Source: a virus
Length of the DNA: 46,248 bases
Virus record (IMG/VR): IMGVR_UViG_3300004807_000040
Span: 1 to 46,248 of that record
Strand: one strand, 5' to 3'
The translations under genes were made by a program, and so were the position numbers. Of the stretch, positions 1 to 46,248 are shown piece after piece. Position 1 is the first letter of the stretch. Each line of letters starts with the position of its first letter. The notes beneath the pieces were generated by a model. That model saw only the letters and a program-made list of their open reading frames with translations. It was not told where the DNA came from and made no database searches.

Positions 1-198
1 ACTCTTAATGCGATTAACTATCGTTATCGCAATGCGTTTGATACTATTAACAACTTTGAATCACATCAGCTTGCTACTGGTGTAACTTACAACCTAGACA
101 CTTATAATGCTGTTCAGGGTGTTTTCCAACGCACATTCGATACAAGTTGGAATGCTACTCAGGATACATTCGCTCTTAACTATATTCGTAAGTTCTAA
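1..198 (+). CDS. 3' end of an unidentified gene (partial)
   Basis: An open frame runs in from the left edge and ends at a TAA at 196-198, giving the last 65 residues of a protein. The tail is rich in Asn, Thr, Phe and Tyr and ends in a YIRKF motif, a composition common in phage structural proteins. The gene is followed directly by a hairpin with a T-run, so it is the last gene of its transcript. No family was recognised; a virion protein is only a guess from composition and context. Confidence 0.7.
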   Translation, partial: TLNAINYRYRNAFDTINNFESHQLATGVTYNLDTYNAVQGVFQRTFDTSWNATQDTFALNYIRKF

Positions 199-218
199 TA
201 CACTTAAAATAGATATAA

Positions 219-247
219 TAAAGGCGGGAATTTTTCCCGCCTTTTTT
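219..247 (+). terminator. Rho-independent terminator
   Basis: A perfect stem of AAGGCGGGAA with TTCCCGCCTT (221-243) is followed by TTTTTTATT. It closes the partial rightward gene. Read on the other strand it has a weaker U-rich tail, so it may also stop the leftward transcript that ends at 273. Confidence 0.9.
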
Positions 248-272
248 ATTACGTAATAAAAATTTATTTTTT

Positions 273-551
273 TTAAAGTATAATTCCCTCACGATAAAGA
301 CGTGAAAATTCCACCATCGCAGAAAAGTTAATACGTTTGCCAGTTTTAGTAGGAATTTTGCCGCCTGTGGCAATACCATATTGGCGACCACGCTCATAGC
401 ACCATTGTGAATTGCTGTGTGTGGTTACATCCCACTTGTCATAATCTGGATCAAACGGACGACCAGCAAGTGCGTCTTGCACACCTTTTGTAAAATAACG
501 GTTGTGAAGAACCGTAGAGATTTTACCTTGACGTGTATTTGCCTGTGCCAT
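273..551 (-). CDS. Conserved hypothetical phage protein, 92 aa
   Basis: The product has the blocks NRYFTKGVQDALAGRPFDPDYD and QWCYERGRQYG, a pattern remembered from small hypothetical proteins of T4-like phages; no function is known. The ATG at 551 was chosen because it is preceded by AGTAGGGATT; an in-frame upstream start at 593 would overlap the neighbouring gene. It follows the leftward gene ending at 563 with an 11-nt gap and probably shares its promoter. It ends just before the hairpin at 219-247. Confidence 0.75.
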   Translation of the reverse strand: MAQANTRQGKISTVLHNRYFTKGVQDALAGRPFDPDYDKWDVTTHSNSQWCYERGRQYGIATGGKIPTKTGKRINFSAMVEFSRLYREGIIL

Positions 552-562
552 TGAATTAATCC

Positions 563-970
563 CTACTTGGAAAGAATATAAGGTTTGTTCCACTTGCCGA
601 TATTGACATCAACATACCATCCAATATCATAGTAATCCGATTGGACATCGCTACGGTCGTGATTGCCATCATTCATTGCAGTCAAAATTTCCTTCAAGAA
701 ATTTTTAGCCTTACCGCTGAACTGGTCCTGATACCAGTAAGGGTTGACATCAACATGGTCAACCGCTGGCGAACCAAGACGAAACCCGCCAGGCTGATTG
801 CCAACCGTTTCGTTATAATTCTGGATAAAGTCAATAGGACCGCTCTTGACATTCAGCACAAGGGTCATATGGTTTGAAACCGCCAACGAACCCTTGACGC
901 CATATTTGGCAAGGATTTTCTTAACCGTAGGGGCAATTTTGGACTTCTTTTCCTGCGACATATAAGCCAT
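563..970 (-). CDS. Conserved hypothetical, possibly LPD29-like, 135 aa
   Basis: The protein starts MAYMSQEKKSKIAP, has a central block LVLNVKSGPIDFIQNYN, and ends with DVQSDYYDIGWYVDVNIGKWNKPYIL. The C-terminal block with DYYD...IGKWNKPY resembles, from memory, the LPD29 domain found in mobile-element polyvalent proteins; this match is tentative. The start has a good Shine-Dalgarno (GGAGAACGG) and a promoter at 1000-1027. It lies in the leftward cluster of small genes, where T4-type phages often keep early host-interaction functions; a role against host defences would be inference only. Confidence 0.75.
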   Translation of the reverse strand: MAYMSQEKKSKIAPTVKKILAKYGVKGSLAVSNHMTLVLNVKSGPIDFIQNYNETVGNQPGGFRLGSPAVDHVDVNPYWYQDQFSGKAKNFLKEILTAMNDGNHDRSDVQSDYYDIGWYVDVNIGKWNKPYILSK

Positions 971-999
971 TACCGTTCTCCATCAGTTGACTATAATTT

Positions 1000-1027
1000 A
1001 ATATAACACAGAATTAGGGGTTGTCAA
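1000..1027 (-). promoter_or_regulatory. Sigma70-like extended -10 promoter
   Basis: Leftward TTGACA (1022-1027), 16-bp spacer ending in TGT, then TATATT (1000-1005). It drives the 135-aa gene starting at 970. The 19 nt CTTGACAACCCCTAATTCT are identical to the promoter at 36853-36880. Confidence 0.8.
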
Positions 1028-1036
1028 GGGTTTTTT

Positions 1037-1210
1037 TTAATTTTTTAACCCGTCTCTAAGACCTATTGCTTTACATTCATCAGGATATTTTTCCCACATT
1101 AATTTAATTAGGGTATCAATTTTGGCTTTAATGCCAGGAATTTCGCTAATTTCGCTAAGATCAAAGATTTCTTCAAGGTATTGTGCAAATGTCATACTGT
1201 CTTTAGCCAT
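1037..1210 (-). CDS. Small hypothetical protein, 57 aa
   Basis: Acidic N-terminus (MAKDSMTFAQYLEEIFDLSEIS) followed by a helical segment ending GLRDGLKN. The ATG at 1210 is supported by GGAGAG 5 nt upstream; a TTG four codons earlier is an unlikely start. It has its own promoter at 1242-1269 and its stop lies close to the next promoter, so it may be a monocistronic early gene. No family recognised. Confidence 0.65.
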   Translation of the reverse strand: MAKDSMTFAQYLEEIFDLSEISEIPGIKAKIDTLIKLMWEKYPDECKAIGLRDGLKN

Positions 1211-1241
1211 AATTCTCTCCAATACTTGACCTTATATTCTA

Positions 1242-1269
1242 AGATTATCATAGATTATAAAATTTTCAA
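1242..1269 (-). promoter_or_regulatory. Sigma70-like extended -10 promoter
   Basis: Leftward TTGAAA (1264-1269), 16-bp spacer ending in TGA, then TAATCT (1242-1247). It lies 31 nt upstream of the ATG at 1210. Confidence 0.65.
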
Positions 1270-1272
1270 GGG

Positions 1273-1410
1273 TTATTTTTTGCCTACATAGGTCATGACA
1301 TAGGTAGTAGTGCCATCAGGATGGCGGTGACTACGGCTAATTGCCCAACCACGGCGCTGTAAATCACGCAATTTTTTGGTGGTATATGCGGGTTTGCCTG
1401 TAAAAACCAT
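1273..1410 (-). CDS. Small basic hypothetical protein, 45 aa
   Basis: A short reading frame starting MVFTGKPAYTTKKLRD and ending TYVMTYVGKK. It is supported by a strong Shine-Dalgarno GGAGAAAACG before the ATG at 1408-1410 and by a consensus-like promoter at 1442-1469, the same arrangement as its neighbours. The product is basic with a predicted beta-rich second half (GWAISRSHRHPDGTTTYVMTYVG). Function unknown. Confidence 0.7.
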   Translation of the reverse strand: MVFTGKPAYTTKKLRDLQRRGWAISRSHRHPDGTTTYVMTYVGKK

Positions 1411-1441
1411 CGTTTTCTCCATCTCTTTACCTTATATAATT

Positions 1442-1469
1442 AATATAACACAGATTATTAAAGTGTCAA
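1442..1469 (-). promoter_or_regulatory. Sigma70-like extended -10 promoter
   Basis: Leftward TTGACA (1464-1469), 16-bp spacer ending in TGT, TATATT (1442-1447). It drives the 45-aa gene. Its leader shares the GATGGAGAA Shine-Dalgarno context with the leaders before 970, 36665 and 36911. Confidence 0.8.
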
Positions 1470-1472
1470 GCA

Positions 1473-1766
1473 TTATTTTTTGGCATTTTTCAACAATCTT
1501 TCGATTTTTGCCTTGGCATCTTCGGCACTTTTTGGGAAATTTTCCAATTCAATTGTTGGTTTTTTGACAGGTTGCGGTGTCAAAATTTTGACAGGTTCAG
1601 TTTTTGGCTGCGGTTTTTCGTGAAACCTATCATTTTCGTAGTCATAACCCTCACGCTCACGTTTTTCACGCTCTGCAATCCAACGATCAAGGTCATAGAT
1701 AGCCTCTGCCACATTAAAAATGAAGATGGCAGCAAGTAGGGTGCAAGTGATTATAACGGGCCACAT
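1473..1766 (-). CDS. Small membrane-anchored hypothetical protein, 97 aa
   Basis: Residues 2-22 (starting WPVIITCTLLAAIFIFNVAEA) form one hydrophobic segment, either a membrane anchor or an uncleaved signal. It is followed by a charged stretch rich in Arg and Glu, a Pro/Lys linker (PQPKTEPVKILTPQPVKKP) and a C-terminal charged helix. The topology suggests a single-pass inner membrane protein with a cytoplasmic or periplasmic tail. There is no other Met in the protein, and the promoter at 1774-1801 places the transcription start almost on the ATG, so the mRNA may be leaderless. Function unknown. Confidence 0.7.
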   Translation of the reverse strand: MWPVIITCTLLAAIFIFNVAEAIYDLDRWIAEREKREREGYDYENDRFHEKPQPKTEPVKILTPQPVKKPTIELENFPKSAEDAKAKIERLLKNAKK

Positions 1767-1773
1767 TCTTATA

Positions 1774-1801
1774 AATTTACCATAATTACACTATTTGTCA
1801 A
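1774..1801 (-). promoter_or_regulatory. Sigma70-like extended -10 promoter, near-leaderless
   Basis: Leftward TTGACA (1796-1801), 16-bp spacer ending in TGG, TAAATT (1774-1779). Only 7 nt separate the -10 from the ATG at 1766. Confidence 0.7.
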
Positions 1802-1838
1802 GGTATTTTTACAAATCAATATAAAATAAAAATAGGAC

Positions 1839-1866
1839 TTGACAAAAGTTTAAACTATGGTAATTT
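1839..1866 (+). promoter_or_regulatory. Sigma70-like extended -10 promoter
   Basis: TTGACA (1839-1844), 16-bp spacer ending in TGG, TAATTT (1861-1866). It is divergent to the promoter at 1774-1801, and the two share a TATGGTAAWTTTA core. It starts the rightward operon at 1930. Confidence 0.75.
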
Positions 1867-1874
1867 ACACCTAC

Positions 1875-1907
1875 GGGCAATACTGCCCAAGTGGGCAAGG
1901 ACTGCCC
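1875..1907 (+). promoter_or_regulatory. Twin GGGCA/TGCCC hairpins in 5' leader
   Basis: GGGCA at 1875-1879 pairs with TGCCC at 1884-1888, and GGGCA at 1893-1897 pairs with TGCCC at 1903-1907. The arms are interchangeable, so alternative pairing is possible. The element sits between the promoter and the Shine-Dalgarno (GAAAGGAAAG) of the gene at 1930. A role in mRNA stability or translation control is inferred. Confidence 0.55.
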
Positions 1908-1929
1908 GAAGAAAGGAAAGTATAATATT

Positions 1930-2499
1930 ATGGAATATCGCAGTTATTATTTCGGATACGGAATGAACACCCACCCTGATCAGATGGTAAAGCGTTGCCC
2001 TGATGCTACCCTAGTAGGTGTTGCGTATCTGAACGACTATCGTCTTGTGTTTCGTAACCATGCCGATGTTGAGATTAATCCTGGCAGTATTGTCAGTGGC
2101 GTGTTATGGGAAGTCAGCGAAAGTGATATGATTGCGCTTGACCGTCTTGAAGGTTTCCCAACTTATTACTTGCGTCAGCGTGTATTGGTTCAAACTGAGA
2201 CCGAAGCATATATTGCTTGGGTTTATAGCATGGCTGATCAAGATTATGAATTTACGCCAAGCACATCATATTATGATTTGTGCACAGAAGGTTATAAGCA
2301 TCATGGTGTGCCTACTGCACAGTTAGTAGAAGCACTTGAAGCCGCACCTACGCAGAAATATGTTGACACAACCTATGATTACGGTTATGACTATTACAAA
2401 AACCGCGGTTGGTTTGACTATGACAACGGCGTAGATGCCAAGTATGATGATTATGTATCGCAACGCTATGGTTTTTATGACCGCAATATGGAGAAGTAA
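1930..2499 (+). CDS. Gamma-glutamylcyclotransferase-like (GGCT/AIG2) protein
   Basis: The N-terminus YYFGYGMNTHPDQM matches the GGCT-like fold signature (YGxN), followed by the beta strands of the barrel and the motif MIALDRLEGFPTYYLRQRV. The Glu in DRLEGFP lies where the family has its catalytic acid. Family members turn gamma-glutamyl peptides into 5-oxoproline; the phage substrate is unknown. The last 50 residues are very rich in Tyr and Asp and form an extra tail. The ATG at 1930 with GAAAGGAAAG upstream is preferred to a GTG at 1891, which lies in the hairpin leader. It is the first gene of the rightward transcript. Confidence 0.8.
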   Translation: MEYRSYYFGYGMNTHPDQMVKRCPDATLVGVAYLNDYRLVFRNHADVEINPGSIVSGVLWEVSESDMIALDRLEGFPTYYLRQRVLVQTETEAYIAWVYSMADQDYEFTPSTSYYDLCTEGYKHHGVPTAQLVEALEAAPTQKYVDTTYDYGYDYYKNRGWFDYDNGVDAKYDDYVSQRYGFYDRNMEK

Positions 2500-2501
2500 G
2501 A

Positions 2502-3674
2502 ATGGCTAAGTCCGCACTCATGTTGAAGACTAGACCTAAAAAGACGGTTGTCCGTCAGCCTAAGTTTATGGACGAAAAGTTCACTGGTCCTGAACCAGTG
2601 TGGACTGATGCTAAAAAGTGGTCTCCTGACAAATTGCGTCAGGAGATTACGCATGCACTATATTTCTACAACTATTATATGACTGCTGCTGATATGCGCA
2701 AATATGTTGTAGAATTTGGACAGCAGTATCTTAAATGGGGCAAAGCGGAAATTTCTGCATTTGCTGAATGTGAAGACAGTCGTGTTGGAATTACTATTGG
2801 TAGTGTTTCCAAGATGATATTGCGTGGTGCGCCGATGGCACATGATGCAGAGTTTATTACCACAAAGATTGCAGAACTGTTAGCATATGGCAATTCTCGT
2901 ATTGCTGAAAAGAAACAAACTGTAGCCAAACAAGTTGTTAAGCGCAACGTTCAGGATCATATGCGTGATAAGTTGTCTGATACTATTGGTGATTTGGAAG
3001 TCATGTTTGATGCGCTAATAGAAGGCTCAACTGAAACTCCTGACTTTATGGCTTATTTCCGTGAGCAGAATATGCCACAGGCATTTGTTTCTCGTATTCG
3101 TGAAAAGTATGCAGAACAGTATGCAGAACTGCTTGAAAGTCAAAACAAGAAAGGCGATGCTGCACTTCGTGAAGCATATGCTTGGATGACCAAAGCAGTT
3201 TTCAAGCGTTATGATACTTGGTATAAAACGTTGTTTGATGCACTTACTACTTATGGAACCGTCAAGAGTGCTGTGCGTAAAGTTCGTAAAGCACGTCCCG
3301 TGTCTAAGGAAAAACTTGTCAAGAAAGTCAAGTTCTTGCAAAAGTTTGATGAATTGAACCTTGTATCTATTAGTCCAGTTGATGTGCTTAATTCAACAGA
3401 ATTGTGGGTCTATAATATCAAGACACGTAAAATTGGCAAGTATGTTGCTGATAGTTCTAGTGGTGTGCTTGGCATCAAGGGCAGCACTATTATTGGCTAT
3501 GATGAAAAATTGAGTGTTGCCAAAACACTACGCAAACCTAAAGAACAAATCAAGGAGTTTCAAACGGCTGGCAAGGTTGCACTTCGCAAATTCCTTGACA
3601 ATATCCGTGCCGTAGAAATTGCCTTGACAGGACGGCTGAACGGTGATACCATACTTCTTAAATCTGTGAAGTAA
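2502..3674 (+). CDS. Conserved phage protein of unknown function, 390 aa
   Basis: The gene starts 2 nt after the previous stop, with GGAG upstream. The product is largely helical and Lys-rich; the first 30 residues are basic. A C-terminal block, SISPVDVLNSTELWVYNIKTRKIGKYVADSSSGVLGIKGSTIIGYDE, is beta-rich and looks like a conserved domain remembered from hypothetical proteins of marine T4-like phages. No enzymatic motif is visible. It is probably co-transcribed with the GGCT-like gene and the next two hypotheticals. Confidence 0.75.
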   Translation: MAKSALMLKTRPKKTVVRQPKFMDEKFTGPEPVWTDAKKWSPDKLRQEITHALYFYNYYMTAADMRKYVVEFGQQYLKWGKAEISAFAECEDSRVGITIGSVSKMILRGAPMAHDAEFITTKIAELLAYGNSRIAEKKQTVAKQVVKRNVQDHMRDKLSDTIGDLEVMFDALIEGSTETPDFMAYFREQNMPQAFVSRIREKYAEQYAELLESQNKKGDAALREAYAWMTKAVFKRYDTWYKTLFDALTTYGTVKSAVRKVRKARPVSKEKLVKKVKFLQKFDELNLVSISPVDVLNSTELWVYNIKTRKIGKYVADSSSGVLGIKGSTIIGYDEKLSVAKTLRKPKEQIKEFQTAGKVALRKFLDNIRAVEIALTGRLNGDTILLKSVK

Positions 3675-3682
3675 GGTGATTC

Positions 3683-3997
3683 ATGAAGTACGATAGTGGC
3701 TATATCACACCACGTATTCGTTGGGTAAAGTTGGATAAACGTAACAAGATGGTTGAACATTACAGCCATCGTGTTACTGTGCGTGACAGAACAAATTGTG
3801 CCAATGTTGAACGTTGGTTTAGGGAAAATTTTGATTTTAGCCCTTATCATTATTGGGTACCGCAGTATGGAAACATATATAGCGAAGGACCATATGTTAA
3901 ACCACGTGTTTACAAAAAAAGTGAAACATATACACGTTATCACATGTATCTGCAAGAAGAAGATTTAGTTCAATTTGTAATAGGATATGTAGTATGA
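3683..3997 (+). CDS. Hypothetical protein, 104 aa
   Basis: An aromatic-rich protein (YHYWVPQYGNIY, many Tyr and Arg) with no recognised domain. AAGGTGATTC precedes its ATG, and its stop overlaps the next start (ATGA-type overlap at 3994-3997), so it is translationally coupled within the operon. Function unknown. Confidence 0.7.
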   Translation: MKYDSGYITPRIRWVKLDKRNKMVEHYSHRVTVRDRTNCANVERWFRENFDFSPYHYWVPQYGNIYSEGPYVKPRVYKKSETYTRYHMYLQEEDLVQFVIGYVV

Positions 3998-4410
3998 CAA
4001 ACTTTAATCACTTTCGCATTATTAATGACCTAACAGGTCTTGCCAACAAAATTGGTTTTGAAGTTGGACCAAGCCGTGGTGCATACAATTCATATGCTTA
4101 TGAAACCAATAATAATGTAAATTTCTCACTCACTGTGCCAAAAGATGGTGGTGAAGTTTTACCAATTTATTCTCGTGGTATAGAGATATACAGCGGCAGT
4201 GCAGAAGATTGTATTCATTTTATGCATGGTTGGATGAAGCATCGTGAGTATATGAATATCCTTGGCTTCAAAGACAAGACCGTTGCTGACCGTGAAGAAA
4301 AGTTAGCAAGCAAACGTAAAATGGATCGTATGACAAAAGCAGTCGTAGATGGTAAAGACCCAGGTCCAGATTGGTATGAAGGTAAAGAAGATGAAGATAT
4401 GCCCTTCTAA
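3994..4410 (+). CDS. Hypothetical protein, 138 aa
   Basis: The first 75 residues are mixed alpha/beta (FNHFRIINDLTGLANKIGFEVGPS), and a central block CIHFMHGWMKHREYMNILGF is helical. The C-terminus is acidic (WYEGKEDEDMPF), a feature seen in proteins that bind DNA-binding partners, but nothing specific supports that here. It overlaps the gene before by 4 nt and the next by 20 nt. Confidence 0.7.
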   Translation: MTNFNHFRIINDLTGLANKIGFEVGPSRGAYNSYAYETNNNVNFSLTVPKDGGEVLPIYSRGIEIYSGSAEDCIHFMHGWMKHREYMNILGFKDKTVADREEKLASKRKMDRMTKAVVDGKDPGPDWYEGKEDEDMPF

Positions 4411-4669
4411 ACCCATCACAGTGTTTCGCACAAGTTTGCTACCAAGTCTATCAAAAGAAATAGGATTGGTAGATGCAAAAGTTGAAGCCAAAATATTATG
4501 GCGTGAATGTAGTACAAATTATAAATGGGTATGGGAGAACGCCATTAAAGATAGTGTAACTTTCCATGCCCATTTTGATATTGCATCACTTGAATATCGT
4601 GTAGCCGTTACCGCAAAATTTGAACCAGAAGATTTGACTTACTATCTTATGGCATTTGAAGTAGCGTAA
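4391..4669 (+). CDS. Hypothetical protein, paralog of the next gene, 92 aa
   Basis: Residues match the pattern of the neighbour at 4678: a start VFR, a Trp-rich centre (WVWENAI), then a beta strand block ending in FEPEDLTYYLMAF, parallel to FTPEDEIYFWMRF in the neighbour. The ATG at 4391 was chosen because it begins at this shared block; the longer frame would overlap the previous gene by another 42 nt. The two look like an old tandem duplication of a small phage protein of unknown function. Confidence 0.6.
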   Translation: MKICPSKPITVFRTSLLPSLSKEIGLVDAKVEAKILWRECSTNYKWVWENAIKDSVTFHAHFDIASLEYRVAVTAKFEPEDLTYYLMAFEVA

Positions 4670-4672
4670 ATA
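4665..4672 (+). promoter_or_regulatory. T4-late-like box CGTAAATA, 5 nt from ATG
   Basis: CGTAAATA overlaps the TAA stop of the previous gene and ends exactly 5 nt before the ATG at 4678. The first two bases differ from the TATAAATA consensus. Confidence 0.45.
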
Positions 4673-4677
4673 ACGGT

Positions 4678-4953
4678 ATGATAGTTCATCGTTTCCGCAT
4701 GGGTGATGTAGAAGATGCTCAACTCTATGCTGCTGGTCCTATTATCATGTGGCAACAAAGCGAGGCTGGTGCATGGGTAATGGAACACGCACTACAAACT
4801 CCCATCTTCAAAACAGGCATAAACAGCCCCGATGGTTATATTGGTTATACGGTAATTATTGAAGCAGATTTTACACCCGAAGATGAGATTTATTTTTGGA
4901 TGAGATTTGGCGATGAGTTAATTAGTCATAGTCGTGATTGGGAAACTCTATAG
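4678..4953 (+). CDS. Hypothetical protein, paralog of the previous gene, 91 aa
   Basis: The product has the order MIVHRFRMGDVED, WQQSEAGAWVMEHAL, and ADFTPEDEIYFWMRF. A WQQSExGxWVMEH motif is remembered from small hypothetical proteins of cyanophage and other marine T4-like genomes. There is no Shine-Dalgarno; instead a TAAATA box lies 5 nt upstream of the ATG. Function unknown. Confidence 0.65.
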   Translation: MIVHRFRMGDVEDAQLYAAGPIIMWQQSEAGAWVMEHALQTPIFKTGINSPDGYIGYTVIIEADFTPEDEIYFWMRFGDELISHSRDWETL

Positions 4954-4954
4954 T

Positions 4955-4962
4955 CATAAATA
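4955..4962 (+). promoter_or_regulatory. T4-late-like promoter CATAAATA, 5 nt from ATG
   Basis: CATAAATA matches seven of eight bases of the T4 late consensus TATAAATA. It ends 5 nt before the ATG at 4968, which has no Shine-Dalgarno. Confidence 0.7.
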
Positions 4963-4967
4963 TTCAT

Positions 4968-5720
4968 ATGGCTACACTACAAGAACTTAAGACTACAGTA
5001 TTTGATTATGTACGTTATTCACTCGGTGACGGTATCATAGATGTAGAACTTGACCCTATACATTTTGAAACTGCTCTTTCACAAGCACTAGTAAGATATC
5101 GTCAGCGCAGTGCAAACAGCGTAGAAGAAAGTTATTCATTTTTAGAATTATTACAAAATCAAAACACTTATACATTACCAAAAGAAGTTATTAGTGTTCG
5201 TAATGTATATAAAAGAAATATTGGTGCCAATAGCGGAACTTCCTCACAATATGAACCATTTGAAGCAGGTTTCGTTAACTTTTATATGATACAAAGTGGT
5301 CGTGTTGGTGGTTTGTCAACATGGTATCTTTATAGTGCTTTCTTAAAAGAAGCATCAAAACTATTTGGTGGTTATTTGAACTATAAATTTAATACTGTGA
5401 CTAAAGAAATTACAATTATGCGTCGTCCACAAGCCGATAAAGAAACTATTTTGCTTTGGACTGAAAATTATAAACCAGATATTACTCTTCTTACTGATCA
5501 ATACAGTTATCCATGGTTAAAAGAATGGACTCTAGCAAAATGTATGATGATTTTAGGAGAGGCTCGCAGTAAGTTTGGAACATTACCAGGTCCACAAGGC
5601 GGCACTACACTTAATGGAACAGACCTATTAACTCGTGGTCAAGCCAAATTAGATGCTCTTGAAGTTGAAATTACTAATAGTATGACAGGTGAAACTCCCA
5701 TGTGGTTTGTGATTGGATAA
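4968..5720 (+). CDS. Putative neck / head-tail connector protein, 250 aa
   Basis: The N-terminus (MATLQELKTTVFDYVRYSLGD, IIDVELDPIHFETALSQALVRYRQRS) is a helical pattern seen in connector and neck proteins of marine myoviruses. It is followed by a TYTLPKEVISVRNVYKR strand segment and a conserved C-terminal block with PWLKEWTLAKCMMILGEARSKF and GPQGGTTLNG. In T4, genes 13 and 14 stand upstream of the terminase-sheath-tube block, which fits its place here. The ATG at 4968 fits the late box; a start at 4938 would overlap the previous gene. A precise gp13 or gp14 assignment is not possible by eye. Confidence 0.55.
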   Translation: MATLQELKTTVFDYVRYSLGDGIIDVELDPIHFETALSQALVRYRQRSANSVEESYSFLELLQNQNTYTLPKEVISVRNVYKRNIGANSGTSSQYEPFEAGFVNFYMIQSGRVGGLSTWYLYSAFLKEASKLFGGYLNYKFNTVTKEITIMRRPQADKETILLWTENYKPDITLLTDQYSYPWLKEWTLAKCMMILGEARSKFGTLPGPQGGTTLNGTDLLTRGQAKLDALEVEITNSMTGETPMWFVIG

Positions 5721-5721
5721 T

Positions 5722-5750
5722 TTGACAATATTACATAATTTTGTTATAAA
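5722..5750 (+). promoter_or_regulatory. Sigma70-like extended -10 promoter, near-leaderless
   Basis: TTGACA (5722-5727), 17-bp spacer ending in TGT, TATAAA (5745-5750). The -10 ends 7 nt before the ATG at 5758. Confidence 0.7.
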
Positions 5751-5757
5751 TTAAAGT

Positions 5758-6384
5758 ATGAAGATAATTGGTATTTGTGGTTTAATTGGCGGCGGTAAAG
5801 GAACAGTTGCTGATATTTTGGTTGGTGAATTTGGCTTTCAAAAAGTAAGTTTTGCTGATCCTCTTAAAGATATGGTATCTAAAGTATTCAACTGGCCACG
5901 TCATTTGCTTGAAGGAGACACAAAAGAATCTCGTGATTGGCGTGAGCAACGTGATGAATGGTGGTCGGTACGACTTGGTATTGAAAATTTGACACCACGT
6001 TGGGTGCTACAATATTGGGGAACTGATGTTTGTCGCACCAACTTTCATGAAGATATTTGGATTGCAAGTTTAGAAAATAAACTTTCTAAGATTGTTTATA
6101 GCGGTTCTGCCCATCTTACTAACAATATTGTGATTCCAGATACACGTTTTCCAAATGAAATTAAAATGATTCGCAAACTTGGCGGTGAAGTATGGGGCGT
6201 TCGTCGTGGTGAAGACCCTGATTGGATGATAAACTTAATCAAATTTGGTGAGCAACCGCATGATATTCATCCCAGTGAATGGTCTTGGGTAACCGAAAAT
6301 ATTGATGTTTTAATTGAAAATAATGGTACAATAAGTGATTTGAAAACAAAAGTTTCGGAATTACTAGATAATATACGCACATAA
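5758..6384 (+). CDS. 1: Deoxynucleoside monophosphate kinase
   Basis: The P-loop GLIGGGKGT (residues 8-16) opens the protein, followed by FADPLKDMVSKVFNW and a lid-type region (TPRWVLQYWGTDVCR), then IPDTRFPNEIKMIRKLGG. This order is typical of the T4 gp1 family, which phosphorylates dNMPs to dNDPs for phage DNA synthesis. The length of 208 aa is slightly below T4 gp1. It sits just before the sheath gene and has its own vegetative-type promoter, so it can be expressed early even though it lies among late genes. The short spacing from promoter to ATG suggests a leaderless mRNA. Confidence 0.88.
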   Translation: MKIIGICGLIGGGKGTVADILVGEFGFQKVSFADPLKDMVSKVFNWPRHLLEGDTKESRDWREQRDEWWSVRLGIENLTPRWVLQYWGTDVCRTNFHEDIWIASLENKLSKIVYSGSAHLTNNIVIPDTRFPNEIKMIRKLGGEVWGVRRGEDPDWMINLIKFGEQPHDIHPSEWSWVTENIDVLIENNGTISDLKTKVSELLDNIRT

Positions 6385-6415
6385 TGTTTTATTGAGGCTG
6401 CTTTTAATCTTATCC

Positions 6416-6423
6416 GCTAAATA
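6416..6423 (+). promoter_or_regulatory. T4-late-like box GCTAAATA before tail sheath
   Basis: GCTAAATA lies 26 nt upstream of the sheath ATG. Unlike the leaderless cases it leaves room for a strong Shine-Dalgarno (AAAAGGATAGGA). Confidence 0.55.
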
Positions 6424-6449
6424 TTATTAACCTAAAAGGATAGGATAAA

Positions 6450-9400
6450 ATGGCAAGTTTAGTATCTCCTGGCGTTTCAGTGACCGTTGTAGACCAGAGC
6501 AATTATGCTCCAACTGGACCTGGAACAGTTCCATTCATTCTTGTTGCTACTGCAAGCAATAAAACTAGCACCGCTGGTGGTATTGCTTCATACACAACAA
6601 GTTCAACAGTTAACACATTACAACTTGTAGCAAGCCAAAAAGACTTGCTTACAAATTATGGTTTACCTACTTTCCCAACTGATGCAAGCGGTAATCGTTT
6701 ATTTGGCAGCGAATTGTCAGAATATGGTATTATGGCAGCGCACAGTGCACTAGGAATTACAAACCAAGCATATATTTTACGTGCAAATATAGATTTAGGA
6801 CAATTAGGTGGCAGTAGTTCACGTCCATATAGTCCATCAGCAGGTGGTACACTATGGCAAGATACAGCAACAACTAGTTACGGTATTTTCCAATGGGATG
6901 CCGTAAACCAAGTATTTAATAAACAAAATCCTATAATCATTACAAGCAGCACACTACTAAACAATGGTATTCCATACAGCAACGTTGGCACAGTTGGAAG
7001 TTATGCGATTAATGCTACTAATGTTAACAATCCAGTATACCAAAAAGGCTATGATAATAGTTGGAACCTAATTGGAAGTAATGCATGGCAGAGTAAAACT
7101 CCTACTGTAACAGGTAATGCTCAAGCTACTGCACTTACTCTTACAAATAGTTTAACTATTAATGGTAACACATTCACTATTGCAAATACACAAGTAGCAA
7201 ATCTTGTAGCCACAATTAATAGCAGCGGTTTGCCAGGCATTAGTGCTGCTCTTGTTAATGGATATTTTAATATTTTTGCAAATGCTAGGGCAGCAAGCAC
7301 TGGTTATAATAATCCACCTGACGGAAGACTTAATATCACTAATTCTAGCGGTACTCCATTAACAAATCTTGGTATTGCTGGCGGCGTTTATGCTGTGCCT
7401 GCTTTACAACAAAGCGCACACTATAATAATCCAGCATGGAAATCAAGTGATGCAACACCACGTCCAAGTGGTAGTATTTGGGTTAAAACAACTGCTGTAA
7501 ATGGTGGTGCTAATTGGACCATTTATCGTTGGAACAGTTCAACTCTTAATTGGGATCAAGTAGTAGCACCTGTTCTACAACGCAGACGTTCAGCTATTCC
7601 ATATTATGATAACACTTTAGGTGGTCTTGGTATTACTAATGGTTCACTATTTGTGCATTTTGATATTCTTGCAAGTGCAACTGGCACCTATAAGATTCTA
7701 CAATGGAATGGTAATGGTTTGCCGCTTACAGTAACAGGAACTGCTATTAGTCCAACATTTAATGCTGGTGATCAATATACAATTCGCACAACAATACCTG
7801 GCTCAAGTGCATGGACTAGCACTTATACAATTACTCTAAGTGGTACAACTGCTGCAAGTTTTGTAAGTGATTTATTAGCAGCAAATATTCCTTATATTAA
7901 TGCACAACTAAGTTCAACCAATCAAATTCAATTGATTCAAACTAATGGCGGTGATATTAATATCCAGAATCTTACTGGCACTCCTATTACAACTGCAGGA
8001 TTTACAACTTCAACGCCTAACGTATATGACGAGGCTGGTTCTGGCAGTTTGAGTCTTAGTTATTGGGGTCCAGCACAAAATCTATATCAAATTCCAACTG
8101 CTCCAGTCCAAGCCCCAACTGACGGAACACTTTGGTATTACTCAACTCCACTTGAAGTTGATGTCATGATTAACGATGGCACAGCATGGCGTGGTTATCA
8201 AAGTTCTGCACTAACAAAAGATAGTCGTGGTTATACTCTAACAATGACAGACCCACTCGGTCCAATTATTAGTAGTAGTGCTCCAACCAGTCAAACAGAT
8301 GGGACTGCGCTAGTATATGGTGATTTATGGATTAATACAAGTAACCTTGAAAATTATCCACAAATCTATCGTTGGCAAAATTATCAAGGAACTAATCAGT
8401 GGGTGCAAATAAACACCAGTGACACTACAACTGAAAATGGTGTTCTATTTGCTGACGCTCGTTGGGATGGCGCTGGCACAGCAAATCCTGCGCTTGATGC
8501 AAAACCATCAATTGTTAGCTTGCTAACTAGTGACTATGTTGACTTGGATGCACCAAATCCACAACTTTATCCACGTGGTATCTTGCTGTTCAATACTCGT
8601 CGCAGCAGTTATAATGTTAAAAAGTACGTTGCAAGCAAGTTTAACAGCACTAACTATCCATTAATGTCACTACCAGCAGTAGCAGCTACTTGGCAAACTG
8701 TAAGTGGTAGCAATAGTAATGGTGTTCCATATATGGGACGCAAGGCGGTAAGAAACGTTGTAGTAAGCGCACTTAAGACAGCGGTTGATACTAATACAGT
8801 TCTACGTGAAGATCAAATTAACTTTAACTTGCTTGTTTGCCCTGGCTATCCAGAACTTACAAGTAACTTAATTTCACTTAATAATGATCGTCGTAACACA
8901 GGATTTGTGCTAGTTGATACTCCTATGGGTCTAGCAAGTGATACTACTAGCGTCAACAATTATGTAACAAATGCACTAGGTGCAAGTGATACTGGTGAAG
9001 ATGGTCTTGTAACTAGCGATAGTTATACTGGAGTATTCTATCCAGGCGCAGCGTATACTAATGCTCTTGATGGCGTTGGTCAAGTTGTTGTTCCAATCAC
9101 ACACGCAATCCTACGCATGATTATTAAGAGTGACCAAGCAAGTGCACCATGGTTTGCACCAGCAGGTGCATTACGTGGTAAGATTGATAATGTTATTAAG
9201 ATTGGTTATGTAGATCGTGTAACTGGTAAATTCTATAGTATTGGAACAAATCAAGGTCTGCGTGATCTTCTATATGCAAATAACGTCAATCCTGTTGCAG
9301 TATTCCCAACAGACGGTATTCTTAACTACGGAAATCATACTCGTCAAGCAAGTGCTACTGCTCTTGATCGTATTAATGTTGCACGTCTGATTAACTATCT

Positions 9401-9749
9401 ACGTTATAATCTTGAACGTATTGCTAAGCCACTTGTATTTGAACCTAATGATACAATTACTCGTAATACAGCAACTAATGCTGTTAGTGGTTTGCTAAAT
9501 GATATCAAGACTCAACGTGGTGTTTATGATTACCTAGTTGTATGTGATACTACAAATAATACACCTTCTACTATTGATAGAAACGAATTACATATTGATA
9601 TTGCAATTGAACCTACTAAGGCAGTTGAGTTTATATATATTCCAGTTCGTATTCTTAACACAGGTGCTATTAGTGGAACAAACGCTAATCAAAGTGGTTT
9701 AAGTAACATTACACCAAGTGTAAGTTTATCAACTACAGCCACAAAATAA
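6450..9749 (+). CDS. 18: Tail sheath protein, unusually long (1099 aa)
   Basis: The N-terminus MASLVSPGVSVTVVDQSNYAPTGPGTVPFI and the C-terminal half from about residue 640 to 1090 (KKYVASKFNSTNYPLMSLPAVAA, LVCPGYPELTSNLISLNNDRRNTGFVLVDTP, GVFYPGAAY, APAGALRGKI, INVARLINYLRYNLERIAKPLVFEPND) follow the contractile sheath family. It forms the outer tail cylinder that contracts to drive the tube through the host envelope. T4 gp18 is 659 aa; here about 450 extra residues lie between roughly 130 and 640. They contain four G-(T/S/D)-(L/I)-W...W modules (near residues 132, 341, 558 and 625) and two related beta-alpha repeats. Such insertions normally project from the sheath surface. A strong Shine-Dalgarno and a terminator after the gene suggest high expression. 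Confidence 0.95.
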   Translation: MASLVSPGVSVTVVDQSNYAPTGPGTVPFILVATASNKTSTAGGIASYTTSSTVNTLQLVASQKDLLTNYGLPTFPTDASGNRLFGSELSEYGIMAAHSALGITNQAYILRANIDLGQLGGSSSRPYSPSAGGTLWQDTATTSYGIFQWDAVNQVFNKQNPIIITSSTLLNNGIPYSNVGTVGSYAINATNVNNPVYQKGYDNSWNLIGSNAWQSKTPTVTGNAQATALTLTNSLTINGNTFTIANTQVANLVATINSSGLPGISAALVNGYFNIFANARAASTGYNNPPDGRLNITNSSGTPLTNLGIAGGVYAVPALQQSAHYNNPAWKSSDATPRPSGSIWVKTTAVNGGANWTIYRWNSSTLNWDQVVAPVLQRRRSAIPYYDNTLGGLGITNGSLFVHFDILASATGTYKILQWNGNGLPLTVTGTAISPTFNAGDQYTIRTTIPGSSAWTSTYTITLSGTTAASFVSDLLAANIPYINAQLSSTNQIQLIQTNGGDINIQNLTGTPITTAGFTTSTPNVYDEAGSGSLSLSYWGPAQNLYQIPTAPVQAPTDGTLWYYSTPLEVDVMINDGTAWRGYQSSALTKDSRGYTLTMTDPLGPIISSSAPTSQTDGTALVYGDLWINTSNLENYPQIYRWQNYQGTNQWVQINTSDTTTENGVLFADARWDGAGTANPALDAKPSIVSLLTSDYVDLDAPNPQLYPRGILLFNTRRSSYNVKKYVASKFNSTNYPLMSLPAVAATWQTVSGSNSNGVPYMGRKAVRNVVVSALKTAVDTNTVLREDQINFNLLVCPGYPELTSNLISLNNDRRNTGFVLVDTPMGLASDTTSVNNYVTNALGASDTGEDGLVTSDSYTGVFYPGAAYTNALDGVGQVVVPITHAILRMIIKSDQASAPWFAPAGALRGKIDNVIKIGYVDRVTGKFYSIGTNQGLRDLLYANNVNPVAVFPTDGILNYGNHTRQASATALDRINVARLINYLRYNLERIAKPLVFEPNDTITRNTATNAVSGLLNDIKTQRGVYDYLVVCDTTNNTPSTIDRNELHIDIAIEPTKAVEFIYIPVRILNTGAISGTNANQSGLSNITPSVSLSTTATK

Positions 9750-9771
9750 TCTATAAAATAATCAAATAATC

Positions 9772-9799
9772 AAAAGCCGCCTTAACTGGCGGCTTTTTT
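9772..9799 (+). terminator. Rho-independent terminator after tail sheath
   Basis: AAAAGCCGCC, loop TTAACT, GGCGGC and a run of six T. It separates the sheath and tube transcripts. Confidence 0.92.
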
Positions 9800-9833
9800 G
9801 TTTTTACCCCCCTTTGAAAAGTGTTGGAATTGT

Positions 9834-9841
9834 TATAAATA
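9834..9841 (+). promoter_or_regulatory. T4-type late promoter TATAAATA (perfect)
   Basis: TATAAATA is identical to the T4 late consensus and sits 19 nt upstream of the tube ATG, with AGGAG between them. It is the clearest late promoter in the window. Confidence 0.88.
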
Positions 9842-9860
9842 CTTTTATTAGGAGATACAG

Positions 9861-10484
9861 ATGGCAGTTGCATCATTATTAAACATGACGGTTCCTGTTG
9901 CAAGTAATAGTGACCAAAGTGCTGGCAATCAAGGCGTTTTGATGCCCTTGCTCAAATACCGTTTTAGAGTAACTTTTATTAATTTTGGCGTTTCAAGTCC
10001 AACTACAGAGTTAACAAAACAAGTTATGAGTTTTGCTCGCCCAAACGTTAATTTCAACAGTATTGAAATTCCAATTTATAATAGCAGAATGTATTTGCAA
10101 GGCAAACCTGAATGGCAACCATTACAAGTTGAACTTCGTGATGATGCACAAGGTAACGTAAGATTGCTTATTGGCGAACAAATTCAAAAGCAATTTGACT
10201 TTGCTGAACAAGCAAGTGCAGTAAGTGGTATTGATTATAAATTTATTACACAATTTGAAGCACTTGACGGTGGAAATGGTGCAGCCAATCCAAACGTTCT
10301 TGAAACTTGGCAATTATACGGATGCTATATTCAAGAAGTAAATTATAATAACTTTGATTATAATGTAAATGACCCTGCAACAATTACTATGACTCTACGT
10401 TATGATAATGCTCTTGAAGTTCCAACAAATAGTGGTGTTGGCAAGGCAATTACTAGAACATTTGGGGCGTCAGTAACTGGCTAA
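9861..10484 (+). CDS. 19: Tail tube protein
   Basis: The product (207 aa; T4 gp19 is 163 aa) has the family pattern YRFRVTFINFG, SFARPNVNFNSIEIPIYNSRMYLQGKPEWQPLQVELRDD, a helical middle, and LETWQLYGCYIQEVNYNNFDYNVNDPATITMTLRYDNA. These beta strands build the hexameric rings of the inner tail tube. It follows the sheath gene as in T4 and has its own perfect late promoter plus AGGAG, in keeping with a protein made in many copies. Confidence 0.93.
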   Translation: MAVASLLNMTVPVASNSDQSAGNQGVLMPLLKYRFRVTFINFGVSSPTTELTKQVMSFARPNVNFNSIEIPIYNSRMYLQGKPEWQPLQVELRDDAQGNVRLLIGEQIQKQFDFAEQASAVSGIDYKFITQFEALDGGNGAANPNVLETWQLYGCYIQEVNYNNFDYNVNDPATITMTLRYDNALEVPTNSGVGKAITRTFGASVTG

Positions 10485-10494
10485 AGGATAAACT

Positions 10495-12033
10495 ATGGCT
10501 AGTTCATATGGTTTTTTAACCAGTTTACTTAATGGACTTACTGGAAATAATGGGCTGCATGATTATGCACATGCAGCCCAAGTCTTTAGAACTAATGGTT
10601 TTTCCAGAAGCCCAAAATACAAATATCTTTTTTATGTTAACTTTGTGATCAGCAAAGATGTGCCATCAAATATTGGTGCAAGTGAAATTGGTATGCTTGT
10701 TAAAAGTGTAGAACTTCCAAAATTTACTGTAGATGTAAAAGATTTGAACCAGTATAATAGACATACCTATATTCAAGACAGAATTAAGTATGAACCCGTA
10801 AGTATTAAATTTCATGATGATAATAACAACGGGTTGCGTCAATTGTGGGCAGACTACTACAACTATTATTTTGCTGATGGAACATATGATTATAATATCT
10901 ATAACGTAGATGATCGTTATACATCACAAAATTATATAAGTGCTTGGGGATTAGATAATGGAAGTGATGTTCCATTTTTTGGTTCAATAGAAATCTATAG
11001 CATGTATGGTGGTCAAAGTAATAAGATTACACTTATGAATCCAGTTATTACAAGTTTTTCTCATGATACTCATGCTTATGACGAAGCATTAGGTATAATG
11101 GAAGCAACTATGCAAATCAGATATAATGGTGTAACCTATGAAGAAGGATTTGTTGCTGGAATACCAGGATTTAGTGAATCAAGTAGTTATGATAGCACAT
11201 TTAGTCCTTTAAGTAACAATTTAGGCGGCGGTTATTATGTAAATCCTATAACTGGTCAATTAGAACAGCAAAATGCATCATTTTCTAATCGTAATGGTTA
11301 TAATAATAGTCAAGGATACTATAGTCCTGAACAACAAGGTCAACAATTAAATCCTACAGTAGCACTTGGTTTAACTGCATTAGAAGTTGCTGCTATTAGT
11401 CAAAACGCAAAGAGTGTGCAGTCATCTGGTGGTATAATTACACCAACAGCAGATACCACTCATTCTACAGTTGCTGTTGCTGTGCCTCTTGTAGCACCTA
11501 GACCCCCAGATTTGAATAGTAGCACGGCACAAATAGATGGCGTTACCCAAAATAACACAAGCCCATATTTGTCAGGTAGTTGGCAAAATATATTATATAA
11601 TCAACATTATACCACGGATAGAATTAATAGTGCAGAATCATACGTATCTTCAATTCCAACAAATCAATTGAAAAGTTTAACAGGTTTTAGTAATAATGTT
11701 ACTTCCCAAGCATATATTGCACAACAATATATTGATAATCCTACATCATTATCTTCAACAAACATAGGCGCATCTGCTTCTGTAAATTATGGTCAACCAA
11801 ATCAAGTTCCAAGTTCATTATCTTTTACTGACCCTACGACTCCGCCCAGTTCAACATATAGTGGAAATGATTGGCGCATTCAATTGCAAAATGAAAACTA
11901 TAGCCAAAATGATATTGCGCTGGCTGCAACGCAAATATCAAAATTAAATATTGCGCCAGGTGTAAATCTTACAAATCTTGCTAAGAGTTATATACAAGCA
12001 AGCAAAACTAATACTCCAAATAATATAGTTTAA
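10495..12033 (+). CDS. Second tail-tube-like virion protein with long Ser/Asn/Gln-rich tail
   Basis: Residues 35-225 repeat the tube fold: SPKYKYLFYVNFVI, KSVELPKFTVDVKDLNQYNRHTYIQ, YEPVSIKFHDDNN, and a final TMQIRYNGVTYEEGF. The remaining 285 residues are low complexity, rich in Ser, Asn, Gln and Thr, with a repeated NILYNQHYTTDRINSAESYV / IQLQNENYSQNDIALAATQI motif near the end. T4 has tube-related baseplate proteins (gp48, gp54) that start the tube; this protein could act as tube initiator, terminator or a decoration. It starts 10 nt after the tube gene, with AAAGGATAA upstream. Confidence 0.75.
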   Translation: MASSYGFLTSLLNGLTGNNGLHDYAHAAQVFRTNGFSRSPKYKYLFYVNFVISKDVPSNIGASEIGMLVKSVELPKFTVDVKDLNQYNRHTYIQDRIKYEPVSIKFHDDNNNGLRQLWADYYNYYFADGTYDYNIYNVDDRYTSQNYISAWGLDNGSDVPFFGSIEIYSMYGGQSNKITLMNPVITSFSHDTHAYDEALGIMEATMQIRYNGVTYEEGFVAGIPGFSESSSYDSTFSPLSNNLGGGYYVNPITGQLEQQNASFSNRNGYNNSQGYYSPEQQGQQLNPTVALGLTALEVAAISQNAKSVQSSGGIITPTADTTHSTVAVAVPLVAPRPPDLNSSTAQIDGVTQNNTSPYLSGSWQNILYNQHYTTDRINSAESYVSSIPTNQLKSLTGFSNNVTSQAYIAQQYIDNPTSLSSTNIGASASVNYGQPNQVPSSLSFTDPTTPPSSTYSGNDWRIQLQNENYSQNDIALAATQISKLNIAPGVNLTNLAKSYIQASKTNTPNNIV

Positions 12034-12041
12034 TCTAAATA
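12034..12041 (+). promoter_or_regulatory. T4-late-like box TCTAAATA, 5 nt from ATG
   Basis: TCTAAATA is followed by TTTTT and then the ATG at 12047; there is no Shine-Dalgarno. Confidence 0.6.
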
Positions 12042-12046
12042 TTTTT

Positions 12047-12403
12047 ATGGCAAATACACCCACTACCCAAATTACAGATACCCAAGTTTTTTTTAATGGA
12101 TATTTTAATCAACCATTACAAGTAAGTGATGCTGTTTGGCAACAAATCTATGGTTATTTTTATAATTTAACAAATAGTGCAGATGCTGCTAATGCGTTAG
12201 CGCAAAGCGTAATTTCATTAACTTATAATAATAATTTGAATCCACTAGATTTAATAAAACAGTTTCAACAGAATCCAAATAGCAATAGTGTAAAGACACT
12301 ATTAATAAGTTTTTTTAATAGTATTAAGGGTTCTACTAGTAAATTAGGATACCAAAAACCATCTAGTGTTTCGCCAGTCGTTTCAAAAAATATTTTAGCA
12401 TGA
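12047..12403 (+). CDS. Small putative virion protein, 118 aa
   Basis: A Asn/Gln-rich N-terminus and a helical middle (WQQIYGYFYNLTNSADAANALAQSV) lead to a C-terminus STSKLGYQKPSSVSPVVSKNILA. A C-terminal pattern TSxLGY...RNIL is remembered from small virion proteins of marine T4-like phages. Its place between the tube-like protein and gp4 supports a structural role. It ends with a 4-nt overlap into the gp4 gene. Confidence 0.65.
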   Translation: MANTPTTQITDTQVFFNGYFNQPLQVSDAVWQQIYGYFYNLTNSADAANALAQSVISLTYNNNLNPLDLIKQFQQNPNSNSVKTLLISFFNSIKGSTSKLGYQKPSSVSPVVSKNILA

Positions 12404-12840
12404 AGTTTAGTCAAGGCATTTTTACGCCCAAACATCCAGAAAAATATATTGGTCGCGGTAGCATAAGATATCGAAGTGGTTGGGAATTGCAATTTATGAA
12501 TTTTCTTGATACACACCCTAGTATTAAGCAGTGGGCTAGTGAATCTATTAGTATTAAGTATGAAAATCCTATTGTCCAAAAAGTAAAAAGTTATGTACCT
12601 GATTTTTTTATAATTTATGAAGATGCAAGTGGAAATCGTAAAGGAGAATTGGTTGAGATTAAACCACATAAAGAAACTACATTAGAAGCCGCTGGTCGTA
12701 GTCAAAAAGCGCAAATTCAAGCCGTTGTCAATCAAGCCAAATGGAAAGCAGCAGCAGAATTTTGTAATAGAAATGGAATAAAATTTCGTGTAGTGACTGA
12801 ACATGAAATGTTTGCAAATACAAAGAACAAAAAAAGATAA
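12400..12840 (+). CDS. 4: Head completion protein / PD-(D/E)XK nuclease-like (gp4)
   Basis: The order YRSGWELQFMNFLDTHPSIKQWASESISIKY, YVPDFFIIYED and ELVEIKP matches T4 gp4 and TnsA-like nucleases; Asp in PDFF and Glu/Lys in VEIK form the PD-(D/E)XK core. In T4, gp4 (also called gp50) completes the DNA-filled head before tail joining. The length of 146 aa agrees with T4 (about 150). It overlaps the previous gene by 4 nt (ATGA). Confidence 0.88.
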   Translation: MKFSQGIFTPKHPEKYIGRGSIRYRSGWELQFMNFLDTHPSIKQWASESISIKYENPIVQKVKSYVPDFFIIYEDASGNRKGELVEIKPHKETTLEAAGRSQKAQIQAVVNQAKWKAAAEFCNRNGIKFRVVTEHEMFANTKNKKR

Positions 12841-12843
12841 ATT
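12836..12843 (+). promoter_or_regulatory. T4-late-like box GATAAATT, 5 nt from ATG
   Basis: GATAAATT overlaps the end of gene 4 and is followed by ATTAT and the ATG at 12849. The last base differs from consensus, so this one is weaker. Confidence 0.4.
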
Positions 12844-12848
12844 ATTAT

Positions 12849-13274
12849 ATGACACAAAAACTTGCAGAATTATTTGATTTGCCAACATCTAGTAAAGAAA
12901 TGGTTGAAGCACTTGATACGGCCAATCAATTAGAAGCTAGTTTGCCAGAGCAGCCAGAAGATGCTATGGATAAAGAGTTAGACGAATTAACTGAAAAAGC
13001 CGTAGAAAGTTTTGAAAATCTTCAAAGTTTGGGCATGAACGTTGAAGCTAGATTTTCTGCTCCAATATTTGAAGCAAGTGCAAAGATGTTAGCAACTGCT
13101 GTTACTGCAAAACTTGGTAAAGTTCAAAAGAAATTAAAACAAACAGAAATTGCACTAAAAGCAAAAAAATTGCAATATGATATCGATAAAGATAGCGGTA
13201 ACCAAGAAAGTGAAATAGTATCTGCACAAGTATTTGATAGAAATGAACTTCTTAAAACTATAAGAAAACAATAA
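12849..13274 (+). CDS. 16: Terminase small subunit-like protein (gp16)
   Basis: An acidic N-terminal third (LEASLPEQPEDAMDKELDEL) is followed by long helices: ESFENLQSLGMNVEARFSAPIFEASAKMLATAVTAKLGKVQKKLKQTE. The segment ARFSAPIFEASAKMLATAVTAK is the coiled-coil oligomerisation region of the gp16 family. The protein recognises concatemeric phage DNA and regulates the gp17 motor. At 141 aa it is a little shorter than T4 gp16 (164 aa). In T4 genes 16 and 17 are adjacent; here seven genes separate them. Confidence 0.75.
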   Translation: MTQKLAELFDLPTSSKEMVEALDTANQLEASLPEQPEDAMDKELDELTEKAVESFENLQSLGMNVEARFSAPIFEASAKMLATAVTAKLGKVQKKLKQTEIALKAKKLQYDIDKDSGNQESEIVSAQVFDRNELLKTIRKQ

Positions 13275-13277
13275 ATA
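13270..13277 (+). promoter_or_regulatory. T4-late-like box AATAAATA
   Basis: AATAAATA overlaps the stop of gene 16 and lies 17 nt upstream of the ATG at 13295, leaving a leader with AAAGGT. Confidence 0.6.
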
Positions 13278-13294
13278 TCATAAAGGTATTAACT

Positions 13295-13861
13295 ATGAAG
13301 TCCTATATTCAGTATTTGACAGATAATGAAAAGAAGTATGGGTTCCGAGCAAAGATTGCAACGGAAATCACAAAAGAATCTATGGAAAAACTCCAAAAAG
13401 TTTTGGCTCGTTGGAATCTTGAAGCAATTAGCGAACCAAAAAGTTTGCCAGTAAGTGAAGATCATACAGGTTTTGGTCATCTAAAGGCAACTGAACTTAA
13501 TATTATTGATATGGTTGTAAATTATCCTTGCACGCCAGCAGAAATGCAAGCAGCAATCCATGAAGCCACACAAATTCCGTTTAGCCACATTATGGTGATT
13601 ACACCAAATCAAGAAATTCTTGCTGCACCAATTGCACCAGAAGCATTAGGTAAGGCAATTCTTGAAAAAAGTTATCCAGAACAAAAAGCACCTCAATTAC
13701 TTGCAGACTTGGCTAATGCACTAAAAATTAAAACTATTGAACATCCATTTGCAGTAAAGCCAGAAGTTGGTAAAACTACAAATGATATTCCACAGTACAA
13801 TACAAGTCCTGTTGGAACAAACAAGAATAAACTCCCAGAACGTGGAAGAACAGGAAGATAA
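13295..13861 (+). CDS. Putative capsid internal or core protein, 188 aa
   Basis: The N-terminus MKSYIQYLTDNEKKYGF resembles the T4 capsid-targeting peptide (MKTYQEFIAEA in internal proteins). The following domain is alpha/beta (FRAKIATEITKESMEKLQKVLARWNLEAIS, TELNIIDMVVNYPCTPAEMQAAIHEATQIPFSHIMVI). The tail is basic and polar and ends LPERGRTGR. A protein of this shape is remembered from marine T4-like phages but its function is not known. It starts a run of genes with similar N-termini. Confidence 0.65.
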   Translation: MKSYIQYLTDNEKKYGFRAKIATEITKESMEKLQKVLARWNLEAISEPKSLPVSEDHTGFGHLKATELNIIDMVVNYPCTPAEMQAAIHEATQIPFSHIMVITPNQEILAAPIAPEALGKAILEKSYPEQKAPQLLADLANALKIKTIEHPFAVKPEVGKTTNDIPQYNTSPVGTNKNKLPERGRTGR

Positions 13862-13863
13862 CC

Positions 13864-14556
13864 ATGCAAATGATTGATGTATTAGCAAAACTAAAAGAAA
13901 TTGAAAGCCGCAGTCCAGAAGAACTTGGTCGTGCTATTAATACCCTTAACAAATTTAACAGCACAGAAGTTCCTGTTCACAAAGTTGCAGAAACAAAAGT
14001 AACTGAAATGCCACAAAGCAACAATAGCAATTATATGGTTGATGTTCTTTCTAAACTTAAAGAAATTAGTGACCGCAGTCCTGAAGTTGCGCATGCTATT
14101 AATAATGCAAGTCGTATGGGAACAAATGTAGCAGAAGGTATTGAAATTAAAACTAGTGGTGATGATGCTATCTTAGCACAAATTCTTAAACTTGCTGGTA
14201 TGGTCGGTGGTGTAAATTCACCTGATATGGCTGCTGCACATGGTGATGCGCCTATGGGTGGTGAAATTCCTCACGACCATGCTATGGTTCCAAGTGAGAC
14301 TGCAAAACCATCATTCCCAAGTGTTGGTGCTAATCTTCCAAATATTAGTGCTGGACCTGATATGGAAGTTACTATGGATGACGCACCTATGGGTGGTAAT
14401 CCTGATGAGCGTCGTTATAATAACAGTCCACATGAAGTATACAAAGGTCCAAAGGCAGCAGTTCCAAGTGGTAATGATCTTGCTAAACCAAAATTAACAG
14501 CACCAAAAGTTGCCGGTGGCGATAATCCAACACACGTAGCAGTAAGTTTTGACTAA
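13864..14556 (+). CDS. Putative virion protein with internal duplication, 230 aa
   Basis: Two copies of one helix are visible: MIDVLAKLKEIESRSPEELG (residue 3) and MVDVLSKLKEISDRSPEVAH (residue 58). Two copies of DAPMGG occur later, around residues 129 and 175, in a low-complexity Pro/Gly/Asp region. A LKLAGM segment near residue 107 matches the LAG motif found in three neighbouring proteins. The ATG follows the previous stop by 2 nt. A part in the prohead core or as a packaged protein is inferred from context only. Confidence 0.65.
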   Translation: MQMIDVLAKLKEIESRSPEELGRAINTLNKFNSTEVPVHKVAETKVTEMPQSNNSNYMVDVLSKLKEISDRSPEVAHAINNASRMGTNVAEGIEIKTSGDDAILAQILKLAGMVGGVNSPDMAAAHGDAPMGGEIPHDHAMVPSETAKPSFPSVGANLPNISAGPDMEVTMDDAPMGGNPDERRYNNSPHEVYKGPKAAVPSGNDLAKPKLTAPKVAGGDNPTHVAVSFD

Positions 14557-14565
14557 GGATTGATT

Positions 14566-15156
14566 ATGAATTTCCGTGATTATCTAGCAAGTGTAGAAAG
14601 AGCAAACAACGCACCAGTTAACGGCGATATTGTTAATATTGAAATTGATAGCATGAAGAGTGTTCAAGCAAGTGTTGTTGAACACACAGATACTAGTATT
14701 ACTATTGCATTAGATAATCCTGCATGGAATTTACTTGACCGCCACAATCTATTAAGTGAAGGTGCAACTCAGAAAATGGCTGAATTTGTACTAACTTTTG
14801 AAAAAGATGGTGAAAAAATTCAAAAGAAATTCTTACATCAACCACCTATGGAGGCTGCTGGCATTACTCAAGATTTCGTTCGTAATATAGCACCAGCAAA
14901 TAAAGTCAACGAAACTATGAAAGAACAAGGTTACAAGTTGCGTTATGCAAGTGCTAGTCTTGTTGAAACAGATCAACTTCCAGAAAGCGAAGTTACTGTA
15001 ATTGCTCGTAATCCGAGTGCAACAGAAGCACGTGTTACTTTTGAATGTGTTTTCAAGAAAGCAGATAGCAGCCGTAATCGTTTATTCCTTGAAGGAATTG
15101 ATTGCAGCATATCAAATGAATCTGCAAATTACTGGTCACTTCCTGTAAAGCGTTAA
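14566..15156 (+). CDS. Hypothetical virion-block protein, 196 aa
   Basis: It begins MNFRDYLASVERANNAPVNGD, again like a capsid-targeting peptide, followed by a beta-rich domain (DIVNIEIDSMKSVQASVVEHTD, SITIALDNPAWNLLD) and a C-terminal beta segment (EARVTFECVFKKADSSRNRLFLEGIDCSISNES). AAGGA lies before the ATG at 14566; a TTG two codons upstream is less likely. No family recognised. It lies between the duplicated-helix protein and the MRAxEF family. Confidence 0.65.
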   Translation: MNFRDYLASVERANNAPVNGDIVNIEIDSMKSVQASVVEHTDTSITIALDNPAWNLLDRHNLLSEGATQKMAEFVLTFEKDGEKIQKKFLHQPPMEAAGITQDFVRNIAPANKVNETMKEQGYKLRYASASLVETDQLPESEVTVIARNPSATEARVTFECVFKKADSSRNRLFLEGIDCSISNESANYWSLPVKR

Positions 15157-15162
15157 TTTTCT

Positions 15163-15170
15163 CATAAATA
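15163..15170 (+). promoter_or_regulatory. T4-late-like promoter CATAAATA, 5 nt from ATG
   Basis: CATAAATA, then ATCTT, then the ATG at 15176. No Shine-Dalgarno. It starts the MRAxEF gene family. Confidence 0.7.
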
Positions 15171-15175
15171 ATCTT

Positions 15176-15529
15176 ATGAGAGCATCAGAGTTTGTAGCAG
15201 AAGCAAAATCTAAAATTAATCCTGAACACGCATCTACTATGCCTATGAGTGTAGTTTATCCTGATATGGATATGGGTTATGATTATTATCGTTTTATGAC
15301 TCGTGTCGCTGGTCATCCGCATCACAATGCAGATCATGACCATGAACACTTTAGAGATAATCCTGTTGCTGCTGCATATACACAGCAAGAAATGGATATG
15401 TTAAAAGGTGCTATTCGTGGAACAGGATTTAAATCCAAAGTTATTTCGGATAAAAAAGGCATGGAGCCACAGTCTACAAATAAGTTAAGCCCCGTTCCAC
15501 ATAATAGCGGTAAAAGGAAAAAGAAATGA
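15176..15529 (+). CDS. MRAxEF family small protein, copy 1 (117 aa)
   Basis: Shared order with the proteins at 15526 and 16082: N-terminal MRASEFVAEA, a central block VVYPDMDMGYDYYRFMTRVAGHPH, a helix (YTQQEMDMLKGAIRGTGF), and a basic tail NKLSPVPHNSGKRKKK. The N-terminus resembles the T4 capsid-targeting sequence, and a V-A-E triplet stands where the prohead protease would cut. A His/Asp run (HPHHNADHDHEHF) could bind metal. Role as an internal protein packaged with DNA is inferred. The stop overlaps the next start by 4 nt. Confidence 0.7.
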   Translation: MRASEFVAEAKSKINPEHASTMPMSVVYPDMDMGYDYYRFMTRVAGHPHHNADHDHEHFRDNPVAAAYTQQEMDMLKGAIRGTGFKSKVISDKKGMEPQSTNKLSPVPHNSGKRKKK

Positions 15530-15894
15530 GAGCACATGAGTTTGTAAGCGAAGCAGCAGATTATAGTGGAAGCAAGGGGATGTCACAGCAGGCTCTTACA
15601 ACTATTCCTAATGCATTCTTATATCCAGAACTAGATAATAGCAGTGGTTATAAAGCATATCGTTTTGGAGTTGCTCTTGCTGGTATGCCTGATCATGAAA
15701 TGGCTAAAGAAGGTCCAACTGGTTTAAAGATGGTAACTATTAGTTATACATCAGCAGAAGAAGAAATACTTCAAAAGACAGCACAATACTTTGGTACACC
15801 TCGTGTTCGTTTAACACCAGATGGCAGTGATGAACCAAGTTATGTAAATCAAAAGAGTCCAGTAAATGCCAATAGCGGAAAGCGTAAAAAATGA
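15526..15894 (+). CDS. MRAxEF family small protein, copy 2 (122 aa)
   Basis: Paralog of the flanking copies: MRAHEFVSEA, then FLYPELDNSSGYKAYRFGVALAGMPDH, then TISYTSAEEEILQKTAQYFGT, and tail NQKSPVNANSGKRKK. The conserved core pattern is a hydrophobic strand, P-x-(L/M)-D, a Tyr-rich turn, YRFG...AGxP, then a helix and a lysine tail. It overlaps genes on both sides by 4 nt, so translation is coupled through the family. Confidence 0.7.
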   Translation: MRAHEFVSEAADYSGSKGMSQQALTTIPNAFLYPELDNSSGYKAYRFGVALAGMPDHEMAKEGPTGLKMVTISYTSAEEEILQKTAQYFGTPRVRLTPDGSDEPSYVNQKSPVNANSGKRKK

Positions 15895-16085
15895 AAATAA
15901 GCGAATTACAAAAACTTGCTGGCATTAAAAAACATACCTTTACTGAAAATGAAGGCAGCAATATAAGTTTGACTGCTATGGAAAAACGCAATTTAGAAAA
16001 AAAGCATAATATTCAACCTGGCACACAAGAATGGTTTCAACTTTGGTTTAGTAAGCCTTATCTAACAGGAGAAAAACCAATATGA
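15891..16085 (+). CDS. Small LAG-motif protein, 64 aa
   Basis: It opens MKISELQKLAGIKKHTFTENEG, a LAG-containing amphipathic helix also present in the proteins at 18624 and 21599. The rest has KRNLEKKHNIQPGTQEWFQLWFSKPYLTGEKP. It is coupled by 4-nt overlaps to the MRAxEF genes on both sides, so it is probably made with them. Function unknown. Confidence 0.65.
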   Translation: MKISELQKLAGIKKHTFTENEGSNISLTAMEKRNLEKKHNIQPGTQEWFQLWFSKPYLTGEKPI

Positions 16086-16474
16086 GAGCGCGTGAATTTA
16101 TTTTTGAAGAAACAGAAGCAGAACACGAACAAGGTCGTGCAGGTGAACATCCTGATTATGAACAACGCGGCATGGCTGGTGCTTTCATTATTCCTTCTGC
16201 TAGTATGAATTACTATCAAATGTATCGTTATGGAATTATGATGGCTCGTGCTCCTGACCCACAACCAGATGCTTTTGATGATCAAACATCATTAGGTGAT
16301 AAGATGATTGTAATGCCTTATGATGAAGGCAGTATGGAAACTATGTTGGCTGCAAGTAAAGCAACAGGTAAACCAGCAAAAAGCATAAGCAAATACAATC
16401 ATCACGATGAAAATCCAGAAGTTAATCGTGTAAGTCCTATTGCTAAATTCAAGCCTACTCGTCGCCCTAGTTAA
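16082..16474 (+). CDS. MRAxEF family small protein, copy 3 (130 aa)
   Basis: MRAREFIFEETEAEHEQG includes I-F-E, a match to the (L/I)-x-E site of T4-type prohead protease. The centre, AFIIPSASMNYYQMYRYGIMMARAPDPQ, aligns with the YRFG block of copies 1 and 2, followed by VMPYDEGSMETMLAASKATGK and the tail VNRVSPIAKFKPTRRPS. It is the most divergent of the three. Its 3' end overlaps the convergent HNH gene by 8 bp. Confidence 0.7.
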   Translation: MRAREFIFEETEAEHEQGRAGEHPDYEQRGMAGAFIIPSASMNYYQMYRYGIMMARAPDPQPDAFDDQTSLGDKMIVMPYDEGSMETMLAASKATGKPAKSISKYNHHDENPEVNRVSPIAKFKPTRRPS

Positions 16475-16976
16475 TATAATCACGCCAACTAGGATGCTTT
16501 AAGTCATAGGTATATTGCTTGCGACGAGCAGTAAGTGTCCAATAATCAGGCTTAAATGGCTCACGTAATGGTTTACGTAGTCGATTACCTTTGCGACTGT
16601 TACATGGAATACAACTAGTCACACAATTTTCCCAATTGGTTTTACCACCCTTGCTTAACGGAATAACATGGTCGATGTTTAATTCATGATAATCAAATGT
16701 TTCAGCACAGTATTGGCACTGAAACAAATCACGAACATATAAGTTTTGTCGGCTAAAACGAATGCCTTTTTGAAAACTATGGTAATCTTTTGTTATAGCC
16801 AACGCAGGCACTTTCATAGTCACGCTTGGACTATGAACTTCCCAATCATCATAATATTCCAAAATCTTGATACGGTCCATAAAATGCAACTTTACGCTTT
16901 GTTGCCATGGAATAACGCTTAGCGGTAGCCAAGAAAGTGGTTGATAGTTAGCGTTTAGAATCAGTGTGTCTGACAT
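16467..16976 (-). CDS. HNH endonuclease, 169 aa
   Basis: The HNH core is clear: CQYCAETFDYHELNIDHVIPLSKGG, then NWENCVTSCIPCNSRKGNR, with two CxxC pairs for structural zinc and the catalytic His in IDHVIP. The first 80 residues (LILNANYQPLSWLPLSVIPWQQSVKL) are the standard N-terminal part of this HNH subfamily. It is on the opposite strand to the whole virion block and just upstream of the large terminase gene. It could be a homing enzyme or a host-derived recombination/packaging helper; the sequence does not decide. Confidence 0.9.
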   Translation of the reverse strand: MSDTLILNANYQPLSWLPLSVIPWQQSVKLHFMDRIKILEYYDDWEVHSPSVTMKVPALAITKDYHSFQKGIRFSRQNLYVRDLFQCQYCAETFDYHELNIDHVIPLSKGGKTNWENCVTSCIPCNSRKGNRLRKPLREPFKPDYWTLTARRKQYTYDLKHPSWRDYIN

Positions 16977-16982
16977 ATAAAT

Positions 16983-16990
16983 TATTTACC
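16983..16990 (-). promoter_or_regulatory. Late-like box GGTAAATA before HNH gene
   Basis: Leftward GGTAAATA ends 6 nt before the HNH ATG at 16976. No Shine-Dalgarno is present. One base off the 5-nt spacing seen elsewhere. Confidence 0.4.
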
Positions 16991-17035
16991 CGTCTTTTAT
17001 GACAAATTAATAATACTACATAATACAAATCTGTC

Positions 17036-17043
17036 AATAAATA
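17036..17043 (+). promoter_or_regulatory. T4-late-like promoter AATAAATA before terminase
   Basis: AATAAATA, then TTTTTGC, then ATG at 17051. The short 7-nt distance would leave at most a few leader nucleotides. Confidence 0.6.
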
Positions 17044-17050
17044 TTTTTGC

Positions 17051-18607
17051 ATGCCAAAACCAATAGAAAATAATCTCATCAAAAAGCCACATAAACGTAT
17101 ACAAATGACACAACAAGAACTGATCGAGTTTAGTTTGTGTGCTGATCCAATTACTGGACCAGAATATTTCTTACGTAATTTCTTTTATATTCAACATCCA
17201 ACTCGTGGCAGATTGAAATTTACGCCTTTTGATTATCAAGAGGAATTGTTACAAAATTACCACACAAATAGATTTAGTATTAACATGCTAGGTCGCCAAA
17301 TGGGTAAATCCACACTAGCGGCGGGCTATTTATTGTGGTATGCTATGTTTATAAGCGATAGCACTATTCTTGTAGCAAGTAACAAATATACTGGTGCGCA
17401 AGATATTATGCAACGCATTCGATATGCTTACGAAAACTGTCCAGATCATATTCGTGCTGGAGTTGTAGATTACAACAAAGGAAGTCTTGGTTTTGATAAT
17501 GGTAGCCGTATTGTAAGCGCAACAACTACTGAAACCACAGGTCGTGGTATGAGTATCTCACTATTATACTGTGACGAGTTGGCGTTTGTGCGTCCAACTA
17601 TTGCAAAAGAATTTTGGACTTCAATTAGTCCAACATTATCAACTGGTGGTAAGGCAATCATTACTTCTACACCAAATAGTGATGAAGACCAATTTGCTGA
17701 TATTTGGAAAGAAGCAAATAAGAAATTTGACTCACACGGTAATGAAACTAAATTAGGTCGTAATGGATTTAGTGCTTTCCTTGCTACTTGGGACCGTCAT
17801 CCAGAACGCAACAAAGATTGGGCAGAACGTGAAATGGCAAGTGTTGGCATAGATCGTTTCCGCCGTGAGCATAATTGTGAATTTGTTATCTACGATGAAA
17901 CACTTATTGCGCCAGGTGTGCTTGTAGATTTAACTGGTATTGATCCAATTGAAAAGCAAGGTCAAGTTCGTTGGTATGAAAAACCACAACGTGACCATAT
18001 CTATATTGTAGCACTTGACCCAAGTTTAGGAACTGGTGGTGATCCTGCTGCTATTGAAGTTTTTGATGCAACTACTATGCGCCAAGTAGCAGAGTGGCAA
18101 CACAATTTGACTATTATACAAAAACAAGTTGCTATTATGGCAGAGATTTGCAAGTATATTAAAGATGTTACAAATGATCCTGGTAATATCTATTATAGTG
18201 TTGAAAATAACGCAATAGGCGAAGCAGCACTTCATGCAGTAGCAGATATTGGCGAAGAAAATATACCAGGCAGTTTTCTAAGCGAACCTGGTGGTGGACG
18301 TAGATTTCGTAAAGGTTTCAATACTACACCAAAGAGCAAAATTGCAGCATGTAGTAAGTTCAAACTATGGATGGAAACAGGAAAAATTAAACTTTGTAGC
18401 AAAAGTTTAATTAGCGAATTAAAAACTTTTGTTGCACATGGTGTAAGTTATCAAGGAAAAGTTGGTGAAACTGACGATCTTGTTATGGCAACTCTACTTG
18501 CTGTGCGAATGATATTACATCTGCGAATGTATGATAGCAGAATTAGCGATGGATTAACTATGGATGCTGCTGACATAATCCCACCTATGCCATTTGTTAT
18601 GCTGTAA
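17051..18607 (+). CDS. 17: Terminase large subunit (packaging ATPase/nuclease)
   Basis: Walker A GRQMGKST lies at residues 81-88, with an adenine-contact segment FDYQEELL before it. Walker B is LLYCDELAF near residue 173, and the coupling motif is TSTPN. The C-terminal RNase H-like nuclease has its acids in VALDPSLGTGGDPAA, YYSVENNAIGEAAL and TDDLVMATLLA. It pumps DNA into the prohead and cuts concatemers. At 518 aa it is shorter than T4 gp17 (610 aa), as in many marine relatives. Confidence 0.95.
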   Translation: MPKPIENNLIKKPHKRIQMTQQELIEFSLCADPITGPEYFLRNFFYIQHPTRGRLKFTPFDYQEELLQNYHTNRFSINMLGRQMGKSTLAAGYLLWYAMFISDSTILVASNKYTGAQDIMQRIRYAYENCPDHIRAGVVDYNKGSLGFDNGSRIVSATTTETTGRGMSISLLYCDELAFVRPTIAKEFWTSISPTLSTGGKAIITSTPNSDEDQFADIWKEANKKFDSHGNETKLGRNGFSAFLATWDRHPERNKDWAEREMASVGIDRFRREHNCEFVIYDETLIAPGVLVDLTGIDPIEKQGQVRWYEKPQRDHIYIVALDPSLGTGGDPAAIEVFDATTMRQVAEWQHNLTIIQKQVAIMAEICKYIKDVTNDPGNIYYSVENNAIGEAALHAVADIGEENIPGSFLSEPGGGRRFRKGFNTTPKSKIAACSKFKLWMETGKIKLCSKSLISELKTFVAHGVSYQGKVGETDDLVMATLLAVRMILHLRMYDSRISDGLTMDAADIIPPMPFVML

Positions 18608-18610
18608 GTG

Positions 18611-18618
18611 GATAAATA
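18611..18618 (+). promoter_or_regulatory. T4-late-like promoter GATAAATA, 5 nt from ATG
   Basis: GATAAATA, ATTCT, then ATG at 18624. It fixes the start of the 992-aa protein, which has no Shine-Dalgarno. Confidence 0.68.
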
Positions 18619-18623
18619 ATTCT

Positions 18624-21602
18624 ATGGCCGACCTTAATAATGCAGCAATAGACCTTTTTTATAAATTGCGTAATCGCTTTCCAAAAATCACCATGGGTGA
18701 TGAGATGAGCGTTGCTACAATTGATCCTGAAGCCGCAAGATTTTTTAATTTTATCTATCATGATAAAGAAAGTGGACGTGATTATGGTCGTATTACATGC
18801 AGTCTTGTAGATAGAAATGGATTAAAAGTTTTTTTTGATAATGCAATCGCAGAACGTATGTTACCAGAAGATAAAAATTATTGGTATCGATTCTTAAAGG
18901 AATTACGACGTTATGCAAAATCACATATGTTAAACTTTGATGTTCGTGATATTAACAAAGATACGCTTAGCCGTAAAGACTATGAATTTCTAACAAAAAC
19001 AAACCCAGAGAAGAAAAAAATGAAAGAATCATTAGAAGAAAGCCGTGTAATGTGGCATCGTAAAGGCAAGGTTAGCGAAGGCAACCTTAACAATGTTCGT
19101 ATTCATGTAGTTCATAATGAACGCATGTTAGAAAACCCAAACAATCGTTTGTTAAAAGTTGATCGTATCTTCCTTGTAAATGAAAGTGGTGAAAAGTTCT
19201 TACTACCATTTAAGAGTGTAAGTGGTGCTAAAGCGATGGCAAATCACGTATCACGTGGAGGTAATCCTTATGATTCTAATGGTCAAATTATTAGTCGTGC
19301 AGTTAATGAAATGCGTAATCTGGGACGCTTTGCTAGTGCAACTCGCACACGAACATTTGAAGCAGCAGAGGCTAATAACGTTATACGTGCAGCACAAACT
19401 GTAAAAGAAAATCTTAAAAGACATCTAAATCGTTTAAGCAATAATAGCCGTAGTTTTAATGAAAGTTTAGAAGCACTTGCTGAATTTTTAGGCGAACAAG
19501 TAGATGATGTTACAGAAGTTAAAGCATGGTTTACACAACAAACATATAATGAAAATTTAGACAATTACCTAGCAAGTGCGGCTGGTGCTTATAAAAGACT
19601 TCGTGAAAATACTATGAATAAACTTGATGAAGTTAGCGATAGCGTTAAAAATAAGATTTTAGACCCTAAATTTAAGTTACTACTAAAAGCAGATGCTGGT
19701 CTTGACAAATTGATGACAAGCCGCAGTTATACAGATAGTAAGGCTATGGCTGTTGCTATTTTAGGTGATATCGCTAACCGCCTCATAGCACCAGACAGCG
19801 ATGATGTAGCAAACTTTGCAGCACTTATGGGTGACTTAATGAGCAGCGAAGGTGAAGCATTTGGTCAAAAGAAAGGCGATGCTGAATACGATAGTGATAA
19901 GAAACTTGCTATTCTTCTTGCACAAAAATATCTAAAAGAGTTAAATCTTATTAAGCAAAAACCAGAATTAGAAAGCCAATATCGTAAAGATATTAATCGC
20001 AAGCCAGAAAAGATTAAAGGAAAGAAGACTGAAAGTGAAATCTTTGCAGAAGAAATCATGGGTATTGGCGAAGATAATATGGGTGCTAGTGTAGAAGATA
20101 TTACTGACGCAATTAGCCACCGTCTTATGAATAGTGGTGCAGCAAACAAGATGCTACGTGCGCATGGTCTTGACAAGGTTCTAGATGCTATTCATAATGT
20201 GGCACAAGATCATGTTGGTGCAGAGGAACTTGGCACTAGTGATATTAGCATTATGGTTAAACAAGTAATGCAATCACTTGGTATGCGTGAAGATGCTGTA
20301 AAAGAAAGCGGATTACAATACTATACTGGTAAAAAGAAGTATGGTAAAGATGGTATGGCTGCACTTGCAAAAGCAGGTCGTGAAGGCGCAAGCCAAGAAG
20401 AACTTGGTAAAATCAAAGACAAATATATTAAAAAAGAAGATGCAGTTAACGAAAGTCCAATGACTACACCAGTTGAAATCAATGGTAAGCAAGTTGATGT
20501 TCATTCATTAGAAGTTGTTATTCCAGATACAACAGATTATCCAGATTTCAGTGATGCGCATTTTGCTTCGGGCCAATATACAGATGGCACACCAATTGAT
20601 GACCAAGACCTTGATGATTTGGCTAGAACACATGGTGATTTACTTCATGTAATGGCACATGACCAGTTTAATAGCATGGATTATAATGAAAGTGTTGATG
20701 AAGCAGGTATTAATCTTGGTGGAAAAATTGGTGCTGGTGCACTTGCATTAGGTTTAGGTGCTACTGCTGCTGGTATGATGCCAGATGACAAGGCAGTTCC
20801 TTATATGGTAAAACCTGGTTCACATGGTGGGTATGAAGTTGTGTTAAAGCGCAATCCATCACATGAACTTGTAAATTTTGATGACAAAGAACAAGCATAT
20901 GCTTGGATTAAACAAAAGATGCAACCTAAGACAAAAATTGATCCATTTGAAGATGCTGTAACAGAAGAACCAAATGAAGGCAACGAGTTTAGTGGTGCGC
21001 TTGCCGCAGCAAAGGCTAGTGGTAAGAAAGAATTTGAAGTAGATGGTAAAACTTATCCAGTAAAAGAAACTACTGCAAAAAAAGAAAAAAAGGAAACCCC
21101 AATGAAAAACAAAAATATTGAAGAAATGCGTAAGTTGGCAGGTTTGCCTCTAATGGAAAACTATGTCTATGCACAAGAAGACGACATGGAAGACATGCAA
21201 AAGCAATCAGATGCAGGTGAGCCAAGTGCTGACGACAAGGCAGAATATGATCAAGAAGGTCGTATGGGCAAGAATCGTTTAGCAACAATCAAGGACGCAG
21301 CAACTGAACTTGAAAAAATGTTGCAAGATGATGAAAATCTTCCTGAATGGGTTCAAGACAAGATTACTATGGCTGCTGATTATATTGACACCGTTCGTGA
21401 TTATATGAAGAGCAACGATGTAGAATATACAGATGAAGCACATGTTGAAGAAGCAAAGAAAGAAAAGCCAGATTACCTTGACTTTGACAAGGATGGCGAC
21501 AAAGAAGAATCTATGAAGAAAGCACTTGCTGACAAAAAGAAGATGAAAGAAAGTGCTGATTTGACTTGGCTTCAAGCAGTTGCAGGAATTAAAAGCAAAT
21601 GA
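18624..21602 (+). CDS. Large composite putative virion protein, 992 aa
   Basis: Several distinct segments follow each other: an alpha/beta N-terminus (about 1-130), long charged helices (about 240-560), repeated spaced short motifs such as EDAVxE(S/E) and MKESxxL, a small hydrophobic patch (GKIGAGALALGLGATAAGM near 730), EFSGALAAAKASGKKEFEVDGKTYPV near 790, MRKLAGLPLMEN near 835, PEWVQDKITMAADYIDTVRDYM near 905, and an EF-hand-like DFDKDGDKEE near 955. Many of the modules are remembered from head or core proteins of marine T4-like phages. Candidate (L/I)-x-E protease sites are numerous. A core, scaffold or packaged role is inferred. The ATG at 18624 fits the late box. Confidence 0.7.
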   Translation: MADLNNAAIDLFYKLRNRFPKITMGDEMSVATIDPEAARFFNFIYHDKESGRDYGRITCSLVDRNGLKVFFDNAIAERMLPEDKNYWYRFLKELRRYAKSHMLNFDVRDINKDTLSRKDYEFLTKTNPEKKKMKESLEESRVMWHRKGKVSEGNLNNVRIHVVHNERMLENPNNRLLKVDRIFLVNESGEKFLLPFKSVSGAKAMANHVSRGGNPYDSNGQIISRAVNEMRNLGRFASATRTRTFEAAEANNVIRAAQTVKENLKRHLNRLSNNSRSFNESLEALAEFLGEQVDDVTEVKAWFTQQTYNENLDNYLASAAGAYKRLRENTMNKLDEVSDSVKNKILDPKFKLLLKADAGLDKLMTSRSYTDSKAMAVAILGDIANRLIAPDSDDVANFAALMGDLMSSEGEAFGQKKGDAEYDSDKKLAILLAQKYLKELNLIKQKPELESQYRKDINRKPEKIKGKKTESEIFAEEIMGIGEDNMGASVEDITDAISHRLMNSGAANKMLRAHGLDKVLDAIHNVAQDHVGAEELGTSDISIMVKQVMQSLGMREDAVKESGLQYYTGKKKYGKDGMAALAKAGREGASQEELGKIKDKYIKKEDAVNESPMTTPVEINGKQVDVHSLEVVIPDTTDYPDFSDAHFASGQYTDGTPIDDQDLDDLARTHGDLLHVMAHDQFNSMDYNESVDEAGINLGGKIGAGALALGLGATAAGMMPDDKAVPYMVKPGSHGGYEVVLKRNPSHELVNFDDKEQAYAWIKQKMQPKTKIDPFEDAVTEEPNEGNEFSGALAAAKASGKKEFEVDGKTYPVKETTAKKEKKETPMKNKNIEEMRKLAGLPLMENYVYAQEDDMEDMQKQSDAGEPSADDKAEYDQEGRMGKNRLATIKDAATELEKMLQDDENLPEWVQDKITMAADYIDTVRDYMKSNDVEYTDEAHVEEAKKEKPDYLDFDKDGDKEESMKKALADKKKMKESADLTWLQAVAGIKSK

Positions 21603-21838
21603 GTAATTTAGAAGATATTAAAAGACTTGCTGGATTATTTGAAACTGAAGTTGTAAGTGAAGCAGCAGTGCGAACTATTGATGATGCTATAAATGCACTT
21701 GCAAATTTACGTCAAAGTGCAAAACAAATGCAAATAAATCATATTAATACTAATGGGCTTGCAAATGATGTTATTGAAGATTTATATGCCGTGATTTTGT
21801 TTTTAGAACAACATAAGGCAACTATGCATAATGGCTGA
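21599..21838 (+). CDS. Small LAG-motif protein, 79 aa
   Basis: It starts MSNLEDIKRLAGLFETEVVSEA: the LAG helix is followed by L-F-E, a possible prohead protease site, as in the 992-aa protein (LAGLPLMEN). The remainder is one helical domain (TIDDAINALANLRQSAKQM...VIEDLYAVILFLEQHKA). It overlaps the large protein by 4 nt and so is probably made with it. Confidence 0.65.
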   Translation: MSNLEDIKRLAGLFETEVVSEAAVRTIDDAINALANLRQSAKQMQINHINTNGLANDVIEDLYAVILFLEQHKATMHNG

Positions 21839-22052
21839 TACAACTTATGATTTAGCATGGCTCCAAGATTGGGCATCTAAACAAGTATATACAGATAGCG
21901 GAAACACAAGTTGGTTGGTGCTAAGTAAGGTTTGTCCTAACTTTCCCAACCACGCTATTAATATAGGTCCAACAGAAGATGGTCGTTATTCTGTTCAACT
22001 TACTGGTCCAATTATTAATGGCGATACAGTCTATATTAACCCAACTAGTTAA
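21831..22052 (+). CDS. Hypothetical protein, 73 aa
   Basis: A small beta-rich protein (WLVLSKVCPNFPNHAINIG, YSVQLTGPIINGDTVYINP). It overlaps the previous gene by 8 nt, and its 3' end overlaps the convergent gene by 8 nt. It ends the rightward virion block. No family recognised. Confidence 0.6.
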   Translation: MADTTYDLAWLQDWASKQVYTDSGNTSWLVLSKVCPNFPNHAINIGPTEDGRYSVQLTGPIINGDTVYINPTS

Positions 22053-22506
22053 AAATCCAACCTAAATTCTCAAGTTTATGAATCCAAGTAAAAATTGGTG
22101 TGCTAAATTGTAAATTCCACTTACCATTAAAACCAAGATAATCAATATTTTTAATTATAGAATCTAAAGTTTTACCAGATTTTATTTGCTGAGAAGCCCA
22201 TGGTTCTGGATAAATTGGTTCATATTCACCAGCCCATATAAATCTAGGTAAACTAATATCTTCAAATTCAATATTTTCAATAATTACTGCTTGATCACAT
22301 AAATTTGTTGTATTAGCATTAGTTTTATTTTTTAATACTATCCATAAATTATGTGTATCATTTATAAGCAAATCGTTTCTTTTAATATCTAATTTTTCTA
22401 TTAGTAATCCTTCATATAAAATATCACGATTTAATCCTACTTGAATGTGGGGATATTCACCACAATATAATCCTTTAAGAGTTAACTTAAACTTAAGTTT
22501 ATGCAT
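22045..22506 (-). CDS. Beta-rich hypothetical protein linked to the radical SAM gene, 153 aa
   Basis: Alternating strands (HKLKFKLTLKGLYCGEYPHIQVGLN, NLWIVLKNKTN, AVIIENIEFEDISLPRFIWAGEY) followed by NGKWNLQFSTPIFTWIHKLENLGWIF. The pattern suggests a beta-sandwich of the carbohydrate-binding type; similar proteins with a WxxxFTxPxFTWIHxLENLGWIF ending are remembered from marine phages, function unknown. The ATG at 22506 overlaps the stop of the radical SAM gene (22499), so both are made together. The region is clearly more AT-rich than the virion genes. Confidence 0.65.
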   Translation of the reverse strand: MHKLKFKLTLKGLYCGEYPHIQVGLNRDILYEGLLIEKLDIKRNDLLINDTHNLWIVLKNKTNANTTNLCDQAVIIENIEFEDISLPRFIWAGEYEPIYPEPWASQQIKSGKTLDSIIKNIDYLGFNGKWNLQFSTPIFTWIHKLENLGWIFN

Positions 22507-23818
22507 ATCCAATAGACCTTAACCAAGAAGCATATTCTGGATAAATTTCTAGGGCTTTAAGATTGTATATATTATCCCAAAACATTAAATGATTACATAG
22601 TTTATTTTCTAATTCATTCACGTTTTCTGGTGTTTTCTCGTTGCACATGTTAATTATAGTATCACATTCTCTAATAAGTTTCTGATTAATAGTCCCTAGT
22701 GACCTACCATTTTGTATAGTCTTAAATTGAATGTTTTTTGATAAAGTATTTTTTAAATCTTGTAATTCGCTAATAAATTTTATTCTAATTTCTTGTGGCA
22801 AAACGTTCACTTGTAAAAAATCTGGCTCTATTAATGGTATAGATTCAATAATCAAGTTGTTTTGGGATGCAAATTGAATTAATTTAGAATAATTATTAAC
22901 ACTTAATAATTGTGGAACAGTTCTTAACACAATATTAATTTTATTATCTAAACCATTAAAATCTTTAATTGTTTTAACTAAACTTTCTGTGTCACATCCT
23001 TGTCTTATATAATCATTATTCTTGTATAATGACTCGATACTAATTTCAATATCAACTCTTTCAAAGTATTTTAATTTTTCAAATAATGCTGTATCTATTT
23101 TAGAACCATTTGTAACAAAACTTAAACTAATTTCATGTCTTTTATTTGCAATCAAGTAATCAATTATTTTGTAAAAAGATTTTGATAACGTGGGTTCTCC
23201 ACCCATAAAGTGTATTCTTTTTACACTTATAGTATCAATTGCTTGCAAAAAATTATCATAGGCAGTTTTGTTTTTAGACCAATCTTTAGTAGTTGGACCA
23301 CTATATTTTTTATGAATTTTTAGATAACTTGCTATTTTACTGCTTGCTTTTTCATCACACATTTTACAAGCAAAGTTGCATTCGTTGCCTAAATCTATAT
23401 GCCAATCAATAGGCAAAAGACTTGTTTTTTCTTTATTTTTGCTTTCTTCAAAATGTTTATACCAAGGACTTTGTTTATAACTTTTGTGAAAGTTAAGTTC
23501 AGTAAAAATAACTGACTTAAAATTTTCTTTAATTCTACGACTTTCATGTCCTAAACTTTCTTGTTTATAACACTGTCTGCATGCAGAAACATGTTGTTCA
23601 CTATTAATTTTTTGTCTAAAATCTTCCATAGGCTTACTGTTAAACCATTCTGAAACTGTCATATTTGCTATATTATATTTTTGACTTTCAGAATCATCAT
23701 AGATTTTTTCTTGTTCACTACAACATGCACCAAAACTGCCATCCCAATATAAGTGAAGATTGGACCAAGGAACATTACAAAAAACTTTTTCATTTGGCAT
23801 CAAAATACTTATTGACAT
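22499..23818 (-). CDS. Radical SAM enzyme (twitch/SPASM-type), 439 aa
   Basis: The [4Fe-4S] motif CNFACKMC has Cys at residues 147, 151 and 154, and the SAM-contact motif FMGGEPT follows. An N-terminal Cys-rich part (C14, C32, C33, C80, C83; WDGSFGACC...SACRQCYKQE) resembles the auxiliary-cluster regions of SPASM/twitch enzymes, here ahead of the barrel. Such enzymes modify peptides or other substrates with radical chemistry; the phage substrate is unknown. The start could also be the Met at residue 7; no Shine-Dalgarno helps to decide. It points away from gene 32 and is AT-rich, suggesting later acquisition. Confidence 0.85.
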   Translation of the reverse strand: MSISILMPNEKVFCNVPWSNLHLYWDGSFGACCSEQEKIYDDSESQKYNIANMTVSEWFNSKPMEDFRQKINSEQHVSACRQCYKQESLGHESRRIKENFKSVIFTELNFHKSYKQSPWYKHFEESKNKEKTSLLPIDWHIDLGNECNFACKMCDEKASSKIASYLKIHKKYSGPTTKDWSKNKTAYDNFLQAIDTISVKRIHFMGGEPTLSKSFYKIIDYLIANKRHEISLSFVTNGSKIDTALFEKLKYFERVDIEISIESLYKNNDYIRQGCDTESLVKTIKDFNGLDNKINIVLRTVPQLLSVNNYSKLIQFASQNNLIIESIPLIEPDFLQVNVLPQEIRIKFISELQDLKNTLSKNIQFKTIQNGRSLGTINQKLIRECDTIINMCNEKTPENVNELENKLCNHLMFWDNIYNLKALEIYPEYASWLRSIGYA

Positions 23819-23861
23819 TTATTTGGCAATCAACTATTTTTAATCATGAGCCGAAAATATA

Positions 23862-23890
23862 TTGCTATTACTCTTGCTTCCGTGTATAAA
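23862..23890 (+). promoter_or_regulatory. Promoter upstream of gene 32 (dual-type -10)
   Basis: TTGCTA (23862-23867), 17-bp spacer, TATAAA (23885-23890). The -10 is also part of a perfect late box, TATAAATA at 23885-23892, so the gene could be read by both transcription modes. Confidence 0.6.
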
Positions 23891-23899
23891 TACATTATG

Positions 23900-23915
23900 C
23901 ACTTGGTAACAAGTG
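23900..23915 (+). promoter_or_regulatory. Inverted repeat at 5' end of gene 32 mRNA
   Basis: CACTTG-GTAA-CAAGTG, a perfect 6-bp stem with a 4-nt loop, starting about 3 nt after the expected transcription start. T4 gp32 represses its own translation by binding a structured leader, so an autoregulatory role is plausible but unproven. Confidence 0.55.
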
Positions 23916-23953
23916 TATAAGGCACAATTTAGGCAAACAGAAAGGGAAAAACT

Positions 23954-24952
23954 ATGGCTTCATTGGCAGAAATCCGTGCAAAACTTGCACAACAAGAAAC
24001 CCGCAGTAGCGGTTCTAACGGCGGCGGTCGTGATAACGCAATCTATCCACATTGGGACATTCCAGAAGGTTCTACATCACGTATCAGGTTCTTACCTGAT
24101 GGTGATGAAAAAAATGATTTTTTCTGGGTTGAACGTGCTATGATCCGTCTCCCATTTTCGGGAGTTAAGGGTCAAATGGGCAGCAAGCCTGTTGTTGTTC
24201 AAGTTCCTTGTATGGAAATGTATAATGAAACATGCCCAATTCTTACAGAGGTTCGCACTTGGTTCAAAGACAAGAGCCTAGAAGAAATGGGTCGTAAGTA
24301 TTGGAAGAAGCGTTCTTATATCTTCCAAGGATTTGTTCGTGAAAATCCACTTGCAGAAGACAACGAACCCGAAAATCCAATTCGTAGGTTCGTAATTAGC
24401 CCAAGCATTTATCCTTTGATCATCGCTGCTTTGAAAGACCCTGATATCGAAGAAATTCCAACAGATTATGATCGTGGGTTGGATTTCAGTATCACTAAAA
24501 CTAGCAAGGGTCAGTATGCAGACTATGCTACCAGCAAGTGGGCGCGTAAGGAATCCGCACTCATTCAATCAGAACGTGCAGCAATTGATGCATTTGGTCT
24601 GTTTGATTTGAAGAGTTTCCTTCCTAAAAAACCTGGCGATGCTGAACTTAAAGTTATTAAAGAAATGTTTGAGTCTAGCGTTGATGGTGCAACATATGAT
24701 GAAGCACGTTGGGGTCAATACTACAAGCCAACTGGTCTACGTGGTGATGCAGTCGATGCAGAAGACGTATCAGTTGCTCGTAGTGTTCCTTCTGCTCGTC
24801 CACAAGTTGCAAGTGTTAAAGAAGAAACTGCTCCTTGGGATGAAGATCAGCAAGTAGCAACTGCTCCAATTAGCACAGCGCCAAAATCTGATAGTAATGC
24901 TCGCGCTGCTGAAATTCTTAGCATGATTCGCAATCGTAAATCAGCAGAGTAA
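23954..24952 (+). CDS. 32: Single-stranded DNA-binding protein
   Basis: The N-terminus MASLAEIRAKLAQQE corresponds to the basic cooperative-binding B domain, and the core has IYPHWDIPEGSTSRIRFLPDGD, FWVERAMIRLPFSGVKG and VQVPCMEMYNETCPI. The last region is acidic (EETAPWDEDQQ) and ends AAEILSMIRNRKSAE, as in gp32 proteins where the tail contacts replication partners. At 332 aa it is close to T4 gp32 (301 aa). Zinc-binding residues as in T4 are not obvious. The gene has its own promoter, a structured leader and a terminator, so it forms a separate transcription unit. Confidence 0.93.
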   Translation: MASLAEIRAKLAQQETRSSGSNGGGRDNAIYPHWDIPEGSTSRIRFLPDGDEKNDFFWVERAMIRLPFSGVKGQMGSKPVVVQVPCMEMYNETCPILTEVRTWFKDKSLEEMGRKYWKKRSYIFQGFVRENPLAEDNEPENPIRRFVISPSIYPLIIAALKDPDIEEIPTDYDRGLDFSITKTSKGQYADYATSKWARKESALIQSERAAIDAFGLFDLKSFLPKKPGDAELKVIKEMFESSVDGATYDEARWGQYYKPTGLRGDAVDAEDVSVARSVPSARPQVASVKEETAPWDEDQQVATAPISTAPKSDSNARAAEILSMIRNRKSAE

Positions 24953-24961
24953 TGATATCTA

Positions 24962-24989
24962 AGTGAGCGGGTAAAACCGCTCACTTTTT
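24962..24989 (+). terminator. Rho-independent terminator after gene 32
   Basis: AGTGAGCGG and CCGCTCACT form a 9-bp stem around a GTAAAA loop, followed by a T-run. It sits 10 nt after the gp32 stop. Confidence 0.92.
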
Positions 24990-25002
24990 CATTGGAGTAA
25001 TT

Positions 25003-25785
25003 ATGAAAATCGTGTGGCTCAAAACAGGTGATTTTATAGAATTAGAAGTTCTTAACCATGATTTAATGAACTTTTTAGTTAGCACTTGGGAAACAAATAA
25101 TCTTAATAATTTTTATAATTTAACCAAAGTTGAAAGTAAAAACTTACTTTCAGAATTACACGATAATTTAGCAAAAACAAATGATTTATTAATCAATTTC
25201 TTTAACATTACAGACTTAAATCTATCGGCTTCGCTAGATCAAAATGATCTTAACCTAATACATGAAAAATGGGTAATGTTATTTGCAAAATATCCAAATA
25301 TAGGAAAGTTACTTGAAAAAAAACAAAGTAATGCAGAGTTTCATATAAAAGATATCAATACAAAAATTCATCAATTAGAGGAATCCTTTAGTATTACTGT
25401 TGATAATAAAGTATATGCACCTATTACAAATAAATTTGGTGATAGTATTATTAGTTTTAATACATCAAATATTTTTGTAAATTATACAAATTTAGGTAGA
25501 TATACATATAATAAGTGGCATAACTACGATAGAAGTTTTAAAAATATTGATCATAATGATTTTGTTGAAATTCATGGCAATTTGAATATAAACCTTTTTA
25601 GACCACAAACTTTAAATCCAAGCAAAGAATATACAGATTGGTGTACTGCAAATAAACTTTATCCTACTGGCATTAGAATCAATTTAGCAAATTTTGTGAA
25701 TTTAGAAGATAATTTAACAAATTACCGTGAGTTGTTTATAAGAAATTTCTCAGATATCAATAATCAACTAAAGTTTATTGATTAA
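25003..25785 (+). CDS. Hypothetical protein, 260 aa
   Basis: An Asn/Leu-rich, low-GC gene between gene 32 and uvsX. Helical N-terminus (SELHDNLAKTNDLLINFFNITDLN) and a beta-containing second half (FGDSIISFNTSNIFVNYTNLGRYTYNKWHNYD, FVEIHGNLNINLFRPQT). No catalytic motif was seen. TTGGAG precedes the ATG. The base composition is like that of the radical SAM pair, which suggests an independent acquisition. Confidence 0.7.
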   Translation: MKIVWLKTGDFIELEVLNHDLMNFLVSTWETNNLNNFYNLTKVESKNLLSELHDNLAKTNDLLINFFNITDLNLSASLDQNDLNLIHEKWVMLFAKYPNIGKLLEKKQSNAEFHIKDINTKIHQLEESFSITVDNKVYAPITNKFGDSIISFNTSNIFVNYTNLGRYTYNKWHNYDRSFKNIDHNDFVEIHGNLNINLFRPQTLNPSKEYTDWCTANKLYPTGIRINLANFVNLEDNLTNYRELFIRNFSDINNQLKFID

Positions 25786-25806
25786 TGAAAAAACATAGTG
25801 TATAAT
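25778..25806 (+). promoter_or_regulatory. Sigma70-like promoter of uvsX
   Basis: TTGATT (25778-25783), 17-bp spacer, perfect TATAAT (25801-25806). The following leader has TTAGGG before the ATG at 25829. Confidence 0.7.
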
Positions 25807-25828
25807 AATTAAAGTTAGGGAAAAAATT

Positions 25829-26878
25829 ATGGCTAAACCATTTGACATATCAAAATTTCGTAAGGATTTGACTAAGGCAATACCAGGTATGAGTATTGGG
25901 TATAATGACCCAACTGATTGGATTTCAACAGGAAACTATACTTTAAATTATCGTATTAGCGGTGATTTCAAAAAAGGTATTCCACTTGGTAAAGTAACGG
26001 TTTTTGCTGGTGAAAGCGGTGCTGGTAAAAGTTATATTTGTAGCGGCAATATTGTGCGCAACGCTCAACAGCAAGGCATTTATGTATTCTTAATTGATAG
26101 TGAAAATGCACTTGATGAAGATTGGCTTAAAGCACTCGGCGTTGATACTGGCGAAGATAAACTTATGAAAGTTAATATGGCGATGATTGATGATGTTGCC
26201 AAGTTTATCAATAATTCGATGGAAATGATCAAGGCTATGCCAGAAAACGAACGCCCAAAGGTTTTGTTTGTAGTTGATAGTCTTGGTATGTTACTTACAC
26301 CGACTGATGTTAATCAATTTGAAAGCGGCGACTTAAAAGGTGATATGGGTCGTAAACCAAAAGCACTTACCGCACTTGTTCGTAACTGTGTGAATATGTT
26401 TGGCAGTTATAATGTTGGCATGGTCGCAACTAATCATACCTATGCTTCACAAGACATGTTTGACCCCGACGATAAGATTAGTGGTGGTCAAGGATTTATC
26501 TATGCATCTTCTATTGTAGTAGCGATGCGTAAGTTAAAATTAAAGGAAGATGAAGATGGCAACAAGACCTCGGAAGTAAATGGTATTCGTGCTGCGTGTA
26601 AAGTTATGAAGACACGCTATTCTAAACCATTTGAAGGCGTTCAAGTTAAAATTCCATATGAAACTGGTATGGACCCATATAGCGGACTTATTGATATGTT
26701 TGAAGATGAAGGTATTCTTGTTAAAGAAGGCAATCGTCTCACATATACAAGTCCTGTAACAGGAGAAATTATCAAGGAGTTTAGAAAGAATTTTACAAAC
26801 GAACAACTTGATATAATTATGGAAGAGTATAAAAAACATACTCTTGTATCTAAAAAGGAAGAAGTAGAAGATGAGTGA
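25829..26878 (+). CDS. uvsX: RecA-like recombinase UvsX
   Basis: Walker A GESGAGKS at residues 61-68, then a Walker B VLFVVDSLGML near 148. The RecA-type block NVGMVATNHTYASQDMFDPDD contains the L2-like loop region, and ISGGQGFIYASSIVVAMRKLKLKEDEDG fits T4 UvsX. It forms filaments on ssDNA for strand exchange and recombination-dependent replication. 349 aa is near the usual 390. The stop overlaps the next gene by 8 nt, placing uvsX, a small acidic gene and uvsY in one transcript. Confidence 0.95.
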   Translation: MAKPFDISKFRKDLTKAIPGMSIGYNDPTDWISTGNYTLNYRISGDFKKGIPLGKVTVFAGESGAGKSYICSGNIVRNAQQQGIYVFLIDSENALDEDWLKALGVDTGEDKLMKVNMAMIDDVAKFINNSMEMIKAMPENERPKVLFVVDSLGMLLTPTDVNQFESGDLKGDMGRKPKALTALVRNCVNMFGSYNVGMVATNHTYASQDMFDPDDKISGGQGFIYASSIVVAMRKLKLKEDEDGNKTSEVNGIRAACKVMKTRYSKPFEGVQVKIPYETGMDPYSGLIDMFEDEGILVKEGNRLTYTSPVTGEIIKEFRKNFTNEQLDIIMEEYKKHTLVSKKEEVEDE

Positions 26879-27095
26879 TACAAGCGAATTACTTGTGCAA
26901 TTTTGGCAAACTGTTAAAGAATATATTCCAGCAAAAGATCGTCAAATTGCAGCCGACCATGCAATTAATGAATTGGTTGATCTTGGTATAACTGACAACG
27001 ATTTACAAGAACTAGCCGTGGATAGTGCCATGAGAGCAGCTATAGCAGAACATCTTGATGTAGAAGATAGTGACGAAGACAGCGATGAAGAATGA
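26871..27095 (+). CDS. Small acidic conserved phage protein, 74 aa
   Basis: A helical body (FWQTVKEYIPAKDRQIAADHAINELVDLGITDNDLQEL) ends in a run of Asp, Glu and Ser (EDSDEDSDEE). A similar small protein with EYVPAKDKQxAADH is remembered next to uvsX/uvsY in marine T4-like phages. The acidic tail may mimic DNA or interact with recombination proteins, but this is inference. It overlaps both neighbours by 4-8 nt. Confidence 0.7.
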   Translation: MSDTSELLVQFWQTVKEYIPAKDRQIAADHAINELVDLGITDNDLQELAVDSAMRAAIAEHLDVEDSDEDSDEE

Positions 27096-27553
27096 GTAGT
27101 TGGTATACAAAAGTAAGTCAAGATATCAGTTCTATACCAGATTTCATAGACCATTATGAAAATGAGCTAGAAGTAGCCAAACATGATATCTATGTTAAAG
27201 GTATTGTAGAAAAAAACTTAAGTCAGTTGCCTGGTATTACTGCTTACAGATTTAATCAACTACAAGAAATTGAAGCTGTTTTGAATTTTCTAAACATTCA
27301 ACTTCGCAAAATACGCCGCAAACATTTTCAAAAGTATCTTGAGCATTATGCTCGTGCGCTTACGAGCCGTGATGCTGAAAAATATGTTGATGGCGAAGGT
27401 GAAGTAATTGATTATGAAACTATTATCAACGAAGTTGCTTTATTGCGTAATCGTTGGTTGGGTGTAATGAAAGGTCTAGAAAGTAAAAACTTTATGTTAG
27501 GACACTTAGTTCGGTTAAAAACAGCAGGCATGGAAGATTTTACCGTATCTTAA
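27092..27553 (+). CDS. uvsY: Recombination mediator UvsY
   Basis: The helical central block QLRKIRRKHFQKYLEHYARALTSRDAEKYVDGEGEVIDYETIINEVALLRNRW corresponds to the T4 UvsY region KARLDYYSG...VLSADKDVL, and the end ESKNFMLGHLVRLKTAGMEDF matches its C-terminus (KSRGFAIKHIQDMRAFE). UvsY loads UvsX onto gp32-covered ssDNA. 153 aa versus 137 in T4. Its place directly after uvsX supports the call; T4 separates these genes. Confidence 0.75.
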   Translation: MSSWYTKVSQDISSIPDFIDHYENELEVAKHDIYVKGIVEKNLSQLPGITAYRFNQLQEIEAVLNFLNIQLRKIRRKHFQKYLEHYARALTSRDAEKYVDGEGEVIDYETIINEVALLRNRWLGVMKGLESKNFMLGHLVRLKTAGMEDFTVS

Positions 27554-27604
27554 ATTTATATCCGCATATAATCAATAATATATACATTTACAAAGGAATT
27601 ATCG

Positions 27605-28627
27605 ATGAATAAAGCACTTATCACAGGTATTGCAGGTCAGGACGGAAGTTATCTTGCAGAACTGTTATTGGAAAAAGGTTATGAAGTTCATGGTCTTATT
27701 CGACGCCAAGCAAATTTTGACCATCCAAATATTGCAAATATTAAAGACAAAATTAGTTTTCATCATGGTGACTTAGGTGACGCAAATAGTATTCGTAATT
27801 TAATTGAAAAAATTAAACCTACTGAAATTTACAATCTTGCAGCACAAAGCCATGTAAAAGTAAGTTTTGAAATGCCTGAACTTACTGGTGATATTAATGC
27901 ACTAGGACCACTGCGTATTCTTGACAGCATTCGTTCATTAAAAATGACAAGTGATACTAAATTTTATCAAGCATCTACTAGTGAAATGTTTGGCATCCAA
28001 AAGTTTAATCCACAAAAAGAAGATACGCCATTTTATCCTGGTTCTCCTTACAGTGCTGCTAAACTCTATGCTTATTGGATTACTGTAAACTATCGTGAAA
28101 GTTACAAGATTTTTGGTTGTAATGGTCTGCTATTCAACCATGAGTCGCCTCGTCGTGGTGAATTGTTTGTAACACGTAAGATTACTAAAGCATTTGCTAA
28201 CATGGTATTAGGTAAGCAAAAAGTGTTGGAACTTGGTAATATGGATAGTCTACGTGATTGGGGTCATGCAAAAGATTATGTTCGTGCGATGTGGATGATG
28301 TTGCAGCATGATACACCAGATGATTATGTTGTTGCAACTGGCATACAAGCAAGTATTCGTGATTTCTGTAACTTAACTGCTGACCATTTTGGTATTAAAT
28401 TGTTATGGGAAGGCAGCGGTATTGATGAGGTTGCTCGTAATAGCGTTACTGGCGATGTAATGATTCGTGTAAATCCAGAATTTTATCGTCCAGTAGATGT
28501 TGTTAACATTCAAGGCGATGCTACCAAGGTTCGTGAAGTTCTTGGATGGAAGCCAGAATATAGTTTGCAAGACCTTGTTCACGATATGTGTGAAGTAGAT
28601 TACAAACTTGCAAAGGCTTATCTATGA
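27605..28627 (+). CDS. gmd: GDP-mannose 4,6-dehydratase
   Basis: An extended SDR with GIAGQDGSYLAE (NADP-binding, residues 8-19), STSEMFG (124-130) and the catalytic YSAAK (Tyr149, Lys153), followed by NHESPRRGELFVTRKI and RDWGHAKDYVRAMW, all diagnostic of Gmd. It makes GDP-4-keto-6-deoxymannose, the precursor of fucose, rhamnose and perosamine units. 340 aa is full length. AAAGGAATTATCG precedes the ATG. It is the first gene of a sugar cassette running to 32767; no fucose synthase or perosamine aminotransferase is present in the window, so later steps would use other enzymes. Confidence 0.95.
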   Translation: MNKALITGIAGQDGSYLAELLLEKGYEVHGLIRRQANFDHPNIANIKDKISFHHGDLGDANSIRNLIEKIKPTEIYNLAAQSHVKVSFEMPELTGDINALGPLRILDSIRSLKMTSDTKFYQASTSEMFGIQKFNPQKEDTPFYPGSPYSAAKLYAYWITVNYRESYKIFGCNGLLFNHESPRRGELFVTRKITKAFANMVLGKQKVLELGNMDSLRDWGHAKDYVRAMWMMLQHDTPDDYVVATGIQASIRDFCNLTADHFGIKLLWEGSGIDEVARNSVTGDVMIRVNPEFYRPVDVVNIQGDATKVREVLGWKPEYSLQDLVHDMCEVDYKLAKAYL

Positions 28628-29010
28628 CAAAAACAGTTCACGCTCCTATTAGCGTAGGTGAATTAGTTGATAAAATAACAATTCTACAAATCAAACAAGA
28701 TGAGTTTGAAGATGAGGTTAAGTTATCTCATGTTCGTAACGAATTAGGTGAGTTAAACAAACTTGCCACAGAATTAAATGTTAATGTTGTGCAAGAAATG
28801 GCAGAATTGCGTAAGGTAAATGAAGTAATTTGGCATAATGAAGATGCCGCAAGAAAGTTTCCTAGCGATAATTACACAGCACTACATGCGCTAGATATTG
28901 CAAAAATTGCTATGCAAACATATGCAGCAAATACTCGTCGTGCGCAAATTAAAAAAGCAATAAATGAAAAGTGTGGCAGCACAATAGTTGAAGAAAAAAG
29001 TTATACATAG
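28624..29010 (+). CDS. DUF6165-like protein, 128 aa
   Basis: The start ISVGELVDKITILQIKQDEFEDEVKLSHVRNELGEL matches, from memory, the DUF6165 pattern (SVGELIDKITIL, then a helical repeat). This small helical protein is often found beside glycosyltransferases. Its role is unknown. It overlaps gmd by 4 nt and is clearly in the same operon. Confidence 0.7.
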   Translation: MTKTVHAPISVGELVDKITILQIKQDEFEDEVKLSHVRNELGELNKLATELNVNVVQEMAELRKVNEVIWHNEDAARKFPSDNYTALHALDIAKIAMQTYAANTRRAQIKKAINEKCGSTIVEEKSYT

Positions 29011-29019
29011 GAAAATTTT

Positions 29020-30240
29020 ATGAAAAAGATATTAGAATTAGGCGATCATTATGTAAGTGATTTTATGAAACCAGGCGCAGAAATGCGTGAAACAAAACCA
29101 TGGTCACTTGACCTTTATCTTGATGAAACTATTGGTGCAGTTCGTCTCGACGGTGTTGCGCCGCTTGATAAGATGTATGGACAGTATTGGTATCGTAGTG
29201 GTATTAATACAAGCATGACAAAGCAATTAGGTGAAATTGTATCTGAAATTACTAGCCGTGTAAAAATTAATGACGATGATGTTTGGTTAGATATTGCTTG
29301 TAATGACGGAACATTGCTTCGTCAAGTTCCTAATAACATGATTAAGTTAGGTATTGATCCAGCCGATGATTCATACTTGGAAGAAAGCAGCAAAGTTGCA
29401 GAAGTTGTGCAAGATTTTTTTAGTAAAGATGCTTATGATAGTCTTGGATATAGCGATAAAAAAGCAAAGGTTATTACTTGTATCGCTATGTTTTATGACT
29501 TGAATGATCCACGACCATTTATTCGTGATGCTCACGAAATACTTGCAGATGATGGTGTATTTGTGCTACAAATGAGTTATACGCCACTTATGCTAAAGCA
29601 GTTGGCTTTTGACAATATTTGTCATGAACATGTATATTACTATGATCTACGTAGTATTAAGAAGTTATTTGAAAGTGAAGGTTTTGTGTTGCGTGATTGT
29701 TCACTTAATGATACTAATGGTGGTTCATTCCGTGTTACATTCCAAAAGGCTGATAGCGATGAAAAGACTTTTGCTACGCAGCAAGTTCGTGACGTATGTG
29801 AATTCCGCATTAACTCAACTCTTTCTTATGAAGCACAGGAATGGGATATTACCAGCGAAAAACTTTGGAAAGAATTTGGTGATAATATATGGGAATTAAA
29901 GATTCAAGTTCTTGCATTTTTACATAAAGCCAAAGAAGAAGGCAAAAAGGTTTATGGATATGGTGCCTCCACTAAAGGTAATACACTACTACAATTATTT
30001 GAAATTACACCAGATTTGGTAACTGCAATTGCCGAACGTTCACCATATAAGTTTGGTTTATTAACTGTTGGTTCAAATATTCCTATTGTGAGTGAAGAAG
30101 AAATGCGAGCAGCAAATCCAGATTATCTACTTGTTCTGCCATGGCACTTTATTGATGAGTTTGTGAAGCGTGAAAGCGATTTTATCGCAAAAGGTGGTAA
30201 GTTAGTTGTTCCTTGCCCAACATTTCAAGTTATTGGATAA
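29020..30240 (+). CDS. SAM-dependent C-methyltransferase (sugar type), 406 aa
   Basis: The order fits the three-part C-methyltransferase family: N-terminal ILELGDHYVSDFM, SAM-binding DDVWLDIACNDGTLLRQVP (near residue 90), the catalytic-region sequence FDNICHEHVYYYDLRS, and a Rossmann-like C-terminal domain with KKVYGYGASTKGNTLLQ. Family members methylate a keto-sugar nucleotide, which matches the keto-sugar made by Gmd. The usual two N-terminal CxxC zinc motifs are missing. It shares the Gmd operon with a 9-nt gap. Confidence 0.88.
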   Translation: MKKILELGDHYVSDFMKPGAEMRETKPWSLDLYLDETIGAVRLDGVAPLDKMYGQYWYRSGINTSMTKQLGEIVSEITSRVKINDDDVWLDIACNDGTLLRQVPNNMIKLGIDPADDSYLEESSKVAEVVQDFFSKDAYDSLGYSDKKAKVITCIAMFYDLNDPRPFIRDAHEILADDGVFVLQMSYTPLMLKQLAFDNICHEHVYYYDLRSIKKLFESEGFVLRDCSLNDTNGGSFRVTFQKADSDEKTFATQQVRDVCEFRINSTLSYEAQEWDITSEKLWKEFGDNIWELKIQVLAFLHKAKEEGKKVYGYGASTKGNTLLQLFEITPDLVTAIAERSPYKFGLLTVGSNIPIVSEEEMRAANPDYLLVLPWHFIDEFVKRESDFIAKGGKLVVPCPTFQVIG

Positions 30241-30243
30241 AAA

Positions 30244-31161
30244 ATGAAGAACGTAATATTTTTCAACCACTGGCATTATGGCGACCTATTCTCTACACGA
30301 GGATGGGTCGCTGATATTAAACGTCAACTCCCAGATTCTGTTTTTTATTATGCACATAAAAAAGATAATCGTGCTACGATGGATTTAGCAGAAAAGTTAG
30401 ATGATGAAAACAACGATGCAGTACTAAATGGTATTAGCCAGTGGAATCGTTTTGGTAGCGATAGCGATACTATACTAATTAACACTTGGGTTGGAAGTTA
30501 TATGGGATTATGGGCAAATACTCATCCATCTTATATTAGCCATCATCGTATTATCGGTGAATGCTACAATAACATTCGTCAGCAATTCGGTGTTGAATTA
30601 CAATTAAGTGATGATGTGTGGGATTATGTGCCACAAATTGATTATAGTTACTATCATACCCCACTTAAGGAAATTCAAAAAGAATTAGTAGGAAATGTGT
30701 ATTTGTTCTGCAACAGCGCAGTAGCAAGTAAGCAAAGCAGCATGGATAATATGCAAAAAATTATCGAGTATGTTGCTGACAATCATAAAAACGATACAAT
30801 TGTTGCTACAGAAAAGTTTGAAACTAAAAGTAAAAATATTATCTTTACTGATGATATGTTTGTAACTGCTTGTGATCTTTGTGAAATTTCACTACTTTCA
30901 ACCAAAGTAAAACTTATTGTTGGTAAGAACAGCGGACCATTCACTTATGCCAATACTAAAGAAAACTTACTTGATAAAAGTAAAGTATTTGTAAACTTTA
31001 GTCATAAACCAGAAGATACGCTGCCATATGGTTTAGATATTGGCGCAGATTTCCGTTTTAGTAGCACCACTTTTGCAAGTCCTGCTGTTCGCACTATTGA
31101 ACGTGCAATAGATGATATTAAAAACAATAAACAAACAAGTGGATACCACTTAGAAAAGTAA
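30244..31161 (+). CDS. Putative glycosyltransferase-like protein, 305 aa
   Basis: N-terminal FFNHWHYGDLFSTRGWVADIKRQLPD resembles the first strand-loop-helix of GT-B glycosyltransferases of the heptosyltransferase type, and VKLIVGKNSGPFTYANTKENL resembles their donor-site loop (G-N/K-x-S/T-G-P). These are weak matches seen by eye. It follows the methyltransferase by 3 nt. Confidence 0.55.
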   Translation: MKNVIFFNHWHYGDLFSTRGWVADIKRQLPDSVFYYAHKKDNRATMDLAEKLDDENNDAVLNGISQWNRFGSDSDTILINTWVGSYMGLWANTHPSYISHHRIIGECYNNIRQQFGVELQLSDDVWDYVPQIDYSYYHTPLKEIQKELVGNVYLFCNSAVASKQSSMDNMQKIIEYVADNHKNDTIVATEKFETKSKNIIFTDDMFVTACDLCEISLLSTKVKLIVGKNSGPFTYANTKENLLDKSKVFVNFSHKPEDTLPYGLDIGADFRFSSTTFASPAVRTIERAIDDIKNNKQTSGYHLEK

Positions 31162-31162
31162 T

Positions 31163-32140
31163 ATGAAATATAGATTTTTATTTGTTAATACACGTGAAGC
31201 CAATTGTTCCATTTATGAAAAAGGCGTTACCTTTTTTGATATAAATGAAGATAGTGAAAACTGGCATATGGATTATGTTGAAGTAGATTATCTTGATCGT
31301 GATCAACTTTATAATGGTCGCATAGTTCTTAAAAATGGTATGGCTCCGCCAAAGTATGATACTATAATTTGGAATTATCATCCTTATACTATGAAAGAAT
31401 TAGAACAAATTGATTGCACACACTTTCATAAGTTGAATACTATAAATTATTGTATGGTGGTTGAGGAAGTAAGCAACGAAGAACACCCTGTAATTGCTAA
31501 CGTGCCTGATGTGTTTAATGGTTATATAATTTTAGACCCAACTAAACGTTTTGCAGACCCACGTTACCATTACTATCCTCGTGTGTTAACTAAAATTATT
31601 GAAGGTAAAAAGATAATTCCAGAAGTTCCTATTATAGGTTGTTTTGGATATGTCACAGTAGATAAAGGATTTGATTTAATTGTTGCAGCAGCAAGTGCAG
31701 AATTTGAAAAATCAATTGTACGTTTTAATCTTCCACAAGCAGCATATGCTGACCAAAATAAAAACTTATTAAATCAAGTTTTGCAACAGTGTCATGCAGC
31801 AGCACGTGATAATGTAGAACTTCAAATTACACATAACTTTTATAATACAGATGAATTGATTGATTGGTGCAGTCAAAATACTATAAATGTGTTTCTTTAT
31901 CAACGGCACATACAAGGTATTGCTGCTGCGCCTGACCAAGCAGTAGCAAGCGGTCGTCCTATTGCAGTATCGCAAAACCCAACTTTTAGACATATTTTAC
32001 AATATCAAAAACCATATCCTGAAATGAGTTTGCGTGAAACAATTGAAAATGGCGTAGATTATGTAAAACAAATTCAGTATGATTGGAGTCGTGAACGCTG
32101 TATTCAACGACTTACAGAAATTATATTTGACAGCGAATAA
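31163..32140 (+). CDS. Putative GT-B glycosyltransferase, 325 aa
   Basis: Second-domain features are visible: PIIGCFGYVTVDKGFDLIVAAASAEF, VELQITHNFYNTDELIDWCSQNTINVFLYQRHIQGIAAAPDQAVASGRPIAVSQNPTFRHI. A conserved small-residue/Asp donor-binding region (AAPDQAVASGRPIAVS) is like GT4-type enzymes, where Glu is more usual. Acceptor unknown. It starts 1 nt after the preceding gene. Confidence 0.7.
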   Translation: MKYRFLFVNTREANCSIYEKGVTFFDINEDSENWHMDYVEVDYLDRDQLYNGRIVLKNGMAPPKYDTIIWNYHPYTMKELEQIDCTHFHKLNTINYCMVVEEVSNEEHPVIANVPDVFNGYIILDPTKRFADPRYHYYPRVLTKIIEGKKIIPEVPIIGCFGYVTVDKGFDLIVAAASAEFEKSIVRFNLPQAAYADQNKNLLNQVLQQCHAAARDNVELQITHNFYNTDELIDWCSQNTINVFLYQRHIQGIAAAPDQAVASGRPIAVSQNPTFRHILQYQKPYPEMSLRETIENGVDYVKQIQYDWSRERCIQRLTEIIFDSE

Positions 32141-32152
32141 TGGAGAAACAAG

Positions 32153-32767
32153 TTGAATTACGATAAACCTATTTTTAATGCGCCAATTATTAACAAAGAT
32201 AGATCACAAGCATTTCAAGATGAGTTTGCACTTAGAGCAAACGGTGGTAACAAAACTTATATTGAAGTAGGTGGCGCACATCCAGACCAAAATAGCAATA
32301 CATATCAATTAGAAGTTGTACATGGTTGGCGTGGATTTAGTATTGAATTTAACCTACCTACTTATAAGCATTTGTGGGACAATTGCACCGAAAGAAAAAA
32401 TAAAATCTATTGGCAAGATGCGCTACTTACAGATTATGCATCTGCTATTGGTGAAAATGGGTTGCCAAACACTATTGGATACTTAAGCATGGATATTGAT
32501 CCAGCACCACAAACATTTGCTGCGCTACAACGCATTATTGAAAGTGGAATCAAATTTAATTGCATTACTTTTGAACACGATTTGTATTGTTCAAATACAG
32601 ATTTTAACATTCTTGGAACTGAATATCTTACAAGTCGTGGTTACAAAGTTGCAGTAACTGATGTTTATGATAGACAACCTGAAATTCATATTGAAACATG
32701 GTTTGTTGCTGATCATATTGACTTTCCACGTATGACCTTTGATGAGTTCAAAGCATCAATATCTTAA
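32153..32767 (+). CDS. FkbM-type methyltransferase-like protein, 204 aa
   Basis: Typical FkbM features: SQAFQDEFALRANGGNKTYIEVGGAHPDQNSNTYQLEVVHGWRGFSIEFN, then GYLSMDIDP and FNCITFEHD. FkbM-like enzymes O-methylate sugars or lipids. Start is TTG at 32153, supported by TGGAGAAACAAG just before it; no ATG fits. The 3' end overlaps the convergent epimerase by 12 bp. Confidence 0.75.
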   Translation: MNYDKPIFNAPIINKDRSQAFQDEFALRANGGNKTYIEVGGAHPDQNSNTYQLEVVHGWRGFSIEFNLPTYKHLWDNCTERKNKIYWQDALLTDYASAIGENGLPNTIGYLSMDIDPAPQTFAALQRIIESGIKFNCITFEHDLYCSNTDFNILGTEYLTSRGYKVAVTDVYDRQPEIHIETWFVADHIDFPRMTFDEFKASIS

Positions 32768-33553
32768 CATCGCCAATTCTATACCAAGTAGAGGCAAATT
32801 ATAACTGGCAAGTTTAGCATTATCGCCAGTATAATTTTTTTGACCATTATTGGTGATACTAACTTTGTTATAATCTAAACCTTTAATGTCACAAAATAAT
32901 TTTGCTAATTCACTTAGTTTATATTTTTGTTCATATACGCAGTTAATGGCTTTATGTTTTATTTTGTTATCTAATACCAAATCTATTACTTGTGGCAAGT
33001 CTTCTAAATTAAAATAATCGTATTCACGGTCTTCGCTAATTGTAAATTGCGATTCAGTTAGCAAACGATTGAAAAAACGATTGCCTTCGCTATAATGTGC
33101 TATTCCAAACAATCTTAGATTATAAAAACTTTCATAATTAGCCATGCTACGAGATATAGTGTTCTTAGCGCGAGCATAAAAAGCAGCAGGTTCAACATAA
33201 AAGATATCATCTTCATCAGCATATTTGATATCTCGTTGTGTGTCATATTCCATTCCAGTTCCAAAATTAATAAACTTTTGGAATCTATCACGATTACTTA
33301 CCAAATTCTCATACATTAAAATATTGCGTTCATATAATTGCGCATCCTCGCTATGAACTTGTTCACGCCCATATAAAGCAGCATGAATTACTACATCACA
33401 TCTATTGTCATTAAAAAATTTCTTTACACTTTGTGCATCTTCTAGATCACAGACACCACGATGTAGAGGTATAATATTGTGTCCAAATTCTGTATAATAT
33501 TTTACTAGATAACTACCAATAAAACCATTTGAACCAGTAATAACAATTTTCAT
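32756..33553 (-). CDS. NAD-dependent epimerase/dehydratase, 265 aa
   Basis: Rossmann motif GSNGFIG (residues 7-13), acidic DLEDAQSVKKFF, VVIHAALYGRE, and the catalytic YARAK motif in PAAFYARAKNTIS. It may act as reductase or epimerase on the Gmd product, supplying the missing step, but it is on the opposite strand and has its own signals (AAGGA, ATG at 33553). Sugar specificity cannot be told. Confidence 0.85.
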   Translation of the reverse strand: MKIVITGSNGFIGSYLVKYYTEFGHNIIPLHRGVCDLEDAQSVKKFFNDNRCDVVIHAALYGREQVHSEDAQLYERNILMYENLVSNRDRFQKFINFGTGMEYDTQRDIKYADEDDIFYVEPAAFYARAKNTISRSMANYESFYNLRLFGIAHYSEGNRFFNRLLTESQFTISEDREYDYFNLEDLPQVIDLVLDNKIKHKAINCVYEQKYKLSELAKLFCDIKGLDYNKVSITNNGQKNYTGDNAKLASYNLPLLGIELAMLRY

Positions 33554-33603
33554 TATCAATCCTTATTAATTATATATACTATAACACGGATAAAATCAAT
33601 AAA

Positions 33604-34332
33604 ATGTCACCAGAAGAAAGCCACAATCATAGTTTAATTACACTCACTCATCTTACAAATTTAGAAGATTATATGAGTAGTATAGAAAATATTTGTGATA
33701 TGGGTGCTGGATTAGGTTTTGATGCTTGTTGGTTTGCAACTCTTAGTGATCCATATGGTCGTCGCTATAATTATAATGTCACGGCAGTAGATAATTCACC
33801 AGGTCTAATACGCACAGAAGGACGTATGACTTGGAATTTTGATGATGCACATAGTGTTAAAATACCACAACAGGATTTGATATGGTGTCATAATACGCTA
33901 CATTACTTACGTAGTCCGCTAGATGCACTTTTTAACTGGCATAGTTTGCTGCGTGAAGATGGATTATTGATAGTAGAAATTCCAATAAAAAAATCTATCA
34001 TTTCTAAATCAGAACGCCAAACTATCAACTACACTTACAATTCTGGAATATATCACAATTATTCTATGGGTAGTTTGATTGTTCAACTGGCTAGTGCTGG
34101 TTTTGATTGTCGTGGCGGACATTTTCAATATGATAAAGAAAATGGTTGGTTGCGTGCTGCTGTATATAAAACTTTAGATGAACCAAAACTTTATAAAAGT
34201 TGGTATGAATTGCTAGAAACAAACCGTTTGCCTTTTTGTTTAGATTCTGTGTTAAATGCTAATGATTATTTTAATGAAACTGATTTAGTTCTTGAATGGA
34301 TAGATCGTTCGCAAAGTTTCTTGAGTCTATAA
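33604..34332 (+). CDS. SAM-dependent methyltransferase, 242 aa
   Basis: Class I motif I ENICDMGAGLGFDACWF, motif II-like VTAVDNSPG, then DLIWCHNTLHYLRSPLDALFNWHSLLREDGLLIVEIP, a clear Methyltransf_11/23 pattern. The substrate is unknown, most likely a sugar in this cassette. It is divergent to the epimerase, with a short 50-bp shared promoter region (a TATACT -10 is visible near 33575). Confidence 0.85.
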   Translation: MSPEESHNHSLITLTHLTNLEDYMSSIENICDMGAGLGFDACWFATLSDPYGRRYNYNVTAVDNSPGLIRTEGRMTWNFDDAHSVKIPQQDLIWCHNTLHYLRSPLDALFNWHSLLREDGLLIVEIPIKKSIISKSERQTINYTYNSGIYHNYSMGSLIVQLASAGFDCRGGHFQYDKENGWLRAAVYKTLDEPKLYKSWYELLETNRLPFCLDSVLNANDYFNETDLVLEWIDRSQSFLSL

Positions 34333-34346
34333 CAAAATAGTTTTTA

Positions 34347-34375
34347 TTGACAAATATAATGTATGGATATATATT
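34347..34375 (+). promoter_or_regulatory. Promoter of tRNA-Ala
   Basis: TTGACA (34347-34352), 17-bp spacer, TATATT (34370-34375). It would start transcription about 4 nt before the tRNA and continue into the glycosyltransferase gene at 34477. Confidence 0.75.
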
Positions 34376-34385
34376 AATAAGAGTT

Positions 34386-34459
34386 GGGGAATTAGGCTAG
34401 TGGAAAACCGCCGCCTTTGCAAGGCGGATTCATCAGTTCGATTCTGATATTCTCCACCA
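34386..34459 (+). tRNA. tRNA-Ala (anticodon UGC)
   Basis: A full cloverleaf of 74 nt: acceptor GGGGAAT with ATTCTCC, D-arm with GG in the loop, anticodon stem CCGCC/GGCGG with loop TTTGCAA, T-arm ATCAG-TTCGATT-CTGAT, discriminator A and encoded CCA. The acceptor contains a G3:U70 wobble pair, the identity mark of tRNA-Ala, which confirms the anticodon reading. One weak pair (C12/A23) is in the D-stem. It reads GCA, a frequent Ala codon in this window. Confidence 0.95.
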
Positions 34460-34476
34460 AATCAACAAGGGTTATT

Positions 34477-35193
34477 ATGACAAATATCAAGATTTTCTGG
34501 CATGTAAATGAGTTAGGTGGTTGGAACAGCGTAATGGACCAACAGTGGGATTTGATAAACAGCAGCGGTTTACGAGATGCTGCCAGTGAGATTAATATTT
34601 GTATGAATGGTCAACCATGGACTTTTACTACATGGCTACAATCTAAAAATACTAATGATCCAGAAGGAAAGTTGAGATTAGTAGGTATTAATAAAGATGC
34701 CGCATATCACGAATGGCCAACGCTTATGTATATGTTACAGCAAGCACGTGAAGCAAGTGAGCCATATTATATTTGTTATATTCATCTAAAAGGTTTGCTG
34801 CGTTATGGTGATCCTAATGTAGGCGATTGGCGTGATTTTATGAATTGGGCAACGATTGAAAAATGGCGTGATAATGTTGAAGCACTTGATGAAGGTGCCG
34901 ATGCAGTTGGCACAAATTATAATACAACACCTTGGCCACATTTTGCTGGCAATTTCTGGTGGGCACGTAGTGAATATGTTGCAAAACTACAACCTATTGC
35001 GCATCCAGAGGATAGATTAAATCATAACTTTACACAATTTACACGCCACCCAACTAATCCTCACTGGCGTTTTGATCATGAGGCTTGGTTGCAAAGCGGT
35101 AATCCAAGTTATGTAGAATTGGCTCGTAGTTTAGAACCAGGCGAACGTCATTATCGTGAACGTTATCCTAGAGAGAATTATATTAATCTTTAG
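34477..35193 (+). CDS. Glycosyltransferase-like protein, 238 aa
   Basis: Features: IKIFWHVNELGGWNSVMDQQWDLI, PYYICYIHLKGLLRYGD, ADAVGTNYNTTPWPHFAGNFWWARSEYVAKLQP. The last block (GxN...HFxGNFWWAR) is common in phage and bacterial proteins annotated as glycosyltransferases acting late in glycan assembly. The ATG at 34477 has CAAGGG upstream; a reading start inside the tRNA is rejected. It is cotranscribed with the tRNA and its 3' end overlaps a convergent gene by 11 bp. Confidence 0.7.
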   Translation: MTNIKIFWHVNELGGWNSVMDQQWDLINSSGLRDAASEINICMNGQPWTFTTWLQSKNTNDPEGKLRLVGINKDAAYHEWPTLMYMLQQAREASEPYYICYIHLKGLLRYGDPNVGDWRDFMNWATIEKWRDNVEALDEGADAVGTNYNTTPWPHFAGNFWWARSEYVAKLQPIAHPEDRLNHNFTQFTRHPTNPHWRFDHEAWLQSGNPSYVELARSLEPGERHYRERYPRENYINL

Positions 35194-35530
35194 TATAAAA
35201 TAATTCTATAGTTCTTACAAATTGATTTTGATGTCTAAATTTTGCATTAGCATCTTTATACTCAGCACTTGCTGATTCAATTATATCGTGTAATTCTGAA
35301 GTATGCGTTGTATATGCTTGCGCATTTGGAAAATGAAGTTCTGTAATGCTAGTCAATTTATCATCACTAGAGTAATTAGATTTATATGATATAATTCCTC
35401 TTTCAATTTGCGCATCTCTATTAGTTTTAATCAATTGAATTTGATTAAGATGTTCATCTGTAGTTGCAAAATCATTATTTTCAATATCTGGAACAGGAGA
35501 ATAACGTGAAATAACCTTTTTTAATGGCAT
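35183..35530 (-). CDS. Four-copy paralog family, type B copy 2 (115 aa)
   Basis: MPLKKVISRYSPVPDIENNDFATTDE aligns with MPIRKIITRYSPRPNLQFNDFQKTDE of the gene at 35907, and the two C-termini (FVRTIELFYTKD; VIKTTELFFSEK) also match. The middle has RGIISYKSNYSSDDKLTSITELHFPNAQAY, the same strand pattern as the type A members. It probably folds as a small alpha/beta barrel half (dimeric ferredoxin-like), by inference. Start codon overlaps the stop of the type A gene upstream (TAATG). Confidence 0.7.
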   Translation of the reverse strand: MPLKKVISRYSPVPDIENNDFATTDEHLNQIQLIKTNRDAQIERGIISYKSNYSSDDKLTSITELHFPNAQAYTTHTSELHDIIESASAEYKDANAKFRHQNQFVRTIELFYTKD

Positions 35531-35886
35531 TATACTGATCCTAAGTATTCAATAATTTTTTTAACGTATATATTATTATCCATACGCCACGCATGTTCTG
35601 CTATCTGAAATTCTTGTGTCTTGACTTCATATTTAAGAGTTTCATAGGACAAATAGCAATAAGAATTGGCAAATGTAGTTGTTCTAGTATGGGTAAGACC
35701 ATTTGCACTTAAATCTTGTGTTTTGCTTACTATCCACCCATTTGCCACCATACCAGTTATAGCATCTTTTATAGTGAGTAACTGTGATCGCCATTCTGTG
35801 TTATCACCAATAAAACCACTCATATCAAGATTTATATCTTCTTTGGTTTTTATTTCTGTAATTCTTATTGGTCCATCGTCGGCCAT
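35530..35886 (-). CDS. Four-copy paralog family, type A copy 2 (118 aa)
   Basis: MADDGPIRITEIKTKEDI is nearly the same as MADDGPIKYINIKTAEI at 36217. Then NGWIVSKTQDLSANGLTHTRTTTFANSYCYLSYE aligns with EGSILSYTKEWSKDGLSQTRTIIYANAAAYIAWE. The C-terminal IYVKKIIEYLGS parallels ITIKKIFDFSG. It has a leader with GGAGATATAG and an AATAAATA box. Function unknown. Confidence 0.7.
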   Translation of the reverse strand: MADDGPIRITEIKTKEDINLDMSGFIGDNTEWRSQLLTIKDAITGMVANGWIVSKTQDLSANGLTHTRTTTFANSYCYLSYETLKYEVKTQEFQIAEHAWRMDNNIYVKKIIEYLGSV

Positions 35887-35903
35887 CTATATCTCCAATC
35901 AAA

Positions 35904-35911
35904 TATTTATT
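35904..35911 (-). promoter_or_regulatory. T4-late-like box AATAAATA before type A copy 2
   Basis: Leftward AATAAATA overlaps the stop of the upstream gene and lies 17 nt from the ATG at 35886, the same distance as at 13270. Confidence 0.55.
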
Positions 35912-36242
35912 TTTCCGAAAAGAAAAGTTCTGTGGTTTTAATAACTTTATTTTTAATATAGAATTTTACCATTTCTTCAAAAAATTCTTTACTCTTTACA
36001 TCACTTACTAACATCCATTTGTTGTAATTTTCTGAATCTGAAAAAGTAAAAATGCTTCTTACTGTTCTAGTATCGTTGCTTCGTGATTCTGAAAAAGATG
36101 AAATGGTGCCATCTTTGATACAATTTCTTTTGTGACGCACTTTGCTTTTTCCCTCTGAAATTGTTTCATCGGTTTTTTGAAAATCATTAAATTGTAGGTT
36201 TGGTCTTGGACTATATCTAGTAATGATTTTTCTTATTGGCAT
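35907..36242 (-). CDS. Four-copy paralog family, type B copy 1 (111 aa)
   Basis: MPIRKIITRYSPRPNLQFNDFQKTDETISEG with a central DGTISSFSESRSNDTRTVRSIFTFSDSENYNKWM and end KTTELFFSEK. The ATG at 36242 was chosen because it matches the start of its paralog at 35530. It overlaps the type A gene at 36217 by 26 bp in another frame. Confidence 0.7.
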   Translation of the reverse strand: MPIRKIITRYSPRPNLQFNDFQKTDETISEGKSKVRHKRNCIKDGTISSFSESRSNDTRTVRSIFTFSDSENYNKWMLVSDVKSKEFFEEMVKFYIKNKVIKTTELFFSEK

Positions 36243-36597
36243 CAAAGTTTCCACTAAAATCAAATATTTTTTTTATTGTTATGTTATTTTTTTGAAAATA
36301 ATCCCATCTGGCTTGATGATATTCAGGAACATTTTGGTAATCTTTCATATGTTCCCATGCTATATATGCAGCAGCATTTGCATAAATTATTGTTCGTGTT
36401 TGCGATAATCCATCTTTACTCCACTCTTTTGTATAAGATAGGATTGAACCTTCATCTAGCATTTTTTCTGTTTCATCTTCGTAATAATTTAGTATAGACT
36501 GATATTTTTCGTTGTCTGAAACATGTCCATCTTCATCAAAGTAAGGTATTTCTGCTGTTTTTATATTGATATATTTGATTGGACCATCGTCAGCCAT
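36217..36597 (-). CDS. Four-copy paralog family, type A copy 1 (126 aa)
   Basis: MADDGPIKYINIKTAEIPYFDEDGHVSDNEKYQS opens the protein; the central strand block and ITIKKIFDFSG align with the type A copy at 35530. The ATG at 36597 agrees with its paralog and with a perfect TATAAATA box that ends 5 nt upstream; a longer frame from 36666 would run across that box. First gene of a leftward late transcript. Confidence 0.7.
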   Translation of the reverse strand: MADDGPIKYINIKTAEIPYFDEDGHVSDNEKYQSILNYYEDETEKMLDEGSILSYTKEWSKDGLSQTRTIIYANAAAYIAWEHMKDYQNVPEYHQARWDYFQKNNITIKKIFDFSGNFDANKKNHY

Positions 36598-36602
36598 GGT
36601 GA

Positions 36603-36610
36603 TATTTATA
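36603..36610 (-). promoter_or_regulatory. T4-type late promoter TATAAATA, 5 nt from ATG
   Basis: A perfect leftward TATAAATA, then TCACC, then ATG at 36597. It directly abuts the -35 of the rightward promoter at 36612. Confidence 0.8.
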
Positions 36611-36611
36611 G

Positions 36612-36639
36612 TTGACATTATCACGATTTGTGTTATTAT
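36612..36639 (+). promoter_or_regulatory. Sigma70-like extended -10 promoter
   Basis: TTGACA (36612-36617), 16-bp spacer ending TGT, TATTAT (36634-36639). It drives the 63-aa gene at 36665. Confidence 0.8.
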
Positions 36640-36664
36640 AAAAATATAGCCGATGGAGAAAGTC

Positions 36665-36856
36665 ATGGAAAAATGTCAATTTTTTGACGGTGAAACTGCC
36701 CAAGATGTTGCTGAAATCCACGAGTTTTTGGCAGAAGAATGGACCCGTATCCACCAAAATGACCCACAGCCGCAGCCTAGCGATGAAAATTATGATGATT
36801 TATCAGCGGCTTATGAGCGGTATGATGATGCTATGTTTGTCGCAAATAATGCTTGA
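36665..36856 (+). CDS. Small acidic hypothetical protein, 63 aa
   Basis: Acidic, Asp/Glu/Gln-rich: MEKCQFFDGETAQDVAEIHEFLAEEW, then a Tyr/Asp-rich end (ENYDDLSAAYERYDDAMFVANNA). The ATG at 36665 has GATGGAGAAAGTC before it, and the promoter at 36612 fits. Such small acidic early proteins often bind host proteins; no evidence here beyond size, charge and promoter class. Confidence 0.65.
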   Translation: MEKCQFFDGETAQDVAEIHEFLAEEWTRIHQNDPQPQPSDENYDDLSAAYERYDDAMFVANNA

Positions 36857-36880
36857 CAACCCCTAATTCTATGATATTAT
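36853..36880 (+). promoter_or_regulatory. Sigma70-like extended -10 promoter
   Basis: TTGACA (36853-36858), 16-bp spacer ending TGA, TATTAT (36875-36880). It starts within the last codons of the gene before. Shares 19 identical nt with the promoter at 1000-1027. Confidence 0.82.
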
Positions 36881-36910
36881 CTTAATATAACCTGTTGATG
36901 GAGAAAACAG

Positions 36911-37936
36911 ATGACTTACGCAGGCTCTACGGTTCGTATCAAGTCTGGCACTTTTAATGGTATGCCAGTTGAAAATATGGTATTTCCGCTACTAACGCCA
37001 TTCACTAAGGTTGGTCGTGGTGGTTATGTCAGCGTTGATGGTAGCGTTGCTTTCAATCGCAAACGTTGCCGTATTGTTCTTGACGGCGCACATCAAATTG
37101 AATATACTAATGAGGAAGCCCCTACTATGACACACGCCGTAGCAACACCAAAAGTAAAAGAAACTGATGAGCAAATCATCGCACGTATAGCAGAGCGGTT
37201 TGAAATCCTTGAAGACATGACTACGGCTGTCAAAGAAGGTGACGTTCGTGCTATGATCGTTGTTGGACCGCCTGGCGTTGGTAAGTCTTACGGTGTTCAC
37301 AAACGCCTTAACGAAGTTTCGGTGTTGGATGAAGTTGCTGGTCGCAAGAAGTATCAAGTTGTTAAGGGTGCTATGACAGCACTTGGTCTTTATGCCAAGT
37401 TGTATGAATACAGCGACAGCGGTTGCGTTCTGGTATTTGACGATTGCGATAGCGTGTTGATGGATGAACTCTCACTCAATATTCTCAAGGCAGCACTTGA
37501 CAGCGGTAAAAAACGCACCATCCACTGGAATGCTGACAGCAACTTGCTTAACAAGCAAGGTATTCCAAATCATTTTGACTTCAAGGGCGGCGTTATCTTC
37601 ATTACCAACTTGAAGTTTGATCATATTCGCTCCAAGAAGTTGCAAGACCATCTTGAAGCCATGCAGTCACGTTGTCATTATATTGATTTGACGCTTGACA
37701 CTGAACACGATAAATATCTTCGTATTCAGCAAATCGCACAAAGCGGAGAATTGTTCCGTGAGTATGATTTTGACGATGCCGCACAAGAAGAAATTCTTGC
37801 GTTCATGAAGGTAAATGCTAAAAAGTTCCGTGAAATGTCACTTCGCACGGCTCTTAAGTTAGCAGACCTTAAGAAGAGTGTTGGCAATCGTTGGCAGCGT
37901 GTTGCTGAAGTAACGGTTATGAGGAATGGTGCGTGA
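36911..37936 (+). CDS. AAA-family ATPase, 341 aa
   Basis: Walker A GPPGVGKS at residues 119-126 and Walker B CVLVFDDCDSVL near 172; a sensor-1-like ITN follows in VIFITNLKFD. The first 70 residues form a separate small beta domain (STVRIKSGTFNGMPVENMVF, RCRIVLDGAHQIEY). Similar single-domain AAA proteins are common in marine T4-like phages, role unknown. Its vegetative-type promoter suggests early or middle expression. The stop overlaps the next GTG start. Confidence 0.85.
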   Translation: MTYAGSTVRIKSGTFNGMPVENMVFPLLTPFTKVGRGGYVSVDGSVAFNRKRCRIVLDGAHQIEYTNEEAPTMTHAVATPKVKETDEQIIARIAERFEILEDMTTAVKEGDVRAMIVVGPPGVGKSYGVHKRLNEVSVLDEVAGRKKYQVVKGAMTALGLYAKLYEYSDSGCVLVFDDCDSVLMDELSLNILKAALDSGKKRTIHWNADSNLLNKQGIPNHFDFKGGVIFITNLKFDHIRSKKLQDHLEAMQSRCHYIDLTLDTEHDKYLRIQQIAQSGELFREYDFDDAAQEEILAFMKVNAKKFREMSLRTALKLADLKKSVGNRWQRVAEVTVMRNGA

Positions 37937-38115
37937 AAGCATATGAACTAAAAGGTGTTGTTACAAGACCAAAAACACCTACTCTACAGTTCACATTAGT
38001 AGTTAATGCTAACGACCAGGCGAGTGCAAAGCGCCTGGTCGATTTGCAGTATGGTTTTGGTGGTGGCAAAGTTACCTTCCAAAATATTAAAGAGGTTAAG
38101 TCTACTCTTAAATAA
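37933..38115 (+). CDS. Small hypothetical protein, 60 aa
   Basis: MKAYELKGVVTRPKTPTLQFTLVVNANDQASAKRLVDLQYG, a short alpha/beta protein. The GTG start at 37933 overlaps the ATPase stop by 4 nt, which supports translational coupling; no ATG is available. An FTLVVxAxDxxSAKRLxxxQYG pattern is remembered from small phage proteins. Function unknown. Confidence 0.65.
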   Translation: MKAYELKGVVTRPKTPTLQFTLVVNANDQASAKRLVDLQYGFGGGKVTFQNIKEVKSTLK

Positions 38116-38118
38116 TTC

Positions 38119-38901
38119 GTGAAAAAACAAATTATTAAACGTATCTTTGTAACTGGACCTGCTGGTAGTTTTTGGAGTAGTGTCGATCAAAGATTGCGGC
38201 GAGCATTAATGCATGCTGATAACACCGACATTACACCACAGCGCATGTGGATCAAACCAAACGGTGAAAAAACACATTATGGCGCATACTTTAACAAAGG
38301 TAATGAGTTTGGTGATTGGATAACCAAGTTTCACAAATATAATCGTGAGGAGATTATAGAAACACTCGATAGTGTTTTTATCCCACAACCAGAAGAACCT
38401 TTTCTTATACGTTTGCACAAGTGTCATGATTTTTGTTTGCATTTAGATCAGATTGTAGAACAATTTCCTGATGCTGCTATTGTTACTGTGAATAATGACC
38501 CACATCGATGCTTGCACAATTGGCATAAGAGCGGTGCTTTTACTACACCTTATGACAAATATCCAGATGAAGTTTTTAATTTAGATTATGAACACATTTG
38601 GGAAGAAATAAATTTGCATCACTGGACAATTAAACTGTGGAACCGTAAAATGAAACTAGAAACTTCACGGTTCACTAAAAAATTCATTCAGTCAAACTTC
38701 AAAGTTCCGCTAAATTCTAAGTTTGCAAATAGCAAAGAAAGAATATATGATGGAGTTGAGACATTACATATGTCACGTGATGGTAGTCATGGTTTAATAC
38801 CTACCGTAGAAGTTTCTTGTTATCCATGGAAAACAGGATATTTGACAAATGATGAAATAAAAAGTAAAATACCTAAGTTCTTTGGAGATGATGATGAATA
38901 A
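38119..38901 (+). CDS. Sulfotransferase-like P-loop protein, copy 1 (260 aa)
   Basis: RIFVTGPAGSFWSSVDQRLRRAL resembles the 5'-phosphosulfate loop of sulfotransferases, and QFPDAAIVTVNNDPHRCLHNW resembles the 3'-phosphate-binding segment (strand, R/D, then Ser or His). GAYFNKGNEFGDWITKF lies between them. The family call is tentative. GTG start at 38119, 3 nt after the previous stop. Its paralog follows with an 8-nt overlap. Potential substrate: sugars of the glycan cassette or a host metabolite. Confidence 0.55.
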   Translation: MKKQIIKRIFVTGPAGSFWSSVDQRLRRALMHADNTDITPQRMWIKPNGEKTHYGAYFNKGNEFGDWITKFHKYNREEIIETLDSVFIPQPEEPFLIRLHKCHDFCLHLDQIVEQFPDAAIVTVNNDPHRCLHNWHKSGAFTTPYDKYPDEVFNLDYEHIWEEINLHHWTIKLWNRKMKLETSRFTKKFIQSNFKVPLNSKFANSKERIYDGVETLHMSRDGSHGLIPTVEVSCYPWKTGYLTNDEIKSKIPKFFGDDDE

Positions 38902-39649
38902 GCAAGTGATAAAACGAATATTTCTTACTGGTCCGCCTGGCAGTATGTGGAGTGGTTGTGACCGTAGATTGCGTGAGGCATTCCTTGATATAGATAATAG
39001 CGATTGGAATGAAAAACGTCAGTGGAAACGTGATACTGGACAGATACCGCATCGTGGTGCTTATTTTAACGTTGGTAATGAGTTTGGTGATTGGATACTA
39101 AACTTTGGAAAATATACTCGTGAAGAAATCTTATCAGTAGTTGATAGTGTATTCTTACCACAACCAGATAAAGAAATACTAATTCGTATTCACAAAAGTC
39201 ATGAGTTTGCGCATCATCTAGATCAAATTATGGAACAGTTTCCAGAAGCAGCAATTATAACAATTAATAATGATCCACATCGTTGCTTGGCTAATTGGGG
39301 ATTATGTGATGGTTTTAACCATGTATATGACCCATATCCTGAACATATTTTTCATAATGATTATGAAATGTTATGGGAAGAAATTTGCTATCAACATTAT
39401 GCAATTAAACACTGGAATCGTAAGCATAATTTACCTGTATCACAACTTACAAAAGAATGGATTAGAACTAATTTTACTGATAGATTAACTCCTACCTATG
39501 CTGATCCTACTGAAAATTACTGGGATGGTGTTAAAACTTTGTATTATCCACAAGACTATGGCAGAGGATTGGTTAGTGGACTTCAATTATCTTGTATTCC
39601 TTGGCGTGAGCCAATAAATAGTAGTAACTTGGAGAATACAAATGAATGA
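38894..39649 (+). CDS. Sulfotransferase-like P-loop protein, copy 2 (251 aa)
   Basis: A close paralog of the previous gene: RIFLTGPPGSMWSGCDRRLREAF, GAYFNVGNEFGDWILNF, SVFLPQPDKEILIRIHKSHEF, QFPEAAIITINNDPHRCLANW. By eye nearly half the positions are identical throughout. The ATG at 38894 is preceded by GGAGATG. It overlaps the next gene by 8 nt, so the three genes from 38119 to 40376 form one unit. Confidence 0.55.
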   Translation: MNKQVIKRIFLTGPPGSMWSGCDRRLREAFLDIDNSDWNEKRQWKRDTGQIPHRGAYFNVGNEFGDWILNFGKYTREEILSVVDSVFLPQPDKEILIRIHKSHEFAHHLDQIMEQFPEAAIITINNDPHRCLANWGLCDGFNHVYDPYPEHIFHNDYEMLWEEICYQHYAIKHWNRKHNLPVSQLTKEWIRTNFTDRLTPTYADPTENYWDGVKTLYYPQDYGRGLVSGLQLSCIPWREPINSSNLENTNE

Positions 39650-40376
39650 TTTAGATTGGTTTCAAGAAGCAAAATCACTAAGTGCTTATCACTTTGATAA
39701 TGATAGAATTGATCCACGTTTTGATGCGGCTATTGGTTTAGGACGTTTTAGTGGTGATTGGAGTGATGAAGTTGAAGAAATCGTTTCAAGAGCACTGCCT
39801 GTAAGCATGGCTGTTCGTGGTAACGTAAAACAAACAAAATATCACGAAGAAAGTTATAATGGTCCAGATGCAGATCATGGTCAACTTAAAAATGGCAAGT
39901 ATGAGTTTGAAAAGCAATTCTTTGATAAGACAGATGTTGATTACGACAAATACCAGATTATAACAAAGACTGCTGAATGGGGACCAAAAGTTCAAAAGAT
40001 GATTGATTGTTTTGCCTTTGCAAATCCACAGTGGCATACTGTTCATGTTCAAAGAACTGGTCAAGTGTTTCCTTACCATATCGATGTATTCCATCGTCGC
40101 AATACTATTGCAGACGTTGATCCAAGTAAGGTATTGCGTGTAATGGTCATGCTTAATGACTGGCAACCAGGTATGTGGTTTGGTTATGGTAACTACACTT
40201 ATACACACTGGAAAGCAGGCGACTTCCATACATTCAGTCACAAAGATACACCGCATTATACAGCAAATGCCAGTTTCACTCCACGTGTAAGTGCATTACT
40301 TACAGGCGTTGTTACTTCTGAAACAGAAGCATTTTTATATAAAGCAAGAACTACTGATAGCATCGCTATAGATTAA
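39642..40376 (+). CDS. 2OG-Fe(II) / Asp-Asn hydroxylase-like dioxygenase, 244 aa
   Basis: The Fe-binding facial triad is visible: HID in VFPYHIDVFHR and a distal His in THWKAGDFHTFSHKDTPHYTANASFTPRVSAL, with the Arg that would bind 2-oxoglutarate. VMVMLNDWQPGMWFGYGNYTY lies between. This order resembles the aspartyl/asparaginyl beta-hydroxylase cupin. Marine phages often carry such enzymes; the target is unknown. It is coupled to the sulfotransferase-like pair. Confidence 0.75.
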   Translation: MNDLDWFQEAKSLSAYHFDNDRIDPRFDAAIGLGRFSGDWSDEVEEIVSRALPVSMAVRGNVKQTKYHEESYNGPDADHGQLKNGKYEFEKQFFDKTDVDYDKYQIITKTAEWGPKVQKMIDCFAFANPQWHTVHVQRTGQVFPYHIDVFHRRNTIADVDPSKVLRVMVMLNDWQPGMWFGYGNYTYTHWKAGDFHTFSHKDTPHYTANASFTPRVSALLTGVVTSETEAFLYKARTTDSIAID

Positions 40377-40378
40377 TA

Positions 40379-40407
40379 TTGCATTTAACATAAACATACA
40401 TTATATT
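40379..40407 (+). promoter_or_regulatory. Sigma70-like promoter of uvsW, near-leaderless
   Basis: TTGCAT (40379-40384), 17-bp spacer, TATATT (40402-40407); the ATG at 40414 follows after 6 nt with no Shine-Dalgarno. Confidence 0.6.
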
Positions 40408-40413
40408 ATATGA

Positions 40414-41856
40414 ATGTTATGCAAAATTGTAATTAGGGATGAAGTTAATTGCAAAATAGAGGGACTTGATGTTGATACTCGTCGCAGATTAGTGACGAAA
40501 TTCAAATATGAAGTCCCTTATGCACGTCATTTACCCAGTGTTAAGTTAGGCCGTTGGGATGGTAAGGTTGCTTACTTTCAACTTGGCGGTTCTACGTTTA
40601 TTAATTTACTACCAGAAATTATAGAGTGGTTGCAAGACCGTAATTGGGATTTTGAAGTTGTAGATCATCGTGTATCACGACAACAACTTGAGTTTGTTGC
40701 AATTAATGAAAATACATTTAGTAATAAAACTTGGCCAAAAGGTCATCCACAAGAAGGCAAACCAATAGTTCTTCGTGATTATCAAGTTGAAATTGTAAAC
40801 GAGTTTTTAAGCAATCCACAAGGTATACAAGAAGTAGCAACTGGTGCTGGCAAAACAATTATGACAGCAGCACTATCGCACAGCGTTGAAAAGTATGGTC
40901 GCACTATTATCATCGTGCCCAATAAAAGTCTTGTGACACAAACAGAAGCAGATTATATAAATCTTGGATTAGATGTTGGTGTTTATTTCGGTGACCGTAA
41001 AGAATTAGGTCGCACACATACTATCTGCACATGGCAAAGCCTAAACAATCTGCTAAAGAAAAATAAAGATGGCGATGAATGGACAGCCATGCTAAATGTT
41101 GTTGCTATTATCGTTGATGAAGTGCATCAAGCAAAAGCAGAAGTTCTTAAAACACTACTCACAGATCACTTTGCTAATGTTCCTATTCGTTGGGGCTTAA
41201 CAGGAACAGTTCCAAAAGAACAGTTTGAACGTGCTGCGCTGCTTGTATCATTTGGTCAGGTGCTTAATCAATTAAGTGCGGCTGAACTACAAGAACGTGG
41301 TGTATTAAGTCAGTGCCATGTGAATATAGTTCAAACTGTTGAATACAGTCAGTTCAAAAATTATCAAGCCGAACTAAAATATCTCACTACCAATAGTGAG
41401 CGTTTGGATTATCTTGCAAACATGATTGGTGAAATTATTAAAACTGGCAATACACTTGTGCTAGTTGATCGCCGTGAATGTGGTGATGAACTTGTTTCAC
41501 GATTACCTAACAGCGTTTTTGTTCACGGAGATATGAAAGTAGATGAACGCAAAGAACACTATGATGAAGTTGCAGATGTTAGCGATAAAATTATTATCGC
41601 AACTTATGGAGTGGCTGCAGTTGGTATTAATATTCCTCGTATTTTTAATCTTGTTCTTATTGAACCTGGCAAGTCATTCGTTCGTGTCATTCAGTCTATC
41701 GGTCGTGGCATACGCAAAGCAGAAGATAAAGATTTTGTCCAAATATGGGACATAACAGCAGATTGTAATTTTGCAAAACGACATCTTACAAAACGCAAAC
41801 AATTTTATAAAGATGCAAAATATCCGTTCACTCAAGAAAAGAGTGTTTACAAATGA
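40414..41856 (+). CDS. uvsW: DNA/RNA helicase UvsW
   Basis: SF2 helicase with Q-motif-like region LRDYQVEIVNEF, Walker A ATGAGKT (142-148), DEVH box at 235-238, GLTGTVPK, VLVDRREC, and motif VI VIQSIGRGIRK. The N-terminal 110 residues form the UvsW-specific domain (RRLVTKFKYEVPYARHLPSVKLGRWDGK). T4 UvsW unwinds branched recombination intermediates and R-loops and switches replication from origin to recombination mode. At 480 aa it is close to T4 (503 aa). Stop overlaps the next start (ATGA). Confidence 0.95.
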   Translation: MLCKIVIRDEVNCKIEGLDVDTRRRLVTKFKYEVPYARHLPSVKLGRWDGKVAYFQLGGSTFINLLPEIIEWLQDRNWDFEVVDHRVSRQQLEFVAINENTFSNKTWPKGHPQEGKPIVLRDYQVEIVNEFLSNPQGIQEVATGAGKTIMTAALSHSVEKYGRTIIIVPNKSLVTQTEADYINLGLDVGVYFGDRKELGRTHTICTWQSLNNLLKKNKDGDEWTAMLNVVAIIVDEVHQAKAEVLKTLLTDHFANVPIRWGLTGTVPKEQFERAALLVSFGQVLNQLSAAELQERGVLSQCHVNIVQTVEYSQFKNYQAELKYLTTNSERLDYLANMIGEIIKTGNTLVLVDRRECGDELVSRLPNSVFVHGDMKVDERKEHYDEVADVSDKIIIATYGVAAVGINIPRIFNLVLIEPGKSFVRVIQSIGRGIRKAEDKDFVQIWDITADCNFAKRHLTKRKQFYKDAKYPFTQEKSVYK

Positions 41857-42623
41857 AAATAGTAGTGTGTGGTTGTTCATTTAGCGCAGTTAGTAATCTT
41901 CCTGAATATAGTGGCACACACTGGAGTGAAATACTTGCTACAAAACTTGGTGCAGAACTTATAAGTTTTGCTCGCCAAGGTATTGGTAATAATGTGATAC
42001 GGTTACAAATTGATGAAGCAATTAAGATCAAACCTGATTGGGTATTAATTGCTAGCACCACCGAAGATAGATTAGAGTTTCCGATTGAAAAATTTATAAA
42101 GATAATTGATGGTAGCCCTAACCATAGTGCAAAACCAGAAAATCGTAACGGTTATCGTTGGGAAGATGGACTAAAAAACTTTAATTACGGCGATGCGCAT
42201 CCTTATCGTATGATTTCTGAAACCATGTTTAGCGTAATTGAAAATTATGAACATAATTATCGTATTGCTAAAGTTGATAGGCATACTCGCAAGGCTATGG
42301 AAAGTTACGCAGCCTTTCTTTATGATGCACACTGGAAACGTCAAGTAGACAATTGGGTGCTGTTCAGTGGTTTATGGAAACTTGATGCGTTAAAGATACC
42401 TTTTATTTTTAATGGTTGGAACTCATATATTCGTGGCAGAGGATGGAATCATGATTTCCCACGAGATTTTACGGACAAATATTTTGCACCACCACCTTTT
42501 GCACTAGGTGCATTTTGCGATAGTTATCCATTAACAGGTCCAGACCCTGGTTACCATACACATCCAGATGGACAAGTTGCTATTGCTGAATTATATTATA
42601 ATTTTATTAAGGAAAAACAGTGA
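41853..42623 (+). CDS. SGNH-hydrolase-like protein, 256 aa
   Basis: The N-terminus MKIVVCGCSFSAVSNLPEYSGTHWSEILATKLG has the block I position GCSFS, followed by ARQGIGNNVI (Gly and Asn of blocks II-III), and near the end GYHTHPDGQVAIAELYY, which fits the DxxH block. The family has esterase or acyl-hydrolase enzymes of the SGNH type. In phages such proteins may modify sugars; the substrate is unknown. Coupled by a 4-nt overlap to uvsW. Confidence 0.7.
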   Translation: MKIVVCGCSFSAVSNLPEYSGTHWSEILATKLGAELISFARQGIGNNVIRLQIDEAIKIKPDWVLIASTTEDRLEFPIEKFIKIIDGSPNHSAKPENRNGYRWEDGLKNFNYGDAHPYRMISETMFSVIENYEHNYRIAKVDRHTRKAMESYAAFLYDAHWKRQVDNWVLFSGLWKLDALKIPFIFNGWNSYIRGRGWNHDFPRDFTDKYFAPPPFALGAFCDSYPLTGPDPGYHTHPDGQVAIAELYYNFIKEKQ

Positions 42624-43120
42624 GAATACTAACAGTAGACAATACCGTATTTGAGATGAATAATTTACCAGAACAAGTTGATGACCTGCGATTCTGTGTG
42701 CTAGACAATAGTAACCCACCAGAAGCAGATTATTATTTTTTGCCGCTAGTATTTTTAGAAAGTTTTAATGATCCAGCACTTGTTCTTAAAATAGGACAAC
42801 ATCGTATTATGATGCCGTATAATTGGCGTATTCTTATTGGTGAAGCAGAAATTGGTGATCTAGAAGCACTACCACTTACAAAATTAAATGATCGTGGATT
42901 CCAAGCATTTACATTTAACCCGTTGAGTAGTTTTCGTGCTAACTTTTTACCAATAGAAATTGAAGATGTTTATCAAGATGTGCGTTGGTATTTTCCTAAA
43001 CTAAAGAATGGACAGTTGCTTTGTATCCCAATTAGTGAAGGTCCAAAACCAGTTTGTGCATACTTTGTTAAGGAAATTAGTCGTGCAAGCGAGACTATTG
43101 ACATCCAAAATATAGTATAG
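42620..43120 (+). CDS. Hypothetical protein, 166 aa
   Basis: Begins MRILTVDNTVFEMNNLPEQVDDLRFCVLDNS and has a C-terminal block LPIEIEDVYQDVRWYFPKLKNGQLLCIPISEGPKPVCAYFVKEI, remembered as conserved in marine phages. No function known. GTG start at 42620 overlaps the previous stop by 4 nt. Its last codons contain a consensus promoter for the next gene. Confidence 0.7.
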   Translation: MRILTVDNTVFEMNNLPEQVDDLRFCVLDNSNPPEADYYFLPLVFLESFNDPALVLKIGQHRIMMPYNWRILIGEAEIGDLEALPLTKLNDRGFQAFTFNPLSSFRANFLPIEIEDVYQDVRWYFPKLKNGQLLCIPISEGPKPVCAYFVKEISRASETIDIQNIV

Positions 43121-43126
43121 TATAAT
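43098..43126 (+). promoter_or_regulatory. Perfect sigma70 consensus promoter, near-leaderless
   Basis: TTGACA (43098-43103), 17-bp spacer, TATAAT (43121-43126), lying in the 3' end of the upstream gene. The ATG at 43133 follows after 6 nt without a Shine-Dalgarno. Confidence 0.82.
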
Positions 43127-43132
43127 ATTACC

Positions 43133-43387
43133 ATGAGCATTTTAGGACCAATACCACCACCAAAACATTATTATACTGATGAGTATCTTGAATGGATGGC
43201 TATACTTAAAGCAACAGAAACCAATCCTACGCTTAAAGATGCTGCAAATCAGTTGCGCGTGTTGTATAACATGAGTGAAGAAGCACAACCTGATCCAATA
43301 GAACAGTTGTCTGACATTATGACTGTAACTATGATTGACCACATAAACCATGAAATATTGGAAACGATAACCTATGGCAAACGTTAA
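43133..43387 (+). CDS. Small hypothetical protein with repeated helix box, 84 aa
   Basis: Contains WMAILKATETNPTLKDAANQL, found again in the next gene as WLAILRATETNPTLKDLADQM. The segment is a helix-turn-helix-like pair of helices. The C-terminus is acidic and helical. It starts at a leaderless-type promoter. Function unknown; a replication-linked role is suggested only by the following gp62-like gene. Confidence 0.65.
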   Translation: MSILGPIPPPKHYYTDEYLEWMAILKATETNPTLKDAANQLRVLYNMSEEAQPDPIEQLSDIMTVTMIDHINHEILETITYGKR

Positions 43388-43580
43388 AACACAAGGTAGT
43401 GGTATCAGCACTCTTGATTACGATAGCGATGTAACCATTCGTAAATCTAGATGGTTAGCAATTCTTCGTGCTACCGAAACCAATCCTACGCTAAAAGACC
43501 TGGCTGATCAAATGTATATAATTTATGAGATGAGTCAAGAAAAGCAAAAAGAAGAAGAACGGGAATTTATAGGTGGTTAA
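43374..43580 (+). CDS. Small hypothetical protein with repeated helix box, 68 aa
   Basis: Shares the ATETNPTLKD helix box with its neighbour, including near-identical nucleotides, so a partial tandem duplication is likely. The C-terminus is charged (QEKQKEEEREF). It overlaps the previous gene by 14 nt and the next by 8 nt. Confidence 0.65.
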   Translation: MANVKTQGSGISTLDYDSDVTIRKSRWLAILRATETNPTLKDLADQMYIIYEMSQEKQKEEEREFIGG

Positions 43581-44037
43581 CAAACTTGACATTGGCTTTG
43601 AAATGGCACAGTTGGATACTAAGAACTGTGCTTTCTATGATGAACTCACCGATGAAGAACGTAAGAAGTTCTCTACATATCTTATGTTGCGTTGGGGCAG
43701 TGTAGTCAACGGTATTCCAGAATTGCAGCAATATTATCTACAAGCAATGAATGAACGTGTAAACAAGCGTTTCTTTGATATCAATAAGCATCCTAAATTA
43801 CAATGGCTGCTATTGACTACTGTCTCCCCTAACATGGGCAAGCATCGCCATGAATGGATGGCATACAGTAGCAAGATTGCTAAGAACAAACGAGCACAGA
43901 AAATGTTAGAATTATATCCGCATATTAAAAACGATGAAGCGGAACTTCTTTCTTATAAAATGACAGATGAACAATATAAAAGTATGTTAGTTGAACTTGG
44001 ATACAGCGATAAAGAAATCAAAGAGGCACTAAAATGA
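43573..44037 (+). CDS. 62: Putative clamp-loader small subunit (gp62-like), 154 aa
   Basis: The block LDIGFEMAQLDTKNCAFYDELTDEERKKFSTYLMLRWGSVVN and HPKLQWLLLTTVSPNMGKHRHEWM match, from memory, the gp62-like clamp-loader subunit of marine T4-like phages, which works with gp44 to load the gp45 clamp. T4 gp62 is 187 aa. GTG start at 43573 with AGGTG in the overlap. Genes 44 and 45 are not in the window, so the assignment lacks support from context. Confidence 0.5.
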   Translation: MVNKLDIGFEMAQLDTKNCAFYDELTDEERKKFSTYLMLRWGSVVNGIPELQQYYLQAMNERVNKRFFDINKHPKLQWLLLTTVSPNMGKHRHEWMAYSSKIAKNKRAQKMLELYPHIKNDEAELLSYKMTDEQYKSMLVELGYSDKEIKEALK

Positions 44038-44249
44038 CCATAAAAACTGCAACAACAAATGATTATAGAGTAGCATCAATACTTGTAAGTGAAACATATG
44101 GTGGTCAATCGTTATATTTGAACTTTACACCTGATATGATTGAATTAGTTACATGGTGGCAAGAATGGAAACCAGTATTCCAAAGTAAAGATGCAAGTGT
44201 AATTGATGCACTTATTCAAGCACGAACGTTACACGAGATTACAAAATAA
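44034..44249 (+). CDS. Hypothetical protein, 71 aa
   Basis: MTIKTATTNDYRVASILVSETYGGQSLYLNF, ending in helices (ASVIDALIQARTLHEIT). It overlaps the gp62-like gene by 4 nt. No family recognised. Confidence 0.6.
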   Translation: MTIKTATTNDYRVASILVSETYGGQSLYLNFTPDMIELVTWWQEWKPVFQSKDASVIDALIQARTLHEITK

Positions 44250-44250
44250 A

Positions 44251-45093
44251 ATGGACTTGCTTACTGTTGTTTATCGTGATGAATTAGAGTTGCTTAAAAC
44301 ACAAGCATACAGTATAGCTTACTATTTTCTTGATGAAATACAAAACATTTATGTTATCTTGAACGATGATACACTTACACATAGTGATATAGATACTTTA
44401 TGGTGGGGTTATCATCATGATAAACTACGTATATTTCACCGTAATGAATTTGGTTACTATCCTAAAGAACATTTAACAGGTTGGTATACACAACAAGTAT
44501 GTAAGATATTAGGCACGGCACATGCAGAAAGCAAGTGGTGCATGATACTTGATGCCAAAACATGGTTTGTTCGTCCATTTGAGATTGAAGAAGTATTTGA
44601 TCAATATAATCGTGCGCATTTTGCTAGTTGGCCTTGCACTAGTCCACACTGGCAAAGTGGACTAGAGTTCTTAAAACAAAAATATAATATTACAAATTTT
44701 AACTGGATTAGTCCTGCTGGCGTTCCTTTTGTTGCGCACACGCATTCTATGCGTGACATGGTTGCAAGCGAACCAAATTATGTAGAATGGTTTGAAAGTA
44801 ATTGTCAATTTCCAAGCAAGGTAACTCCAAATACACATGGTATTACTGAATTTTTATGTTATAGTGCTTGGATAAGCAAAAATACCTTGTTTGATGATTT
44901 GTATAGTGGCAAACAAAAAATTGGTGTGCATCATATTGCTGATTATGAAGTAGATACATTTCATAACTGGTTTTTTAATTTACAGAAAGATCATACGGCT
45001 CTTACTGCAAGTGTGCATCCTCGTGCATATAAACTTTTAGATGTTGACCAACGTAAAGCATGGGATGATTTTGTGAAAGAAAGAATAATATGA
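44251..45093 (+). CDS. Glycosyltransferase-like (DUF6492-type), 280 aa
   Basis: MDLLTVVYRDELELLKTQAYSI, GWYTQQVCKILGTAHAESKWCMILDAKTWFVRPF, and PFVAHTHSMRDM are typical of DUF6492-type glycosyltransferase-like proteins: a nucleotide-sugar fold with a DAKT acid motif in place of DxD. The ATG at 44251 is used; a frame opening at 44203 would overlap the previous gene. It overlaps the next gene by 4 nt. Confidence 0.75.
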   Translation: MDLLTVVYRDELELLKTQAYSIAYYFLDEIQNIYVILNDDTLTHSDIDTLWWGYHHDKLRIFHRNEFGYYPKEHLTGWYTQQVCKILGTAHAESKWCMILDAKTWFVRPFEIEEVFDQYNRAHFASWPCTSPHWQSGLEFLKQKYNITNFNWISPAGVPFVAHTHSMRDMVASEPNYVEWFESNCQFPSKVTPNTHGITEFLCYSAWISKNTLFDDLYSGKQKIGVHHIADYEVDTFHNWFFNLQKDHTALTASVHPRAYKLLDVDQRKAWDDFVKERII

Positions 45094-45620
45094 AAGCCAT
45101 ATGCATGGTTGCGCATCCAGATGATTGTGCAATTTTTGGTTATCAATTCATTATGGAACATCGTGATTGGGATTGGACAATTTGCTATCTTACCTATCAA
45201 CGAACCGATCCTCGTGGCGCAGAAATCGCAGAATTTTGGAAACAACGTAATATTCCTACCATTTTTGCTGGTTTGCCTGATAAATGGGAAAGTGTAAAGA
45301 AAAACGAACTTGGATTTAATAGTGGTGATGCAGAACAGTGGATACGTGCTGTATGCGATGGTGTAGATATAATACTTACTCATAATGAGAAAGGTGAGTA
45401 TGGACATCCTCATCATATATTCATCCACAAAGTAACGAGTTTTATTACTATACCTAAAATTTGGTTCGGAAGTTATCCTGATTATTATAATCAACTAATT
45501 AACACAGTTACACCGCCATATGATCCAAGTGAACTTCCACTTCACGAAGAGATAATTCGTGGATTTGATTTGACATCGTGGAAATATTATATTACCACTG
45601 CAGCACAAAAACTGTTATAA
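45090..45620 (+). CDS. PIG-L/LmbE-type deacetylase, 176 aa
   Basis: The zinc motif AHPDD at residues 8-12 (His9, Asp11/Asp12) and HNEKGEYGHPHH carry the metal and catalytic residues of the N-acetylglucosaminyl deacetylase family. It removes acetyl groups from sugars such as GlcNAc. At 176 aa it is a little short for the family. Coupled with the DUF6492-type glycosyltransferase, it suggests a second glycan-modification unit. Confidence 0.88.
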   Translation: MKAICMVAHPDDCAIFGYQFIMEHRDWDWTICYLTYQRTDPRGAEIAEFWKQRNIPTIFAGLPDKWESVKKNELGFNSGDAEQWIRAVCDGVDIILTHNEKGEYGHPHHIFIHKVTSFITIPKIWFGSYPDYYNQLINTVTPPYDPSELPLHEEIIRGFDLTSWKYYITTAAQKLL

Positions 45621-45627
45621 TTATAAT

Positions 45628-46248
45628 ATGAATGAGTTGCAAAAAAATTCTACAGAACATGTGTGCAAATATTGTGGCGTAAGGTTCAGCCGTGAAAGCA
45701 CATTAAATGTTCATCAGTGTCAGCCAAAACGCCGCCATTTACAAAAAAATGATAAAGGCGTAGTAATTGGTTTTAATGCTTGGCTAAGATTTTATGAACT
45801 TACACAAGGCAGTGCAAAGTTAAAAACATATGAAAATTTTTGTGAAAGCACACTATATGGTGCATTTGTTAAATTTGGAAAACACTGTGTTAATATAAGT
45901 GCAATTAATGTTGATCAATTTATAGATTGGGTTTTGAAAAAGAATTACAAGATTGATAATTGGTGCCGTGATACAATATATGCTGAGTATTTGTTTCATA
46001 TTTTGCGACAAGAAAGTGCTACCGATGCGCTTGAGCGTAGTATATTAACTATGCAATCATGGAGTGAAGAGTTTCCACAATATCAGTTGCATGAATATTT
46101 TACGCAAGTAAGTGCAAATAGACTTATACAACATATTCAAAATGGTCGCATTAGTGCTTGGGCAATTTATTGCTGTGAAAGCGGAAATGAAAAACTATCC
46201 ACCATGACTGAAACTCAACTAGGTCTTATAATGGGATTTATTGATCCA
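45628..46248 (+). CDS. Zinc-finger protein, C-terminus cut by window edge (207+ aa)
   Basis: The frame is open to the last base. The N-terminus HVCKYCGVRFSRESTLNVHQC is a C2HC zinc finger, followed by a basic region (PKRRHLQKN) and an aromatic helical domain with FNAWLRFYELTQGS, KTYENFCESTLYGAFVKFGKH and DQFIDWVLKKN. A protein with this start is remembered from marine T4-like phages, function unknown; DNA binding is likely from the finger. Confidence 0.75.
   Translation, partial: MNELQKNSTEHVCKYCGVRFSRESTLNVHQCQPKRRHLQKNDKGVVIGFNAWLRFYELTQGSAKLKTYENFCESTLYGAFVKFGKHCVNISAINVDQFIDWVLKKNYKIDNWCRDTIYAEYLFHILRQESATDALERSILTMQSWSEEFPQYQLHEYFTQVSANRLIQHIQNGRISAWAIYCCESGNEKLSTMTETQLGLIMGFIDP

Follow-up and report, generated by a model that had tools for sequence, protein, structure and literature searches.

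A nine-residue N-terminal peptide as a candidate capsid-targeting signal on tandem small proteins of uncultured jumbo T4-like phages

Introduction

To our knowledge, there are very few cultured giant phages for which the cargo injected at the onset of infection is known. The closest described system is that of the internal proteins of phage T4, in which residues 1-10 of IPIII are enough for packaging, and mutational work assigned residues 4 and 7 to targeting and residues 8 and 10 to processing (PMC9026906). The T4 head also packages Alt, an ADP-ribosyltransferase (PMC5512222). Among jumbo phages, gp53 and gp54 of SPN3US are diverged paralogs with identical N-termini (PMC5694885).

In this study, a 46,248-base IMG/VR virus record (hereafter the window) was analyzed; it is a genome fragment without a head module and contains neither gp21 nor gp23. 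It carries three tandem genes for small proteins, A, B, and C, which begin with the tag MRAxEF(I/V)xE and are referred to as the MRA family. The tag resembles the start of T4 IPI, IPII, and IPIII in being a short N-terminal peptide of 9-10 residues with a hydrophobic-x-Glu end (MKTYQEFIAE/A versus MRAxEF(I/V)xE/, the slash marking the cleavage position, which is predicted for MRA). As in T4, the peptide is common to otherwise different proteins, the bodies are small, and the lineage has gp21. However, the tag is one residue shorter and has Arg2-Ala3 in place of Lys-Thr-Tyr, the MRA bodies are non-homologous to the T4 proteins, and the MRA genes are conserved throughout the lineage in synteny beside gp17.

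Other related systems were also compared. A tagged protein with an ADP-ribosyltransferase fold in a related contig (L181) and its orthologs recall Alt, but this protein is nearest to the DarT and Tpt1 folds, has zero sequence match to Alt, and is absent from the window. The inner-body and ejection proteins of phiKZ and SPN3US are likewise protease-processed, head-packaged proteins of jumbo phages. In most cases their propeptides are far longer, with an A/S-x-E end, whereas the MRA tag has nine residues and ends in I/V-x-E. The polyvalent proteins (Iyer et al. 2017, PMC5512222) overlap with the tagged cargo in their predicted injected domain classes (kinases, ADP-ribosyltransferases, and GNAT), but they fuse these domains in one polypeptide, whereas the tagged cargo consists of separate proteins with a common short tag.

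Results

Three paralogs in one gene run

As the earlier note had described, A, B, and C lie in one run with an interleaved LAG-motif gene between B and C, and at each of the three junctions the neighboring genes overlap by 4 nt (ATGA; Table 1). Their paralogy was confirmed over the full length, beyond the N-terminus, by blastp against B (3e-18 for A and 3e-8 for C) and by 20 invariant columns, and MRA-x-EF-(V/I)-x-E is exact in all three proteins. A profile of 26 sequences matched exactly A, B, and C in the window (3e-50 to 3e-47), and the profile search found relatives in 26 of 26 related contigs.

The described core motifs were retained in part. The YPxxD core is present in A and B (YPDMD and YPELD) and is replaced by IPSAS in C, and the loosely described YRFG core reads YRFM, YRFG, and YRYG in A, B, and C, respectively. 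The third copy is degenerate because of its core variants IPSAS and YRYG. A basic tail was confirmed for all three proteins, but the predicted mature form of C is acidic overall (pI 5.5, compared to 9.5 for A and 8.2 for B). The predicted mature bodies are approximately 12-14 kDa, and across the family the median pI is 8.1, with 21% of the members below 6. The AlphaFold2 model of B reached a pLDDT of 88 except for residues 1-20, in which the tag appears as a low-confidence helix.

Table 1. Positions of the MRA genes, their predicted tags, and neighboring features in the window
Feature	Position	Strand	Basis
MRA-family paralog A, 117 aa (MRASEFVAE/AKSK...GKRKKK)	15176..15529	+	ORF; full-length homolog of B, 3e-18; profile match 3.4e-47
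MRA-family paralog B, 122 aa (MRAHEFVSE/AADY...GKRKK)	15526..15894	+	ORF; 18 close relatives; AF2 pLDDT 88
MRA-family paralog C, 130 aa (MRAREFIFE/ETEA...TRRPS)	16082..16474	+	ORF; homolog of B, 3e-8; profile match 9e-48
CTS-like nonapeptide of A, MRASEFVAE	15176..15202	+	Motif kept in family and re-used on unrelated proteins; cleavage predicted after E9
CTS-like nonapeptide of B, MRAHEFVSE	15526..15552	+	Same basis as for A; cleavage predicted
CTS-like nonapeptide of C, MRAREFIFE	16082..16108	+	Same basis as for A; cleavage predicted
LAG-motif protein, 64 aa, starts MKISELQKLAGIKK	15891..16085	+	Motif as in gp22 scaffold C-terminus; beside MRA genes in 43 loci
Virion-protein homolog upstream, same gene run	13295..13861	+	PA5oct gp282 (MS-detected structural), 5e-11
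Upstream gene with internal LAG motif ILAQILKLAGM	13864..14556	+	Motif
Terminase large subunit (gp17)	17051..18607	+	53% identity to PA5oct TerL
Large virion-protein homolog with a LAG motif, downstream of gp17	18594..21602	+	PA5oct gp278 (MS-detected), 4e-21; LAG at residue 842
HNH endonuclease gene between MRA genes and gp17	16467..16976	-	Conserved in the window's clade
CATAAATA box just 5' of A, putative late promoter	15163..15170	+	Like T4 late-promoter consensus; same place in L004, L005, L012, L014, L026, L051

Neighboring genes and the LAG motif

The MRA genes had been placed between gp16 and gp17. The terminase gene gp17 does follow, past an opposite-strand HNH gene that is possibly a homing endonuclease, whereas zero neighbors were identifiable as gp16. 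Among the genes at 12849-15156, zero matches to gp16/TerS were obtained in Pfam and PHROGs, and the gene at 12849 matched only phrog_16202, of unknown function.

In all relatives examined, the gp22 scaffold has the LAG motif at its C-terminus (IIEMKRLAGLK, VIDIKRLAGL). Since the interleaved gene has this gp22-ending motif, it again points to the head core, and the LAG motif is possibly a second head-recruitment motif. The pattern [IVM]xx[IM]x[KR]LAG[LIM], of the gp22 C-terminus type, occurs in four genes around gp17 (13864-14556, 15891-16085, 18594-21602, and 21599-21838).

Boxes of the CATAAATA/TATAAATA type at 9834, 15163-15170, and 23885 precede a gp19-like gene, the MRA operon, and an ssb-like gene. 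They are rarer in the window than chance predicts, and CATAAATA lies very close to the ATG, so that a promoter role would need a leaderless start. Elsewhere in the window, a TnsA-like endonuclease-fold gene at 12400-12840 (PF08722, 5e-21) matches a PA5oct 'head closure' protein with 47% identity, a radical-SAM-like protein (CNFACKMC) is encoded at 22499-23818 on the minus strand, and a block of sugar-nucleotide, methyltransferase, and glycosyltransferase-like genes occupies 27605-34332.

Distribution and conservation of the MRA family

The profile search detected the MRA family in at least 187 IMG/VR stretches, and B has its 18 close relatives there. The contigs that bear it reach 338 kb in one set and 525 kb in another. 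MRA copies occur in tandem sets of 1-4, commonly one to three per contig and four in L031. Most MRA genes adjoin gp17, with tail-tube or other conserved genes on their other side; a different context was seen in a few contigs (L018, and the group of L039, L048, L054, and L062, in which they lie beside DnaB-like genes). The 524,565-base contig G059 (IMGVR_UViG_3300027749_002876) contains two tandem MRA copies together with gp21, gp22, and gp23.

No cultured carrier of the family was found in the collections searched, with zero tblastn matches to B among 50,697 phage records, and the bacterial genome contigs searched contained zero MRA relatives. The bodies of A, B, and C matched zero known families in Pfam, PHROGs, and PDB sequences, and body homology to the T4 IPI, IPII, and IPIII families was found neither in Pfam and PHROG nor by tblastn against the same phage records. 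The B model matched zero solved structures among PDB folds, and its sole significant match in BFVD was a homolog from an uncultured phage. Judging from these searches, the MRA family appears to be large and previously undescribed.

The median identity of orthologs was 79% for B, 76% for C, and 64% for A, compared to 70-82% for neighboring virion proteins. By these medians, the conservation of B and C is close to that of the adjoining virion proteins, and only A evolves faster. Of 166 family members, 163 retain the h-h-x-E end, among them most of the 22 off-pattern ones, although conservation of the tag within the family is partly inflated because the N-terminal pattern itself served in part to collect the members.

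Re-use of the tag on unrelated proteins

In the window itself, the tag occurs on A, B, and C only. In six related genomes read whole or nearly so, 17 non-family proteins start with MRxx[EDQ]hhx[ED], compared to about 0.3 expected from column-wise shuffles (the null for G052 was set by analogy with the other five). These comprise five proteins in G019, four in G020, six in G021, two in G052, and none in G022 and G025. When the first 12 residues were removed, the 17 proteins were mutually unrelated, except for three G021 proteins with a common domain. The same pattern stands at 28 of 1735 ORF starts versus 31 occurrences in 472,238 residues elsewhere, and the strict form RA.EF[IVL].E at 18 ORF starts versus 0 elsewhere. 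Furthermore, a DNA-pattern census of IMG/VR returned at least 51 family members and at least 43 other tagged proteins, a few of the latter being truncated or possibly divergent family members.

The recognized tagged bodies included GH19 hydrolases, kinases near a T7-type PHROG, a ParB-like protein, and DUF6321. At L181:2414-6637, at least five consecutive tagged genes encode unrelated bodies (GH19 hydrolase, kinase-like, and ADP-ribosyltransferase fold), and for the last of these, the best seven PDB matches were Tpt1 and DarT. The codons under the motif vary synonymously, with all four Ala and all three Ile codons in use and variation also at E5 and F6; selection therefore acts on the protein and not on the DNA.

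A twin-arginine-like signal directly follows the tag (RRGFLGALGAGAMAAAG, RRGFLKGLASIAAS) in L181:2992-3612 and L118:1268-2164 (G019). Because of this position, cleavage at Glu would expose the signal.

Glutamate boundary, gp21, and gp23

Residues F6, I/V7, and E9 of the tag align with residues 7, 8, and 10 of the T4 IPIII capsid-targeting sequence. The N-terminal peptide differs among orthologs of the ADP-ribosyltransferase-like protein but always ends in Glu (MRATEFIAE/GATD, MRASEILTE/GATD, and MNLYDLFE/GATD). A family of mini-proteins also shows swapped peptides (MRANEFIKE, MKISEIME, and MRAKEFISE), all ending in Glu before [ST]ASAGATTSGN, as in MRANEFIKE/TASAGATTSGN and MKISEIME/TASAGATSSGN. 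The residues after this Glu match the predicted mature N-terminus of gp23 in the same phage group (YLAE/SASAGATAAGN, YLKE/NASAGSTASGN). These results favor the view that MRAxEF(I/V)xE is an N-terminal signal that can be carried by different proteins and would end at a gp21-type site.

A module of the form E-[STND]A[ST]xGA[TS]xxG[NG] is common to gp23, in which it follows the predicted cleavage site, and to other small and large phage proteins. Its carriers include L289-L304, L114:17081-17953, and PA5oct gp281 (127321-128817).

The gp21-type protease that the earlier note invoked for processing is present in the relatives. gp21 (PF03420) is encoded in 10 of 10 motif-bearing contigs of at least 150 kb, and G019, the nearest large relative of the window with the same operon, encodes both gp21 and gp23; gp23 was found in 9 of the 24 contigs of the first set. 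In the window and the other small contigs, zero Pfam matches to gp21 and gp23 were obtained because these contigs are fragments.

Comparison with PA5oct virions

Pseudomonas phage PA5oct (Arenbergviridae) is the nearest cultured relative of the operon, its terminase is 53% identical to that of the window (Table 1), and its positional and cargo homologs were detected in virions by mass spectrometry. It differs in being without the MRA family; at the MRA position it has gp281, a 498-aa virion protein with LAG motifs and the stretch E/TASAGASSAGG.

The PA5oct annotation includes mass-spectrometry evidence, with 93 of about 443 genes detected. Only gp279 and gp135 matched tagged cargo bodies (not the MRA family), and both were detected in virions. 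Given 93 of about 443, two of two has a chance probability near 0.04. Strict-motif N-termini in PA5oct were not significantly associated with detection (2 of 93 versus 1 of 350, p=0.11). Looser N-terminal patterns gave p=0.0004-0.0007, but these patterns were chosen post hoc and carry little weight.

Discussion

We consider it likely that A, B, and C serve a large T4-like phage as internal head (cargo) proteins and that MRAxEF(I/V)xE is a capsid-targeting signal, cut after Glu9. The core of the earlier note, namely an N-terminus of the T4 capsid-targeting type, internal head proteins, and gp21-type processing, survived several falsifiable tests, including the re-use of the tag, the swap of Glu-ended peptides, the match to the gp23 site, the presence of gp21 in all ten large contigs, and the PA5oct cargo homologs in virions. 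The acidic C differs from the T4 internal proteins and counts against this reading, as do the non-significant strict-motif result in PA5oct, a phage without the MRA family, and the missing gp21 and gp23 in the fragmentary window.

By analogy with T4, residues 1-9 would dock the protein onto a gp22-type scaffold core during prohead assembly, and a gp21-type prohead protease would cut after Glu9, as at the (I/V/L)-x-E site of gp23. The freed bodies of approximately 12-14 kDa would remain beside the DNA inside the head and would probably accompany it into the host. Many other proteins of related phages, such as those with an ADP-ribosyltransferase fold, kinases, and GH19 hydrolases, may be loaded by this tag too, whereas the MRA family, which nearly all related phages have, would be the constant cargo.

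The earlier note had also suggested that these proteins counter host defense, and this part was not supported. In such a role, proteins packaged via the tag would act in the way that T4 IPI counters the restriction enzyme GmrSD. There is a T4 precedent for it, and the tagged cargo of the relatives includes host-modifying classes (kinases and the ADP-ribosyltransferase fold). We nevertheless consider this role unlikely. The MRA family is conserved and syntenic throughout the lineage, with 1-4 copies kept at a fixed position by gp17 or structural genes, and the orthologs of B and C are conserved like their virion neighbors, with only A faster, whereas T4 IPI-type proteins vary strongly among related phages (PMC9026906). 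Because of this lineage-wide synteny and conservation, the bodies most likely have a general internal-protein role, which may be in core assembly, DNA packing, or early takeover, and not in host-specific counter-defense.

The location of the MRA genes between tail-tube and head-closure-like genes on one side and gp17 on the other would also suit structural connectors (neck, head-completion, or tail-tube-associated), whose N-terminus would be an uncleaved docking peptide for the portal or scaffold. This appears quite improbable, as the tag is also found on enzymes and unrelated proteins distant from the operon and the peptide swap between orthologs falls exactly at Glu. It is very improbable that the N-terminus is unrelated to capsids and was spread by recombination as a translation leader or a motif that binds some other factor of the phage or host. 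The Arg2 codon is AGA in 128 of 160 cases, which could reflect start-site effects, but the synonymous variation at A3, I7, E5, and F6, the Glu boundary with its gp23-like continuation, and the PA5oct homologs of tagged cargo in virions all stand against such a leader. A translation leader as such was rejected on the basis of the synonymous codon variation under the motif.

Beyond the reading of A, B, and C as packaged internal head proteins, a wider proposal is, in our view, about evenly balanced. The nine-residue tag would serve uncultured jumbo T4-like phages as a packaging code throughout the lineage, loading dozens of separate effector families (kinases, ADP-ribosyltransferases, ParB-like proteins, and GH19 hydrolases) into the head, with the MRA family as the constant core cargo. 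Tag removal in L181 and G019 would expose the twin-arginine-like signal, and the host could then export an injected hydrolase through its Tat system.

If the tag is a capsid-targeting signal, a motif search across thousands of uncultured genomes would list proteins that are candidates for injection, among them the near-universal MRA family, and would provide ready constructs to load foreign proteins into jumbo heads. If true, the T4 rule of a conserved address with changing cargo would extend to a separate and much larger phage group with a different address.
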